A stretch of DNA of 37,722 nt, from the IMG/VR virus record IMGVR_UViG_3300046811_000104, positions 1 through 37,722 of that record. One strand, given 5' to 3'. Below the pieces are notes generated by a model that worked only from the letters and a program-made list of their open reading frames with translations, ran no database searches and was not told the origin of the DNA. A program made the position numbers and the translations under genes. Position 1 is the first letter of the stretch; every line of letters begins with the position of its first letter. This stretch comes from a virus. Below, piece by piece: positions 1 through 37,722 of this stretch.

Positions 1-65
1 GGCGCATGCACGTCATGGTGCACATGCGACGGTCCGCTGTCAACCGTGTCATGCGAATTCGATGG

Positions 66-114
66 TTTCAAAAGCTTCAATTCGGTTTGAAAGCTGCGTG
101 GCCCTGACTACACA
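66..114 (+). promoter_or_regulatory. Possible promoter and inverted repeat ahead of the rightward virion operon
   Basis: TTTCAAA (66-72) and TTTGAAA (86-92) form a perfect 7-base inverted repeat. TTGAAA at 87-92 followed 16 bases later by TACACA (109-114), with TG two bases before it, resembles a weak extended -10 sigma70 promoter. It lies 26 bases upstream of the first rightward gene, where the structural operon's promoter would be expected. In the right-hand copy the second base of the -10 is G (TGCACA), which would weaken it. An additional dyad, CGCATG (3-8) and CATGCG (23-28), lies just upstream. The assignment is by eye and tentative. Confidence 0.3.
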
Positions 115-139
115 CTGGACGAGTCAGGAGGACGAAACG

Positions 140-334
140 ATGTCGAAACGCATGACTGAGGCCCAGTACGACCGCCACGCCGCAACGAACCCGCACGCAC
201 CCAGCTTCAATGACGCGCGGAAGGCGGGGGCCAAGATGGCGATGCTCGACGCGACGAAGGCGATTGACGCGGGCGAGCTGAAGATGGCCGCGGGCTATCT
301 GGCGGCGGCGATCAGCCTGTTGGTGGACGAATGA
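140..334 (+). CDS. Small hypothetical protein, first gene of the rightward operon
   Basis: This encodes 64 residues. I chose the ATG at 140 because AGGAGG (126-131) sits eight bases upstream. An in-frame ATG at 62 lacks a ribosome site and would read through the putative promoter. The protein is soluble and alanine-rich, with two probable helices in its C-terminal half (DATKAIDAGELKMAAGYLAA). No family is recognised. A 95%-plus identical copy lies at 37295-37489, and the few amino-acid changes include Arg to Ala. The stop overlaps the next start as ATGA. Its position at the head of the packaging operon, in a region well conserved between the two alleles, suggests selection on the protein or the leader DNA. 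Confidence 0.8.
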   Translation: MSKRMTEAQYDRHAATNPHAPSFNDARKAGAKMAMLDATKAIDAGELKMAAGYLAAAISLLVDE

Positions 335-540
335 GCTGCGCGTCCTGCGATCCTGACCGAAAGCAGTCAGGCCTCGATGAAATCGATTCCACACTGACCG
401 AGGCTACCCGTCTCGCGCTTCTGGCCGTCGAGGTACTCAAAGACGCGCGCAATCGCCCGACCGACTACCCGCGTCCCTCTACGCGCGCCGCGACCCTACT
501 GCGTTGTGCTGCAGAGATTCTGGCGGACCTGTCGCGATGA
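331..540 (+). CDS. Small hypothetical helical protein
   Basis: This encodes 69 residues from an ATG overlapping the previous stop (ATGA). Visible features are two Cys in the N-terminus (CASC), then a helical core (EATRLALLAVEVLKDARNRP) and a conserved C-terminal segment (STRAATLLRCA). The partial homologue at 37486-37722 keeps this core but has a different and longer N-terminus, so the N-terminal part is variable and the helical core is the functional unit. No known family is recognised. The core resembles generic small phage proteins found next to terminase genes. Its stop overlaps the next ATG. Confidence 0.75.
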   Translation: MSCASCDPDRKQSGLDEIDSTLTEATRLALLAVEVLKDARNRPTDYPRPSTRAATLLRCAAEILADLSR

Positions 541-809
541 CGCCGGGCGCGCGCCAGACGCTGCAGACCTACGCACAGCGTATGGGACGCTCGTGGGCCG
601 ACGTCAAGCGCGATTGGGTCAGTCAGTCGCAGACGGAGCGCGGACGTCTCCTGGTCGAGATGGCGCGCGTTGAACGGCTGTTCCTTGCGAAGCTGGATAA
701 GGCGCAGCGCAGGCGAGAGGCGCTGTCACGGCTGTTTGCGCCGTTGCGTTGGTTTGGGCGCGTCGTCGGCTCGAGTTGGGGCTCTGTGCTGCGCTGGGTG
801 CGTCGGTGA
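537..809 (+). CDS. Small basic hypothetical protein
   Basis: This encodes 90 residues from an ATG at 537 that overlaps the preceding stop (ATGA). The protein is strongly basic. It has a central amphipathic helix rich in Glu and Arg, around residues 35-60, and an Arg/Trp-rich C-terminus (residues 68-90) that could bind nucleic acid or membrane. No enzyme motif is visible. An earlier alternative start at 504 has no ribosome site and would overlap the previous gene heavily. Its location between small operon-leading genes and the acetyltransferase, just before the large terminase, would also allow a packaging accessory role, but nothing in the sequence proves this. Confidence 0.65.
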   Translation: MTPGARQTLQTYAQRMGRSWADVKRDWVSQSQTERGRLLVEMARVERLFLAKLDKAQRRREALSRLFAPLRWFGRVVGSSWGSVLRWVRR

Positions 810-1198
810 ATGACCTCGCCGTCGTCATCCGCCCGCTCGGTCGCGCTCGAGGTGAATCCCAATTCGTGCGCGAGACGACGCTCAAAGTGCGTTGGCCGCG
901 TCGCGACGGCGTGACCTGGCGCGGCTGGGAAGCCAAATGCGGCCCGATGGTGGACGAGTGGCTCGAGAGCGGGCGTGTTGCTGTTGCCGAGACAGGCGGC
1001 GTGCTGGTCGGCTTCGCTGTCTGGCGCGACCCGCGCACGCTGGCGATGGTCTACGTGAAGGCTGGACTACGCGGCCAGGGATTCGGGTTGCAGCTGCTCA
1101 AGGAATGGCCGCGCGAGGAACTAAAGGTGTTACAGCCCACGCCGTGCTGGAGACGCTGGGCCGATTGCCATGGGATCAAGTGGGAGGCCGTCGCTTGA
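806..1198 (+). CDS. GNAT-family N-acetyltransferase-like protein
   Basis: This encodes 130 residues from a GTG at 806 that overlaps the previous stop (GTGA). The core acetyl-CoA-binding signature is visible: a beta strand (LAMVYVKAG, about residues 74-82) leads into LRGQGFGLQLL, which fits the R/Q-x-x-G-x-G/A pyrophosphate-binding loop of GNAT enzymes. A preceding strand (VLVGFAVWRD) also fits the fold. The substrate is unknown. GNAT-like genes just upstream of terL occur in other podoviruses, where their role is not established. It is slightly shorter than typical free-standing GNATs (about 140-160 residues). Its stop is directly followed by the terL ATG. Confidence 0.7.
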   Translation: MNDLAVVIRPLGRARGESQFVRETTLKVRWPRRDGVTWRGWEAKCGPMVDEWLESGRVAVAETGGVLVGFAVWRDPRTLAMVYVKAGLRGQGFGLQLLKEWPREELKVLQPTPCWRRWADCHGIKWEAVA

Positions 1199-2623
1199 AT
1201 GCGCGCCCCGGACCCGCGGATTTTGGAGCTCGCGGTTCGCGTCCTGAAGGCGCAGGAAACACATGAGCCGCCGGGTTGGAAAGCGTTCCAAGAGCTCCTT
1301 GGGCCCGAACAATGCAGCCTCCGAGACGACGTGCGACCACTGGTGGCAGCCGATCCTGGTCGGCGTGCCGGAAAAACTACAACGTTCCTCGGGAAGAGCC
1401 TGCGTGTGTTGCGGAAAGGTGGACCGGCCGGTATCTGCTACTTCGCGCCCAGTGATGAGCAAGGCGTCGACATCGTCTGGGAAGACCTCCGGGAGTACAA
1501 CCTAGCCTATGAGCTCGGACTGCGTGAACGCTGGACTGAGCGATGTTGGTCGTGGGGCACGTCCAAGATCGAAGTTCTCGGCTTCAACACGCGCAAAGAC
1601 GCCGAACGGGCTCGCGGTCGTAAGTTTCGGCTCGTTTGGATCGATGAGGCACAGCTCGCGCCCGAGTGGTTTGCGAAGCTGGCCAAAGCGGCGATCATGC
1701 CGACGACCCTCGACTACCGAGGCCAGGTCTATGCGACTGGGACACCGTCTGAGGTCGCGGACGGGTTCTTCTTCGATTGTTGCCATTCTCCTGAGTGGTC
1801 GAACGACCACCACTGGACGGTCAACCAAAACCCGTTCTACGTGCGTGCTGGTCGCGATGGCTTGGCCGAGGCGAGAGCGATGTACGCTCTTACGGAAGAC
1901 TCGGTTACTTATCGTAGAGAGTGGCTCGGCCAGTGGATCGTGGATCCAGACGCGCTGGTTTACTTCATTCCCGAAGAAGCCATCATTGAAATCGCGCCAC
2001 GTGACTACTATGCCCACGTCCTCGGGCTTGACCTCGGCTGGAATGACATGGACGCGATAGCCGCAACGGGCGTCGAGACGCATCGGCAGTTCAGCGTGCT
2101 GCGCTATTGCGAGGGCCTGAGCAAGCAGAACAATCACCAACTATTTGCGCGCGTCCGCAAGCTCGCGCCGCAGTATCCAGGTCAGGACGGCAAGCTCCCG
2201 AGCGTCGTCTACGACCCAGCCGGTCACGCAACGCGCAAGACCATCGAGACGTTTCGCGTCGATGCGCCCGATATCCACTGGATGGAGGCCGACAAGAAAG
2301 AGAAGGTCCAGTACATCGAGTGGCTCAATACCGACCTGCGCACGGGTAAGACCTTCGTCGAAAAGGGTTCGCCGATGATTCGTGAGGCCAAGCGTGTGCG
2401 CTGGAAGAAGCCCGGCAAGCTAGCGGAAAATGCCGACCATTCAGACCTCGGCGACGCGTGGCTCTATTCTTGGCGCAAGGCGCGCGACATGTTGCGCGAG
2501 TTGCCGGTTGCAAAACCTAAGGTCCTACTTGACCCGATGGACGAATACCTAAACAATCTCGAAGAGCAAAGGCAAGCACATGGCGGATACTTCGCGGGAC
2601 GCAACAGGCAGAGGAATCAGTGA
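1199..2623 (+). CDS. terL: Terminase large subunit (packaging ATPase and nuclease)
   Basis: This 474-residue protein is the DNA-packaging motor, which docks on the portal, translocates DNA with ATP and cuts concatemers. The N-terminal ATPase shows a Walker A-like loop (GRRAGKTT, residues 54-61), Walker B (RLVWIDEAQ, 144-152) and the coupling motif ATGTP (179-183). The C-terminal RNase H-like nuclease shows LGLDLGWNDMDA (275-286, catalytic Asp), VVYDPAG (Asp339) and a late acidic cluster (ADHSDLGDAW) for the third metal ligand. Length and motif order are those of a full TerL. The ATG directly follows the GNAT stop. The stop overlaps GTG 2620 and lies about 600 bases ahead of the portal gene. 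Confidence 0.95.
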   Translation: MRAPDPRILELAVRVLKAQETHEPPGWKAFQELLGPEQCSLRDDVRPLVAADPGRRAGKTTTFLGKSLRVLRKGGPAGICYFAPSDEQGVDIVWEDLREYNLAYELGLRERWTERCWSWGTSKIEVLGFNTRKDAERARGRKFRLVWIDEAQLAPEWFAKLAKAAIMPTTLDYRGQVYATGTPSEVADGFFFDCCHSPEWSNDHHWTVNQNPFYVRAGRDGLAEARAMYALTEDSVTYRREWLGQWIVDPDALVYFIPEEAIIEIAPRDYYAHVLGLDLGWNDMDAIAATGVETHRQFSVLRYCEGLSKQNNHQLFARVRKLAPQYPGQDGKLPSVVYDPAGHATRKTIETFRVDAPDIHWMEADKKEKVQYIEWLNTDLRTGKTFVEKGSPMIREAKRVRWKKPGKLAENADHSDLGDAWLYSWRKARDMLRELPVAKPKVLLDPMDEYLNNLEEQRQAHGGYFAGRNRQRNQ

Positions 2624-2811
2624 GTTCGTCGTCATCGACGAGATTGCGCCGAATCCGCTACTTGGCCTCCTTGCCAGACCTTCCGCGGCTCGATCGCTCT
2701 CTGATGTTGACGATCCTTTGGAAGGCTGCGACTCAGCGGTCAAGTCAATCACATTTGGCCGCGTCGGTGCTCCTGCGGGCACTCACACCCGCGAAAGAAA
2801 TCTCGGCGTGA
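2620..2811 (+). CDS. Small hypothetical protein between terminase and portal
   Basis: This encodes 63 residues, starting at a GTG that overlaps the terL stop as GTGA, the junction used throughout this genome. After a Ser-rich start it forms a convincing amphipathic helical protein (LPRLDRSLMLTILWKAATQ, then HLAASVLLRALTP). A competing reading in another frame (2580-2918, 112 residues) covers the same DNA. I prefer this frame because of the coupled start and its helical, third-position-GC-rich character. No family is recognised. The location suggests a minor head or packaging protein. Confidence 0.5.
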   Translation: MSSSSSTRLRRIRYLASLPDLPRLDRSLMLTILWKAATQRSSQSHLAASVLLRALTPAKEISA

Positions 2812-2918
2812 CCATGCGCGCTTTCGGCTATCTGCCTCCCTGGCCGCGCGAGTGGATGGGCTCGGCGCCAGCGGTTCGCGATGATGGCGAAGACGAAGGG
2901 CGCGAAGTCGATGAGTGA
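2808..2918 (+). CDS. Very small hypothetical protein (36 residues)
   Basis: The GTG at 2808 overlaps the preceding stop (GTGA) and the stop overlaps the next gene's ATG by several bases. The product has an aromatic/proline N-terminal segment (FGYLPPWPREWMG) and a strongly acidic tail (DDGEDEGREVDE). It may be a genuine short coupled gene, or just the end of a longer frame starting at 2580. The evidence is junction geometry only. Confidence 0.35.
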   Translation: MTMRAFGYLPPWPREWMGSAPAVRDDGEDEGREVDE

Positions 2919-3210
2919 CACCTATCGCGGCATCGCGCCAACCGATGTCGACGCCTGGGAGCGCACCGTCGCAATCTACCGCGTCGCCCGCAAGGCTGGC
3001 GCTCGCCTGCGCGCGCGTGACCTGATTCGGCCCGACCCGGAGCGCTGGTTCGCCGAGTATGCCGGGCCGTACTTGAATCGGGTTGCGAATCTGATGCATC
3101 GCCTACTTGAGGAACGGATCGCAGAGCGTGAGATTGCCCTCGGGCTCTCGACGCCCGACGAAGATGAAACGACGCGGCCACAGCCGGAAAGCGTGTCTCC
3201 GCTGAACTGA
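2911..3210 (+). CDS. Small hypothetical protein upstream of portal
   Basis: This encodes 99 residues from an ATG at 2911 that overlaps the previous stop, with a purine-rich stretch (GAAGGGCGCGAAG) upstream. An ATG at 2881 in the same frame has no ribosome site. The protein is mostly helical and basic in the middle (IYRVARKAGARLRARDLIR), then WFAEYAGPYLNRVANLMHRLLEE, then an acidic C-terminal tail. No known motif is seen. In many podoviruses a small, poorly conserved gene separates terL and portal, so a structural or packaging role is plausible but unproven. Confidence 0.7.
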   Translation: MSDTYRGIAPTDVDAWERTVAIYRVARKAGARLRARDLIRPDPERWFAEYAGPYLNRVANLMHRLLEERIAEREIALGLSTPDEDETTRPQPESVSPLN

Positions 3211-3227
3211 GCTATCCAAATGAGGAC

Positions 3228-5123
3228 TTGCCCGGGACGTCTCCCGAGGCATGGTTTCAGGAGCCAAAGGGCGGCGATACGGTCGATTCGTCGCCGGTCG
3301 CCAAGTCGTTGCAGGCCGCCGTCGATCACCTCGAGCGCACTCAGCTCGAGATGGCCCGGCGCAACGACATCCTGTTTTATACCGAGCTCTACATGGGGCG
3401 CCCGCTGGGTGACCTGTATCAGCTCTCGATGTCCGGCTACGAGCGGAACCCGCTCTGGAACTCCGAGGACATCACTTTCAACATCTGCTATGCGATCGTA
3501 AACGCGATTCGCAATCGCATCTGTTCGTTTCGCCCGCGCGCGCAATTCCTGCCCAATGGCGGCGACTATCGCGTGAACCGCGCAGCTCGCGACAAAACCG
3601 ACATCTCGGACGCGTGGGCGCACAAGAACAAATATCAGGAAGAAGCGTCCCTGATGTTTCGGGACCTCCTCATCGGCGACGGCGGTGTGCTGAAGGTCGA
3701 TGACTCGGCCGATGAGGTGACTGTCGCGCGCTATCCCGAGTGGGAGTTTCTCTTCGACGAGGTGGAGTCTCGGTATCGCAAGCCTGATTGCGCGTATCAC
3801 GTGACCTACCTGCCCATCGAGCAGGCGTCCGAGATGTACCGCATTCCGCTCGACCAGCTCAAGGAGTCGTCCCTTGGTTCGCCGTCGGGAATCGTCTACG
3901 GCGGCTCGATGCCGCGCAGTCAGGTGCGGATTGTTCATGCATGGAAGCGTGGTCCACAGGGTCGAACCATCCTGATTTGCGGCAATCACGTCGTCGAGGG
4001 CAGCGACCGCGAATGGAAGTATGACGGCTGGCCGCTGATTCTGCGCACATTCGATGAGGGTCAGATCGGAATGTGGGGCGTGGGCGCGGTGGCAAAGCTG
4101 GTCGATCTGCAGCTGGAGCTGAACGACTCCTATCAGCGCATCCGCGAGACACACCAAAAGTCGGCCATGCAGTTGATCGGACTGCAGGAAAACGAGACGG
4201 CGCCGACAAAGGTCACGAATTCTGACATCCAGATTGTCAGGTTCAAGAACACTGCGCCAGTGTTCGCGCCCATAACGGCCGTCTCGCCCGAGTGGTATCA
4301 ATACGTCGAGCACCTCAAGGGCCTCGGCTATGAGACGCTTGGCGTGTCGCCGCAGATTGCCGCTGGCGTCAAGCCCGCCGGGCTCACGGCAGCCGTCGCC
4401 ATCCAGGAATCGACCGAGCTGCAGCAGGACCGCCTAGCGCTGCTCTCGCAGCTCTGGGAGGGAACTGTCGTCGAAACCACTGAGTGGTGGAATCGACTCA
4501 CGGGCGACCTGATTCGGGACGGCCGCGCCTCCGAGGTCAAGTACCGCGCCATTCGTCGCGGTTCTTACTCGGAAATCGCGTTCCCGATGGACGAGGGAAA
4601 CAAGGATTATGACGAGGAAATTCGCGTCTACCCGTCGAGCATCTTCGGCGCCACGGTCGCCGGTCGTCTCGAGCGCGCGAACTTCCTGATCGATAAAGGT
4701 TGGCTCACGCGTGAAGACGCCATGCGCGCGGCCGACGTGCCCGACCTGTCGCCGATTATCGATCTGCAGCTCGCGCCGCAGTATGCGATGGAATCGATCG
4801 TTGACGACATCCTCGAAGAAGGGAAGTACAACACGCCGCCGCCGTACCTGAACGCGGAGACGCTGTTCAACTACGCGCGGCAACGCTACTTGTTGGCCTG
4901 GTCGAGCAAGGCGAACTATCCAATCGGCCACATGGCGCTGCTCTCGAAGCTGATCGACGCCATCGACCCGACGAAGCTTGCGCCGGGCGTAGCTCAGCAG
5001 ATGCTCCCCGGCCCTCCTGCGCCGCCGCCTGGCGCTCCATTGCCGACGTCGCCGGTCCCGCAAGCCACGCCGATGCCCACCGGCGCGCCGCCGGTGCCGC
5101 CGCCGCAAGGTCCCGTTCAGTAA
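3228..5123 (+). CDS. Portal protein
   Basis: This encodes 631 residues. The portal is the dodecameric head vertex ring through which DNA enters and leaves. Position (after terL, before scaffold and capsid), size and sequence character support it. The N-terminal helical wing includes NDILFYTELYMGRPL and ITFNICYAIVNAIRNRI. The stem/clip region includes IGMWGVGAVAKLVDLQLELND. The segment GVSPQIAAGVKPAGLTAAVAIQES resembles portals in which this loop precedes the crown. The last 40 residues are a Pro-rich tail. The start is uncertain: there is no in-frame ATG or GTG, so it is TTG 3228 or, more consistent with local gene overlaps, CTG 3207, which overlaps the previous stop as CTGA. The stop is 30 bases before the scaffold gene. 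Confidence 0.85.
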   Translation: MPGTSPEAWFQEPKGGDTVDSSPVAKSLQAAVDHLERTQLEMARRNDILFYTELYMGRPLGDLYQLSMSGYERNPLWNSEDITFNICYAIVNAIRNRICSFRPRAQFLPNGGDYRVNRAARDKTDISDAWAHKNKYQEEASLMFRDLLIGDGGVLKVDDSADEVTVARYPEWEFLFDEVESRYRKPDCAYHVTYLPIEQASEMYRIPLDQLKESSLGSPSGIVYGGSMPRSQVRIVHAWKRGPQGRTILICGNHVVEGSDREWKYDGWPLILRTFDEGQIGMWGVGAVAKLVDLQLELNDSYQRIRETHQKSAMQLIGLQENETAPTKVTNSDIQIVRFKNTAPVFAPITAVSPEWYQYVEHLKGLGYETLGVSPQIAAGVKPAGLTAAVAIQESTELQQDRLALLSQLWEGTVVETTEWWNRLTGDLIRDGRASEVKYRAIRRGSYSEIAFPMDEGNKDYDEEIRVYPSSIFGATVAGRLERANFLIDKGWLTREDAMRAADVPDLSPIIDLQLAPQYAMESIVDDILEEGKYNTPPPYLNAETLFNYARQRYLLAWSSKANYPIGHMALLSKLIDAIDPTKLAPGVAQQMLPGPPAPPPGAPLPTSPVPQATPMPTGAPPVPPPQGPVQ

Positions 5124-5153
5124 GACGCAACCCAACGACGAAAGAGAGAACAC

Positions 5154-6302
5154 ATGGCCAACCGAAGTTCAGAACCAGCCCCCGCGCCGCCGCCTGCCAA
5201 GGCAGAACCCGCGCCAACGCCAGTCGCCGCGAAGCCGGCACCGAAGCAGGGCATTCCCAACTTTGCCGAGGACAGCGCCGAGACTGAGCCCGTAGCCCTC
5301 GCCTGGAATGACTACGACGCTGAAGACGGCGGCGGGATGCCTACCGGCGACCAGCGCCTGGGCCTCGAGGGGACCAGCGTCGAAGGAGTCGGCCGGCCCG
5401 TCAAGGGCAAGAAGACCAACGTCAATGTCGCCGGCACCGATGCCGAGGGAGACCCTGACGTCCATCTCGATGCCAACACGGCCGAAGGCGACGAAGCAAC
5501 GGCGGCCACCGAGGGCACGGATGCCGAAGAAGAGGCGCCCAAGCTCACCGGAAGTGAACGGCGCCGCGCGGCGCTAGCGGCCCTCGAGCGTGAGCAGCAG
5601 ACGCGCGCCATCGAGACGAATCTGATCGCGGAGCGTAGCCGGCGCGAAGAACTCGAAGGCAAGCTCAAGAATGCCAGTCTCGGCGAGCTCCTGGCCATGC
5701 GCGGGATGCGCCGCGACGACGCGCTGGAATCGCTCATCGCCGGCAAGGAGGGCAAGCCGCCCGAGGAGCTGACGCCCGAGCAGAAGCGAGAGGCGCAGCG
5801 CGATGCGGACATCGAGGCCCTGAAAAAGGACCGAGACACCCGAGACAAGGAAATCAGCCGCCTGCAGCGTCAGGAGAACATGGGCCGCGTCGTCACGGCC
5901 ACGCAGGCGATTGAATCGGTGCCGGTGGTGCATGCCGCCATGAAAAGCGGCGTCATCGTCGATCATGACGAAAAGACCGGCGCTCCGCTGACCGCGGCCG
6001 AATGGATCGGCGGCCTGGCCGAAGCCGAATGGACCAAAGCCGGCTCGCCGACCGGCAAGCAGAAGGCATACCTCAAGGCGGCAGCCGAGGTGCTCGAGGA
6101 CAAGCTCATCGCAGACCATTCGGCAATCACGGAGGCCATCGCAGCCAAGAACGGCGGAACGACCAGGCGCGAACCGCCAGCCCCGCCCCGTCCGCCATCC
6201 CTGCGCCGCCCCGCGGCCCGCCCAGATGCGCGGCCCAAGCCATTGCCCCGCGACCGCGACGCGCTCGACATCGAGCTCAAGAGGCGATTCAACCTGAGGT
6301 AA
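5154..6302 (+). CDS. Head scaffolding protein
   Basis: This encodes 382 residues. It is very hydrophilic, with a Pro/Ala-rich N-terminus, an acidic region (residues about 90-130), then a long charged coiled-coil-like stretch (ALEREQQTRAIETNLIAERS to DIEALKKDRDTRDKEISRLQ). A short folded part and a basic Pro/Arg-rich C-terminus follow. Scaffolding proteins of podoviruses have this composition and lie between portal and capsid genes. They guide capsid assembly and leave before packaging, and a basic C-terminal end usually contacts the coat. The start ATG has an AAGAGAGA ribosome site. There is no protease motif, so release rather than cleavage is likely. Confidence 0.75.
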   Translation: MANRSSEPAPAPPPAKAEPAPTPVAAKPAPKQGIPNFAEDSAETEPVALAWNDYDAEDGGGMPTGDQRLGLEGTSVEGVGRPVKGKKTNVNVAGTDAEGDPDVHLDANTAEGDEATAATEGTDAEEEAPKLTGSERRRAALAALEREQQTRAIETNLIAERSRREELEGKLKNASLGELLAMRGMRRDDALESLIAGKEGKPPEELTPEQKREAQRDADIEALKKDRDTRDKEISRLQRQENMGRVVTATQAIESVPVVHAAMKSGVIVDHDEKTGAPLTAAEWIGGLAEAEWTKAGSPTGKQKAYLKAAAEVLEDKLIADHSAITEAIAAKNGGTTRREPPAPPRPPSLRRPAARPDARPKPLPRDRDALDIELKRRFNLR

Positions 6303-6306
6303 CGCA

Positions 6307-6462
6307 ATGCCGCTGAATCCGGGTAAATCAAAGGCCGCATTCTCCCAGAACGTTGCTACCGAACGCAACGCAGGCCGACCAATTAAGCAGGCAGTAGCAA
6401 TTGCTTATTCGGAGCAACGGCACGGAAAGAAGAAGCAATCATTCCATGATGGCCTGAAATAG
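6307..6462 (+). CDS. Short basic phage protein of the MPLNPGKSK type (51 residues)
   Basis: This complete small gene lies five bases after the scaffold stop. It encodes 51 residues beginning MPLNPGKSKAAFSQNVATE and including AGRPIKQAVAIAYSEQR, followed by a KKK stretch. Short proteins with this pattern (MPL-x-x-GKS..., a G-[RK]-P-x-KQA-x-AIAYS core and basic C-terminus) are common in tailed phages, often near head genes. Their function is not established to my knowledge. It is basic enough to bind DNA. It was identified by reading the gap directly. Confidence 0.7.
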   Translation: MPLNPGKSKAAFSQNVATERNAGRPIKQAVAIAYSEQRHGKKKQSFHDGLK

Positions 6463-6555
6463 GTTTGCCAATCGGCCTGGTAAGTGCATTCTAGATTGGT
6501 CCTGTAGTAGCGCACACGACGAAACCGAAGACGAAACTCTGAAAGCGCGAAAGCA

Positions 6556-6570
6556 GGTGGTTCGTCCACC
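6556..6570 (+). promoter_or_regulatory. Short hairpin upstream of the capsid gene
   Basis: GGTGG (6556-6560) and CCACC (6566-6570) can pair around TTCGT. The hairpin sits 22 bases ahead of the capsid ATG in a 130-base gap that is otherwise without a gene. It could protect the 5' end of a processed capsid message or attenuate read-through. There is no T-tract, so a classic terminator is unlikely. A poor sigma70-like pair may also exist around 6465-6493 (TTGCCA, then ATTCTA). Confidence 0.3.
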
Positions 6571-6592
6571 CCTTTCCCAACGGAGTCTCGTC

Positions 6593-7948
6593 ATGTCCCA
6601 TGTTCTCGGTTTCATTCTGCTGCTGCTCATCGCGGGCGCGGCGCTCGATTCGCTCGCCGGGGCGCTCGGGTTCGGCACGCTCGCCACCGTCGGGGGTTCG
6701 TTCAACAACCTCGTCGGCGCTCTCAAGATTCGTTACGACAACAACTTTCTCGGCGCGGTCGGCTGGTCCAAGGGCCCGCTTGGCGCGATGATCAAGAAAG
6801 TCGCATGGACGGGCAAGAACGTTGCCTATCCCATGCGCATCGGTAACTCGCCGGCTCGTTCTGCGACGTTCAGCGTCGTCAAGGCCAAGTCGGAGGACGC
6901 GACGTTTGGCTTTACCAGCGTTGCGCAGCCGACGTTGACGTGGTTCCGCGACTATGGCCGCGCGACCATTGACGGCCTGTTGCTGGCGACCGCTGGCGAC
7001 AAGCTCGGCACGTTCTACGACGACATGGTTCTCCAGGTCGACGGAATCATGGACGCGACGATGCACTCCTTCTGCACGAAGGTGTATCGGGCGGGCTTCG
7101 GCAAGATTGGCGTTGTCGATGCGTCAACCAACGTCGCGACCGCGAACCTCGTCATTCAGGACCTCGAGGATATGTACCTGTTCGAAAAGAACATGGACAT
7201 TCAGTTCGCGCTGACCGAGTCGTCGGGCGCGCTGAAGGGGGCCGGCGGGTTTCTGACCGTTCTGGGCATCAACTATTCGACGAAGACCCTCGCCCTGAAC
7301 GCGAACATCAACTCCCTCGGTGGCGTTGCGGTCGCGGTCCTGGATTCGGTCTTCGCTCGTGGCGATCGACAGGACAACGCGAGCCCGGTGCGCACCTGCG
7401 TTGCGGGCATGGATGCGTGGCTGCCGACGGCTCAGCCCGGCGGCGGAGATTCGTTCTTCAGCATGCCGGACCGCTCGACGGATTCGCGACTCGTCGGGAC
7501 CATCCTCGATGCGTCTGCCCTGTCGGAGGAAGAGGCCCTGATCAAGCTGGCGGCCGAGTGCGCTCGCGTCGGCGGCAAGCCGAAGATGGGCTACATCAAC
7601 CCGACCCGTTATGCGAACTTGCTGCTCCAGGGGCAAGCGAAGTACCGGCCGGCGACGGTAACCGGGCCCGCGGGCATCGGCTTCGACGGCGTGCAGGTCA
7701 AGACGCAGTTCGGGGACATCACGATTTTCCCTGACCTGTACTGCCAGAAGAACCGTTTGTTCCTGCTCGAAATGCCGAGCTGGAAGGCGTATGGAGCGGG
7801 GTCCTCGAAAATCCCCGACATCCTGCGCCAGGACGGAAACAAAATCTTGCGCATGACCGACGAGGACGCGATCGAATGCCGCGCCGGCTATTACGCAACG
7901 GTCGGGTGCAACGCTCCCTGCCACAACGGCGTTGCTTTCTGGACCTAA
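6593..7948 (+). CDS. Major capsid protein (probable)
   Basis: This encodes 451 residues. Gene order (portal, scaffold, this gene, connector) and size identify the coat protein. I chose the ATG at 6593 because CGGAG lies seven bases upstream. The body, from about residue 35, reads like an HK97-fold coat: NNLVGALKIRYDNNFLGAV, a beta-rich segment, an alanine-rich spine helix region (SEEEALIKLAAECARVGG), then GYINPTRYANLLLQGQAKY. It ends with IFPDLYCQKNRLFLLEM and a C-terminal beta domain. Oddly, residues 4-24 (VLGFILLLLIAGAALDSLAGA) are hydrophobic like a signal or membrane anchor, which is not normal for a coat protein. Five Cys in the last 110 residues are also unusual. Confidence 0.75.
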   Translation: MSHVLGFILLLLIAGAALDSLAGALGFGTLATVGGSFNNLVGALKIRYDNNFLGAVGWSKGPLGAMIKKVAWTGKNVAYPMRIGNSPARSATFSVVKAKSEDATFGFTSVAQPTLTWFRDYGRATIDGLLLATAGDKLGTFYDDMVLQVDGIMDATMHSFCTKVYRAGFGKIGVVDASTNVATANLVIQDLEDMYLFEKNMDIQFALTESSGALKGAGGFLTVLGINYSTKTLALNANINSLGGVAVAVLDSVFARGDRQDNASPVRTCVAGMDAWLPTAQPGGGDSFFSMPDRSTDSRLVGTILDASALSEEEALIKLAAECARVGGKPKMGYINPTRYANLLLQGQAKYRPATVTGPAGIGFDGVQVKTQFGDITIFPDLYCQKNRLFLLEMPSWKAYGAGSSKIPDILRQDGNKILRMTDEDAIECRAGYYATVGCNAPCHNGVAFWT

Positions 7949-7951
7949 GCC

Positions 7952-8401
7952 ATGGCGTTCCAATTCGGCAATCGTCAGGCGGCCCTTCCCGAGTTGGGAT
8001 GGTCCAAGCGTAAGGGGGTCATTCGCTTCGGCGCGCTGGTCACCATCGGCGGCGCTGGGGCCATCTCGAGCCAGGACAAGAGCGAATTCACGGGCATGGA
8101 CCAGGCCGTGAAGACGGCGGCGACAACCGGGCGGTACACGTTCCGGTTGCCGTCGCTGTTTCGCAACCTGCGAGGCGCGGACGTGACCATTCTCGGTCCC
8201 GACACCGCGAACTATGGCGCCAATACCACCGGCCTTCAGTGGTTCTGGCGTCGCAACGACATCGACACCGCGAACGTCAACGGCACCTCGAATAAGGACG
8301 GCACGATCGAACTCCAGTTCATCCAGACGTCCTATGCCGATGCCGAGGTTCCGAGCGGTGTCTCATTCCTCGTCGAAATCGACGCCGAGACGGGGGTGTA
8401 A
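7952..8401 (+). CDS. Putative capsid decoration or head-associated protein
   Basis: This encodes 149 residues starting three bases after the capsid stop. It is predicted beta-rich, with alternating hydrophobic strands (GVIRFGALVTIGGAG, RYTFRLPSLF, GADVTILG, TIELQFIQTSY, SFLVEIDAE) and many Gly, Asn and Thr. That composition and position suit a head decoration or cement protein, or the lobe of a capsid fibre. No conserved catalytic residue or membrane segment is seen. The assignment rests on location and fold character only. Confidence 0.6.
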   Translation: MAFQFGNRQAALPELGWSKRKGVIRFGALVTIGGAGAISSQDKSEFTGMDQAVKTAATTGRYTFRLPSLFRNLRGADVTILGPDTANYGANTTGLQWFWRRNDIDTANVNGTSNKDGTIELQFIQTSYADAEVPSGVSFLVEIDAETGV

Positions 8402-8403
8402 TC

Positions 8404-8778
8404 GTGGGCTACGGCGGAATGTCCAGCGCCGTTGCGCTCAAGATGAGCGGCAGCGGCGGTGGCAAGAAAAAGCCGGGGTTCATGGACGCGGCTGATCCGG
8501 TCAACCCCGACACCGAGGATGAGACTGGGTCGGCCGACATGGCCACCGGTGACAGCGGCAAATCCGAGCCCAGCGACACCGGCGACTCCGAGGGACCATC
8601 GGACATCGGCGACGAAGGGGAAGGGCCGGAGATGGGCAGCTACGACGCGGTGGAAGATGACGCCGCGTCGGAGTTGGCCGGCATCGTCGGCGTGCCGGAC
8701 GACAAGCGGGAGGCGTTCAAGTCGGCGCTTTCCGATTACGTCGCTGCCTGCGTGAAGAAGCAGAGCAAGGGGAAGTAA
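8404..8778 (+). CDS. Acidic low-complexity virion-region protein
   Basis: This encodes 124 residues from a GTG at 8404 with GGGGGTG six to seven bases upstream. An internal ATG at 8419 is the alternative. The N-terminus is small-residue and Lys-rich (SGSGGGKKKPG). Residues about 30-85 are a disordered acidic stretch of Asp, Glu, Ser and Gly, and the C-terminus is a short helical domain (KREAFKSALSDYVAACVKKQ). It may be a minor head protein. Low complexity prevents family recognition. The stop is directly followed by the connector gene ATG. Confidence 0.65.
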   Translation: MGYGGMSSAVALKMSGSGGGKKKPGFMDAADPVNPDTEDETGSADMATGDSGKSEPSDTGDSEGPSDIGDEGEGPEMGSYDAVEDDAASELAGIVGVPDDKREAFKSALSDYVAACVKKQSKGK

Positions 8779-9468
8779 ATGGCGGCCACGTTGGCCCAGC
8801 TGCGCGCTCGTGCCCGCGTTTTGGCGGACATGACGAACACTCAGTTCCTGACCGATGCCGAGTTCAACGACTTGGTGAACGATGGAATTGACGCACTCTG
8901 GGCCGACGTGACGTCAGTCAACAAGGATTTTCGCAACAAGGTTTTCGCGTTCAACATCACTTCGACGGCTACGAACTTCATCGTCCTTTCGTCCGTTGTC
9001 ACCGACTTTCGTGAAGTCCGCTATGTGCGTCGCGACCCGGGGACTACGAATCAGAAAATCCTGAATAAGCTCGGCATGCGCTCCGGCTCGATGCAGGCCG
9101 AGCAGTCATACCGCCTACAGGACGCCAATCTCTATATCGAGCCGTTCCTGAACAGCGTAGCGGCCTACGACCTAATCTATATCCCGCAGTCTCCGCGCCT
9201 TGCTGCCGACGGTTCGGTACTGGACCTGGAGCTCGACCAGTTCGCGGAGTACGTGATTCTCCATGCCACGATCAAGGCTCTCGGCAAGGAAGAGAGCGAC
9301 GAGCAGGCGGCGACCTTCCTGGCTCTCTTCGACCCGAATGGCGACGGCAAAAAGGGCGAACGCGGCAAGGTCATGCGGTGGGCCTCCGACCAGCGCAGCG
9401 CCGACCCTGACCAGGTCGAAGACGTCCGCGGCTCGCGGCGTTCACGCACCAACTGGCCGACGTTCTGA
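8779..9468 (+). CDS. Head-tail connector (adaptor) protein
   Basis: This encodes 229 residues, with a strong AAGGGGAA site ahead of the ATG. The N-terminal helices (LAQLRARARVLADM, then FLTDAEFNDLVNDGIDALWADV) and the following beta section (RNKVFAFNIT...FIVLS, FREVRYVRRDPG) match the usual plan of podovirus adaptor proteins that bind the portal and continue the channel. The C-terminus is a helical region (DQFAEYVILHATIKALGKEES) and a disordered basic tail. It sits between capsid-associated genes and the tail tube gene, the expected place. The stop overlaps the next ATG (TGATG). Confidence 0.7.
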   Translation: MAATLAQLRARARVLADMTNTQFLTDAEFNDLVNDGIDALWADVTSVNKDFRNKVFAFNITSTATNFIVLSSVVTDFREVRYVRRDPGTTNQKILNKLGMRSGSMQAEQSYRLQDANLYIEPFLNSVAAYDLIYIPQSPRLAADGSVLDLELDQFAEYVILHATIKALGKEESDEQAATFLALFDPNGDGKKGERGKVMRWASDQRSADPDQVEDVRGSRRSRTNWPTF

Positions 9469-9830
9469 TGGCGCAGCTCCAAAAGCCAAACAGGGGCGCG
9501 ACCGGTGACCCGGATTCCTTGCTGGGTCTTCTCGCCAATTTCTATGACAATATTCGGTCGCTCCTTGGAATGCGCACACCTGATACCGTTCCTGCGCTCA
9601 AGGCGATCACAGTCCAGGACCATCGCTCCTTGCGCAACCAGGTCGGCGACTACGCCGGCCAACTCGGTCCGCGTGCCTGCATCGTCGCGGGCCGTACGGG
9701 ACCGCTCGACGGTGGCGAAGGCGTCTACGTCTGGGATGCGACGTCAACGCTCGCCGACGATGACGCGGCGACGATTCAGCCGCTTTCGCTTGGCGGGAAG
9801 CCGGGGCGCTGGCGCAAGGGGTCATTCTAA
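9468..9830 (+). CDS. Small tail-associated protein with a GGxGxYxWD-type motif
   Basis: This encodes 120 residues from an ATG overlapping the connector stop (TGATG). The C-terminal half contains DGGEGVYVWDATSTLADDDA and ends GGKPGRWRKG. A GD/DGGxGxFxWD...DDG...GRW element is common in the N-terminal parts of phage tail spikes and fibres, where it forms a small head-binding or trimerisation subdomain. Here it forms most of a stand-alone protein. The N-terminus is disordered with one short helix (LLGLLANFYDNIRSLLG). It is likely a tail or neck attachment protein. The stop overlaps the next ATG. Confidence 0.6.
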   Translation: MAQLQKPNRGATGDPDSLLGLLANFYDNIRSLLGMRTPDTVPALKAITVQDHRSLRNQVGDYAGQLGPRACIVAGRTGPLDGGEGVYVWDATSTLADDDAATIQPLSLGGKPGRWRKGSF

Positions 9831-12800
9831 TGGGCGTCGAATGGTCTCCCATCTCGTGGCCGCTGACCGGCGGCATCGAGACGAAGAAATCCCCGCTCGC
9901 AGTGGCTCCGGGCTCGTTCATCAAGCTGGAGAATGTTCGCCAGGAGCGCGACAACGAATGGCGCGCGCGCAACGGCAACACCCACAACGCGATCGATGAC
10001 ATCCCTTCATTCCCGGTGCGCGAAATCGGCTTGCCTAACGGCGGCCGTATCGCGATGACCAACGAAGTCGGCGTGTCGCCGGCCGCGCTGCTCTATCAGT
10101 CAGGCGCCACCTCGAGCCGCTGGCAACGCATGGACGCGACGTCATGCGGCCAGACAACGCCGATGGTCTGGTCGCGCTCGCCGGTGGCTGCCGTCGATGC
10201 GCCCGTCCAGGTGGACTACTGCGAAGGGTCGGTGTATTCGCTGACCGCTTGGGCGGGGACCGTGGGCGCTAGCCTCGGTCTGTTCTACCGGATTCAGAAC
10301 AAGGCGGACGGGACGACGTTCCCGAATTCGGCCACGTTCCCGACTGGCTTGGTATCGGCGACGGGCATCCGTCCGCGCTGCATCACTGCCGGGAATCGCC
10401 TGTGGTTGATCTACGTCGAGACGTCCACGAACGTCGTCAACGTCCACGGCTGGGACGGAACCACGGGTGCTCTCGTGGTTCACAGCGCGACACAGCCCGG
10501 GACGGTCAATGCCATCCATTTCATGGACGCCTACTACTACGGCGGCGCGACTGTCACTGTCGTCTATAGGTCGAACGTTCCCGATTGCAAGTTCATCGAG
10601 TTCGATGCGACGTCTGGCGCCAATACCGTGTTCACGGCCCCGGCCGGCTTCAACCCTGATGTGGCGCTGTCTCTGATGCCTGACCCGACCAATAGCGGCG
10701 TCAGGTTCATCGCATTTTCAAGCACGCTCCCGCAAACCACGGTCGTCCGGGTGAGCTCGGCGGGGGCCTTCCTAACCGCAGAGATGGCCGACCCGGTTTC
10801 GTCGAATCAGGTCACGGGCTGCGCCTATTCCAGCACCGACTGGATGATTGTTTATTCCGGTGGCGGTGGCGCGCTGGCCTCGGTCAAAAAGGTTGCTGGC
10901 GTGGTCGGGGCACGCATGCAGCTGGTCGCCACGGGCCCGTATTCGATCGATAGCGTGGCCTGGAGAGACGCCGGCACTGACGCCATGCATTTCCTGGCCG
11001 GCATCCACGCCAATGCGGTAACCGACCCGCAGGATTCTTACTTCGAGATGGCGATACCATTCGCCACCGGCTCCAACGTTGGCGTCAATGCGTTCCCTGA
11101 GCCGCAGGCGCGCTTGCTGCCTCTCCAGGCAGGCCCAGCAGCCGGCGCGGTCACCCCGGGCCATCTGGTGCACGTGCAGGGCGCCGGAATCTATACGTGC
11201 GGCCTGCTGCGAAAGGGTCGTTATGGCGTGGCGGCCGGCGCGGATGCGAGTCAGTTCGCGATTGACCGCTGGACGGTCACGTACCTGAACACGTTCGACT
11301 TCAACACGCAGAACCTAGGCGTAGGTATCTCGACGAATTCGGCATCGTTTCTGCCGGCTGGGCAGCTCCTGACCTGTGCCGGAGCGCAGCTCGTGGGCCA
11401 TGGGCTTTCGGCGATTCCGATCAAGCCGGTTACGACTCCTGGCGTTGGCGGAGCCTTGACCGTGACGTCAACCTATGGGCATCAAGTCGTAGTCGAGGTG
11501 CCCAACGAAAATGGCGACGTTTGGCGCAGTCCGCCGAGCACGCCGACGGTCACGGTCCTGACCGGTGGCCAGAATCAGATTTCGGTCGCGGTGGTCATCT
11601 CGGGCCTAGAGCTCCTGAACCGCATTGTCACCGTCAAGATTTACCGCACCAAGGCCAACGGGAGCGTGTTCCAGCTGGTGAACGCGCGCACCGGCAAGGC
11701 GTCGGCCCTGACGTCGTTCACGTTCCTGGACCAGGTCTCCGACGTGACGCTTGCTACCGGCGATTTCTACTTTGGCGAGGTGCCCGCGACTATCACGCCG
11801 GCTTTCTCCCATACGGCCATCTTCGGAAACCGCTTCTGGGGCATCGAGCGCGACTTCCCTAATCTGTGGATGTCGAAGCCTCTCCAAAGGGGGCTGCAGC
11901 CCGAGTTTACGGGCGTCACTCCCTGGGTGATCCCGCTGGCCGACGAGAAGGGCGCTCCGACGGCGCTCTATGCGCTCGATGACAAGCTCATGGTGCACAA
12001 GCTAGGCGCGGTGTACGCCGTGGCGGGCGACGGACCCGACAACCTCGGCGGCGGCTCGTCCATCACGGTTACGCGCATCGATTCCGATGTCGGCTCTCTG
12101 GTCGGCACTCCGGTAGTGTCCACGGGCGCCGAAGCCTTCTTTGTGAGCGCTCGCGGGTTCCAGCGTGTTGACCGAAGCGGTCAAATCGACTTCGTGGGTG
12201 CGGGCGTAGACGTATTTCTCAACCAGCCTGACCTCGGCGGGTTCCAGTATCCGATTTTGAGCGGCGTTTTCTCGTCGAAGACGAACGAGGTGCGATTCAT
12301 CGGCATGACGTCGTTCGGTGGTCAGATGATCACCCTGGTCTACTACCGGCAGCAGAAAATCTGGTACGTGGACAAGGGAGCCGGGACGGGGGTCAGTAGC
12401 ACCGGCTTTGCCATCTCCCGAATGTCTGCCAACGGCATCGAAATCCGTTACACGAACGCCGGAACGATGTCATTTGAGGGCGACTCGACTTCCGTTGACG
12501 ATGGCGGAGTAGCATTCGTACCGTCAATTGGTTCTGCCTGGATTCAATCCGCCGGCCCGCAAGGTCGATTTCGCTTGCGGCGCGCGCGCGCGCTTGGCGC
12601 AACCATTTCCGGCGGTGGTAGTATCACGCCAACCATGACGGTCCTCTGGAACTTCGACGAAACGGGGGCCATCTCGCCCGTTAGTGAGCACGGCTCACCG
12701 TCGGCCCCGATTACCGACGTCGCGTCAACGGTGCGCGCCGAGTTCGCGCCGCGTAACCAGAAGTGCACCGCGTTCCGCTTGCAACTCACGTTGCCGTCGG

Positions 12801-12892
12801 GGAACACAACGTTTCGTCTCGAGCAATGGGCGGCCGTCGTCGGCATCAAGCGCGGGCCACAGAAGCTTACGACCGCGGAAAGGTGGACGTAA
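9830..12892 (+). CDS. Large tail tube / nozzle protein
   Basis: This 1020-residue protein is the largest in the genome, with the ATG overlapping the preceding stop (TAATG). The N-terminus is typical of podovirus tail tubular B or stabilisation proteins: a short segment WPLTGGIETKKSPLAVAPGS, then FIKLENVRQERDNEWRARNG. These proteins assemble below the adaptor to form the tail tube and close the DNA channel. The remainder is beta-rich with repeated propeller-like strands and few charged residues. The C-terminal part (FRLEQWAAVVGIKRGPQ) closes the fold. It is somewhat longer than the 700-800 residues typical of T7-type nozzles. Enzymatic activity is not evident. Confidence 0.7.
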   Translation: MGVEWSPISWPLTGGIETKKSPLAVAPGSFIKLENVRQERDNEWRARNGNTHNAIDDIPSFPVREIGLPNGGRIAMTNEVGVSPAALLYQSGATSSRWQRMDATSCGQTTPMVWSRSPVAAVDAPVQVDYCEGSVYSLTAWAGTVGASLGLFYRIQNKADGTTFPNSATFPTGLVSATGIRPRCITAGNRLWLIYVETSTNVVNVHGWDGTTGALVVHSATQPGTVNAIHFMDAYYYGGATVTVVYRSNVPDCKFIEFDATSGANTVFTAPAGFNPDVALSLMPDPTNSGVRFIAFSSTLPQTTVVRVSSAGAFLTAEMADPVSSNQVTGCAYSSTDWMIVYSGGGGALASVKKVAGVVGARMQLVATGPYSIDSVAWRDAGTDAMHFLAGIHANAVTDPQDSYFEMAIPFATGSNVGVNAFPEPQARLLPLQAGPAAGAVTPGHLVHVQGAGIYTCGLLRKGRYGVAAGADASQFAIDRWTVTYLNTFDFNTQNLGVGISTNSASFLPAGQLLTCAGAQLVGHGLSAIPIKPVTTPGVGGALTVTSTYGHQVVVEVPNENGDVWRSPPSTPTVTVLTGGQNQISVAVVISGLELLNRIVTVKIYRTKANGSVFQLVNARTGKASALTSFTFLDQVSDVTLATGDFYFGEVPATITPAFSHTAIFGNRFWGIERDFPNLWMSKPLQRGLQPEFTGVTPWVIPLADEKGAPTALYALDDKLMVHKLGAVYAVAGDGPDNLGGGSSITVTRIDSDVGSLVGTPVVSTGAEAFFVSARGFQRVDRSGQIDFVGAGVDVFLNQPDLGGFQYPILSGVFSSKTNEVRFIGMTSFGGQMITLVYYRQQKIWYVDKGAGTGVSSTGFAISRMSANGIEIRYTNAGTMSFEGDSTSVDDGGVAFVPSIGSAWIQSAGPQGRFRLRRARALGATISGGGSITPTMTVLWNFDETGAISPVSEHGSPSAPITDVASTVRAEFAPRNQKCTAFRLQLTLPSGNTTFRLEQWAAVVGIKRGPQKLTTAERWT

Positions 12893-13719
12893 TGGGCCAT
12901 TGGTACGACACGCTTTACGACGACACCATCGGAAAGATTCTCCCGAAGGCGCCACCCGACCCGAACAAGTCACCGGCGGGCGTTGCGACCACTGATTTCG
13001 CGACTGGCCTGGGTGACCAGCGATCGGGCTTCACCCCGACGTCGGCGCCGAGGGTCGTAGAGGGCAGCGCTCCGCAGCCGACCGGGAATCTGACTGACGT
13101 GAAGTCTGCCGGGCGATCGGTCTGGGGCGGCGCGCGGCATGCCCCCGCGACAGACACGCAAACCCAGTACGCCGATCCGAACGGACTGAACAATCAGAAC
13201 TTCGCCCTTGGCCTCGACAAGGATGCGGCCGAGGGCAAGACACCCAGCGCAGCGGAAAACCTCTACCGCAAGGGCACTGACGAGGGCATGGCGTCTCAGC
13301 TCGCGCTGGCCGCTACCACGCAGGGCGAAAACCCCGGCATGTCGCAGCGCGCTGGCCTAAATGGCGCGCAACAGGTCGCGCTCAATAATTCGGCGGGCGC
13401 GGGCGCGCTGCGAGCGCAGGAGATGGCCACGGCGCGCGGAGCCTATGGCGACCTGGCGACCCAGACGCGCGGACAGACGGTCCAGGAGGCCGAGGCGAAC
13501 CAGGCCGCGAACCTTCAGCAACAGCAGGCGAACAACGCGTTCTATCTCGGTCTGACCGATGAACAGCAGAAGGCGCTGCAGGCGCTCATGGGCGGCGCCG
13601 AGGCGAATGCGCAGAATCAACAGAAGTACGGCGCGGCGAATCAGCAGTTCTTCGGCGGCTTGGCCTCTGGGTCAGGAAGCTCGGCGGCGAGCGCGGCGGG
13701 ACCGGCAGCGGCGGCATAA
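12892..13719 (+). CDS. Ejection / internal virion protein 1
   Basis: This encodes 275 residues from an ATG overlapping the tube-gene stop (TAATG). The N-terminal 90 residues are disordered and polar. The rest is a long Ala/Gln-rich helical repeat region (MASQLALAATTQGENPGMSQ to NQAANLQQQQANNAFYLGL), ending in a Gly/Ser/Ala-rich tail. The segment with alternating ALA, TTQGENP and GAQQVALNNS blocks resembles internal virion proteins that are packed in the head and ejected to form the trans-envelope channel. The three following genes have similar character, so this starts an ejection-protein block. Confidence 0.65.
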   Translation: MGHWYDTLYDDTIGKILPKAPPDPNKSPAGVATTDFATGLGDQRSGFTPTSAPRVVEGSAPQPTGNLTDVKSAGRSVWGGARHAPATDTQTQYADPNGLNNQNFALGLDKDAAEGKTPSAAENLYRKGTDEGMASQLALAATTQGENPGMSQRAGLNGAQQVALNNSAGAGALRAQEMATARGAYGDLATQTRGQTVQEAEANQAANLQQQQANNAFYLGLTDEQQKALQALMGGAEANAQNQQKYGAANQQFFGGLASGSGSSAASAAGPAAAA

Positions 13720-15279
13720 ATGGCTGAAGGCGACCCCACATACATCGGCGTTCCGCTTCCCGAATACGAGAAGCGCGTCGAAGCACCGCAGACCGAAACG
13801 TCGGGCGGAACGACAACGACTGTCCTCAGCCCCGAGCAGCGCGAGGTGGAGACGCATCGCGATCTGAATCTGGCCGATTCGGAAGCGACGGCAAAACGGG
13901 AGCTGGAGCTCAAAAACAAGCAGTCCGATGTCCAGGCTGGCCATGACCTGGCCATGTACAACGAAGCCGCGCATCAGGCGACGCTTGATGCAGAGGCTAC
14001 GGGTAAGGCGAACACCGATATCGCGGCGGCGAAGGCGCGTATTGAGCAGCGACAGAAGGTGCTCGACAACACGCACCCGAGTGGATGGTTTCACCATGGC
14101 GACACGTGGGGGAATGTTCTCCGCGGGCTGGGGCTTGGTTTGGCCACCATCGGAGATGCCGCCCAGAAATCAGCCGCGGTCAGTCTCGGACAAGCCGCGC
14201 CGCACATCAATACCGTTGGCGACATCATCGATCGCGACCTGAAACAACAGGAAGATCACATTGCGCAGCTCAAGGATTCCGTGGTCCAAGCGCACACGGG
14301 CCTCAAGGATGCGAACGAAGCGCGCGAGCAGATGTTGGCCGATCGCAAGCAGGCAGCGGCGACGGCCTACGACCGATTGATCAAGCTTGCGGCAGCGCGG
14401 ATGTCGGCGCTCGGTAAGGACAACAACGAAATCACCAACTCGAAAGAGATTCAGGCCCTTCGCGAAAAGCGAAACGCCGAAATGGCCGCGGTGGTCGCGC
14501 CGACCGCAAAGAAGGTCGAGAGCCATTTCGCGAACAAGGGACAGCAGGTTTCGGAGACGTTCCGATCGGCACAGGGCAAGCCGGGGCAGACGCCCGGGGT
14601 CCTTACCGACACCATGGGCGGTCCCGACTTTCCGATCGATCCGAATCGCACCGACATGCGCCAGCACAATGCGGCCGTAGCGAACCTGCCCAATATCAAT
14701 GGGGCTATCAAGATTCTCGATTCCGTGACCGGGAAGACCGCGAACGGTGAGCAGCACGCGCCCGAGTGGATGAAATACCTAGGCTCGGACGACGCCAAGG
14801 CGCAGGCAGGACTCAATGGTCAGATGACGCGATTTCGTTCGGCTTATGCGGCCTCTAAGAAAGAGAGCGTGGGAGAGGCGAACGCAAAGGAGCTCGCGGA
14901 CGCGATTCCCGATCCTCCTTCGTTCGTCGCGCCGAAACAGGCGTGGGACGCTTGGCGCTCGAAGATCGAAGAGACGCGCCACGAAATGATGGACATGCGC
15001 AAGGAGCATCTGGCGCTAGCTGGCGTCCCTCCCGCGGAGATCGAAAAGGACAGCGCCGGGACGCGCGGCAAGCCGCCCGCGCCCGCCGCTCCCGCTCCCG
15101 CTCCCACGCAGCCGCCGCCGTTCGTTCCGCAGAAGTCGCCAGCCGAAATCACGGCTACCGCGCAGCCGGGTACGCCGAAGCTGCAGGCTATCCAGCTTCT
15201 GAGGTCAGGGAAGGTCAGTCCGGGATTGCGCGACTTGACCATGAAGAAATTCGGCATTTCACAGGAAGATTTGCGATGA
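13720..15279 (+). CDS. Ejection / internal virion protein 2
   Basis: This encodes 519 residues, with the ATG directly after the previous stop. A long coiled coil occupies residues about 35-115, followed by a Gly-rich apolar patch (WGNVLRGLGLGLATIGDAA) that could insert into membrane. A second charged helical stretch (DLKQQEDHIAQLKDSVVQAH onward) and a Pro/Ala-rich linker near residue 450 follow, then a short C-terminal helix. This mixture is usual in podovirus DNA-ejection proteins. No lytic transglycosylase catalytic motif is seen. The stop overlaps the next ATG (ATGA). Confidence 0.65.
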   Translation: MAEGDPTYIGVPLPEYEKRVEAPQTETSGGTTTTVLSPEQREVETHRDLNLADSEATAKRELELKNKQSDVQAGHDLAMYNEAAHQATLDAEATGKANTDIAAAKARIEQRQKVLDNTHPSGWFHHGDTWGNVLRGLGLGLATIGDAAQKSAAVSLGQAAPHINTVGDIIDRDLKQQEDHIAQLKDSVVQAHTGLKDANEAREQMLADRKQAAATAYDRLIKLAAARMSALGKDNNEITNSKEIQALREKRNAEMAAVVAPTAKKVESHFANKGQQVSETFRSAQGKPGQTPGVLTDTMGGPDFPIDPNRTDMRQHNAAVANLPNINGAIKILDSVTGKTANGEQHAPEWMKYLGSDDAKAQAGLNGQMTRFRSAYAASKKESVGEANAKELADAIPDPPSFVAPKQAWDAWRSKIEETRHEMMDMRKEHLALAGVPPAEIEKDSAGTRGKPPAPAAPAPAPTQPPPFVPQKSPAEITATAQPGTPKLQAIQLLRSGKVSPGLRDLTMKKFGISQEDLR

Positions 15280-16349
15280 CCGACGAAGACAAGCAGGTCA
15301 TTGCGCTCCTGCAGGGCGACACCGGGACGCCCAAGGTAGACATGGGACCGCAGGCGCGCGCGCAACGCGATACGAGCAGCATGCGGCCAGCGGTGGCCCC
15401 TGACGAGGTTGCGCCCGAAGACTTGCGCAGCGACTACAGCAAGCGCGACCCGCGCCGCACGGCACAGGGACGACAAGACCTGATCACCACCCCGGATGCC
15501 CGCGCGGCCATCGACGCTCGGGCGCAACGCGAAGACCCGATCAAGAACGACCCGCTCGCTGGGTCTATCGTGCAGGGTCTGCCGGCCGGCGGGTTGGCCA
15601 AGGTCCTCGCGCCGATCGCGGGCCCGCTACTCTCACGGGCAATCGGCGGAGCCGCAGCGAGTCCTGACCATCCTGTCGCAGGCGCCGCCCTAGGCGCGCT
15701 CCCTGGCGTTCCCGGAGCCGTCAGGTCTGCCGATACGTCTCTCGGCGAAGCTGCGCTCGAGCATGTGACAGCGCCGACGAAGGCACCGGGCGCAATGTCC
15801 AAGGTCGCCGACGCGGTCGGGACTGCGGTCGGTGGCGTTGTCGGGCACAGGGTCGGCGGACCCGTTGGCGCCGCTGCCGGTGCGCTGGCGGGTAGCCAGG
15901 CCCGCGGCGTCATCAACAAAGGCGTGAACAGCCTTGCTCAGCGGCTGGCGGAACGCCACATGGCCCGAATGGCGGCGATGCGCGCGGCGGCCGGAGAAGC
16001 TGCGGCGGTTCCGACTCCTGTTGCTGAGGAGGTAACGGTACCGGAAAAGTATGTTCCAATCCAAAAGGTGGCCGAGCAGAAGGTTGCCGACCTCGAGGCC
16101 AATGCGCCGTTCAGGCAAACTGCGGCTCCCCATGCGCCCGTTCAGAACCCGATGAGCCTCGAAGACAAGCTCAAGGCATCGATCGAAATCATGGGGGATT
16201 TACGGGTTGCGGCAAAGACCGGGACAGTGACACCGGACTTGATCCAAAAGGCCATTGATGCTGGTGTGCCGCAAACGTCCGTGTATCATATCGTTGGTAA
16301 CAGGGCAGCGGCCCACGCGGCGGTCAAAAAGGCAATCACCGGTGAATAA
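15276..16349 (+). CDS. Ejection / internal virion protein 3 with glycine-rich membrane-like segments
   Basis: This encodes 357 residues from an ATG at 15276 overlapping the previous stop. The N-terminal 100 residues are polar and partly disordered. Residues about 100-215 contain Gly/Ala-rich apolar stretches (VQGLPAGGLAKVLAPIAGPL and GTAVGGVVGHRVGGPVGAAA) with glycine-zipper spacing, which suggests helix packing in a membrane. The C-terminus is a helical region ending with VGNRAAAHAAVKKAITGE. Ejected proteins that form a channel across the host envelope have such segments. No peptidoglycan hydrolase motif is visible. Confidence 0.65.
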   Translation: MTDEDKQVIALLQGDTGTPKVDMGPQARAQRDTSSMRPAVAPDEVAPEDLRSDYSKRDPRRTAQGRQDLITTPDARAAIDARAQREDPIKNDPLAGSIVQGLPAGGLAKVLAPIAGPLLSRAIGGAAASPDHPVAGAALGALPGVPGAVRSADTSLGEAALEHVTAPTKAPGAMSKVADAVGTAVGGVVGHRVGGPVGAAAGALAGSQARGVINKGVNSLAQRLAERHMARMAAMRAAAGEAAAVPTPVAEEVTVPEKYVPIQKVAEQKVADLEANAPFRQTAAPHAPVQNPMSLEDKLKASIEIMGDLRVAAKTGTVTPDLIQKAIDAGVPQTSVYHIVGNRAAAHAAVKKAITGE

Positions 16350-16433
16350 GACGGCTCACAAGCAGATCGGCGGCTCGCACCGCTGAATCCCGGACAAAGC
16401 TGGTTGCTGGCGCCTCCTGCGCCCGCTCCCGCG

Positions 16434-16955
16434 ATGCCCGCGCCTGTCGACGCGACGGAGCTCATGGGCGCAGCTGCCGAGGCAGAACAGCGTGGCCAGT
16501 CTTCCCCGGCGCTCGCCTTCCTGCGTACCGTCTGCCCGCGTGTCCAGCTCGACAAATGGGGCCAGCCGTTGCCCCTGTCAGACCCGGACCAGGCGCGCAT
16601 TGATCGGCTCTATGCCGTTGCGCTCGACCCTGCTGGTCGCGGCCAAGCGCTGATCCGCTCGGGCACCCTCGACCCTGGCGAGGCCGAATGTCTCGCCGTC
16701 ACAGCGCCGCAGGCATACGGCGAGCTCGCCGCGGGCGCTCGCCTCGAGATGGCGCAGACGCCGCCGCCCTATGCCCAATGGGCCGAGCAGACGCTGTCAA
16801 TTCTCTTCGGCGAGCCGGCGGCGAAAGCCTACCAGGAGCCGCCGCAACAGCCGGCATCGCAGGGCAAGCCGTCGGGCGGCAAGGACGACCAGGACACCGG
16901 CGCAACTCCCGCCGATAGACGCGAAATCTCCGTGCGACAACGAAAGGCTTCCTGA
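16434..16955 (+). CDS. Probable fourth virion/ejection-block protein
   Basis: From ATG 16434 it encodes 173 residues. Upstream in the same frame lie TTG 16404 (183 residues) and CTG 16383, and GGA near 16392 would fit the TTG. The start is therefore uncertain. The protein is Ala/Pro/Gln-rich with a helical centre (ATELMGAAAEAEQRGQ) and a compact section (SDPDQARIDRLYAVALDPAG, then DPGEAECLAVTAPQAYGELA). The C-terminal tail is disordered and basic. The DPGEAE...AVTAPQAYGEL pattern recalls helical repeats in phage internal proteins. Its stop overlaps the next ATG (TGATG). Confidence 0.6.
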   Translation: MPAPVDATELMGAAAEAEQRGQSSPALAFLRTVCPRVQLDKWGQPLPLSDPDQARIDRLYAVALDPAGRGQALIRSGTLDPGEAECLAVTAPQAYGELAAGARLEMAQTPPPYAQWAEQTLSILFGEPAAKAYQEPPQQPASQGKPSGGKDDQDTGATPADRREISVRQRKAS

Positions 16956-17365
16956 TGCAGTCAACCAATCCGCACTACGTCAACGGCGGAAACAGCGCCG
17001 CCGCCGCGGCAAGCTATCCCTGGGTCTACATCGAGGGGATGACCGAAGTTGGCTGGCACGTCTCCTCGGACAGCGTTACCGGGACCTACGTTTGGGAGGT
17101 CACGAGCCTGTCGGCGGAGCTGGACCCGAACAAGATTGCACCCAGCGCCGCGCAGATTGCGTTGGTGATCCTCCCGTCGGCTGAACAGACCTTGGCGACC
17201 CCGGCCGCCACCGTCGTCAATCACGTCTTCACATTCAGCATCGCCGAGTCCACCAACTGCAGCAAGTTGCCCGCGGCGAAGTGGATGCGGATGCGCTCGA
17301 CGCGTTCGGCTGGCGGAAGCGCGACGGGCCTGAACATCGGCGTCACGCGGAAAGGAAACGACTGA
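16955..17365 (+). CDS. Small beta-rich virion protein
   Basis: This encodes 136 residues from an ATG overlapping the previous stop. Predicted strands alternate through the body (YPWVYIEGMTEVGWHVS, GTYVWEVTSL, VVNHVFTFSI, LNIGVTRKG), suggesting a beta-sandwich. It lies between ejection proteins and the tail fibre, so it may be a tail-tip adaptor or a fibre-attachment protein. No known family is recognised. The stop overlaps the next ATG (TGATG). Confidence 0.6.
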   Translation: MQSTNPHYVNGGNSAAAAASYPWVYIEGMTEVGWHVSSDSVTGTYVWEVTSLSAELDPNKIAPSAAQIALVILPSAEQTLATPAATVVNHVFTFSIAESTNCSKLPAAKWMRMRSTRSAGGSATGLNIGVTRKGND

Positions 17366-18207
17366 TGTGCCCCGTTGATTTCATCGACTTCAACACCGGA
17401 CCGGGAGCCGGCATCGTCGGCCCACAGGGTAGCGTTCGCGTGTCTAGAGGCGCGCTTGGTCTAGCCCAGAGCGTGGACGGCGGGCCGCCCCAAATCATCG
17501 ACGCAGGCAGCCCGACCCAGGCTCAGGCATCGCTTGCCAAGCTCTATGCGCTGACCGGACTCGATTCGATCCGCTCGCAGAACTTCGTCCACAACTTCGA
17601 CAGCCTCGCCGGCTGGACGGAAGAGAACATGACTGCGGCGGGCGCGAACAATGCCGCAATCCCGCGCGTAGTCGCCGAATATGACGGCAACTCCTTCATC
17701 CGCAGCAACGGGACCGATTCGCTCCTGCGCGGCTATGTAATCAATCTGGCCGGCACGTTCAGCAATCAAAACCCACGAACGGCGATGCTCGATCAGGTCA
17801 TGCCGTGGGGCGTGGCTTGCAAGTTCCGTATGATCACCGACGGCGGCGGCTATTGCCTCTTCGGCATGTCGGACCCGACGTCAACCGGGGCAGCGCCGAA
17901 GGGCGTCTACTGCGGTTTCGAGCACGGCACCAACAGCCGTTTTTACCAGGGGTACAAGACAAACGCCGGAGGTGGTGTTGGTGTCGACAATTTGCCATCG
18001 ACGGTGCAACTCGACGGCGCCTGGCACGTTGGCTATGTGTTCGCCGATGCCAGCGGGTTCTACAAATTCTCCATTGATGGCGAGGCCCCGGTGTCGCTGC
18101 CCAACGCTAATCCGTTCAGCAATCTGCTCGGCTGCGTTCGCATCGTCCTAGCCGGAACGCAATCTGATGTGTCGTGGTGCTCTGCAATCTGGCCGGTGAG
18201 TGGATAA
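17365..18207 (+). CDS. Putative tail fibre/spike with jelly-roll (lectin-like) domain
   Basis: This encodes 280 residues from an ATG overlapping the previous stop. The N-terminus is a short Gly-rich head (FNTGPGAGIVGPQGSVRVS), followed by a helical linker (TQAQASLAKLYALTGLD). Residues about 75-280 have the look of a concanavalin/LamG-type beta sandwich: VNHNFDSLAG-like opening strand, VACKFRMITDGGGYCLFG, GVYCGFEHG, LDGAWHVGYVFADASGFYKF and a closing strand with VRIVLAG. This fold commonly binds cell-surface glycans. The next gene encodes an esterase, so the two probably form the receptor-recognition apparatus. Confidence 0.65.
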   Translation: MCPVDFIDFNTGPGAGIVGPQGSVRVSRGALGLAQSVDGGPPQIIDAGSPTQAQASLAKLYALTGLDSIRSQNFVHNFDSLAGWTEENMTAAGANNAAIPRVVAEYDGNSFIRSNGTDSLLRGYVINLAGTFSNQNPRTAMLDQVMPWGVACKFRMITDGGGYCLFGMSDPTSTGAAPKGVYCGFEHGTNSRFYQGYKTNAGGGVGVDNLPSTVQLDGAWHVGYVFADASGFYKFSIDGEAPVSLPNANPFSNLLGCVRIVLAGTQSDVSWCSAIWPVSG

Positions 18208-19203
18208 ATGACAAACTACATCCCGATTCAGCCCGCTGATTTCACCGACGGCATTGGAAACACGCTGGTCCCGACCAGTGCGACAACTACCGTCGTCGGC
18301 ACGGACCGATTCTGTTGCGGCACCGAATGTCCGCGTCTGCGGTTCACCTGCTCTGGGACGTCGTTCCAGGTGCGAATTGCGCGCGATTCGGTGATTGCCG
18401 GTGTCGCCAATTTCAATGACTGTCCGGTCTTTGTCGATGGAGTTTACGCCGGCAAGATCACGCCGACCGCGAGCGTCGTCGCCTGGTACACGTTCTTGGG
18501 CATGTCGGCCGGAGATCACGTCGTCGAGATTCAAGGAGGCCAAGGCGGCCTCAGTGGTGCCGCGATGGTCAGTACGGGCAGCATCCTGGGAATCGCCGGG
18601 ACGAACATCAAGCTGGCCAAGATCGTTGCAGCCCGCAAGATGATCTATTTCGGCGATTCGATCATCCCGGCCAATACCGGGACGTCGCCACTGGGCGTGA
18701 CCGATATTCTCGGCCTTCTCCGCACGTACTATCCGGGTCGCGTGACCGTCGAGGCCATGGGAAGCGCCACATATACGATGTGGTCCGACAACGTATCGCT
18801 TATCTCTCGCTTCGCTCGTCACGTTGCTGGCGCGGCCACCTTCGACATTTGCATCCTGCTGGGCACCAACGATTACGGCGGTCAATTGCCGTCCCTGACG
18901 GCGCAGCTGACGACCCAATTTGCCCTCATGGTCGCGATGGCGAACCTGAACAAGCTACTTGTGGTTACGCCGCTCACGAGAGGGACCGAGACGGGCGCGA
19001 CGACGCTGGGTCAGTACCGCGCGCAAATCACGGCTGCGATTGCCGCAGTGGCCAGTACGAAGATCATCACGCTCGACGGGACGTCGATGGGCCTGAATGT
19101 GAACACCGACTATCAGGAGACGCCCGCCGCGAACGCATTGCACCCGAACGACTTTGGCGCGGCCAAGGTCTTCGGCGGCATCCGGGGAGCGCTAGGGTTC
19201 TAG
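18208..19203 (+). CDS. SGNH/GDSL-family esterase, tail-associated
   Basis: This encodes 331 residues. The C-terminal domain shows SGNH blocks in order: block I FGDS (148-151, nucleophile Ser151), block II Gly185 (EAMGSATY), block III GTND (219-222, Asn221) and block V LHPND with His312. In most family members an Asp lies three residues before this His, and here that position is Asn309. Such enzymes deacetylate or de-esterify capsular or O-antigen sugars. The N-terminal 130 residues are a beta-rich domain that could mount the enzyme on the fibre or bind sugar. It starts right after the fibre stop, without a clear separate ribosome site, so the two are probably co-translated. Confidence 0.8.
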   Translation: MTNYIPIQPADFTDGIGNTLVPTSATTTVVGTDRFCCGTECPRLRFTCSGTSFQVRIARDSVIAGVANFNDCPVFVDGVYAGKITPTASVVAWYTFLGMSAGDHVVEIQGGQGGLSGAAMVSTGSILGIAGTNIKLAKIVAARKMIYFGDSIIPANTGTSPLGVTDILGLLRTYYPGRVTVEAMGSATYTMWSDNVSLISRFARHVAGAATFDICILLGTNDYGGQLPSLTAQLTTQFALMVAMANLNKLLVVTPLTRGTETGATTLGQYRAQITAAIAAVASTKIITLDGTSMGLNVNTDYQETPAANALHPNDFGAAKVFGGIRGALGF

Positions 19204-19212
19204 GTACACCCG

Positions 19213-19395
19213 ATGACATGGAAGCACGTAGCACTGATCGCAATCGCCGCGGCGGTGGTCATGGCGTGCGAGGTCAGCACCACGTGTCAGGGCTCGCTGG
19301 ATAAGGTGGTGGGCTTCGCGCTGGCCATCGCCGGGATTGCTGGCGGGAACGCAATGCAGAGCCGCGCCGAGACACCAAAGGACAAGGCGCCGTGA
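19213..19395 (+). CDS. Small two-segment membrane protein, holin candidate
   Basis: This encodes 60 residues with two apolar segments: HVALIAIAAAVVMACEV (about 5-21) and KVVGFALAIAGIAGGNAM (about 31-48), separated by a short polar loop with Cys, and a charged C-terminal tail (ETPKDKAP). Size, topology and location after the tail genes fit a class II-like holin. No family signature can be verified. An alternative is a small lipoprotein-like protein, as VVMAC resembles a lipobox. Confidence 0.55.
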   Translation: MTWKHVALIAIAAAVVMACEVSTTCQGSLDKVVGFALAIAGIAGGNAMQSRAETPKDKAP

Positions 19396-19401
19396 TTCAT
19401 C

Positions 19402-19647
19402 ATGTCGCACTACGGAGATGACCGTGACGAACCCACTGACCCTGGTACGCCCGCCGGAATTAGAGCCAGCGCCGCCGTTCAATTTGCAATTGGCGCAGCG
19501 CACGTTAGCCGGGCTGTTCCACTGCTCGAGCAACTTACAGACTCTGACAGAGAATATTTTGCGACATGTCTCGCGGACGACCTCGCAGAGCTCATCAAGC
19601 AAGGGGCCGGGCTAGTGGAGCTGATCCGATTCGCAGGCCCGAAGTAA
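19402..19647 (+). CDS. Small hypothetical protein, possibly frameshifted
   Basis: From ATG 19402 it encodes 81 residues. The C-terminal half (LLEQLTDSDREYFATCLADD to LIKQGAGLVELIRFAGPK) is a convincing amphipathic helical domain. The N-terminal half in this frame is less so. In the overlapping frame beginning at ATG 19418 (or GTG 19424, with GGAG upstream), the first half reads NPLTLVRPPELEPAPPFNLQ then LAQRTLAGLF, which looks more natural. A one-base change near 19510-19515 would join the two halves into one protein. It lies between two membrane or exported proteins, in the presumed lysis region. Confidence 0.5.
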   Translation: MSHYGDDRDEPTDPGTPAGIRASAAVQFAIGAAHVSRAVPLLEQLTDSDREYFATCLADDLAELIKQGAGLVELIRFAGPK

Positions 19648-19657
19648 AAGGAGCACC

Positions 19658-20005
19658 ATGACGCGACTTCTCAAGATTCTCATGATCGTGGCTGCCGTCG
19701 TCGCGGCGTTCATCGCCGCGCTCATGATGCACGGCTGCGCGCACGTCGTGTCCGTCGCCGATGCATGCAAGCCGACCACGGCGCAAGAGATGGCCATCGT
19801 AGAGGCTGCATCTCACCCGGTGCAGGCCGAAGCGCTGGCCGCCATCGATGCGCTCGGATTCGCGCTGTGCGTGCTCCAGCAAGGCGCAGACGACGCTATT
19901 GGGGCGCTGCAGTCAAAGGCTGGCGAAACGACGCTGGCGCTCACGGCGGACGCGTACAGCCCTGTCGTGGCCAACCTCAAGGCGTGGCGAGCCGCGCACC
20001 CATGA
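19658..20005 (+). CDS. Membrane-anchored or lipoprotein-like small protein
   Basis: This encodes 115 residues, with an excellent AAAGGAG ribosome site. Residues 5-24 are apolar (LKILMIVAAVVAAFIAALMM) and are followed by HGCAHV, so this could be a signal peptide of a lipoprotein with Cys27 (a poor lipobox) or a transmembrane anchor. The soluble part is helical and Ala-rich (VQAEALAAIDALGFALCVLQ, then DDAIGALQSKAGE). It could be a spanin-like or other lysis accessory protein, or another envelope protein. No specific family is recognised. Confidence 0.6.
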   Translation: MTRLLKILMIVAAVVAAFIAALMMHGCAHVVSVADACKPTTAQEMAIVEAASHPVQAEALAAIDALGFALCVLQQGADDAIGALQSKAGETTLALTADAYSPVVANLKAWRAAHP

Positions 20006-20130
20006 AGTAACGGCCCCGCCCGGCGCTATCAACGCCGAGCGGAGCCTACCAACCACGTCCCGCGCGAACGGGATGCAGTCGGCTGGGCCGACGATGACGC
20101 GCGCGCGGGCCTTGACACAAGGAGCCGCTC

Positions 20131-20820
20131 ATGTCTCGACGCATCGTCTTCTTTTTGGCCCTGTTTATCGCCCTTGCTGCATGCGGCGCCGCCCATGCCG
20201 CCGACTTCGTCACAACCGACGAGAGCGGCCATGGCCCTTTCTTGGTGACCAATCCGATCCCGAGCTGGGGATACCTGGACGTAGCCAGCGAGGATTTCTC
20301 CCACCGCGAGCGCTGGCGCGGAGACGTCAATACCGGTACGGGACATATCGGCCGGACCATCGTCCCGACGTTCTCGGCGCGCTGGTTCAGTGTTTCGCCG
20401 CTACAGGGCTCTTTCGCCTTCGCGTGCAGCCACACGCCGACGGGGCCGACCTACGCGCCCTGCCAGGGTCAGAGCCCGGCGCAAGTCTACATCTCGAGCG
20501 ACGGCAACAACCCGACGCACCTGACGTGGACTCCCGCGGCAATCATTGTCGGCTACTACCCTCAGTGCCCGATTTTGTCGGGGTACTCTGTGATCCACTA
20601 CTGCACCGGCACGCACACGCCCTACGACTACACCGGGCAACCGACGGACTTTCCCACATTCATCATCGGCGATGGCATCGTCAAGCCGGGCCTGCCCTAC
20701 GGGTCGCCGCTGAAGCTGGTCGTCTCGGGCGCCACCGGCGTGCCTGTCGATTGCTGGGCCGAGCCGGACGAGTATGGGCTGTCAGGGCCGTGGGGGATGG
20801 CGGTCTATACGTGCCCCTGA
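20131..20820 (+). CDS. Exported Cys-containing protein of unknown function
   Basis: This encodes 229 residues, with AAGGAG seven or eight bases ahead of the ATG. A signal peptide is clear: two Arg, an apolar core (VFFLALFIALAAC), and then either a lipobox (LAAC) or signal peptidase I cleavage after AHA. The mature part is beta-rich and aromatic, with about seven further Cys that could form disulfides in the periplasm, for example FACSHTPTGPTYAPCQG and YYPQCP. It closes the rightward structural operon, where a lysis enzyme or lysogenic-conversion factor is expected, but no lysozyme, amidase or peptidase motif is seen. It converges with the minus-strand block, four bases apart. Confidence 0.6.
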   Translation: MSRRIVFFLALFIALAACGAAHAADFVTTDESGHGPFLVTNPIPSWGYLDVASEDFSHRERWRGDVNTGTGHIGRTIVPTFSARWFSVSPLQGSFAFACSHTPTGPTYAPCQGQSPAQVYISSDGNNPTHLTWTPAAIIVGYYPQCPILSGYSVIHYCTGTHTPYDYTGQPTDFPTFIIGDGIVKPGLPYGSPLKLVVSGATGVPVDCWAEPDEYGLSGPWGMAVYTCP

Positions 20821-20824
20821 TCCA

Positions 20825-21133
20825 TTACGGTAGCAGTCCCACCGCGCGCAACGCTTCCTCGGGCGTCGTCACGATAGCGGCCTGACCGCGCCACATCCAA
20901 TGCCAGTTGACCTGGTCCGGGGTCAGCGGCTTCGGCTCGCCGGCCTTGTTTTTCGGCATCTTAATCTCGAGCAGATAGCAACGGCGAAACCCGCCATCTG
21001 CCAGGCGACCCACCAGCAAGTCCGGACATCCACCGCCCACCGCGTGCAAGTCCTGAACGGAACACCCCGCGGCGAACAGGGCAGCCACGATTTCGGCTTG
21101 ATTCGCGTCGCGCTTTGTCGAGTGGTTGCTCAC
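20825..21133 (-). CDS. PD-(D/E)XK (VRR-NUC-like) nuclease
   Basis: This encodes 102 residues. The motif order is ANQAEIVAALFAAGCSV (helix), GGGCPDLLVGR (catalytic Asp), YLLEIKMPKN (E-x-K) and LTPDQVNWHWMWRG, then a closing strand. This is the typical core of small VRR-NUC/Holliday-junction-resolvase-like phage nucleases. It could process branched DNA during replication or packaging, or degrade host DNA. It is the last gene of the minus-strand block, and its start overlaps the preceding gene's stop by four bases. Confidence 0.75.
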   Translation of the reverse strand: MSNHSTKRDANQAEIVAALFAAGCSVQDLHAVGGGCPDLLVGRLADGGFRRCYLLEIKMPKNKAGEPKPLTPDQVNWHWMWRGQAAIVTTPEEALRAVGLLP

Positions 21134-21432
21134 GTCTCCGGCCCCATGAGCGCGCGAATGGCTCCACAGGCGTCATCGATGGCGTTTCGATAGCCGCGGT
21201 CGCATTCATTATCGACAATCTCGTGCAACTGCTCGCCATCGACGGCCGTCCGCGCCTCCTTCAGCGCCTCCCGTCGCGCCTCTCGAGCGCGAACGGCAAG
21301 GGCGGTGGCGATGGATTCCTGCATGACCGCAAGCTCCTGGATTCCCCATCCGAATATCCGATACGCCTCGGTCACCATCGCGTGCGCGGCGTCGCGCTCC
21401 CGCTCAATCTCCTCGGCCGTCACGTCGCTCAC
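21130..21432 (-). CDS. Charged helical hypothetical protein
   Basis: This encodes 100 residues from a GTG at 21432, which overlaps the preceding stop (GTGA) and has GGAGG seven bases upstream. Longer starts at 21450 and 21459 lie inside the neighbouring gene and are less likely. The protein is helical and strongly charged (AEEIERERDAAHAMVTEAYR, then RAREARREALKEARTAVDGE), with one Cys near the C-terminus. No family is recognised. Confidence 0.6.
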   Translation of the reverse strand: MSDVTAEEIERERDAAHAMVTEAYRIFGWGIQELAVMQESIATALAVRAREARREALKEARTAVDGEQLHEIVDNECDRGYRNAIDDACGAIRALMGPET

Positions 21433-21557
21433 TTGCGCCCTCCGTTCCATCTTCGCCAAAACGCCATGTAGGCCAGCCCTTGATGCTGTCGCAGTCCAAC
21501 ATGGACGACGTTCCAGCCATTATCGAGATGCCAGGCGTAGCAGACCGACGCGAACAT
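21429..21557 (-). CDS. Very small protein (42 residues)
   Basis: The ATG at 21557 overlaps the stop of the upstream gene (TGATG) and the stop overlaps the next GTG. GGAGG lies about ten bases before the ATG. The product is aromatic (ASVCYAWHLDNGWNVVHVGL, then LAYMAFWRRWNGG). The function is unknown. The evidence is junction geometry and the ribosome site. Confidence 0.5.
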   Translation of the reverse strand: MFASVCYAWHLDNGWNVVHVGLRQHQGLAYMAFWRRWNGGRK

Positions 21558-22840
21558 CACTTGCGCCCCTCCGTGATGGGCGGGACGGCGTGGATGGGGT
21601 CGTCGGCCTTTTCTCCGCATCGATAGTAGTCACCGCGCCGCTTATCACATCTGCCGTCGAGGTCGCGCACGAACGCATGCCCAGTGACCGGCGGTTGCTT
21701 TTTTTCCGTGGGGTTTTCGAGAGCGGGCGACATAGAAGCCTCCCGGTTAGAACAGGGGACGGTGTGACGACCACGCAAGTAGCCGCATACCCAACATGGG
21801 CAATTGTCGTCACAGGGTCCCTCTTTGTGCTTGCCCTGCTGATACCAGAGACAGTGAAACGCATGTCCAGGCCCGGTGGCCTCGGGCGGGGATGGTGCTG
21901 CGGATATCGAATGAACAGAATCGACAGACCTCTTGCCGCAGCCCTCGGACGCGCAGAGCAGATAACCCGACGTCTGGCCTGTCGGTACAACGAACGCATG
22001 CGTGGGCACGGGCGGCTTGAATTGCTCCTTGGTCAGGCCGAACGAAGGCGGCGACATAGCGCGCCGCACTTCGGCCACAACGAAATCGCGCAGCCTGCCC
22101 TCTAGCGCGTCAATCGACTCGCGTATGCCGTGCGCGTCGGCTTCGAATTCGTGCCCCTCCACCCGCTTGGCGAGCGCGGTCGATCGGTCATATTCATCGT
22201 TGATATGATCCCGTAGAGCCTCGTCTAGCATTTCGAGCGTGAGCGCCCCCTCCCCCTGCGCCTGCTCGGCTGCCTCTTCGCGGTCCTCTTCCTCCTCGTG
22301 CTCGTCGCACAACTCGCCGGGACCGATGCACGTGTCGCAATCCTCGGTTGCGACCTTCGGCTCAAGAAACATGTGACTGCCCCGTTCGGGGTCGTGGATG
22401 TCGCAGTGCCGAGGTTGCCTGCAATTTGGACGTGCGCAAACGTCCAACTCGCGTTTCGTCGGCTGCACCTGCTCGGCTGGCGGGGCGGCGAGATGCTTTG
22501 TGCGCGCCTTCATCCACGCAAGTAAGCTATCGGCATGAACGTTAAGCGGCGCAGTCATCAGCAGCCGCCGCGCCTCGGCCAGCTCGCCCTTGAGCCGGTC
22601 GATTTCGGTACCTTTGGCCTTCAGTAGCCCTGCCGAAAACTCCAGCAGTGACTTGAGCCGGTCCCGTTCGCCCTTCGCTTCCTCGACGAGACGGCGCAGC
22701 GCCAGTATCTCCGTGTCGTGGTCGTAGGCTAGTTCGCGAAGGGCAGCGCGAATCCTTCGCTGCGTCGTTATGCCGTCTCCCACTTCAATGCTTCGCTCTG
22801 ACCATTCCTCGGCCAGTGCGTTGATCTTCGCATCGTTCAT
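21557..22840 (-). CDS. Large protein with coiled coil and repeated Cys/His modules
   Basis: This encodes 427 residues from ATG 22840, with GGGAGGGG upstream. The start overlaps the preceding stop as ATGA. Residues about 40-105 form a charged coiled coil (RRLVEEAKGERDRLKSLLE). A Glu-rich stretch (EEEEDREEAAEQAQGE) is near 205-220. In between and towards the C-terminus are Cys/His units: CARPNCRQPRHCDIHDP, THAFVVPTG...LLCASEGCGKRSVDSVH, GHAFHCLWY...CPCWVCGYLRGRH and GHAFVRDLDGRC...RCGEKADDPIH. These recall small zinc-binding modules with a recurring HAF(V/H) start. The next two upstream genes carry related modules. The function is unknown. Confidence 0.65.
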   Translation of the reverse strand: MNDAKINALAEEWSERSIEVGDGITTQRRIRAALRELAYDHDTEILALRRLVEEAKGERDRLKSLLEFSAGLLKAKGTEIDRLKGELAEARRLLMTAPLNVHADSLLAWMKARTKHLAAPPAEQVQPTKRELDVCARPNCRQPRHCDIHDPERGSHMFLEPKVATEDCDTCIGPGELCDEHEEEEDREEAAEQAQGEGALTLEMLDEALRDHINDEYDRSTALAKRVEGHEFEADAHGIRESIDALEGRLRDFVVAEVRRAMSPPSFGLTKEQFKPPVPTHAFVVPTGQTSGYLLCASEGCGKRSVDSVHSISAAPSPPEATGPGHAFHCLWYQQGKHKEGPCDDNCPCWVCGYLRGRHTVPCSNREASMSPALENPTEKKQPPVTGHAFVRDLDGRCDKRRGDYYRCGEKADDPIHAVPPITEGRK

Positions 22841-23388
22841 GGCGTTCCCCTCCCTGCGCGACGGGCGATGGCGTCGGCGAATTCGCAGATTGGACACCTC
22901 GGCCGTCCCGGGCAGCAATAGCAGTGCGACTCATGTGCATCGCGGATGATGTCGGCCCTTTCTTCCCTCGCCCCGAGAGCGCGCCCTCGGGCGATACCGG
23001 CGGCGTAGGCTTCGTATGCGAGATTGTCCATCGCCTGCCTTGTCGAATGATATGGCCTCACGTTCATCGACATGACCGCATCCTCAACCAGTCGATCTAA
23101 CTCAGCCGCATCCCCATCGCCCGTGACGGGTGGGTCGTCTGGCTTGGGCTCGACGAAGCGATGACCGATTTGTCCCAGCTCCTTCCCGTGAGCGCGCCTG
23201 ACGTAGCCACAGAGACCGCCGTCGACACATGTCCCGGCGCATTTGTCGTTAGGACTCGTCGCGTCGGCTGGCGGTTGGGGCGCGGGGACGGGTTCGACGA
23301 AGGCGTGGGCGATGGTGTGATTCGTCCAGACGTGCGCCCGTCGAATCTGACGGCACAGCGGCTTGCCGCAAACGTCGTTGTCGCTCAC
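22837..23388 (-). CDS. Cys/His-module protein
   Basis: This encodes 183 residues from a GTG at 23388 that overlaps the upstream stop (GTGA), with GGAGGTG six bases ahead of it. Two modules at the N-terminus share a pattern: CGKPLCRQIRRAHVW followed by AHAFVEP, and CVDGGLCGYVRRAHGKE followed by GHRFVEPKP. The middle is helical (DLRLVEDAVMSM-like, ARGRALGAREERADIIRD). The C-terminus ends with another dense cluster (HESHCYCCPGRPRCPICEF). Zinc binding at several sites is likely. The product probably works together with the neighbouring Cys/His proteins. No known family can be named. Confidence 0.65.
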   Translation of the reverse strand: MSDNDVCGKPLCRQIRRAHVWTNHTIAHAFVEPVPAPQPPADATSPNDKCAGTCVDGGLCGYVRRAHGKELGQIGHRFVEPKPDDPPVTGDGDAAELDRLVEDAVMSMNVRPYHSTRQAMDNLAYEAYAAGIARGRALGAREERADIIRDAHESHCYCCPGRPRCPICEFADAIARRAGRGTP

Positions 23389-24038
23389 CGCGCACCTCCA
23401 ATTAGGTCGTCGTCGTGCATGCCGGCGATGTGACCGAGTCGGCGCAGTCCTTCAACGCGTGCAGGCTTGCCGACCGACATCCGCGACAGCATCGCGTGCG
23501 ACTCACAGAGACCGCCGTTGACGATGCCGTCGCATTCGACGTATCCGAGGCCTGGGCGCATGCACGACGGGACCGCAGGACGTCCAGGACACGCCGCTGC
23601 CGCATGTGGGCCTCCGCAGTCAGCGCAATCGGTGCGCTGTGGCGGGAGCTGCATAGGCTTCGCCGGGGCGGGCTTGCCGTGCGTCGGGCACGCCGTGTTC
23701 GCCTGTGTGTCACTGCATCCATGCGCGCACGCCGGGGCGGGTTGCGGGGCGGGCTTACGCGCCGGGCAGCTAGTAGAACATCCAGGTTCGCAACATTCAT
23801 CATGAGCGGTCTCGGCCGACTGCGCCGCGAGGGGAGGGAGGCGGGCGTCACGGCAGGCGGCAGAGCACCAACGCTGGTCGGCGTTCGTGCGCGGATCGTA
23901 AGCATGGAACTTCTCGCCCAGGATTACCTGGCGGTCGTCCTCATAAATGGCGTTCATCGTCATACCGCAGTACCAACGGCACTTCGTCCTGTCGGCCGCG
24001 AGCGGGGCGGCTGCGGGGACGTCATTAACCTTGTCCAT
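23385..24038 (-). CDS. Highly Cys-rich protein
   Basis: This encodes 217 residues from ATG 24038, with GGAGG seven bases ahead. About 19 Cys (close to 9%) occur in pairs and singles: KCRWYCGMTMN and WCSAACRDARL at the N-terminus, which may form one zinc ribbon-like domain, then ECCEPGCSTSCPARK, ACAHGCS, CADCGG and LCESH. The C-terminus (ARVEGLRRLGHIAGMHDDDL) is helical. Pro/Ala linkers separate the clusters. This is the first of three consecutive Cys/His-rich genes. The codon pattern is GC-rich like the phage backbone. Confidence 0.65.
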   Translation of the reverse strand: MDKVNDVPAAAPLAADRTKCRWYCGMTMNAIYEDDRQVILGEKFHAYDPRTNADQRWCSAACRDARLPPLAAQSAETAHDECCEPGCSTSCPARKPAPQPAPACAHGCSDTQANTACPTHGKPAPAKPMQLPPQRTDCADCGGPHAAAACPGRPAVPSCMRPGLGYVECDGIVNGGLCESHAMLSRMSVGKPARVEGLRRLGHIAGMHDDDLIGGAR

Positions 24039-24546
24039 TGATTCCCTCCGGGTAGTTGATCCATGCGAACTCGCCGAACGCGGCTTTGGCCCATGCGTCG
24101 TAAACCCTGGCAGCTGCTTCGGCCGTAACAAAAAGGCCTAGATAGCGATTCCTTTTTGAGACTGTTATCTGAGCCAGAAACCTAAGGCCACAGCGCCTAA
24201 CGCCCTTAAGGCCGACACGGTTTGATAGATTGGGTCTTCGATTGGAGTTGTTTTGCGCCCTGGTGGCGGAGCGAAGATTCTGCCTGGTATTGTTCAGGCC
24301 ATTGCCGTCGCGATGATCCATGATGCGAGCGCCGGACATACCCATAAGAGCACCGACAAAACGATGCAGGTCGCCTTCGTGGCGTCCATGGCCGCAGCGG
24401 CGATGGTGGCTGGCGGCGTAGACCCGAAGGCCGCTTATGCGGCGTCGCCAGCCGCACGTATTAACGAGAAGCCAATCCTCCGGGCTCACCCAGGCGAACT
24501 CCTCTCGGCTTCCTAGCTGTATCGGCATCGCGTCCAGGCTGATCAT
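24025..24546 (-). CDS. HNH homing endonuclease with AP2 DNA-binding domain
   Basis: This encodes 173 residues. The HNH core includes MDHRDGNGLNNTRQNLRSAT (76-95), matching the standard DH-x-(N/D)-G-x4-N-x3-NLR pattern. It follows a possible first His at residue 61. The C-terminal AP2 domain is clear: GLKGVRRCGLRFLAQITVSK (112-131), then LGLFVTAEAAARVYDAWAKA and a final FGEFAWINYP. Such genes are self-spreading homing elements. GC content falls locally, consistent with transfer. The ATG at 24546 is only 14 bases from the divergent start at 24561, so its promoter lies inside the neighbouring gene. Confidence 0.85.
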   Translation of the reverse strand: MISLDAMPIQLGSREEFAWVSPEDWLLVNTCGWRRRISGLRVYAASHHRRCGHGRHEGDLHRFVGALMGMSGARIMDHRDGNGLNNTRQNLRSATRAQNNSNRRPNLSNRVGLKGVRRCGLRFLAQITVSKRNRYLGLFVTAEAAARVYDAWAKAAFGEFAWINYPEGINGQG

Positions 24547-24560
24547 GCTACCTTCCCGAC

Positions 24561-25007
24561 GTGCCCCGTCGTCCGCTCGATAAAGAGGTTGCCCGCGCCA
24601 CTGCCCGTCGCGACAAAGCCGCCGCGATGCTGAAGGCCGAAGATGCTGCGCTGGAGGCTTTGCTCAAGGCGCAGGCCGAGCTTTTCGAGGCGGTCGCGGA
24701 AGAACATCGCTTGCCTGTTCACCGTTCAAGTGTTAACACTCGTAGTGAACAGATGCAACTCGAATCTCGCATCGCCATCAGTAAAGGCCGGTCGGCTGAC
24801 CCATTCATCGAGGTTATCAGGTCGGTCAAGCCTAAGGGGTTCACGCTGCGCAGTCTGGCCAAGCGGCTGAAGTGTAGCGTGTCTCTGCTTTCCATGCAGC
24901 GCCGAGCCGATAACCCGCGGCCTATTCCGCGTGACCGGGCCGAAGAGATCGAAGAGCTGACCGGCTGGCCGGCCGACTCGAAGCACTGGCCGGGCGGTCT
25001 CTCCTAA
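24561..25007 (+). CDS. XRE/Cro-like regulator with N-terminal coiled coil (repressor candidate)
   Basis: This encodes 148 residues from GTG 24561. The N-terminal half is a charged helix likely to form a coiled coil (MLKAEDAALEALLKAQAELF). The C-terminal half has a helix-turn-helix (FTLRSLAKRLKCSVSLLSMQ, about 94-113), followed by RPIPRDRAEEIEELTGWPAD. That segment matches the (R/K)-x-(I/V)-P-x-(E/D)-R-x-x-x-I-E-x-x-T-G stretch of phage Cro/CI-like proteins. Operator-like repeats AGTGTTCACT lie inside the gene (24715-24752) and right after it (25019-25070). It probably governs the lysis-lysogeny switch, repressing the rightward genes from 25083 and perhaps the leftward block. Confidence 0.7.
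   Translation: MPRRPLDKEVARATARRDKAAAMLKAEDAALEALLKAQAELFEAVAEEHRLPVHRSSVNTRSEQMQLESRIAISKGRSADPFIEVIRSVKPKGFTLRSLAKRLKCSVSLLSMQRRADNPRPIPRDRAEEIEELTGWPADSKHWPGGLS
24715..24752. promoter_or_regulatory. Compound operator-like palindrome inside the regulator gene
   Basis: A perfect 12-base palindrome, AGTGTTAACACT (24729-24740), is flanked almost symmetrically by CTGTTCAC (24715-24722) and its complement GTGAACAG (24745-24752). The same half-sites recur after the gene. This spacing would allow several dimers to bind cooperatively. Lying within the coding sequence, it may control a leftward promoter for the minus-strand genes or autoregulate the regulator. Confidence 0.6.
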
Positions 25008-25018
25008 GAAAAGTGGCG

Positions 25019-25070
25019 AGTGTTCACTTTTCCGCTTGCTAGCGGTGTGAACAGTTGCTAGTGTTCACTT
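25019..25070. promoter_or_regulatory. Operator cluster upstream of the rightward early operon
   Basis: AGTGTTCACTT occurs twice on the plus strand (25019-25029 and 25060-25070), with GTGAACAG (25047-25054) between. TTGCTAG is also directly repeated (25036-25042 and 25055-25061). The second AGTGTTCACTT ends 12 bases before the first start codon of the operon at 25083. TTGCTA and TAGTGT 17 bases apart could be a weak promoter overlapped by the operators, as expected for repressor-controlled transcription. Confidence 0.6.
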
Positions 25071-25082
25071 ATGGAGGCTTCG

Positions 25083-25265
25083 ATGGAGATGAACAGTGTT
25101 TCGGCGATCAAGGCGTACTTCGAGGGCGAGTTCGACGGCGGCCCGGGCCGCAAGATGGACATGGCCGAGTTTCGCGCTCTCGGCGACTCGCGCACGGCCA
25201 TCGCGGAGATGTGCGCGGCACGCATGACCGCGCTGGGTACGCCGGTCGAGATCAAGGCTGCGTAA
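25083..25265 (+). CDS. Small hypothetical protein under operator control
   Basis: This encodes 60 residues. I chose ATG 25083 because GGAGG (25073-25077) lies five bases upstream. The in-frame ATG at 25071 would place the ribosome site inside the gene. The protein has a short polar N-terminus, MAEFRALGDSRTAIAEMCAA and a C-terminal helix. It is the first gene after the operator cluster, where Cro- or CII-like regulators often sit, but no helix-turn-helix is obvious. Confidence 0.6.
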   Translation: MEMNSVSAIKAYFEGEFDGGPGRKMDMAEFRALGDSRTAIAEMCAARMTALGTPVEIKAA

Positions 25266-25272
25266 GGCCGAA

Positions 25273-25288
25273 ACCGGCTTCGGCCGGT
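25273..25288 (+). terminator. UUCG-capped hairpin, possible attenuator
   Basis: ACCGGC (25273-25278) and GCCGGT (25283-25288) form a perfect six-base stem capped by TTCG, a very stable tetraloop. No T-tract follows, so it is not a complete intrinsic terminator. It lies between two genes of the early operon and may stabilise mRNA ends or partly attenuate. Confidence 0.4.
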
Positions 25289-25321
25289 CGCGCCGTAACT
25301 CGGCGCCTGATGAGGCCAACA

Positions 25322-25660
25322 ATGAACTCGAAACCCCGTCACAATCCCTTCTGCGCACGCTGCGGCATCACCTGTGTCCTGCATGCGATGCCCGAGTCGT
25401 CCTGTGAGTCGTACATCGCGCCAGGCTCACGGGAAGCGCGCGAGTTCGAAGCGACGAAGGCCCCTGGCAAGCCGATTGATTCGGACTTCTTCGATCGCGC
25501 CCTGATGGAGGCGACCATCCTGGACCTTGAGGACCGCAGGCGCCGCGCGATACAGGCGACGCAGGCGTGTTTGTCGGCGGCGCGGGCTGGCGCGCCGCGC
25601 ACTGCTAGCCGCTATGCCGAACGGGCGCTCAAGGCGCTTGGCGCACTGGGGGCGTCGTGA
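25322..25660 (+). CDS. Small hypothetical protein with N-terminal Cys pair
   Basis: This encodes 112 residues from ATG 25322, preceded by GAGG. The N-terminus has FCARCGITCVLHAMPESSCE, which may be a zinc-binding loop. After a polar linker, residues about 65-110 form helices (LMEATILDLEDRRRRAIQAT, then YAERALKALGALG). No family is recognised. Its stop overlaps a GTG (GTGA) that starts the next short gene. Confidence 0.6.
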   Translation: MNSKPRHNPFCARCGITCVLHAMPESSCESYIAPGSREAREFEATKAPGKPIDSDFFDRALMEATILDLEDRRRRAIQATQACLSAARAGAPRTASRYAERALKALGALGAS

Positions 25661-25824
25661 GCGGCTGGGACGAGTGGTACGAGTTGCAGCACGGCTACGG
25701 CTGCAGCTGCGACGGGTGCGATCCGCGACCACCACGGTGTACCGAGTGCGACGAGGAGCTGAGGTACGAGAGCGGCGAGGTCTGCGACAAGTGCAACGGG
25801 TCGCGAGCGGTGGTGCGAACGTGA
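25657..25824 (+). CDS. Small zinc-finger-like protein (55 residues)
   Basis: The GTG at 25657 overlaps the previous stop (GTGA), and its own stop overlaps the next GTG. The product holds eight Cys in 55 residues: CSCDGCDPRP, then CTECDEELRY and CDKCNG. The last two CxxC pairs, about 15 residues apart, look like a zinc ribbon. It was found by following the coupled-gene rule. It probably folds around zinc and may act in DNA or protein binding. Confidence 0.55.
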   Translation: MSGWDEWYELQHGYGCSCDGCDPRPPRCTECDEELRYESGEVCDKCNGSRAVVRT

Positions 25825-26126
25825 GACTCCCGAAGAAGATGCCAGACAAGTACCTGCCCGGCGGCGTCGAGGCATGGCTGCTCACGATGAACGACGGGAC
25901 GGCGAAGATCGTAGCCACCGACGGCTACGCACACGCAATGGCCGAGATTGTTCAGCCCGCGACGGCAGACACCTGCTCGGCTGCCATGTCCCACGTCATC
26001 AAGGAACTGAAGCGCGAGAACGGCTCGCCGCGCGTCGGCGACTTCGTCTCTAGGGTCGATCGAACGACGGGTGAGTTCTGGCTCAATGATCGGTTCGGGC
26101 CGTTCAAATTCGAGGTGCAGCAATGA
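25821..26126 (+). CDS. Small hypothetical protein
   Basis: This encodes 101 residues from a GTG at 25821 that overlaps the previous stop. The sequence shows strands (AWLLTMNDGTAKIVATDG), a helix (MSHVIKELKREN) and a closing part that looks beta-rich (VGDFVSRVDRTTGEFWLNDR then FGPFKFEVQQ). It is compact and soluble. No family is recognised. The stop overlaps the next ATG (ATGA). Confidence 0.55.
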   Translation: MRLPKKMPDKYLPGGVEAWLLTMNDGTAKIVATDGYAHAMAEIVQPATADTCSAAMSHVIKELKRENGSPRVGDFVSRVDRTTGEFWLNDRFGPFKFEVQQ

Positions 26127-26344
26127 TCGGCTGGTTCATGCGGCGCCGTTGCTTCTGGTGCTCGCGCTCGGCGATTGGGATGTGCTGGTCGCACCACATG
26201 GACGTGCACCACATCCTCAATCGCGCCGGTCGCATCGCGCTGGTTTCGATCGGCACGGCGTTCCTGGTGTCGCTGGTCCTGGCTGGCGTCGCGGGGTGGT
26301 ACGGCAAGGTTGCGTGGGAGCTGAGTCATTTGGTGGGGCGATGA
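26123..26344 (+). CDS. Small membrane protein with Cys/His N-terminus
   Basis: This encodes 73 residues from an ATG overlapping the previous stop. The N-terminal part (RRRCFWCSRSAIGMCWSHHM) has a CxxC and further Cys and His residues that could bind metal. Residues about 37-60 form one transmembrane segment (IALVSIGTAFLVSLVLAGVA). A role in superinfection exclusion or host membrane modulation is possible but unproven. The stop overlaps the next ATG. Confidence 0.55.
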   Translation: MIGWFMRRRCFWCSRSAIGMCWSHHMDVHHILNRAGRIALVSIGTAFLVSLVLAGVAGWYGKVAWELSHLVGR

Positions 26345-26739
26345 CAAAGGCTCCGATTGGGTCACCTTCGCGCGTGAAGGTGACGAAAGTCGTCCGTACG
26401 TCCTGGCGTATTGAGTGGGAGTACGACGGCCAGGAATTCGTCGGCGACGAAGATGGAACCTACTTCGAGACGGTGCGGCGTATCCGGGTTCGTCACATGC
26501 AGGGGCGCGGAAACGCCTATCGCGCTGCGGCCATGCGCCTGATCTTCGCGCGCCGCGATCGGTACGCCAAGGGGGTGATCGGCGGGAAGCGCCAAGGCTG
26601 CAAGCTCTGCGACGCAGCGCCGGTGAACCGATACCCCGATGACCCATCGGCCTGCCGATATCACGACGGGGACAGTGTCGAAGCATTGCGCAATCGGCTC
26701 GCGCGCCGGCTCATGTGGCGCGATGGGGTGAAGCCGTGA
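26341..26739 (+). CDS. Hypothetical protein with CxxC...C..H element
   Basis: This encodes 132 residues from ATG 26341, overlapping the previous stop (ATGA). An N-terminal beta-rich part (VKVTKVVRTSWRIEWEYDGQ) is followed by a basic helix (AYRAAAMRLIFARRDRYAKG). A possible zinc site follows: CKLCDAAPVNRYPDDPSACR with YHDG. The C-terminus is basic and helical. No family is recognised. The stop overlaps the next GTG. Confidence 0.55.
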   Translation: MTKAPIGSPSRVKVTKVVRTSWRIEWEYDGQEFVGDEDGTYFETVRRIRVRHMQGRGNAYRAAAMRLIFARRDRYAKGVIGGKRQGCKLCDAAPVNRYPDDPSACRYHDGDSVEALRNRLARRLMWRDGVKP

Positions 26740-26864
26740 ACTGCCCCACAATTCGCAATCGCGACCCGCGGCCCATCAAGCTCATTCGTTGCGGATTCGG
26801 CGCGCTGATTTCGAGATGGCGGGATTTCTGTTGGCGGCACTTGGTTGAAATGACGAAAGGATGA
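26736..26864 (+). CDS. Very small basic protein (42 residues)
   Basis: The GTG at 26736 overlaps the preceding stop and its stop overlaps the next ATG (ATGA). The product is basic and aromatic (RDPRPIKLIRCGFGALISRW, then RDFCWRHL). It may be a real minimal peptide or simply a coupling frame. The function is unknown. Confidence 0.4.
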   Translation: MNCPTIRNRDPRPIKLIRCGFGALISRWRDFCWRHLVEMTKG

Positions 26865-27064
26865 AAATGCTATTCAAAAACCATGACCCATTCAAGGATG
26901 CTCCAATGATGAACATGCGCGAGATTCACCGCAATATTGAGCGCCGGCAGAGAACGGTGTTCGGTATTGCGGCCATAACTGCGCCGTTAGTCATCATGTT
27001 CAACGTCGGCATTGTGGCCGGAATCGTTTGGGTTGCTTATCACTTCATTCGAAAGTTCTGGTAA
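26861..27064 (+). CDS. Small membrane protein
   Basis: This encodes 67 residues. The ATG at 26861 overlaps the previous stop. An ATG two codons later (26867) has AAAGGA at a better distance and may be the real start. A polar N-terminus of about 30 residues precedes an apolar C-terminal segment (FGIAAITAPLVIMFNVGIVA, continuing GIVWVAYHF), long enough to cross the membrane once or as a hairpin. The stop overlaps the next ATG (TAATG). The function is unknown. Confidence 0.6.
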   Translation: MKMLFKNHDPFKDAPMMNMREIHRNIERRQRTVFGIAAITAPLVIMFNVGIVAGIVWVAYHFIRKFW

Positions 27065-27453
27065 TGACCATCTCCGACGCACAAGCCCTAGTCCGCGCGT
27101 TTCAAGAAAAGTTCTTCGGCCCGCAACCGTCAACGCCGCTGACCGAGGATCAAGTTGATTGGGACGAGCACACGTTGCGGCTCGAATGGATGGACAGCGA
27201 GCACAGCGAAATCGAGACGGCGATTCGGCGCAGGAACATTGCGGACCTGGCCGACGGCTACCTGGACGACCTGTTCTATGCCCTCGGCGGTCTCGTTCGG
27301 CTCGGCATCGACGCTGCGCCACTGTTTCAGGCCATTACGGACGCCAACATGGCCAAGGTGCGAATCCCGGGACTCGCCAAAATAGCGAAGCCCGAGGGAT
27401 GGACGCCGCCCGATATCGCTGGACTGATCGAAAAGCAAAGGACTGGAAAATGA
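27064..27453 (+). CDS. MazG-like NTP pyrophosphatase
   Basis: This encodes 129 residues from an ATG overlapping the previous stop. It has the all-alpha NTP pyrophosphohydrolase pattern: EWMDSEHSEIETAI (41-54) supplies the acidic E-x-x-E helix, and ADLADGYLDDLFYALGGLVR (60-79) the second acidic helix. The family's GID...F..V..(S/A)NM(A/S)K stretch is seen as GIDAAPLFQAITDANMAKVR (81-100). Such enzymes hydrolyse non-canonical NTPs or alter alarmone and nucleotide pools in infected cells. It is joined by overlap to the recombinase gene downstream, so both probably act on DNA metabolism. Confidence 0.8.
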   Translation: MTISDAQALVRAFQEKFFGPQPSTPLTEDQVDWDEHTLRLEWMDSEHSEIETAIRRRNIADLADGYLDDLFYALGGLVRLGIDAAPLFQAITDANMAKVRIPGLAKIAKPEGWTPPDIAGLIEKQRTGK

Positions 27454-28970
27454 CCGCCGCAGCCGTCGAAACGAAGCAGCGCGTGGTGCTGATAGACCTT
27501 TCGTCGCTGTTCCATCCCGCTTGGAGAGCTAACGAAAACGGGCCGCTATCGGTCGCATTCAGCGCCACGCTCGACGCCGTCACCCGGTGCGCGAAGAAAG
27601 ACCCCAACGCACTGACGGCCATCTGCCTCGACTCGCGCAAGAGCTGGAGGAAAGACCTTGTCCCGACGTACAAGGCGCAGCGGGAGAAGCTCGGCAACGA
27701 CTTCTACGACACGCTTGACCGGGTCAAGGAGCGCCTGCGCGCGGACGGTTACCTGCTTTGGGAGTCGGAGGGCTTCGAGGCCGACGACGTCATTGCGACC
27801 GCGTGCGAGGAAGCGATCCGCCGTGGGCACCCCGTCGCCATCTGCAGCGCCGATAAGGACCTGATGCAGCTTCTGCGGCCCGGCGTGAAGCAGCTGCGCA
27901 CGCACGACTGGTCGGTGTGGTCCGAGCTCGAAGCCGAAGCCAAGTTCGGCGTGAAGATGTCGCAACTGGGCGACTGGCTGGCCCTCGTGGGCGACGCATC
28001 GGACAACATCAAGGGCTGTCAGGGCGTCGGCGAGAAGCGCGCCACAGCGATGCTGCAGACCAATGGCGACTGGGCCGGCATCGTCAAGGCACTCGAGGAG
28101 AAGCAGTTCACGCCGGCAATGACGGCGGCGCTCCAGGGCTTCGACTATGCAACCACGCGCAAGCTGATTGAGCTGCGCCGAGACGTCCCGATCAACTTCG
28201 ACGACCTGTACAGCGGTCGTTCCGTGAAACCCATCGTCAAACTGGAGGAGCCACCCGTGGAAGACGTACCAAGTAGCGTCATTGCGGCAGAGAAGGTTTT
28301 CGGCGTGAAGGCCGAGACAACGCACATTGCGCCCGAGTCGGAGCCGCAAACCGTAGCCATCGGCGAACTGGTCGATATGCCAAAGCCGGCGGCGTCGAAC
28401 GATACCAAGGCTCTCGCGGTGCCGGCGCCGAACCCGGCATTGCAGCCAAACAGCGTCGCCGATGCGTACTGGCTGGCCAAGGCGATGATGAACAGCCGGC
28501 TCTACACGAAGTTCGGCAATCCCGAGGCCATCCTCGCAACCATGATCCGCGGCAAGGAGATGGGCTTTCCGGTGCTCACGAGCCTGGACATGTTCCATGT
28601 CATCAGCGGCAAGCCGTCGCTGGCCGCGAACACGATTCAAGTGCTCGCCGAGAAGCACCCCGATTGCGTCTACCTGCGCCGCGTGTCGTCGAGCATGACT
28701 GAGGCGACGTGGGAGACGAAGCACGCGAAGCACCCGCAGCCGGAGACGTTCACGTATTCGATCGATGACGCGGTAGCAGCGGGCATTGCAGCTGCCGAAC
28801 CCGCTCCGCCGCCGGGACCAGGCAAGAGGGACGACCGAGGGCAGTGGGACAAGCGACGCAAGGAGATGTTGCGCAAGACTGCGATGGTGCAGCTCGTGCG
28901 CATGGTTTACCCGTCGGCGACTCTCGGGCTCTACGCCCGCGAGGAGCTGACCGACCGCGAGGAGGACTGA
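27450..28970 (+). CDS. Fusion of 5'-3' flap exonuclease and RecT-like annealase
   Basis: This encodes 506 residues from an ATG overlapping the MazG-like stop (ATGA), as one uninterrupted frame. Residues 1-250 are a FEN-type 5'-3' nuclease: VVLIDLSSLF (first Asp), GFEADDVIA (108-116), ICSADKDLMQLL (131-142) and the helix-hairpin-helix GDASDNIKGCQGVGEKRA (181-198). Residues about 335-505 look like the phage annealase family with RecT-like architecture: AYWLAKAMMNSRLY, then ILATMIRGKEMGFPVLTSLD, VISGKPSLAANTIQVLAEKH, and the diagnostic W-x-K-x-x-x-x-ML-R...Y-P...G-L-Y-x-x-EE at 466-499. A Pro/Ala/Glu-rich linker joins them. Exonuclease and annealase are normally separate genes. ATG 28377 could give a free annealase, but it lacks a good ribosome site. 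Confidence 0.8.
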   Translation: MTAAAVETKQRVVLIDLSSLFHPAWRANENGPLSVAFSATLDAVTRCAKKDPNALTAICLDSRKSWRKDLVPTYKAQREKLGNDFYDTLDRVKERLRADGYLLWESEGFEADDVIATACEEAIRRGHPVAICSADKDLMQLLRPGVKQLRTHDWSVWSELEAEAKFGVKMSQLGDWLALVGDASDNIKGCQGVGEKRATAMLQTNGDWAGIVKALEEKQFTPAMTAALQGFDYATTRKLIELRRDVPINFDDLYSGRSVKPIVKLEEPPVEDVPSSVIAAEKVFGVKAETTHIAPESEPQTVAIGELVDMPKPAASNDTKALAVPAPNPALQPNSVADAYWLAKAMMNSRLYTKFGNPEAILATMIRGKEMGFPVLTSLDMFHVISGKPSLAANTIQVLAEKHPDCVYLRRVSSSMTEATWETKHAKHPQPETFTYSIDDAVAAGIAAAEPAPPPGPGKRDDRGQWDKRRKEMLRKTAMVQLVRMVYPSATLGLYAREELTDREED

Positions 28971-28972
28971 AC

Positions 28973-29416
28973 ATGAACGACGGCGATTACAAAGCGAAGC
29001 TGATCAAGAGCGGCAGCGAGTGGATTCAGTGGGGAAGGCTGGGAAACGACCAGAAGCCCGCCGCTGTCATGATGTTTGAAATCGAGGATGGCAGCGTCAT
29101 GGAGTGGACCGGGTGGCTTTCTGCCGCAGCGTACGATCGCACGGTGGACGCCTGCCACGCGCTTGGTTTCTCGGGCGAAGACCTGGACCTGTTCAACGAA
29201 CAGGAGCCGCACGGGCGTTGCCGCGTAACGGTCAAGACCGAGGAGTACAAAGGCGTCCGCCGGCAAAAGATCGCATTCGTCAACCCGGCAACCTACGGCG
29301 TGAAGGCCGAAAACCGCATGTCGGTCGCCGACCTGAAGAAGCTCTCGGCCGAGATGAAGAAGTCTCATCCTGCCGGGTTCGACCTGAACTCAGAAGATCA
29401 ACGGCTCGGCTTCTAG
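28973..29416 (+). CDS. Probable recombination-partner protein (SSB-like candidate)
   Basis: This encodes 147 residues, with GAGGAGGA eight bases ahead of the ATG and two bases after the recombinase stop. The first 110 residues look like a compact beta-rich domain (DYKAKLIKSGSEWIQWGRLG, AAVMMFEIEDGSVMEWTGWL, then GRCRVTVKTEEYKGVRRQKI). A short hydrophilic C-terminus follows. In many phages an OB-fold ssDNA-binding protein follows the annealase, and this position and strand pattern fit that idea. No acidic SSB tail is seen and no family motif can be confirmed, so the role is inferred from context. Confidence 0.5.
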   Translation: MNDGDYKAKLIKSGSEWIQWGRLGNDQKPAAVMMFEIEDGSVMEWTGWLSAAAYDRTVDACHALGFSGEDLDLFNEQEPHGRCRVTVKTEEYKGVRRQKIAFVNPATYGVKAENRMSVADLKKLSAEMKKSHPAGFDLNSEDQRLGF

Positions 29417-29442
29417 TCACCCCGCCGGCTACGCCGGCTATT

Positions 29443-29555
29443 CGGCGTGGGAGCGGTAATGGACAACCGCGGCCATTGATCAGGCTCCCGGGAATCTGCG
29501 GCTGGAGACGTCCAGTAAGCGACCTGGGTTTCGGGTTCGAATCCCGACACGCCGA
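29443..29555 (+). ncRNA. Aberrant tRNA-like RNA (about 113 nt)
   Basis: CGGCGTG (29443-29449) pairs perfectly with CACGCCG (29548-29554), followed by A. It resembles a bacterial tRNA-Pro acceptor. A canonical T-arm (TCGGG, loop TTCGAAT, CCCGA; 29531-29547) abuts it. A D-arm-like hairpin has GCGGT/ACCGC with the AA..GG..A loop pattern (29453-29470). GGCC/GGCT (29471-29486) can form an anticodon-like arm with an eight-base loop containing GAT. CCCGGG (29487-29492) and CCTGGG (29523-29528) enclose a nested hairpin CTGGA/TCCAG, like an oversized variable arm. No CCA is encoded, because the ribosome site AGGAGG of the next gene begins two bases after the discriminator. It may be a degenerate tRNA, a tRNA mimic or an att site. 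Confidence 0.45.
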
Positions 29556-29566
29556 CAGGAGGAACC

Positions 29567-29806
29567 ATGCGCGACCCCAATTCAACCCTCGGCGCCGCTG
29601 CGCTCACGGCCCTCAAGATCATGGAAGCAAAGCGGCGCGTATCGCCAACGCATGCCAAGGATGTGAAGGAGGCTAGACGACGCGCTTTCGAAGGTCCCGG
29701 CCGGCACATCGCAGAACCGCGCGACAAGGCACGCGACAAAGCGCGGGCCGAACGCGAGGCCGAAGCGGCGACGTGGATTCAGGAAGTGAGGAGTAGGAAG
29801 CGATGA
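29567..29806 (+). CDS. Small basic helical protein
   Basis: This encodes 79 residues, with AGGAGG five bases ahead of the ATG, directly after the tRNA-like element. It is rich in Arg, Lys, Ala and Glu: TLGAAALTALKIMEAKRRVS, then DKARDKARAEREAEAATWIQ. A charged single helix or coiled coil is likely, with possible nucleic-acid binding. No family is recognised. The stop overlaps the next ATG (ATGA). Confidence 0.6.
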   Translation: MRDPNSTLGAAALTALKIMEAKRRVSPTHAKDVKEARRRAFEGPGRHIAEPRDKARDKARAEREAEAATWIQEVRSRKR

Positions 29807-30117
29807 AGATCAACGGCGAGGAATGCGAGTTGGTGACGTCGTTCGCATCGTTACGGGCGGGCGATGTCGTTTGGATACTAGGCTGCGGCTGGTGCACCAA
29901 GCACCATCGTTATCTCTTGCTTTCCCTGAAGGAGATGGATACCGAGAGTCCTAACGGGGTCCTCGAAACAGAGACAGCATGGGAGGCCGTTCCTGAGCAG
30001 GAATGTGGGTCTGATTGCGTCGCTAAATCGTGCGCCGAGTCGGGAGAACTATACCGCGTTATCAATCCTCTCCTCGACGCCAAGCCCGTCACGCGCGCGA
30101 AGGAGCTGGCGCGATGA
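29803..30117 (+). CDS. Small hypothetical Cys-containing protein
   Basis: This encodes 104 residues from an ATG overlapping the previous stop. It begins with a beta-rich part (KINGEECELVTSFASLRAGD) and continues VVWILGCGWCTKHHRYLLLS, with a CxxC plus two His that could bind metal. Later Cys (ECGSDCVAKSC) add a second cluster. The local base composition is slightly less GC-rich than that of its neighbours. No family is recognised. Confidence 0.6.
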   Translation: MKINGEECELVTSFASLRAGDVVWILGCGWCTKHHRYLLLSLKEMDTESPNGVLETETAWEAVPEQECGSDCVAKSCAESGELYRVINPLLDAKPVTRAKELAR

Positions 30118-30299
30118 AACCGCGATTCATCGACCAGCGCTTGATCTCCATCCCGAAGCCAGGGTGGAAACCGGCGGGCAAGACGCCCACGCCAGCGCCG
30201 CACATCATTGTCATTGCCTATCTGGACACCGACGGCCGCCCCTGGCTCTACGACGATGACTTGGGCCTGCGTCGCCTCGATGCGCCCGACGAACCGTGA
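30114..30299 (+). CDS. Small hypothetical protein, last gene of the early operon
   Basis: This encodes 61 residues from ATG 30114, overlapping the previous stop (ATGA). It is Pro-rich at the N-terminus (SIPKPGWKPAGKTPTPAP) and then has strands with an aspartate turn (IIVIAYLDTDGRPWLYDDDL). No motif is recognised. It is followed by the long gene-free region before the integrase. Confidence 0.55.
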   Translation: MKPRFIDQRLISIPKPGWKPAGKTPTPAPHIIVIAYLDTDGRPWLYDDDLGLRRLDAPDEP

Positions 30300-30595
30300 C
30301 GCCCGTCATTGAACGTGCGAGCGGCGATTTCTTTCGCGAATTGTTGGTGAACATTGCGTCAAGACGCAGTGACCGAAACCGTAACCGACGCCCCATACGG
30401 TTTCGAAGCACGCGTCACCGTCGGGACTGACACCGCGGTCATCGCACATTCGAAACCTGTGTCGTTGGTGCATTGCGCTAGCTGACATTTGCTAGGCCGA
30501 CGTAAGGGCACACACAACTACCAAGACGCGCCAGAAGATTGGCGCGACAGTTCACGGCTCGGCTTTGGCGACGCTGAAGCCCCGGGGGTGGCCAG
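30300..30595. other. Gene-free repeat-rich region upstream of integrase (attP candidate)
   Basis: No convincing gene is present in this 296-base gap. It contains several repeats: CGAAACCGTA (30374-30383) and TACGGTTTCG (30396-30405), a perfect ten-base inverted repeat with a 12-base spacer, and another CGAAACC near 30451. TGCGTC-AA-GACGCA (30355-30368) is a near-contiguous palindrome. GTTGGTG-AA-CATTGCG (30343-30358) recurs as GTTGGTGCATTGCG (30464-30477). Inverted and direct repeats next to a tyrosine integrase are typical of core- and arm-type sites of an attachment site. The region is less GC-rich than the coding DNA. Confidence 0.45.
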
Positions 30596-31561
30596 GTGGA
30601 CGACGCAGAGCTGCGCGCGCTTCTAGCGGCGCAGGCACGACTCATAACGGAGCTGTCCGAGCGCATTGCGCCGACGCGCCCGTCTATCACCGTCGCCGAG
30701 CTCTACAGGACGTGCGAGATATCACAGCAGCATCGTCCCGGCTGGGTGACGTCCGCGCACCTACTGCGACCGCTGATCAAGCGCTGGGGCTCGCGTGACG
30801 TGGCCTCCCTTATGGTCGCCGACTGGACCGCCTACCGCGTCGAGCGCAGCGACTTGGCGGCGACCTCGCTGAACTCCGTCCTGGCCTGCCTGCTCGCAAT
30901 GGTGCGCTGGGGGAAACGCGAGGGGATGTATCCCGCGGTGCCCCAGCTGTGCGAGGCGAAGAGACTCAAGGCCAAGAAGCACAGGGAGAGCGCCACGACC
31001 GAGGAAGACGTCGAACACCTCCTGTTTGAGTCGGACCTGGCGCGGGACACGTTCATCATCTTGGCGGCGAACGATGCCGGGCTGAGGAATTCCGAGATAC
31101 GCCTACTCGAGCACTCCTGGGTGGACCGGGCGAGGCTGCAGATCAACCTGCCCGCAGCCATCACCAAGAGTCGTAGGGCGCGCTCTGTGCCCATCACGCG
31201 CCGCCTGCTTGCTTCTATCGACGCCCTGCCTCGAGACATCCGCTCGCCTCTTGTGCTGCGTTCTCCGCGCACGGGGGGCGCCTACTCGCGCAACTGGATG
31301 TCTATGATCTGGCGCGGGCTCGCCGAACGCGCCGAACTCAAGCCCGCCGCCGGGGAGAAGCGCGTACCGCTGCACTCTGGCCGTCGAGGCTATGCCACCC
31401 GGGCCGTCGAGCGCGGCGTGCGCATCGAGGTACTACAGCAGATTCTAGGTCACGCGAACCTTCAGCAGACGGCCGATTACGTCGCCTCGAGGCCGACCGA
31501 TCTAAGCTCTGCTCGTGAGACTTTTGAGCGCGGCATCGAGCGCGATCGCACGCGCCGCTAG
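30596..31561 (+). CDS. int: Tyrosine integrase
   Basis: This encodes 321 residues from GTG 30596. The N-terminal core-binding domain covers about residues 30-125 (SLNSVLACLLAMVRWGKREG). The catalytic domain shows every family residue: Arg164 in NDAGLRNSEIRLLEHSW, Lys191 in ITKSRRARSVPIT, His260-x-x-Arg263 in PLHSGRRGYATRAVERG, His286 in ILGHANLQQTADYV and the nucleophile Tyr295. It should catalyse integration of the phage at an att site, and makes the phage temperate. The length is a little short for phage integrases. A terminator follows the stop. Confidence 0.95.
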   Translation: MDDAELRALLAAQARLITELSERIAPTRPSITVAELYRTCEISQQHRPGWVTSAHLLRPLIKRWGSRDVASLMVADWTAYRVERSDLAATSLNSVLACLLAMVRWGKREGMYPAVPQLCEAKRLKAKKHRESATTEEDVEHLLFESDLARDTFIILAANDAGLRNSEIRLLEHSWVDRARLQINLPAAITKSRRARSVPITRRLLASIDALPRDIRSPLVLRSPRTGGAYSRNWMSMIWRGLAERAELKPAAGEKRVPLHSGRRGYATRAVERGVRIEVLQQILGHANLQQTADYVASRPTDLSSARETFERGIERDRTRR

Positions 31562-31569
31562 CCATTCTT

Positions 31570-31602
31570 GTACTGGCCGTCAACCCGCTAGTACGATTTT
31601 TT
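31570..31602 (+). terminator. Intrinsic terminator after int
   Basis: GTACTGGC (31570-31577) and GCTAGTAC (31587-31594) form an eight-base stem with one G-T pair and a nine-base loop, followed by GA and six T (31597-31602). It starts nine bases after the int stop and should end rightward transcription from int. It also separates int from the accessory operon that begins at 31858. Confidence 0.75.
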
Positions 31603-31792
31603 GCTGGTCGCAATACTGAACATGCGTGCGTTTCCAAGCGGTTACACTATGGAGCCGCCGCCATAGCTCTCTCGTATCAACTGTAAGCGAAATTCCCACT
31701 TGCAAGCATTCGAACGTCGTGCAAACTGGACAATACCCCCGATGAGTTTCACGACGATCGAAGAAGGCGGCCGCGCGCTCCTCGCTGCTCAT
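31580..31792 (-). CDS. Doubtful small zinc-finger-like protein
   Basis: This encodes 70 residues reading leftwards into the int terminator. It has GYCPVCTTFECLQVG near residue 20, and HSVTAWKRTHVQYC near residue 48, so C-x2-C plus H and C could bind zinc. GC content is lower than its surroundings. Against it, no ribosome site precedes the ATG and the end lies in the terminator. A perfect 11-base inverted repeat lies in its first third. The region is otherwise without an obvious gene. Confidence 0.3.
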   Translation of the reverse strand: MSSEERAAAFFDRRETHRGYCPVCTTFECLQVGISLTVDTRELWRRLHSVTAWKRTHVQYCDQQKIVLAG

Positions 31793-31798
31793 CGGGGG
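31736..31798. repeat. Perfect 11-base inverted repeat
   Basis: CCCCCGATGAG (31736-31746) and CTCATCGGGGG (31788-31798) are exact complements separated by 41 bases. They lie 60 bases before the start of the accessory operon at 31858. CTATGG (31647-31652) and CCATAG (31661-31666) form a smaller dyad nearby. They may bind a regulator, form a long RNA hairpin in the leader, or mark an element end. No matching ribosome or promoter hexamers were recognised. Confidence 0.55.
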
Positions 31799-31857
31799 AT
31801 GTTTCAGGGTTGCAGCGCGCCGTCTCCTTGGGTCGTTGTTGGACGGAGGTAGGTTCT

Positions 31858-32154
31858 ATGGCCACATCGCGCAAGTGCTTTACCAATTATAAAGTTGGTT
31901 CGCCCATTTCCCCACAGGTCGCAGGGGTGCGTTCCAGAAAGGTCGACGGGACGGCCGCCAAGGTGTTCCAGGCGGCTCTGACCTGCGGCCTGACAAAACG
32001 CCAGGCGGCCGAGCTCGTCGCGGCGACCATGGCGGCCGGCGCTACCGCGGCCCAGTCCCCCCTGGCCCGGGCCGTGGTCCAGGTCGAATGCGAGACGAAG
32101 ACACGCTCCCTGGTCATGGCCATCCGTGAGCGGAACGCGCGGAGAGCGGCGTGA
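31858..32154 (+). CDS. Small hypothetical protein, first in the accessory operon
   Basis: This encodes 98 residues from ATG 31858, with GGAGGT seven bases upstream. It has a basic N-terminus (MATSRKCFTNYKVG) and helical middle (LTCGLTKRQAAELVAATMAA) that could be a helix-turn-helix-like unit, then an alanine-rich stretch and a basic C-terminus (MAIRERNARRAA). It may bind DNA. No family is recognised. Its stop overlaps the next GTG. Confidence 0.65.
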   Translation: MATSRKCFTNYKVGSPISPQVAGVRSRKVDGTAAKVFQAALTCGLTKRQAAELVAATMAAGATAAQSPLARAVVQVECETKTRSLVMAIRERNARRAA

Positions 32155-32414
32155 AGACGGTCACAGTGGAAGTTCCGACCCTTGGCTGCTCTGGCTGCGA
32201 TCGAGACTTCAACGAGAACGAAACCGCCTATTGCCAAGAGTGCGCGGACGCCTACTGCGCCGAATCTGCGAGCGAAGCGGTCGCCGAAAAGCCGTCGGTG
32301 ACGAAAGAACTCCGGGACTGGGTCGCGCGCCGTCACCTCATGGGCCAAATCTCGCGCGAGGTCCGTGAGCAATTGGAGCTGTGCGCGGATGACATCGAGG
32401 CGGGCCATGGGTAA
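32151..32414 (+). CDS. Small zinc-ribbon-like protein
   Basis: This encodes 87 residues from a GTG overlapping the previous stop (GTGA). The N-terminal half has GCSGCDRDFNENETAYCQEC then ADAYC: two CxxC pairs about 13 residues apart, which form a plausible zinc ribbon. The C-terminal half is helical (TKELRDWVARRHLMGQISRE). No family is named. The protein overlaps the following gene by eight bases. Confidence 0.6.
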   Translation: MKTVTVEVPTLGCSGCDRDFNENETAYCQECADAYCAESASEAVAEKPSVTKELRDWVARRHLMGQISREVREQLELCADDIEAGHG

Positions 32415-32823
32415 GGGCAAATCGAGCTGGTGGATCAAATGCACCCATCGCGGCTGTCTCTTCCAGCGCGACGAAATCGCGCTCAAGTCGGATGCTAAAC
32501 GCCACGCGACGGCGCATACGGACATTGGCGGCCCATCGCACGTCGTTGACGTACTGGAACGCGAGTCGTTGCCAACGACCGTTCGCGTAGGCGACAAAAT
32601 CAAGCTCAAAGAAGACGCAATCCTGGATTACAAAACAGCATGTGACCTGGCCGGTTACGACGTCGATTTACGCGCCGTTCGCGAGGTGATTCGGACTGAC
32701 CCATTCGGCACCGGCGGACGCACGCGGCTATACGTCGATGGACCGCCGTTCATGTTCTATCCGTCGGACGTGCAATTGGCCTGGTCGAACGACAAGGAAC
32801 GAAGAGAGGCTCTCGGCTTATGA
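32407..32823 (+). CDS. C2H2-like zinc-finger hypothetical protein
   Basis: This encodes 138 residues from ATG 32407. The N-terminus has CTHRGC, then about 15 residues and HATAH. This C-x4-C-x15-H-x3-H arrangement is close to a C2H2 finger but with a longer centre. A beta-rich part with VRVGDKIKLKEDAILDYKTA and YVDGPPFMFYPSDVQLAW follows. The final 11 residues, DKERREALGL preceded by N, recur almost exactly at the end of the next gene product. The stop overlaps the next ATG. Confidence 0.6.
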   Translation: MGKGKSSWWIKCTHRGCLFQRDEIALKSDAKRHATAHTDIGGPSHVVDVLERESLPTTVRVGDKIKLKEDAILDYKTACDLAGYDVDLRAVREVIRTDPFGTGGRTRLYVDGPPFMFYPSDVQLAWSNDKERREALGL

Positions 32824-33293
32824 GAAAGAAAAGACATGGACATACCCGAAGCGGCGGATGGATGTCACCGGAGTATTCATCCTGGCGCGCGGCTCGCGAT
32901 CGTTGCCGTAACCCCAATATCAAAAAGTGGTCAATATACGGCGGAGCCGGAATCACGTTTTGCACGCGGTGGGACTGCTTCGAAACTTTCCTATCTGACA
33001 TGGGTCCGAAGCCTACCCCACGTCACACCCTCGAACGCGTGAACAGTAAGGGCAACTATGATCCTGGCAACTGCGTATGGGCCACCTATGCCGCGCAGAA
33101 TCGGAATCGCTCCAGCAATCGTTACGTGACCATTGGCTCCGATACAAAGTGCATAGGCGAGTGGGCGGAGATCGTAGGAATCCATCGCAATAGCATGTAT
33201 GCGCGAATCGATCGCGGCCTGACCGGCGAAGCGCTCCTGGCTCCGCCCGGTCGGAACTCGGATAAGGAACGCCGGGAAGGGTTGGGGCTGTGA
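32820..33293 (+). CDS. HNH-type endonuclease-like protein with a borrowed tail
   Basis: This encodes 157 residues from an ATG overlapping the previous stop. It fits a familiar phage/bacterial homing-type family: PEYSSWRAARDRCRNPNIKK, YGGAGITFCTRWDCFETFLS, then PRHTLERVNSKGNYDPGNCV with WATYAAQNRNRSSN, and a C-terminal part (IGEWAEIVGIHRNSMYARID) like a helix-turn-helix. It probably nicks or cuts DNA. GC content is lower than its neighbours, suggesting recent arrival. Its last residues (SDKERREGLGL) match the tail of the upstream gene product, so the insertion may have duplicated that junction. Confidence 0.75.
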   Translation: MRKKRHGHTRSGGWMSPEYSSWRAARDRCRNPNIKKWSIYGGAGITFCTRWDCFETFLSDMGPKPTPRHTLERVNSKGNYDPGNCVWATYAAQNRNRSSNRYVTIGSDTKCIGEWAEIVGIHRNSMYARIDRGLTGEALLAPPGRNSDKERREGLGL

Positions 33294-33496
33294 TCTTCGA
33301 GGCCCTGCGCGACAAGCTCCTAACCCGCGGCCCCGGCGGTTTCGTGTACGACTCAGCCGAACTCGCAATCGGCTGCATCGTCGTCGGCGTGTATTCGCTC
33401 GCGTTGGGCACTGCGGCGATTGGCGGGGTCGTTGTGGGCGGGGTTGTTACGGCGGCGATGTGGGTTGGCGAGCTGGCGGAGTTTAGGGAGCGATGA
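33290..33496 (+). CDS. Small membrane protein
   Basis: This encodes 68 residues from a GTG overlapping the previous stop. After a polar start (FEALRDKLLTRGPGGFVYD), two adjoining apolar stretches, ELAIGCIVVGVYSLALGTAA and IGGVVVGGVVTAAMWVGELA, suggest one or two membrane passes with many Gly. The C-terminus is short and charged. The function is unknown. The stop overlaps the next ATG (ATGA). Confidence 0.55.
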   Translation: MIFEALRDKLLTRGPGGFVYDSAELAIGCIVVGVYSLALGTAAIGGVVVGGVVTAAMWVGELAEFRER

Positions 33497-34056
33497 CAAC
33501 CGTTGCGGCTTTGTTCGTTGCCAAGGGCGGCTGCTACTTCGGCCTCGACGGCGTTGACCCGTGGGATGAAGCGCGGGATGCGCGGCTGTACGCGGGGCCG
33601 TGGCCGGTCGTGGCGCATCCGCCGTGCGAGCGGTGGGGGGTGCAGTGGCATGGATGCCGGCCGGCGGGAGACCCGAAGCGCGGTGTCTTCGGCGCAGACA
33701 ACGGCTGCTTTTCGTTTGCCTTGGCGTGTGTACGCCGCTTTGGCGGCATCCTCGAGCATCCGGCGAAGTCGGGCGCCTGGGCGACGTTCGGACTACCAAT
33801 TCCGCCGGCGCAGGGCTGGGCCAAGGACGGCGACGACGGTTGGACGTGCTACGTCGAACAGGGGCATTACGGCCACCCTGCAAACAAGCCGACGTGGCTC
33901 TATGTCGTTGGCGATGAGCCGCCTGAATTGCGCTGGGGACCGAGCGGCGCCGGCCCCCTGACCGGTTCGCTATGGGATCGTCAAGGCGACAGGAGTAAGA
34001 CGCCGCCCGAGTTCCGCGACCTCCTACTCAGCATCGCCCGGAGCGCGCGCCGGTGA
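33493..34056 (+). CDS. Phage protein with HPPC motif (possible methylase-fold relative)
   Basis: This encodes 187 residues from an ATG overlapping the previous stop. The segment DEARDARLYAGPWPVVAHPP followed by CERWG is a block I have seen in many phage proteins. The PPC recalls the catalytic loop of cytosine-C5 methyltransferases. ALACVRRFGGILEHPAKSGA then corresponds to the next part of such a fold. The protein is too short for a complete methylase, and no AdoMet-binding glycine loop is obvious. Its activity is therefore open. The stop overlaps the next GTG. Confidence 0.6.
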   Translation: MTTVAALFVAKGGCYFGLDGVDPWDEARDARLYAGPWPVVAHPPCERWGVQWHGCRPAGDPKRGVFGADNGCFSFALACVRRFGGILEHPAKSGAWATFGLPIPPAQGWAKDGDDGWTCYVEQGHYGHPANKPTWLYVVGDEPPELRWGPSGAGPLTGSLWDRQGDRSKTPPEFRDLLLSIARSARR

Positions 34057-34961
34057 GCGGCTACACTAAACTGTTCGGTTCGATTCTGGCGTCCACCGTC
34101 TGGGAGTTGCCGCTAGCAACCAAGGTCGTTTGGATCACCATGCTCGCGATGGCGGACCGGCACGGCGAGGTGCAAGCCTCGGTGCCTGGCCTAGCCAAGT
34201 TCGCGGGAGTGACGCGCGAGCAGTGCGAAGCCGCGCTCGAGGCATTCCTGTCGCCCGACCCGGATTCTAGGACCAAGGAGGCCGACGGGCGCCGGCTCGA
34301 GGTGATCGACGGCGGCTGGCGTCTTATCAACCACGAGAAGTATTCGCAGCAGCTCTCGGCCGAGGACAGGCGCGAACGTGCCGCGGTTCGCCAGCAACGC
34401 TTTAGGGAGTCACACAAAGTAACGCTTAGTAACGCTTCGTCACGCCCCGTAGCGGACGGTAGCGCCTGTAACGACACTCAGACTCAGCTCAAGACGCAGA
34501 CACAGACAAAGAAAGAACCGGATATCTTGCCGACTGCGTCGGCGGGTTCGGTCGATTATCCCGGCGAGTTCGAGATCATCTGGGAGAAGACCGGCCGCCG
34601 AGGCGGGAAGTTCGCCGCAGCCAAAGCATGGAAGAAGGTCGGTAAGCCTTCATGGGTGGCTGTGCAAGCCAATTGGCGAGCTTATCTGCTATCCCAAAGG
34701 CCGATAGACGGTTTCGTTCAAGACCTCTCGTCATGGCTTAATGGTCGCGGCCATACGCAGGGTTGGTTGCCTGGGCAACCGAAGATCAATGGCAGACCGG
34801 CACCAGTGCGCGCTGCGCGCCCCTCAGGGCCTCCGGTCGCGATTGCCGAGGCGATGGGCCAGCGAGCCGCCAAAGACGCCGCACAGCTCGAACGGGAGCG
34901 TTTGGCGCAGGGTGAGGAGTTCAGGCGAAACAAGGAACGAGACGCGGGAGTAGGAACATGA
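34053..34961 (+). CDS. Replisome organiser-like protein
   Basis: This encodes 302 residues from a GTG overlapping the previous stop. The first 105 residues form a winged-helix pattern common to phage replication initiators: WELPLATKVVWITMLAMADR, VPGLAKFAGVTREQCEAALE and RLEVIDGGWRLINHEKYSQQ. A polar linker (residues about 125-160) follows, then a helical domain (FEIIWEKTGRRGGKFAAAKA, AVQANWRAYLLSQRPI) that could bind host helicase loader or helicase. The C-terminus is basic and disordered. No polymerase is encoded, so recruiting host replication proteins is its likely job. Confidence 0.65.
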   Translation: MSGYTKLFGSILASTVWELPLATKVVWITMLAMADRHGEVQASVPGLAKFAGVTREQCEAALEAFLSPDPDSRTKEADGRRLEVIDGGWRLINHEKYSQQLSAEDRRERAAVRQQRFRESHKVTLSNASSRPVADGSACNDTQTQLKTQTQTKKEPDILPTASAGSVDYPGEFEIIWEKTGRRGGKFAAAKAWKKVGKPSWVAVQANWRAYLLSQRPIDGFVQDLSSWLNGRGHTQGWLPGQPKINGRPAPVRAARPSGPPVAIAEAMGQRAAKDAAQLERERLAQGEEFRRNKERDAGVGT

Positions 34962-35437
34962 CATTACGCGTGATCCCGGTGACGCTGAAGCGAGCTAACG
35001 AATTTGTGGCTCACCATCATCGGCACAACAAGCCGTGCCGTGGGCACAAGTTCTCTCTTGCCGTCGCCGATGAGACGGGAATCCGCGGCGTTGCAATTTG
35101 CGGTAGGCCGGTGGCGCGTTTGCTCGATGACGGCCTGACACTCGAGATAAACAGGACGTGCACGGATGGGGCGTCAATGGCGAATGGCATGCTTTACGGT
35201 GCGGCGCGCGCAGCTGCGAAGGCCCTCGGATACCACCGCATAGTGACCTATTCGCAGGCTGGTGAAAGTGGAGCGTCGCTCAGGGGCGCCGGATTCGTCA
35301 GAAGCGCGGAGCTCGAGCCGCGCGGGTCCTGGGCTGACTGCACACAGGGCGAACTCAAGGCTATACGAGACCCGATTGGCACTGGCGGCGTTGCCCGCAC
35401 GCGGTGGGAAGTCATCTTTGGCGAGATCAAGCCATGA
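34958..35437 (+). CDS. XF1762-family protein
   Basis: This encodes 159 residues from an ATG overlapping the previous stop. It matches the XF1762-type phage family: FVAHHHRHNKPCRGHKFSLA, GVAICGRPVARLLDDGLTLE, INRTCTDGASMANGMLYGAA, then GYHRIVTYSQAGESGASLRG followed by AGFV. The fold is thought to be acyltransferase-like (GNAT), but no specific reaction is known to me. It is a common accessory gene in proteobacterial phages. The stop overlaps the next ATG (ATGA). Confidence 0.8.
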   Translation: MTLRVIPVTLKRANEFVAHHHRHNKPCRGHKFSLAVADETGIRGVAICGRPVARLLDDGLTLEINRTCTDGASMANGMLYGAARAAAKALGYHRIVTYSQAGESGASLRGAGFVRSAELEPRGSWADCTQGELKAIRDPIGTGGVARTRWEVIFGEIKP

Positions 35438-35595
35438 CCGATCCAAAGCTCACCGCCCAGCAGGCCCGGGAACGCGCGCGAAAGGCCAGCGAATACGTGA
35501 TGGCCCTGCGCGCGCTACTCGGCCAGGCGATGCGGGACGAACTCGAGGCGAACAAGGCGAAACGAGAGGCGGAAGCGAAGGAGGCGAGAGGATGA
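35434..35595 (+). CDS. Small charged helical protein
   Basis: This encodes 53 residues from an ATG overlapping the previous stop. It is nearly all charged and Ala-rich helix (QQARERARKASEYVMALRAL, then RDELEANKAKREAEAKEARG). It could form a coiled coil with a neighbour. No family is recognised. The stop overlaps the next ATG (ATGA). Confidence 0.55.
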   Translation: MTDPKLTAQQARERARKASEYVMALRALLGQAMRDELEANKAKREAEAKEARG

Positions 35596-36167
35596 AACTC
35601 ATTACCGACGACGGGCAAGAGCACAAGATCATTTCGCGCCGACAAGCGCGCCGGCTGATTCGAGAGCTTGTCCCGCCCGATGACCAGTGCGGACCGAAGA
35701 CAGGCAAGCACGTCGCAAAGGTCTCGAGCGGCCGAATCGTGCGTTACGCCTATCGGTTCATCGACCACGGCCAGGTGTACCAAGGTCCGTGCCGTGAGAC
35801 CGAGGCCGAAGCCGTCGAGGACTGGGAGCGGCTGCAAGTGCGCACGCCAATCGCGCCGTCCGCGCTCAAGACGCGTTCATCCGAAACGCGGGCCCTGATG
35901 TCGATGGCGCGGCGTAACGCTTACCAGGCCGCGCTGGCTGCGAAGGGCGAGGTAAAACTTGGTCCACCCACCTGCCGAGGGTGCGGGGCCGTTGGGCACC
36001 GCGCGTCGTTTTGCCCGGCAAGCGGCTGGGTCAAGAGCATCTACGTGCCGAAGAAAAAGAGCCAGACGCATCACTGCTCGTTCTGTGCCGCGCAAGGGCA
36101 CAACGCCATGACGTGCCAGAAGCGCCGTGCTGCGATTGGCGAACGGTTGCGCAGGCGAGCGGCATAA
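35592..36167 (+). CDS. Protein with two CCHC zinc knuckles
   Basis: This encodes 191 residues from an ATG overlapping the previous stop. The N-terminus has a basic region (HKIISRRQARRLIRELVPPD). The C-terminal half has two exact retroviral-type C-x2-C-x4-H-x4-C knuckles: CRGCGAVGHRASFC (128-141) and CSFCAAQGHNAMTC (162-175), separated by a linker with YVPKKKSQ. The tail is Arg/Lys-rich. Such knuckles bind single-stranded nucleic acid, so a nucleic-acid chaperone or RNA-binding role is reasonable. I know of few phage proteins with a tandem pair. No other domain is recognised. Confidence 0.7.
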   Translation: MKLITDDGQEHKIISRRQARRLIRELVPPDDQCGPKTGKHVAKVSSGRIVRYAYRFIDHGQVYQGPCRETEAEAVEDWERLQVRTPIAPSALKTRSSETRALMSMARRNAYQAALAAKGEVKLGPPTCRGCGAVGHRASFCPASGWVKSIYVPKKKSQTHHCSFCAAQGHNAMTCQKRRAAIGERLRRRAA

Positions 36168-36184
36168 TCAGCTAGGATTGGAGC

Positions 36185-36610
36185 ATGGAGTACGACCCGA
36201 AGACCGGAGCTTTCGAGACGTCACTGACCGGATCAACTAAGGACGAACTTTCCCGCAAGTTCCCGAGCCGTCAGACGCGACGTAGGCGCATCGAAAAGAT
36301 GCTGCAAAACGAGTTCGCGACGGTCGATGAGATGCGCGAAACGTTCGTGCGTCTCAAGGCTTTGGCTTTCGGAGAGGTGAAGTATCTCAAGGGAACCGAT
36401 GATGAACTTGTCTCCACACTGGACGCCAAGCCGCAATACATGGCGATGTGGCTCGACCGTCTTATCGGCCCTGTTCGCAACGACGAGCAGATTGAGAAAG
36501 CCGTCGAGAAGCGTCTAGCCGAAATGCTCGAGCTCGCCGAGCGCGAAGCTCGCAAGCGCAGCGATGTGATCGATGTGAAGCCGACCAACGGAGATGCACC
36601 TTCGAAGTGA
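36185..36610 (+). CDS. Candidate small terminase subunit
   Basis: This encodes 141 residues, with AGGA eight bases ahead of the ATG. The N-terminus is polar and basic (FPSRQTRRRRIEKMLQNEFA), followed by helices (VDEMRETFVRLKALAFGEVK, PQYMAMWLDRLIGPVR) and a coiled-coil-like section (EQIEKAVEKRLAEMLELAER). The C-terminus is polar. Size, a basic N-terminal region, a helical oligomerisation segment and location upstream of the packaging genes (on the circle) agree with a TerS. Alternatives such as a replication accessory cannot be excluded. Confidence 0.45.
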   Translation: MEYDPKTGAFETSLTGSTKDELSRKFPSRQTRRRRIEKMLQNEFATVDEMRETFVRLKALAFGEVKYLKGTDDELVSTLDAKPQYMAMWLDRLIGPVRNDEQIEKAVEKRLAEMLELAEREARKRSDVIDVKPTNGDAPSK

Positions 36611-36769
36611 CGAGCGTACCCAGCCTGTGAGCTGTGACGCCGGGAGCGGCCGACGCGAGTGGCAGCGCGTCTCCTGTGCCCGGTTGCTGCAATCGCTCTG
36701 ATGCTTGACCGAGGGGAAATTGAATACGTGACAGTGACCGGATACTCCGGACTGCCACTCCTGTGCCCT

Positions 36770-37162
36770 CTATCTCGAGGCTGTCAGATCATCGCCGCTC
36801 AGGGTCGATGCCGATGCAATCTGAACCCACGCGCGCAGCCACGAGTCAGGCGCTCCCGTGATGGTCGAGGGCGTAGCGAAGCCAATCCAGGCGCCGCCGC
36901 TCTCGTGAACGCGAAAGCCCCCGAGCGAACCGATGCCGGCGCCACATGACCATGTGCCATTCACGCCCGCGGCGTCATCCTGCGTGACCGTCATCGAGCC
37001 ATCGCAGGGCGGCGGAATCGTCGTCACCACGCGGTCGGTTGGGGTCATGTGAATCGACCAGGACCCGAGCAGCGAGACGTTCGCCTCTGAGGCAGTCTCG
37101 GCGGTCGGCGTAGTACCGCAGGCGGCGGCGAACAGGCACAGGGCGGGGAGTAGGTGGCGCAT
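36770..37162 (-). CDS. Lipoprotein, probable lysogenic-conversion moron
   Basis: From ATG 37162 it encodes 130 residues. In-frame ATGs at 37171 and 37180 are alternatives. A short signal (MRHLLPALCLFAAAC) ends in a lipobox-like AAAC, then GTT, so the mature form should be attached to the envelope through Cys15. The mature part begins with a polar stretch and contains LLGSWSIHMTPTDRV and MTVTQDDAAGVNGTWSCGAG, a GxW repeat reminiscent of lipocalin-like lipoproteins. It lies alone on the minus strand beside a gene-free region with TTGACA (37198-37193, minus), so it could be expressed from the prophage, for example to exclude superinfecting phage. Confidence 0.6.
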   Translation of the reverse strand: MRHLLPALCLFAAACGTTPTAETASEANVSLLGSWSIHMTPTDRVVTTIPPPCDGSMTVTQDDAAGVNGTWSCGAGIGSLGGFRVHESGGAWIGFATPSTITGAPDSWLRAWVQIASASTLSGDDLTASR

Positions 37163-37489
37163 GCACGTCATGGTGCACATGCGACGGTCCGCTGTCAACC
37201 GTGTCATGCGAATTCGATGGTTTCAAAAGCTTCAATTCGGTTTGAAAGCTGCGTGGCCCTGACTGCACACTGGACGAGTCAGGAGGACGAAACGATGTCG
37301 AAACGCATGACTGAGGCCCAGTACGACGCGCACGCCGCAACGAACCCGCACGCGCCCAGCTTCAATGACGCGCGGAAGGCGGGGGCCAAGATGGCGATGC
37401 TCGACGCGACGAAGGCGATTGACGCGGGTGAGCTGAAGATGGCCGCGGGGTATCTGGCGGCGGCGATTAGCCTGCTGGTGGACGAGTGA
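37156..37489. repeat. Right copy of the diverged terminal repeat
   Basis: This corresponds base for base to 1-334 without gaps, with about ten substitutions. It includes the same regulatory dyads, though with the -10 hexamer changed by one base. It holds the start of the lipoprotein gene on the minus strand and the first small rightward gene. Confidence 0.9.
37295..37489 (+). CDS. Second allele of the first small rightward protein
   Basis: This encodes 64 residues from ATG 37295, with AGGAGG at 37281-37286. It differs from the copy at 140-334 mainly by silent changes and one Arg-to-Ala change (QYDA instead of QYDR). The stop overlaps a GTG of the following partial gene (GTGA), where the left copy has ATGA. 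The conservation of the amino-acid sequence supports a real gene. Confidence 0.8.
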   Translation: MSKRMTEAQYDAHAATNPHAPSFNDARKAGAKMAMLDATKAIDAGELKMAAGYLAAAISLLVDE

Positions 37490-37722
37490 GGTCCTGCGGC
37501 CTGCATGTCCCGGACGGCATGAACTACTGCTCAGTGGTCAACTTCCCTAGCCGGCCTGACCTGATCCTCTGCCCGCCGCCACAGCCAGACGAGATTGATT
37601 GCACCATCGTCGAAGCCACACGGCTTGCCCTCTTGGCCGTCGAGGTGCTGAAGGACGCGCGCAATCGCCCGACCGAGTATCCCAGGCCGTCGACACGCGC
37701 CGCGACGCTGCTGCGCTGCGCC
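37486..37722 (+). CDS. Partial second allele of the small helical protein (cut by window end)
   Basis: The GTG at 37486 overlaps the previous stop, and 79 codons are present without a stop. The last 48 residues (EATRLALLAVEVLKDARNRP, then STRAATLLRCA) match the protein at 331-540. The first 30 residues (RSCGLHVPDGMNYCSVVNFP) have no counterpart there and contain extra Cys. Only the helical core is shared, so the N-terminus has been exchanged or has diverged rapidly. Confidence 0.7.
   Translation, partial: MRSCGLHVPDGMNYCSVVNFPSRPDLILCPPPQPDEIDCTIVEATRLALLAVEVLKDARNRPTEYPRPSTRAATLLRCA

Follow-up and report, generated by a model that had tools for sequence, protein, structure and literature searches.

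A candidate one-polypeptide phage recombinase joining a FEN-type 5'-3' nuclease to a RecT/Redβ-type annealase

In a stretch of viral DNA of 37,722 nucleotides (IMG/VR record IMGVR_UViG_3300046811_000104; the whole stretch is referred to as the window), a single gene of 506 amino acids plus stop (27450..28970, plus strand) was found to join a FEN-type nuclease domain to a RecT/Redβ-type annealase core. In well-studied phages, the DNA-trimming nuclease and the strand annealing activity reside in separate proteins. We consider it probable that the fusion is a phage recombinase made of one polypeptide, in which the FEN replaces λ exonuclease and a tether replaces the docking of the two partners, both the activities and their cooperation being predictions at this stage.

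The preliminary description of this DNA had placed the nuclease and the annealase in a single 506-residue frame, and positions 27450-28970 indeed translate without an internal stop. The assignment as a FEN-RecT fusion gene is based on the translation, on Pfam and PHROGs matches and on identical DNA in a second contig. Three parts were distinguished, all on the plus strand: a FEN/Pol I-type 5'-3' exonuclease domain (residues 9-256, 27474..28217; Pfam, invariant columns and model comparison), a flexible linker (residues 257-329, 28218..28436) and a RecT/Redβ-type annealase core without a C-terminal extension (residues 330-506, 28437..28967; Pfam, PHROGs, alignment and model). The motifs that had been named (FEADDVI, SADKDL, GDASDNIKGCQGVG, WDKRRKEMLR, YP and GLYAREE) were all found in the translation. 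The linker is disordered in the predicted structure, with a pLDDT below 50 over residues 265-325, and the earlier label of a Pro/Ala linker is fair, since proline and alanine, with 11 residues each out of 74, account for 30% of it.

No such fusion had been known to the preliminary description, but 40 other distinct FEN-RecT fusions were found in uncultivated phage contigs (41 with the window), the duplicate L099 being dropped from this count and from the alignment. The latter comprised 38 sequences, namely the window and 37 of the 40 relatives (L123, L126 and L130, cut by contig ends, were left out); at identity thresholds of 70% and 50% these resolve into 28 and 20 clusters, respectively. The 42 fusion contigs, listed by hand, carry 39 different sample ids. 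Searches of viral contigs with the window protein or with its annealase half alone returned only near-identical twins, and the family was recovered after the window had been aligned with the first distant fusion. By tblastn, the fusion was absent among 50,697 phage records, where 0 of 318, 0 of 73, 0 of 260 and 0 of 239 matches covered 80% of the query (the Mgm101 fusion described below was not among the queries), and in plasmid records 0 of 289 matches did so. Methylobacterium plasmid matches with up to 63% query coverage were rejected as fusions, the three that were examined being DNA polymerase I frames. Two pattern scans of bacterial genome contigs gave no fusion, and a near-identity search of window positions 1-24000 against phages gave no match. 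In Foldseek, UniProt A0A6J5MUB0 (uncultured Caudovirales phage, 462 aa) matched the model of the complete fusion (E 7.7e-41, 31% identity over 510 columns) as well as that of the annealase by itself (2e-17, 34%), whereas its name, 'PIN_53EXO domain containing protein', refers to the nuclease half only.

Word searches of the literature, with subscription papers mostly out of reach, found no paper on a FEN-annealase fusion. An exonuclease-annealase fusion as such has a precedent, since a RecET fusion protein, YP_512292.1, is named in PMC8766483, whose recombinase seeds, drawn from Lopes et al. 2010, exclude it. Going by its name alone, this protein carries exonuclease and annealase in one chain, as in the window, but is of RecE type instead of FEN type. 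Sodalis phage phiSG1 was considered as its home and rejected, the exonuclease VIII and RecT-like genes of that record being separate.

The nuclease half passed the curated Pfam cut-offs for PF02739 (E 1.3e-26, 93.7 bits, cut-off 34.3) and PF01367 (E 5.8e-16, 59.2 bits, cut-off 40), which represent the N-terminal resolvase-like and the C-terminal SAM/H3TH domains of FENs, and it matched the phrog_107 exonuclease (2.7e-33). Thirteen residues of the active site and arch (D16, D61, R67, Y74, K75, R78, E110, D112, D113, D135, D137, D182 and D185) were invariant in 38 of 38 aligned fusions; we take the nine acidic ones to be the metal-binding carboxylates of Pol I and T5 FEN, and Y-K-x-x-R to be the arch. 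The predicted model adopts the FEN fold, with a Z of 28.3 to ExoIX (3zdc; rmsd 1.9, 243 residues) and of 25.1 to T5 FEN (1exn; rmsd 2.2, 241 residues), and in sequence and structure the domain was nearest to Taq and M. smegmatis Pol I, ExoIX/Xni, T5 FEN and T4 RNase H. Phage and bacterial FENs (T5 D15, ExoIX/Xni, the 5' nuclease of Pol I, T4 RNase H) have the fold, the sequence family and presumably the active-site residues in common with the fusion, but they lack an annealase domain. Fourteen pairs were chosen, and among the ten closest the dN/dS of the FEN was 0.06-0.21. Judged from its sequence, the FEN domain is complete, of Pol I/T5 type and with its catalytic residues retained.

The C-terminal half passed the curated cut-off for PF03837 RecT (E 3.9e-7, 30.3 bits, cut-off 24) in a match that spans only 41 residues (464-504; profile positions 151-191 of 198), and N-terminal of residue 464 the annealase call rests on PHROGs (phrog_4171, 4.1e-11 over residues 335-504), the alignment and the structure model. 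The λ Bet model TIGR01913 gave 9e-4, below its cut-off. PF03837 was detected at E <=0.001 in 28 of 31 FEN-RecT records and over its own cut-off in 16 of 34 fusion records, annealase swaps included. Structural comparison of the predicted annealase (pLDDT 93.4) bore out the RecT-like character proposed earlier, with a Foldseek E of 3.3e-5 to Redβ (7ujl) and a VIA Z of 8.8 (rmsd 3.6, 136 residues). The likeness was less clear for Listeria-phage RecT (7ub2, Z 5.7) and RAD52 (Z 5.2-5.5), and Sak gave a Z of 5.0, unrelated folds beginning at 4.9. Membership of the Mgm101 family was rejected at a Z of only 4.0, and a chance match of the C-terminal half was ruled out by Pfam, PHROGs, alignment, Foldseek and VIA. 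Among the same ten of fourteen pairs, annealase dN/dS was 0.02-0.16, barring L128/L129, where a value of 0.31 goes with a dS of only 0.02. Both domains are under purifying selection.

Standalone RecT-like annealases have a core homologous to that of the fusion (25-29% identity, ten aligned relatives), with common G, A, M, R, P and E columns. The residues past this core had a median of 0 aa in 36 fusions (range -4 to 10) and of 125 aa at 58 of the 78 standalone loci (range 9 to 288), once duplicates, frames truncated at contig ends and matches ending more than 12 positions before the profile end had been excluded; the standalone set used for the tail comparison and for the tree is unbalanced, with 25 of 28 in one clade. 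In Gordonia phages Yeezy and TillyBobJoe, Propionibacterium phage G4 and Spartinivicinus plasmid pB, the annealase adjoins a RecE/λ-exo-family gene and runs on beyond the core, whereas the fusion protein ends at the core. PMC5052646 and PMC7496540 state that the Redβ C-terminal region takes part in the λ exonuclease contact and that heterotypic exonuclease/annealase pairs fail.

Three further contigs carry a FEN fused to another annealase, namely Mgm101 in L106 (PF06420, 7.4e-29), a phrog_3290 single strand annealing protein in L161 (3.7e-48) and a Sak4-like annealase in L154 (phrog_124, 3.7e-35); with RecT, the FEN was found joined to four annealase kinds. Each swap was seen in a single contig, additional copies being sought and none found. 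PF03837 had no match in the three records, and nothing was returned by PHROGs for the L106 C-terminus or by Pfam for that of L161. The thirteen FEN residues are kept in L106 and L161, and in L154 an E is aligned where D61 stands. Homology between L106 and the window protein spans the FEN and the linker to residue 319 and then ends. In the FEN tree, built without eleven loci (duplicate, cut or Pol I) and without FEN matches shorter than 150 aa, the window lies beside the Mgm101 fusion L106 (SH-aLRT 99) and L161 beside five RecT fusions (SH-aLRT 97), and the FEN-RecT fusions do not form one clade (4 changes, at least 3 forced). These sequence relationships indicate that the annealase module is exchanged between FEN fusions.

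The nucleases accompanying the annealase were compared in 34 fusion records (31 with FEN-RecT, counting the window and 30 of its 40 relatives, plus the three swaps) and 30 standalone-RecT records drawn from the 78 loci. Every fusion record (34/34) had one FEN, always within the fusion frame, and none matched YqaJ/λ-exo PF09588 (0/34) or DUF3799 PF12684 (0/34); the window record has one FEN, one RecT match and no YqaJ, and the fusion accounts for the first two. The arrangement differs from that of two-component (SynExo) systems both in being one 506-aa frame instead of a separate exonuclease and annealase and in the lack of a λ-exo/YqaJ-type nuclease. Among the standalone-RecT records, Pfam detected YqaJ in 22 of 30 but not in the other 8, and a FEN in 0 of 30, and FEN and YqaJ occurred together in none of the 64 annealase records searched. 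Pfam misses true YqaJ cases: L041, with no Pfam match, scored 3e-33 with a purpose-built YqaJ profile, which matched 68 of the 78 standalone loci and nothing in the flanks of fused loci. ToastyFinz, Salinibacter phage 13_1 and pSP90 showed no YqaJ among those neighbours of the standalone annealase that were tested. Since the 34 fusion records lack YqaJ and DUF3799 matches, the FEN seems to replace the resection nuclease rather than to supplement it.

We propose that the FEN domain would act on the 5' strand of a break, end or gap by digesting or trimming it, and that the RecT-type core, carried on the disordered linker, would take the exposed 3' strand and anneal it to its complement; the FEN step would presumably be resection before annealing. 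The FEN would occupy the place held by the YqaJ/λ-exo nuclease in most phages with standalone relatives, while the tether would stand in for the C-terminal docking domain that joins Redβ to λ exonuclease. Resection and annealing in cis may reasonably be inferred, backed by the absence of YqaJ matches from all 34 fusion records, and the fusion together with the mutual exclusion with YqaJ suggests that nuclease and annealase cooperate in recombination. λ Red (Redα and Redβ) and Rac RecE/RecT likewise pair a 5'-3' nuclease with a Redβ/RecT-fold annealase, but in two polypeptides instead of one, with a PD-(D/E)XK nuclease of the λ-exo/YqaJ type instead of a PIN-type FEN, and with a C-terminal extension of the annealase that the fusion lacks. 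In λ Red, dsDNA recombination needs a specific exonuclease-annealase contact, according to PMC5052646. A wider proposal, possible though doubtful, is that the FEN acts on both sides of annealing, resecting the 5' strand and then trimming the flap to a ligatable nick, with the linker border as the annealase swap point of a widespread class; one protein would then be predicted to perform all steps except ligation.

FEN-family enzymes are usually flap or gap nucleases of low processivity, in contrast to λ exonuclease, a toroidal and processive resector, and for this reason the fusion may act after annealing. The annealase would then pair strands at gaps or at the fork and the tethered FEN would remove the displaced 5' flap or RNA primer, resection being left to the host. 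This is consistent with the kinship of the domain to flap/gap nucleases (Pol I, ExoIX/Xni, T5 FEN, T4 RNase H), with the invariant helical-arch residues and with an early Red model, given in a figure legend of the review PMC7496540, in which the joint is resolved by a 5'-3' exonuclease or by Pol I flap activity. The absence of YqaJ and DUF3799 matches from the 34 fusion records searched argues against it, although host resection could still serve, and we regard it as rather unlikely. A purely economical joining of genes, with a FEN that removes primers in ordinary replication and has no function in common with the annealase, appears improbable; the lack of widely common neighbour genes and the presence in other phage contigs of FENs without an annealase domain agree with it, but the joining of FEN to four annealase kinds and its mutual exclusion with YqaJ do not.

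Linker proteolysis or an internal start might also split the chain in the cell into a separate nuclease and annealase. The linker is disordered and long (52-195 aa in relatives), its dN/dS exceeds that of both domains in six of nine close pairs with computable values, and the window protein has a Met at residue 310, ahead of the annealase; however, Met310 is not conserved in an alignment of eight fusions and all 41 distinct sequences have an unbroken frame, which makes a split chain very improbable. An assembly or sequencing artefact joining two adjacent genes deserved attention in a metagenomic contig, and a stop missing from the linker was looked for in two other IMG/VR contigs. L002 was 100% identical in DNA over 11,518 bases, linker included. 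In L003 a stretch of 5,555 bases is likewise 100% identical, but this contig stops at window base 28004, short of the linker; L002, a near-identical twin, is the only contig to confirm the linker sequence exactly. The linker stop or frameshift against which the preliminary description had cautioned was not encountered, the frame being unbroken in the window, L002 and the 40 distinct relatives of the same architecture. For FEN-RecT an artefact is thereby refuted, its probability being negligible, and the single-contig L106, L154 and L161 fall outside this refutation.

Phage recombinases are the basis of recombineering and of phage mosaicism, and models of Rad52 action build on them. The probable one-polypeptide recombinase, in which a FEN occupies the position of λ exonuclease, suggests that an unrelated nuclease can fill the exonuclease slot, and the tether may substitute for the specific exonuclease-annealase contact that stops heterotypic pairs from working. 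The purpose of this contact is an old question, which the fusion makes directly testable. The fusions are also candidates for one-gene recombineering, and through them Mgm101- and Sak4-like annealases are tied to a nuclease partner.

A MazG/PRA-PH-like gene (27064..27453, plus strand, putative ATG start; PF01503 6e-6, phrog_671 4.6e-17) lies upstream, as the preliminary description had it, with its stop overlapping the start codon of the fusion (ATGA). The possible ssDNA-binding protein that was placed downstream is a label unproven for the window, since the ORF in question (28973..29416, plus strand, 147 aa) has no match among Pfam or PHROGs families; it has a homologue (5.6e-12) in L106, located after the Mgm101 fusion. 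The suggestion of a coherent recombination cassette did not hold among the relatives, where neighbours are not conserved: of 42 loci, 8 was the highest number to share any one neighbour cluster, and a MazG homologue near the fusion was seen only in the twin and L116. An SSB gene occupies the downstream slot in three relatives: Pfam identified it in L102 and L114, and a PF00436 match at the corresponding coordinates did so in L103. Three neighbour clusters reach 8 of 42 loci, one of them being the integrase. The window itself encodes a tyrosine integrase (30596..31561, plus strand; PF00589 2.1e-15), pointing to a temperate phage, and a tyrosine integrase was found in 18 of the 34 fusion records.

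The window gene at 27450-28970 (+) is open throughout its 506 residues, and Pfam places domains of both halves above their curated cut-offs, which bears out the preliminary description of a single polypeptide combining a FEN with a RecT-like annealase. FEN domains 1 and 2 occupy residues 12-166 and 169-251, respectively, and RecT residues 464-504, where only the end of the profile is matched; the PHROGs RecT-like match is wider (residues 335-504), and a relative on another viral contig, L019, covers positions 20-187 of the Pfam RecT profile. In NCBIfam, the N-terminal half falls among DNA polymerase I and Xni, and the λ Bet match to the C-terminal half was weak and below cut-off. In a sequence-only comparison, a fusion profile matched Taq polymerase (3e-56), Xni (2e-45) and T5 FEN (1e-25), and Redβ weakly (0.0023).

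The full-length model is confident in the FEN and in the annealase, and the linker at residues 265-325 has a pLDDT below 50. The FEN model aligned with ExoIX at Z 28 and with T5 FEN at Z 25, while an annealase domain model built from 59 sequences reached a mean pLDDT of 93.4. When the latter was compared with the PDB by Foldseek, the sole match at ≤0.001 was Redβ (7ujl, E 3.3e-5), and VIA-align returned Redβ at Z 8.8 over 136 residues, Listeria-phage RecT at 5.7, RAD52 at 5.2-5.5 and phage Sak at 5.0. Because unrelated folds begin at Z 4.9, only Redβ stands clear by itself, and RecT, RAD52 and Sak are consistent with it. The predicted structures thus support a FEN in the N-terminal half and a RecT/Redβ-type annealase in the C-terminal half.

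A missing stop or other local error is countered by the IMG/VR contig L002, whose DNA is identical to window 22450-33967 and includes the same frame; a second IMG/VR contig, L003, is identical over 22450-28004, where it stops. Both are near-clonal twins, which count against local error and not as independent evolution. Among the best 80 of 518 relatives from an annealase alignment search of viral contigs, two were FEN-fused, namely the window's twin and L019, which is 38% identical to the window fusion along the chain. Near the L019 fusion lies an ORF (1228-1884, -) that, judged by a motif, may encode a RuvC-type resolvase. With the window and L019 as queries, 10 loci were obtained, of which nine matched along the length of the chain and the tenth is truncated by its contig end; a search with eight fusions was taken to the best 80 of 354 relatives. 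In the 83 loci from the best-listed relatives (L098-L180), FEN and RecT were fused in 41, FEN occurred without a profile-visible RecT in 41, and the two were separate genes in one; at L178, a RecT-like gene near the FEN was detected by a further profile-free search. One of the 41 fusions is a duplicate, leaving at least 40 distinct ones, or at least 41 with the window; the sequences of L123 and L130 lack their C-terminal end, and that of L126 lacks its start. At L151 (+), a RecT-like gene (phrog_561, 3630-4631) neighbors a separate FEN gene (4986-5873), possibly the unfused form of the pair.

Two-component recombinases are classic, and no fusion of this kind had been known to the preliminary description. 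That statement held for our literature search, in which no description of a FEN-annealase fusion was found, and for 50,697 phage records, none of which matched over 80% of any of four queries (the Mgm101 fusion not among them). It failed for viral contigs, with their at least 40 other distinct fusions, and for one UniProt entry from an uncultured phage, which matches the whole fusion model and is named for its nuclease half only. One RecET fusion is mentioned in PMC8766483.

In all 38 aligned fusions, D16, D61, R67, Y74, K75, R78, E110, D112, D113, D135, D137, D182 and D185 are invariant; presumably they correspond to the metal carboxylates and the arch residues in Pol I and T5 FEN. dN/dS was determined for fourteen chosen pairs, some with members in common. 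In the ten closest, it was 0.06-0.21 for the FEN and 0.02-0.16 for the annealase, except in L128/L129 (0.31, with dS only 0.02). Linker values were 0.11-0.54 where defined (undefined in L100/L101) and exceeded both domains in six of nine close pairs, the exceptions being L128/L129, in which the annealase had the higher value, and L124/L127 and L127/L138, in which the FEN did. L131/L134 gave 0.40-0.43 in every segment. In L119/L118 and in the two pairs that include the window, every segment had a value of 0.27-0.70 at dS 0.9-2.0, and the selection estimate for the window itself is therefore weak.

The exonuclease slot of the fusion phages appears to be filled by the FEN. We examined 34 fusion records: the window, three with other annealases, and 30 FEN-RecT contigs out of the other 40. 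PF02739 occurred exactly once per record, inside the fusion frame (34/34), and neither YqaJ nor DUF3799 was matched in any. Standalone-RecT records (30 of 78 loci), whose contigs are shorter on the whole, carried YqaJ in 22 of 30 and FEN in none. Pfam RecT was found once, in the fusion frame, in 28 of 31 FEN-RecT records, and the three records with other annealases had no match to it. The FEN would either remove the 5' strand, exposing 3' single strands, or tidy 5' flaps at the joint, and the annealase would pair the strands. Flap trimming is favored by what FENs usually do, and resection by the finding that, among the families tested, no other gene in the fusion records fills the λ-exo slot; either mode may apply. 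The fusion probably works like a SynExo pair; however, by the two defining features of such pairs that were tested, separate proteins and a λ-exo/YqaJ-type nuclease, it is not one.

The stretch past the annealase core has a median length of 0 residues in fusions (n = 36; range -4 to 10) and of 125 in standalone proteins (n = 58; range 9-288). According to PMC5052646, the Redβ C-terminal region contributes to the λ exonuclease contact, is required for dsDNA recombination and has a second function, also in ssDNA recombination; the mixed pairs RecE/Redβ and Redα/RecT are non-functional. The simplest reading, which concerns docking and not the tail's second function, is that a docking tail is dispensable given a covalent tether. 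L029 (3848-4426, +), a short RecT-like protein with scarcely any tail, is the sole standalone one below 90 residues; YqaJ and FEN are unmatched in its record, and it is possibly an orphan annealase.

Upstream of the window fusion, a MazG/PRA-PH-like gene, as had been described, overlaps the fusion start codon with its stop (ATGA), and a 147-aa gene starts two bases past the fusion stop. The proposed recombination cassette did not hold up among the relatives: an SSB gene immediately follows the fusion in three, PF00436 was unmatched in 30 of 34 fusion records, and no neighbor cluster was shared by more than 8 of 42 loci. The fusion therefore looks self-contained.

Modules are exchanged among the fusions. 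L106 (3098-4528, +) has FEN and linker in common with the window as far as residue 319, at 69% identity, and pieces of its flanking DNA match window 23256-28215; after the shared linker a Mgm101/Rad52-family annealase (PF06420, 7.4e-29) takes the place of the RecT core. In L161 (5001-6464, +), the C-terminal part is a single strand annealing protein of phrog_3290 (3.7e-48); among the standalone relatives of that protein are hypothetical and ssDNA-binding proteins from phages of Mycobacterium and Streptomyces. L154 (4737-6572, +) joins FEN to a Sak4-like AAA ATPase (phrog_124, 3.7e-35; PF13479), with E aligned where D61 stands in other fusions; each of the three is represented by one contig. 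A quick FEN tree with SH-aLRT support only placed the window with L106 (99), nested among FEN-RecT fusions, and joined L161 to a different group, of five (97); the position of L154, on a long branch, is uncertain. FEN-RecT fusions were not monophyletic (four changes, at least three forced), which makes it possible that the fusion arose, or FENs were exchanged, more than once. Synonymous divergence in two near-identical pairs differed between FEN and annealase (0.22 vs 2.33 in L107/L108; 0.46 vs 0.02 in L128/L129); such a pattern would be expected of recombining modules and suggests recombination close to the linker. In the annealase tree, fused proteins formed one group against the sampled standalone ones (support 87), with lopsided sampling.

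The five long ORFs tested in the presumed structural region of the window (3228-12892, +) had no PHROG match at 0.001, so the virion may be only distantly related to those known. The virus record, of 37,722 bases, also holds a terminase, an integrase, a replication initiator, two HNH endonuclease genes (24025-24546, -, and 32820-33293, +; PHROGs phrog_99 and phrog_3377) and a gene for a Mom-like DNA modification protein (34958-35437, +; phrog_1384, 7.6e-32).
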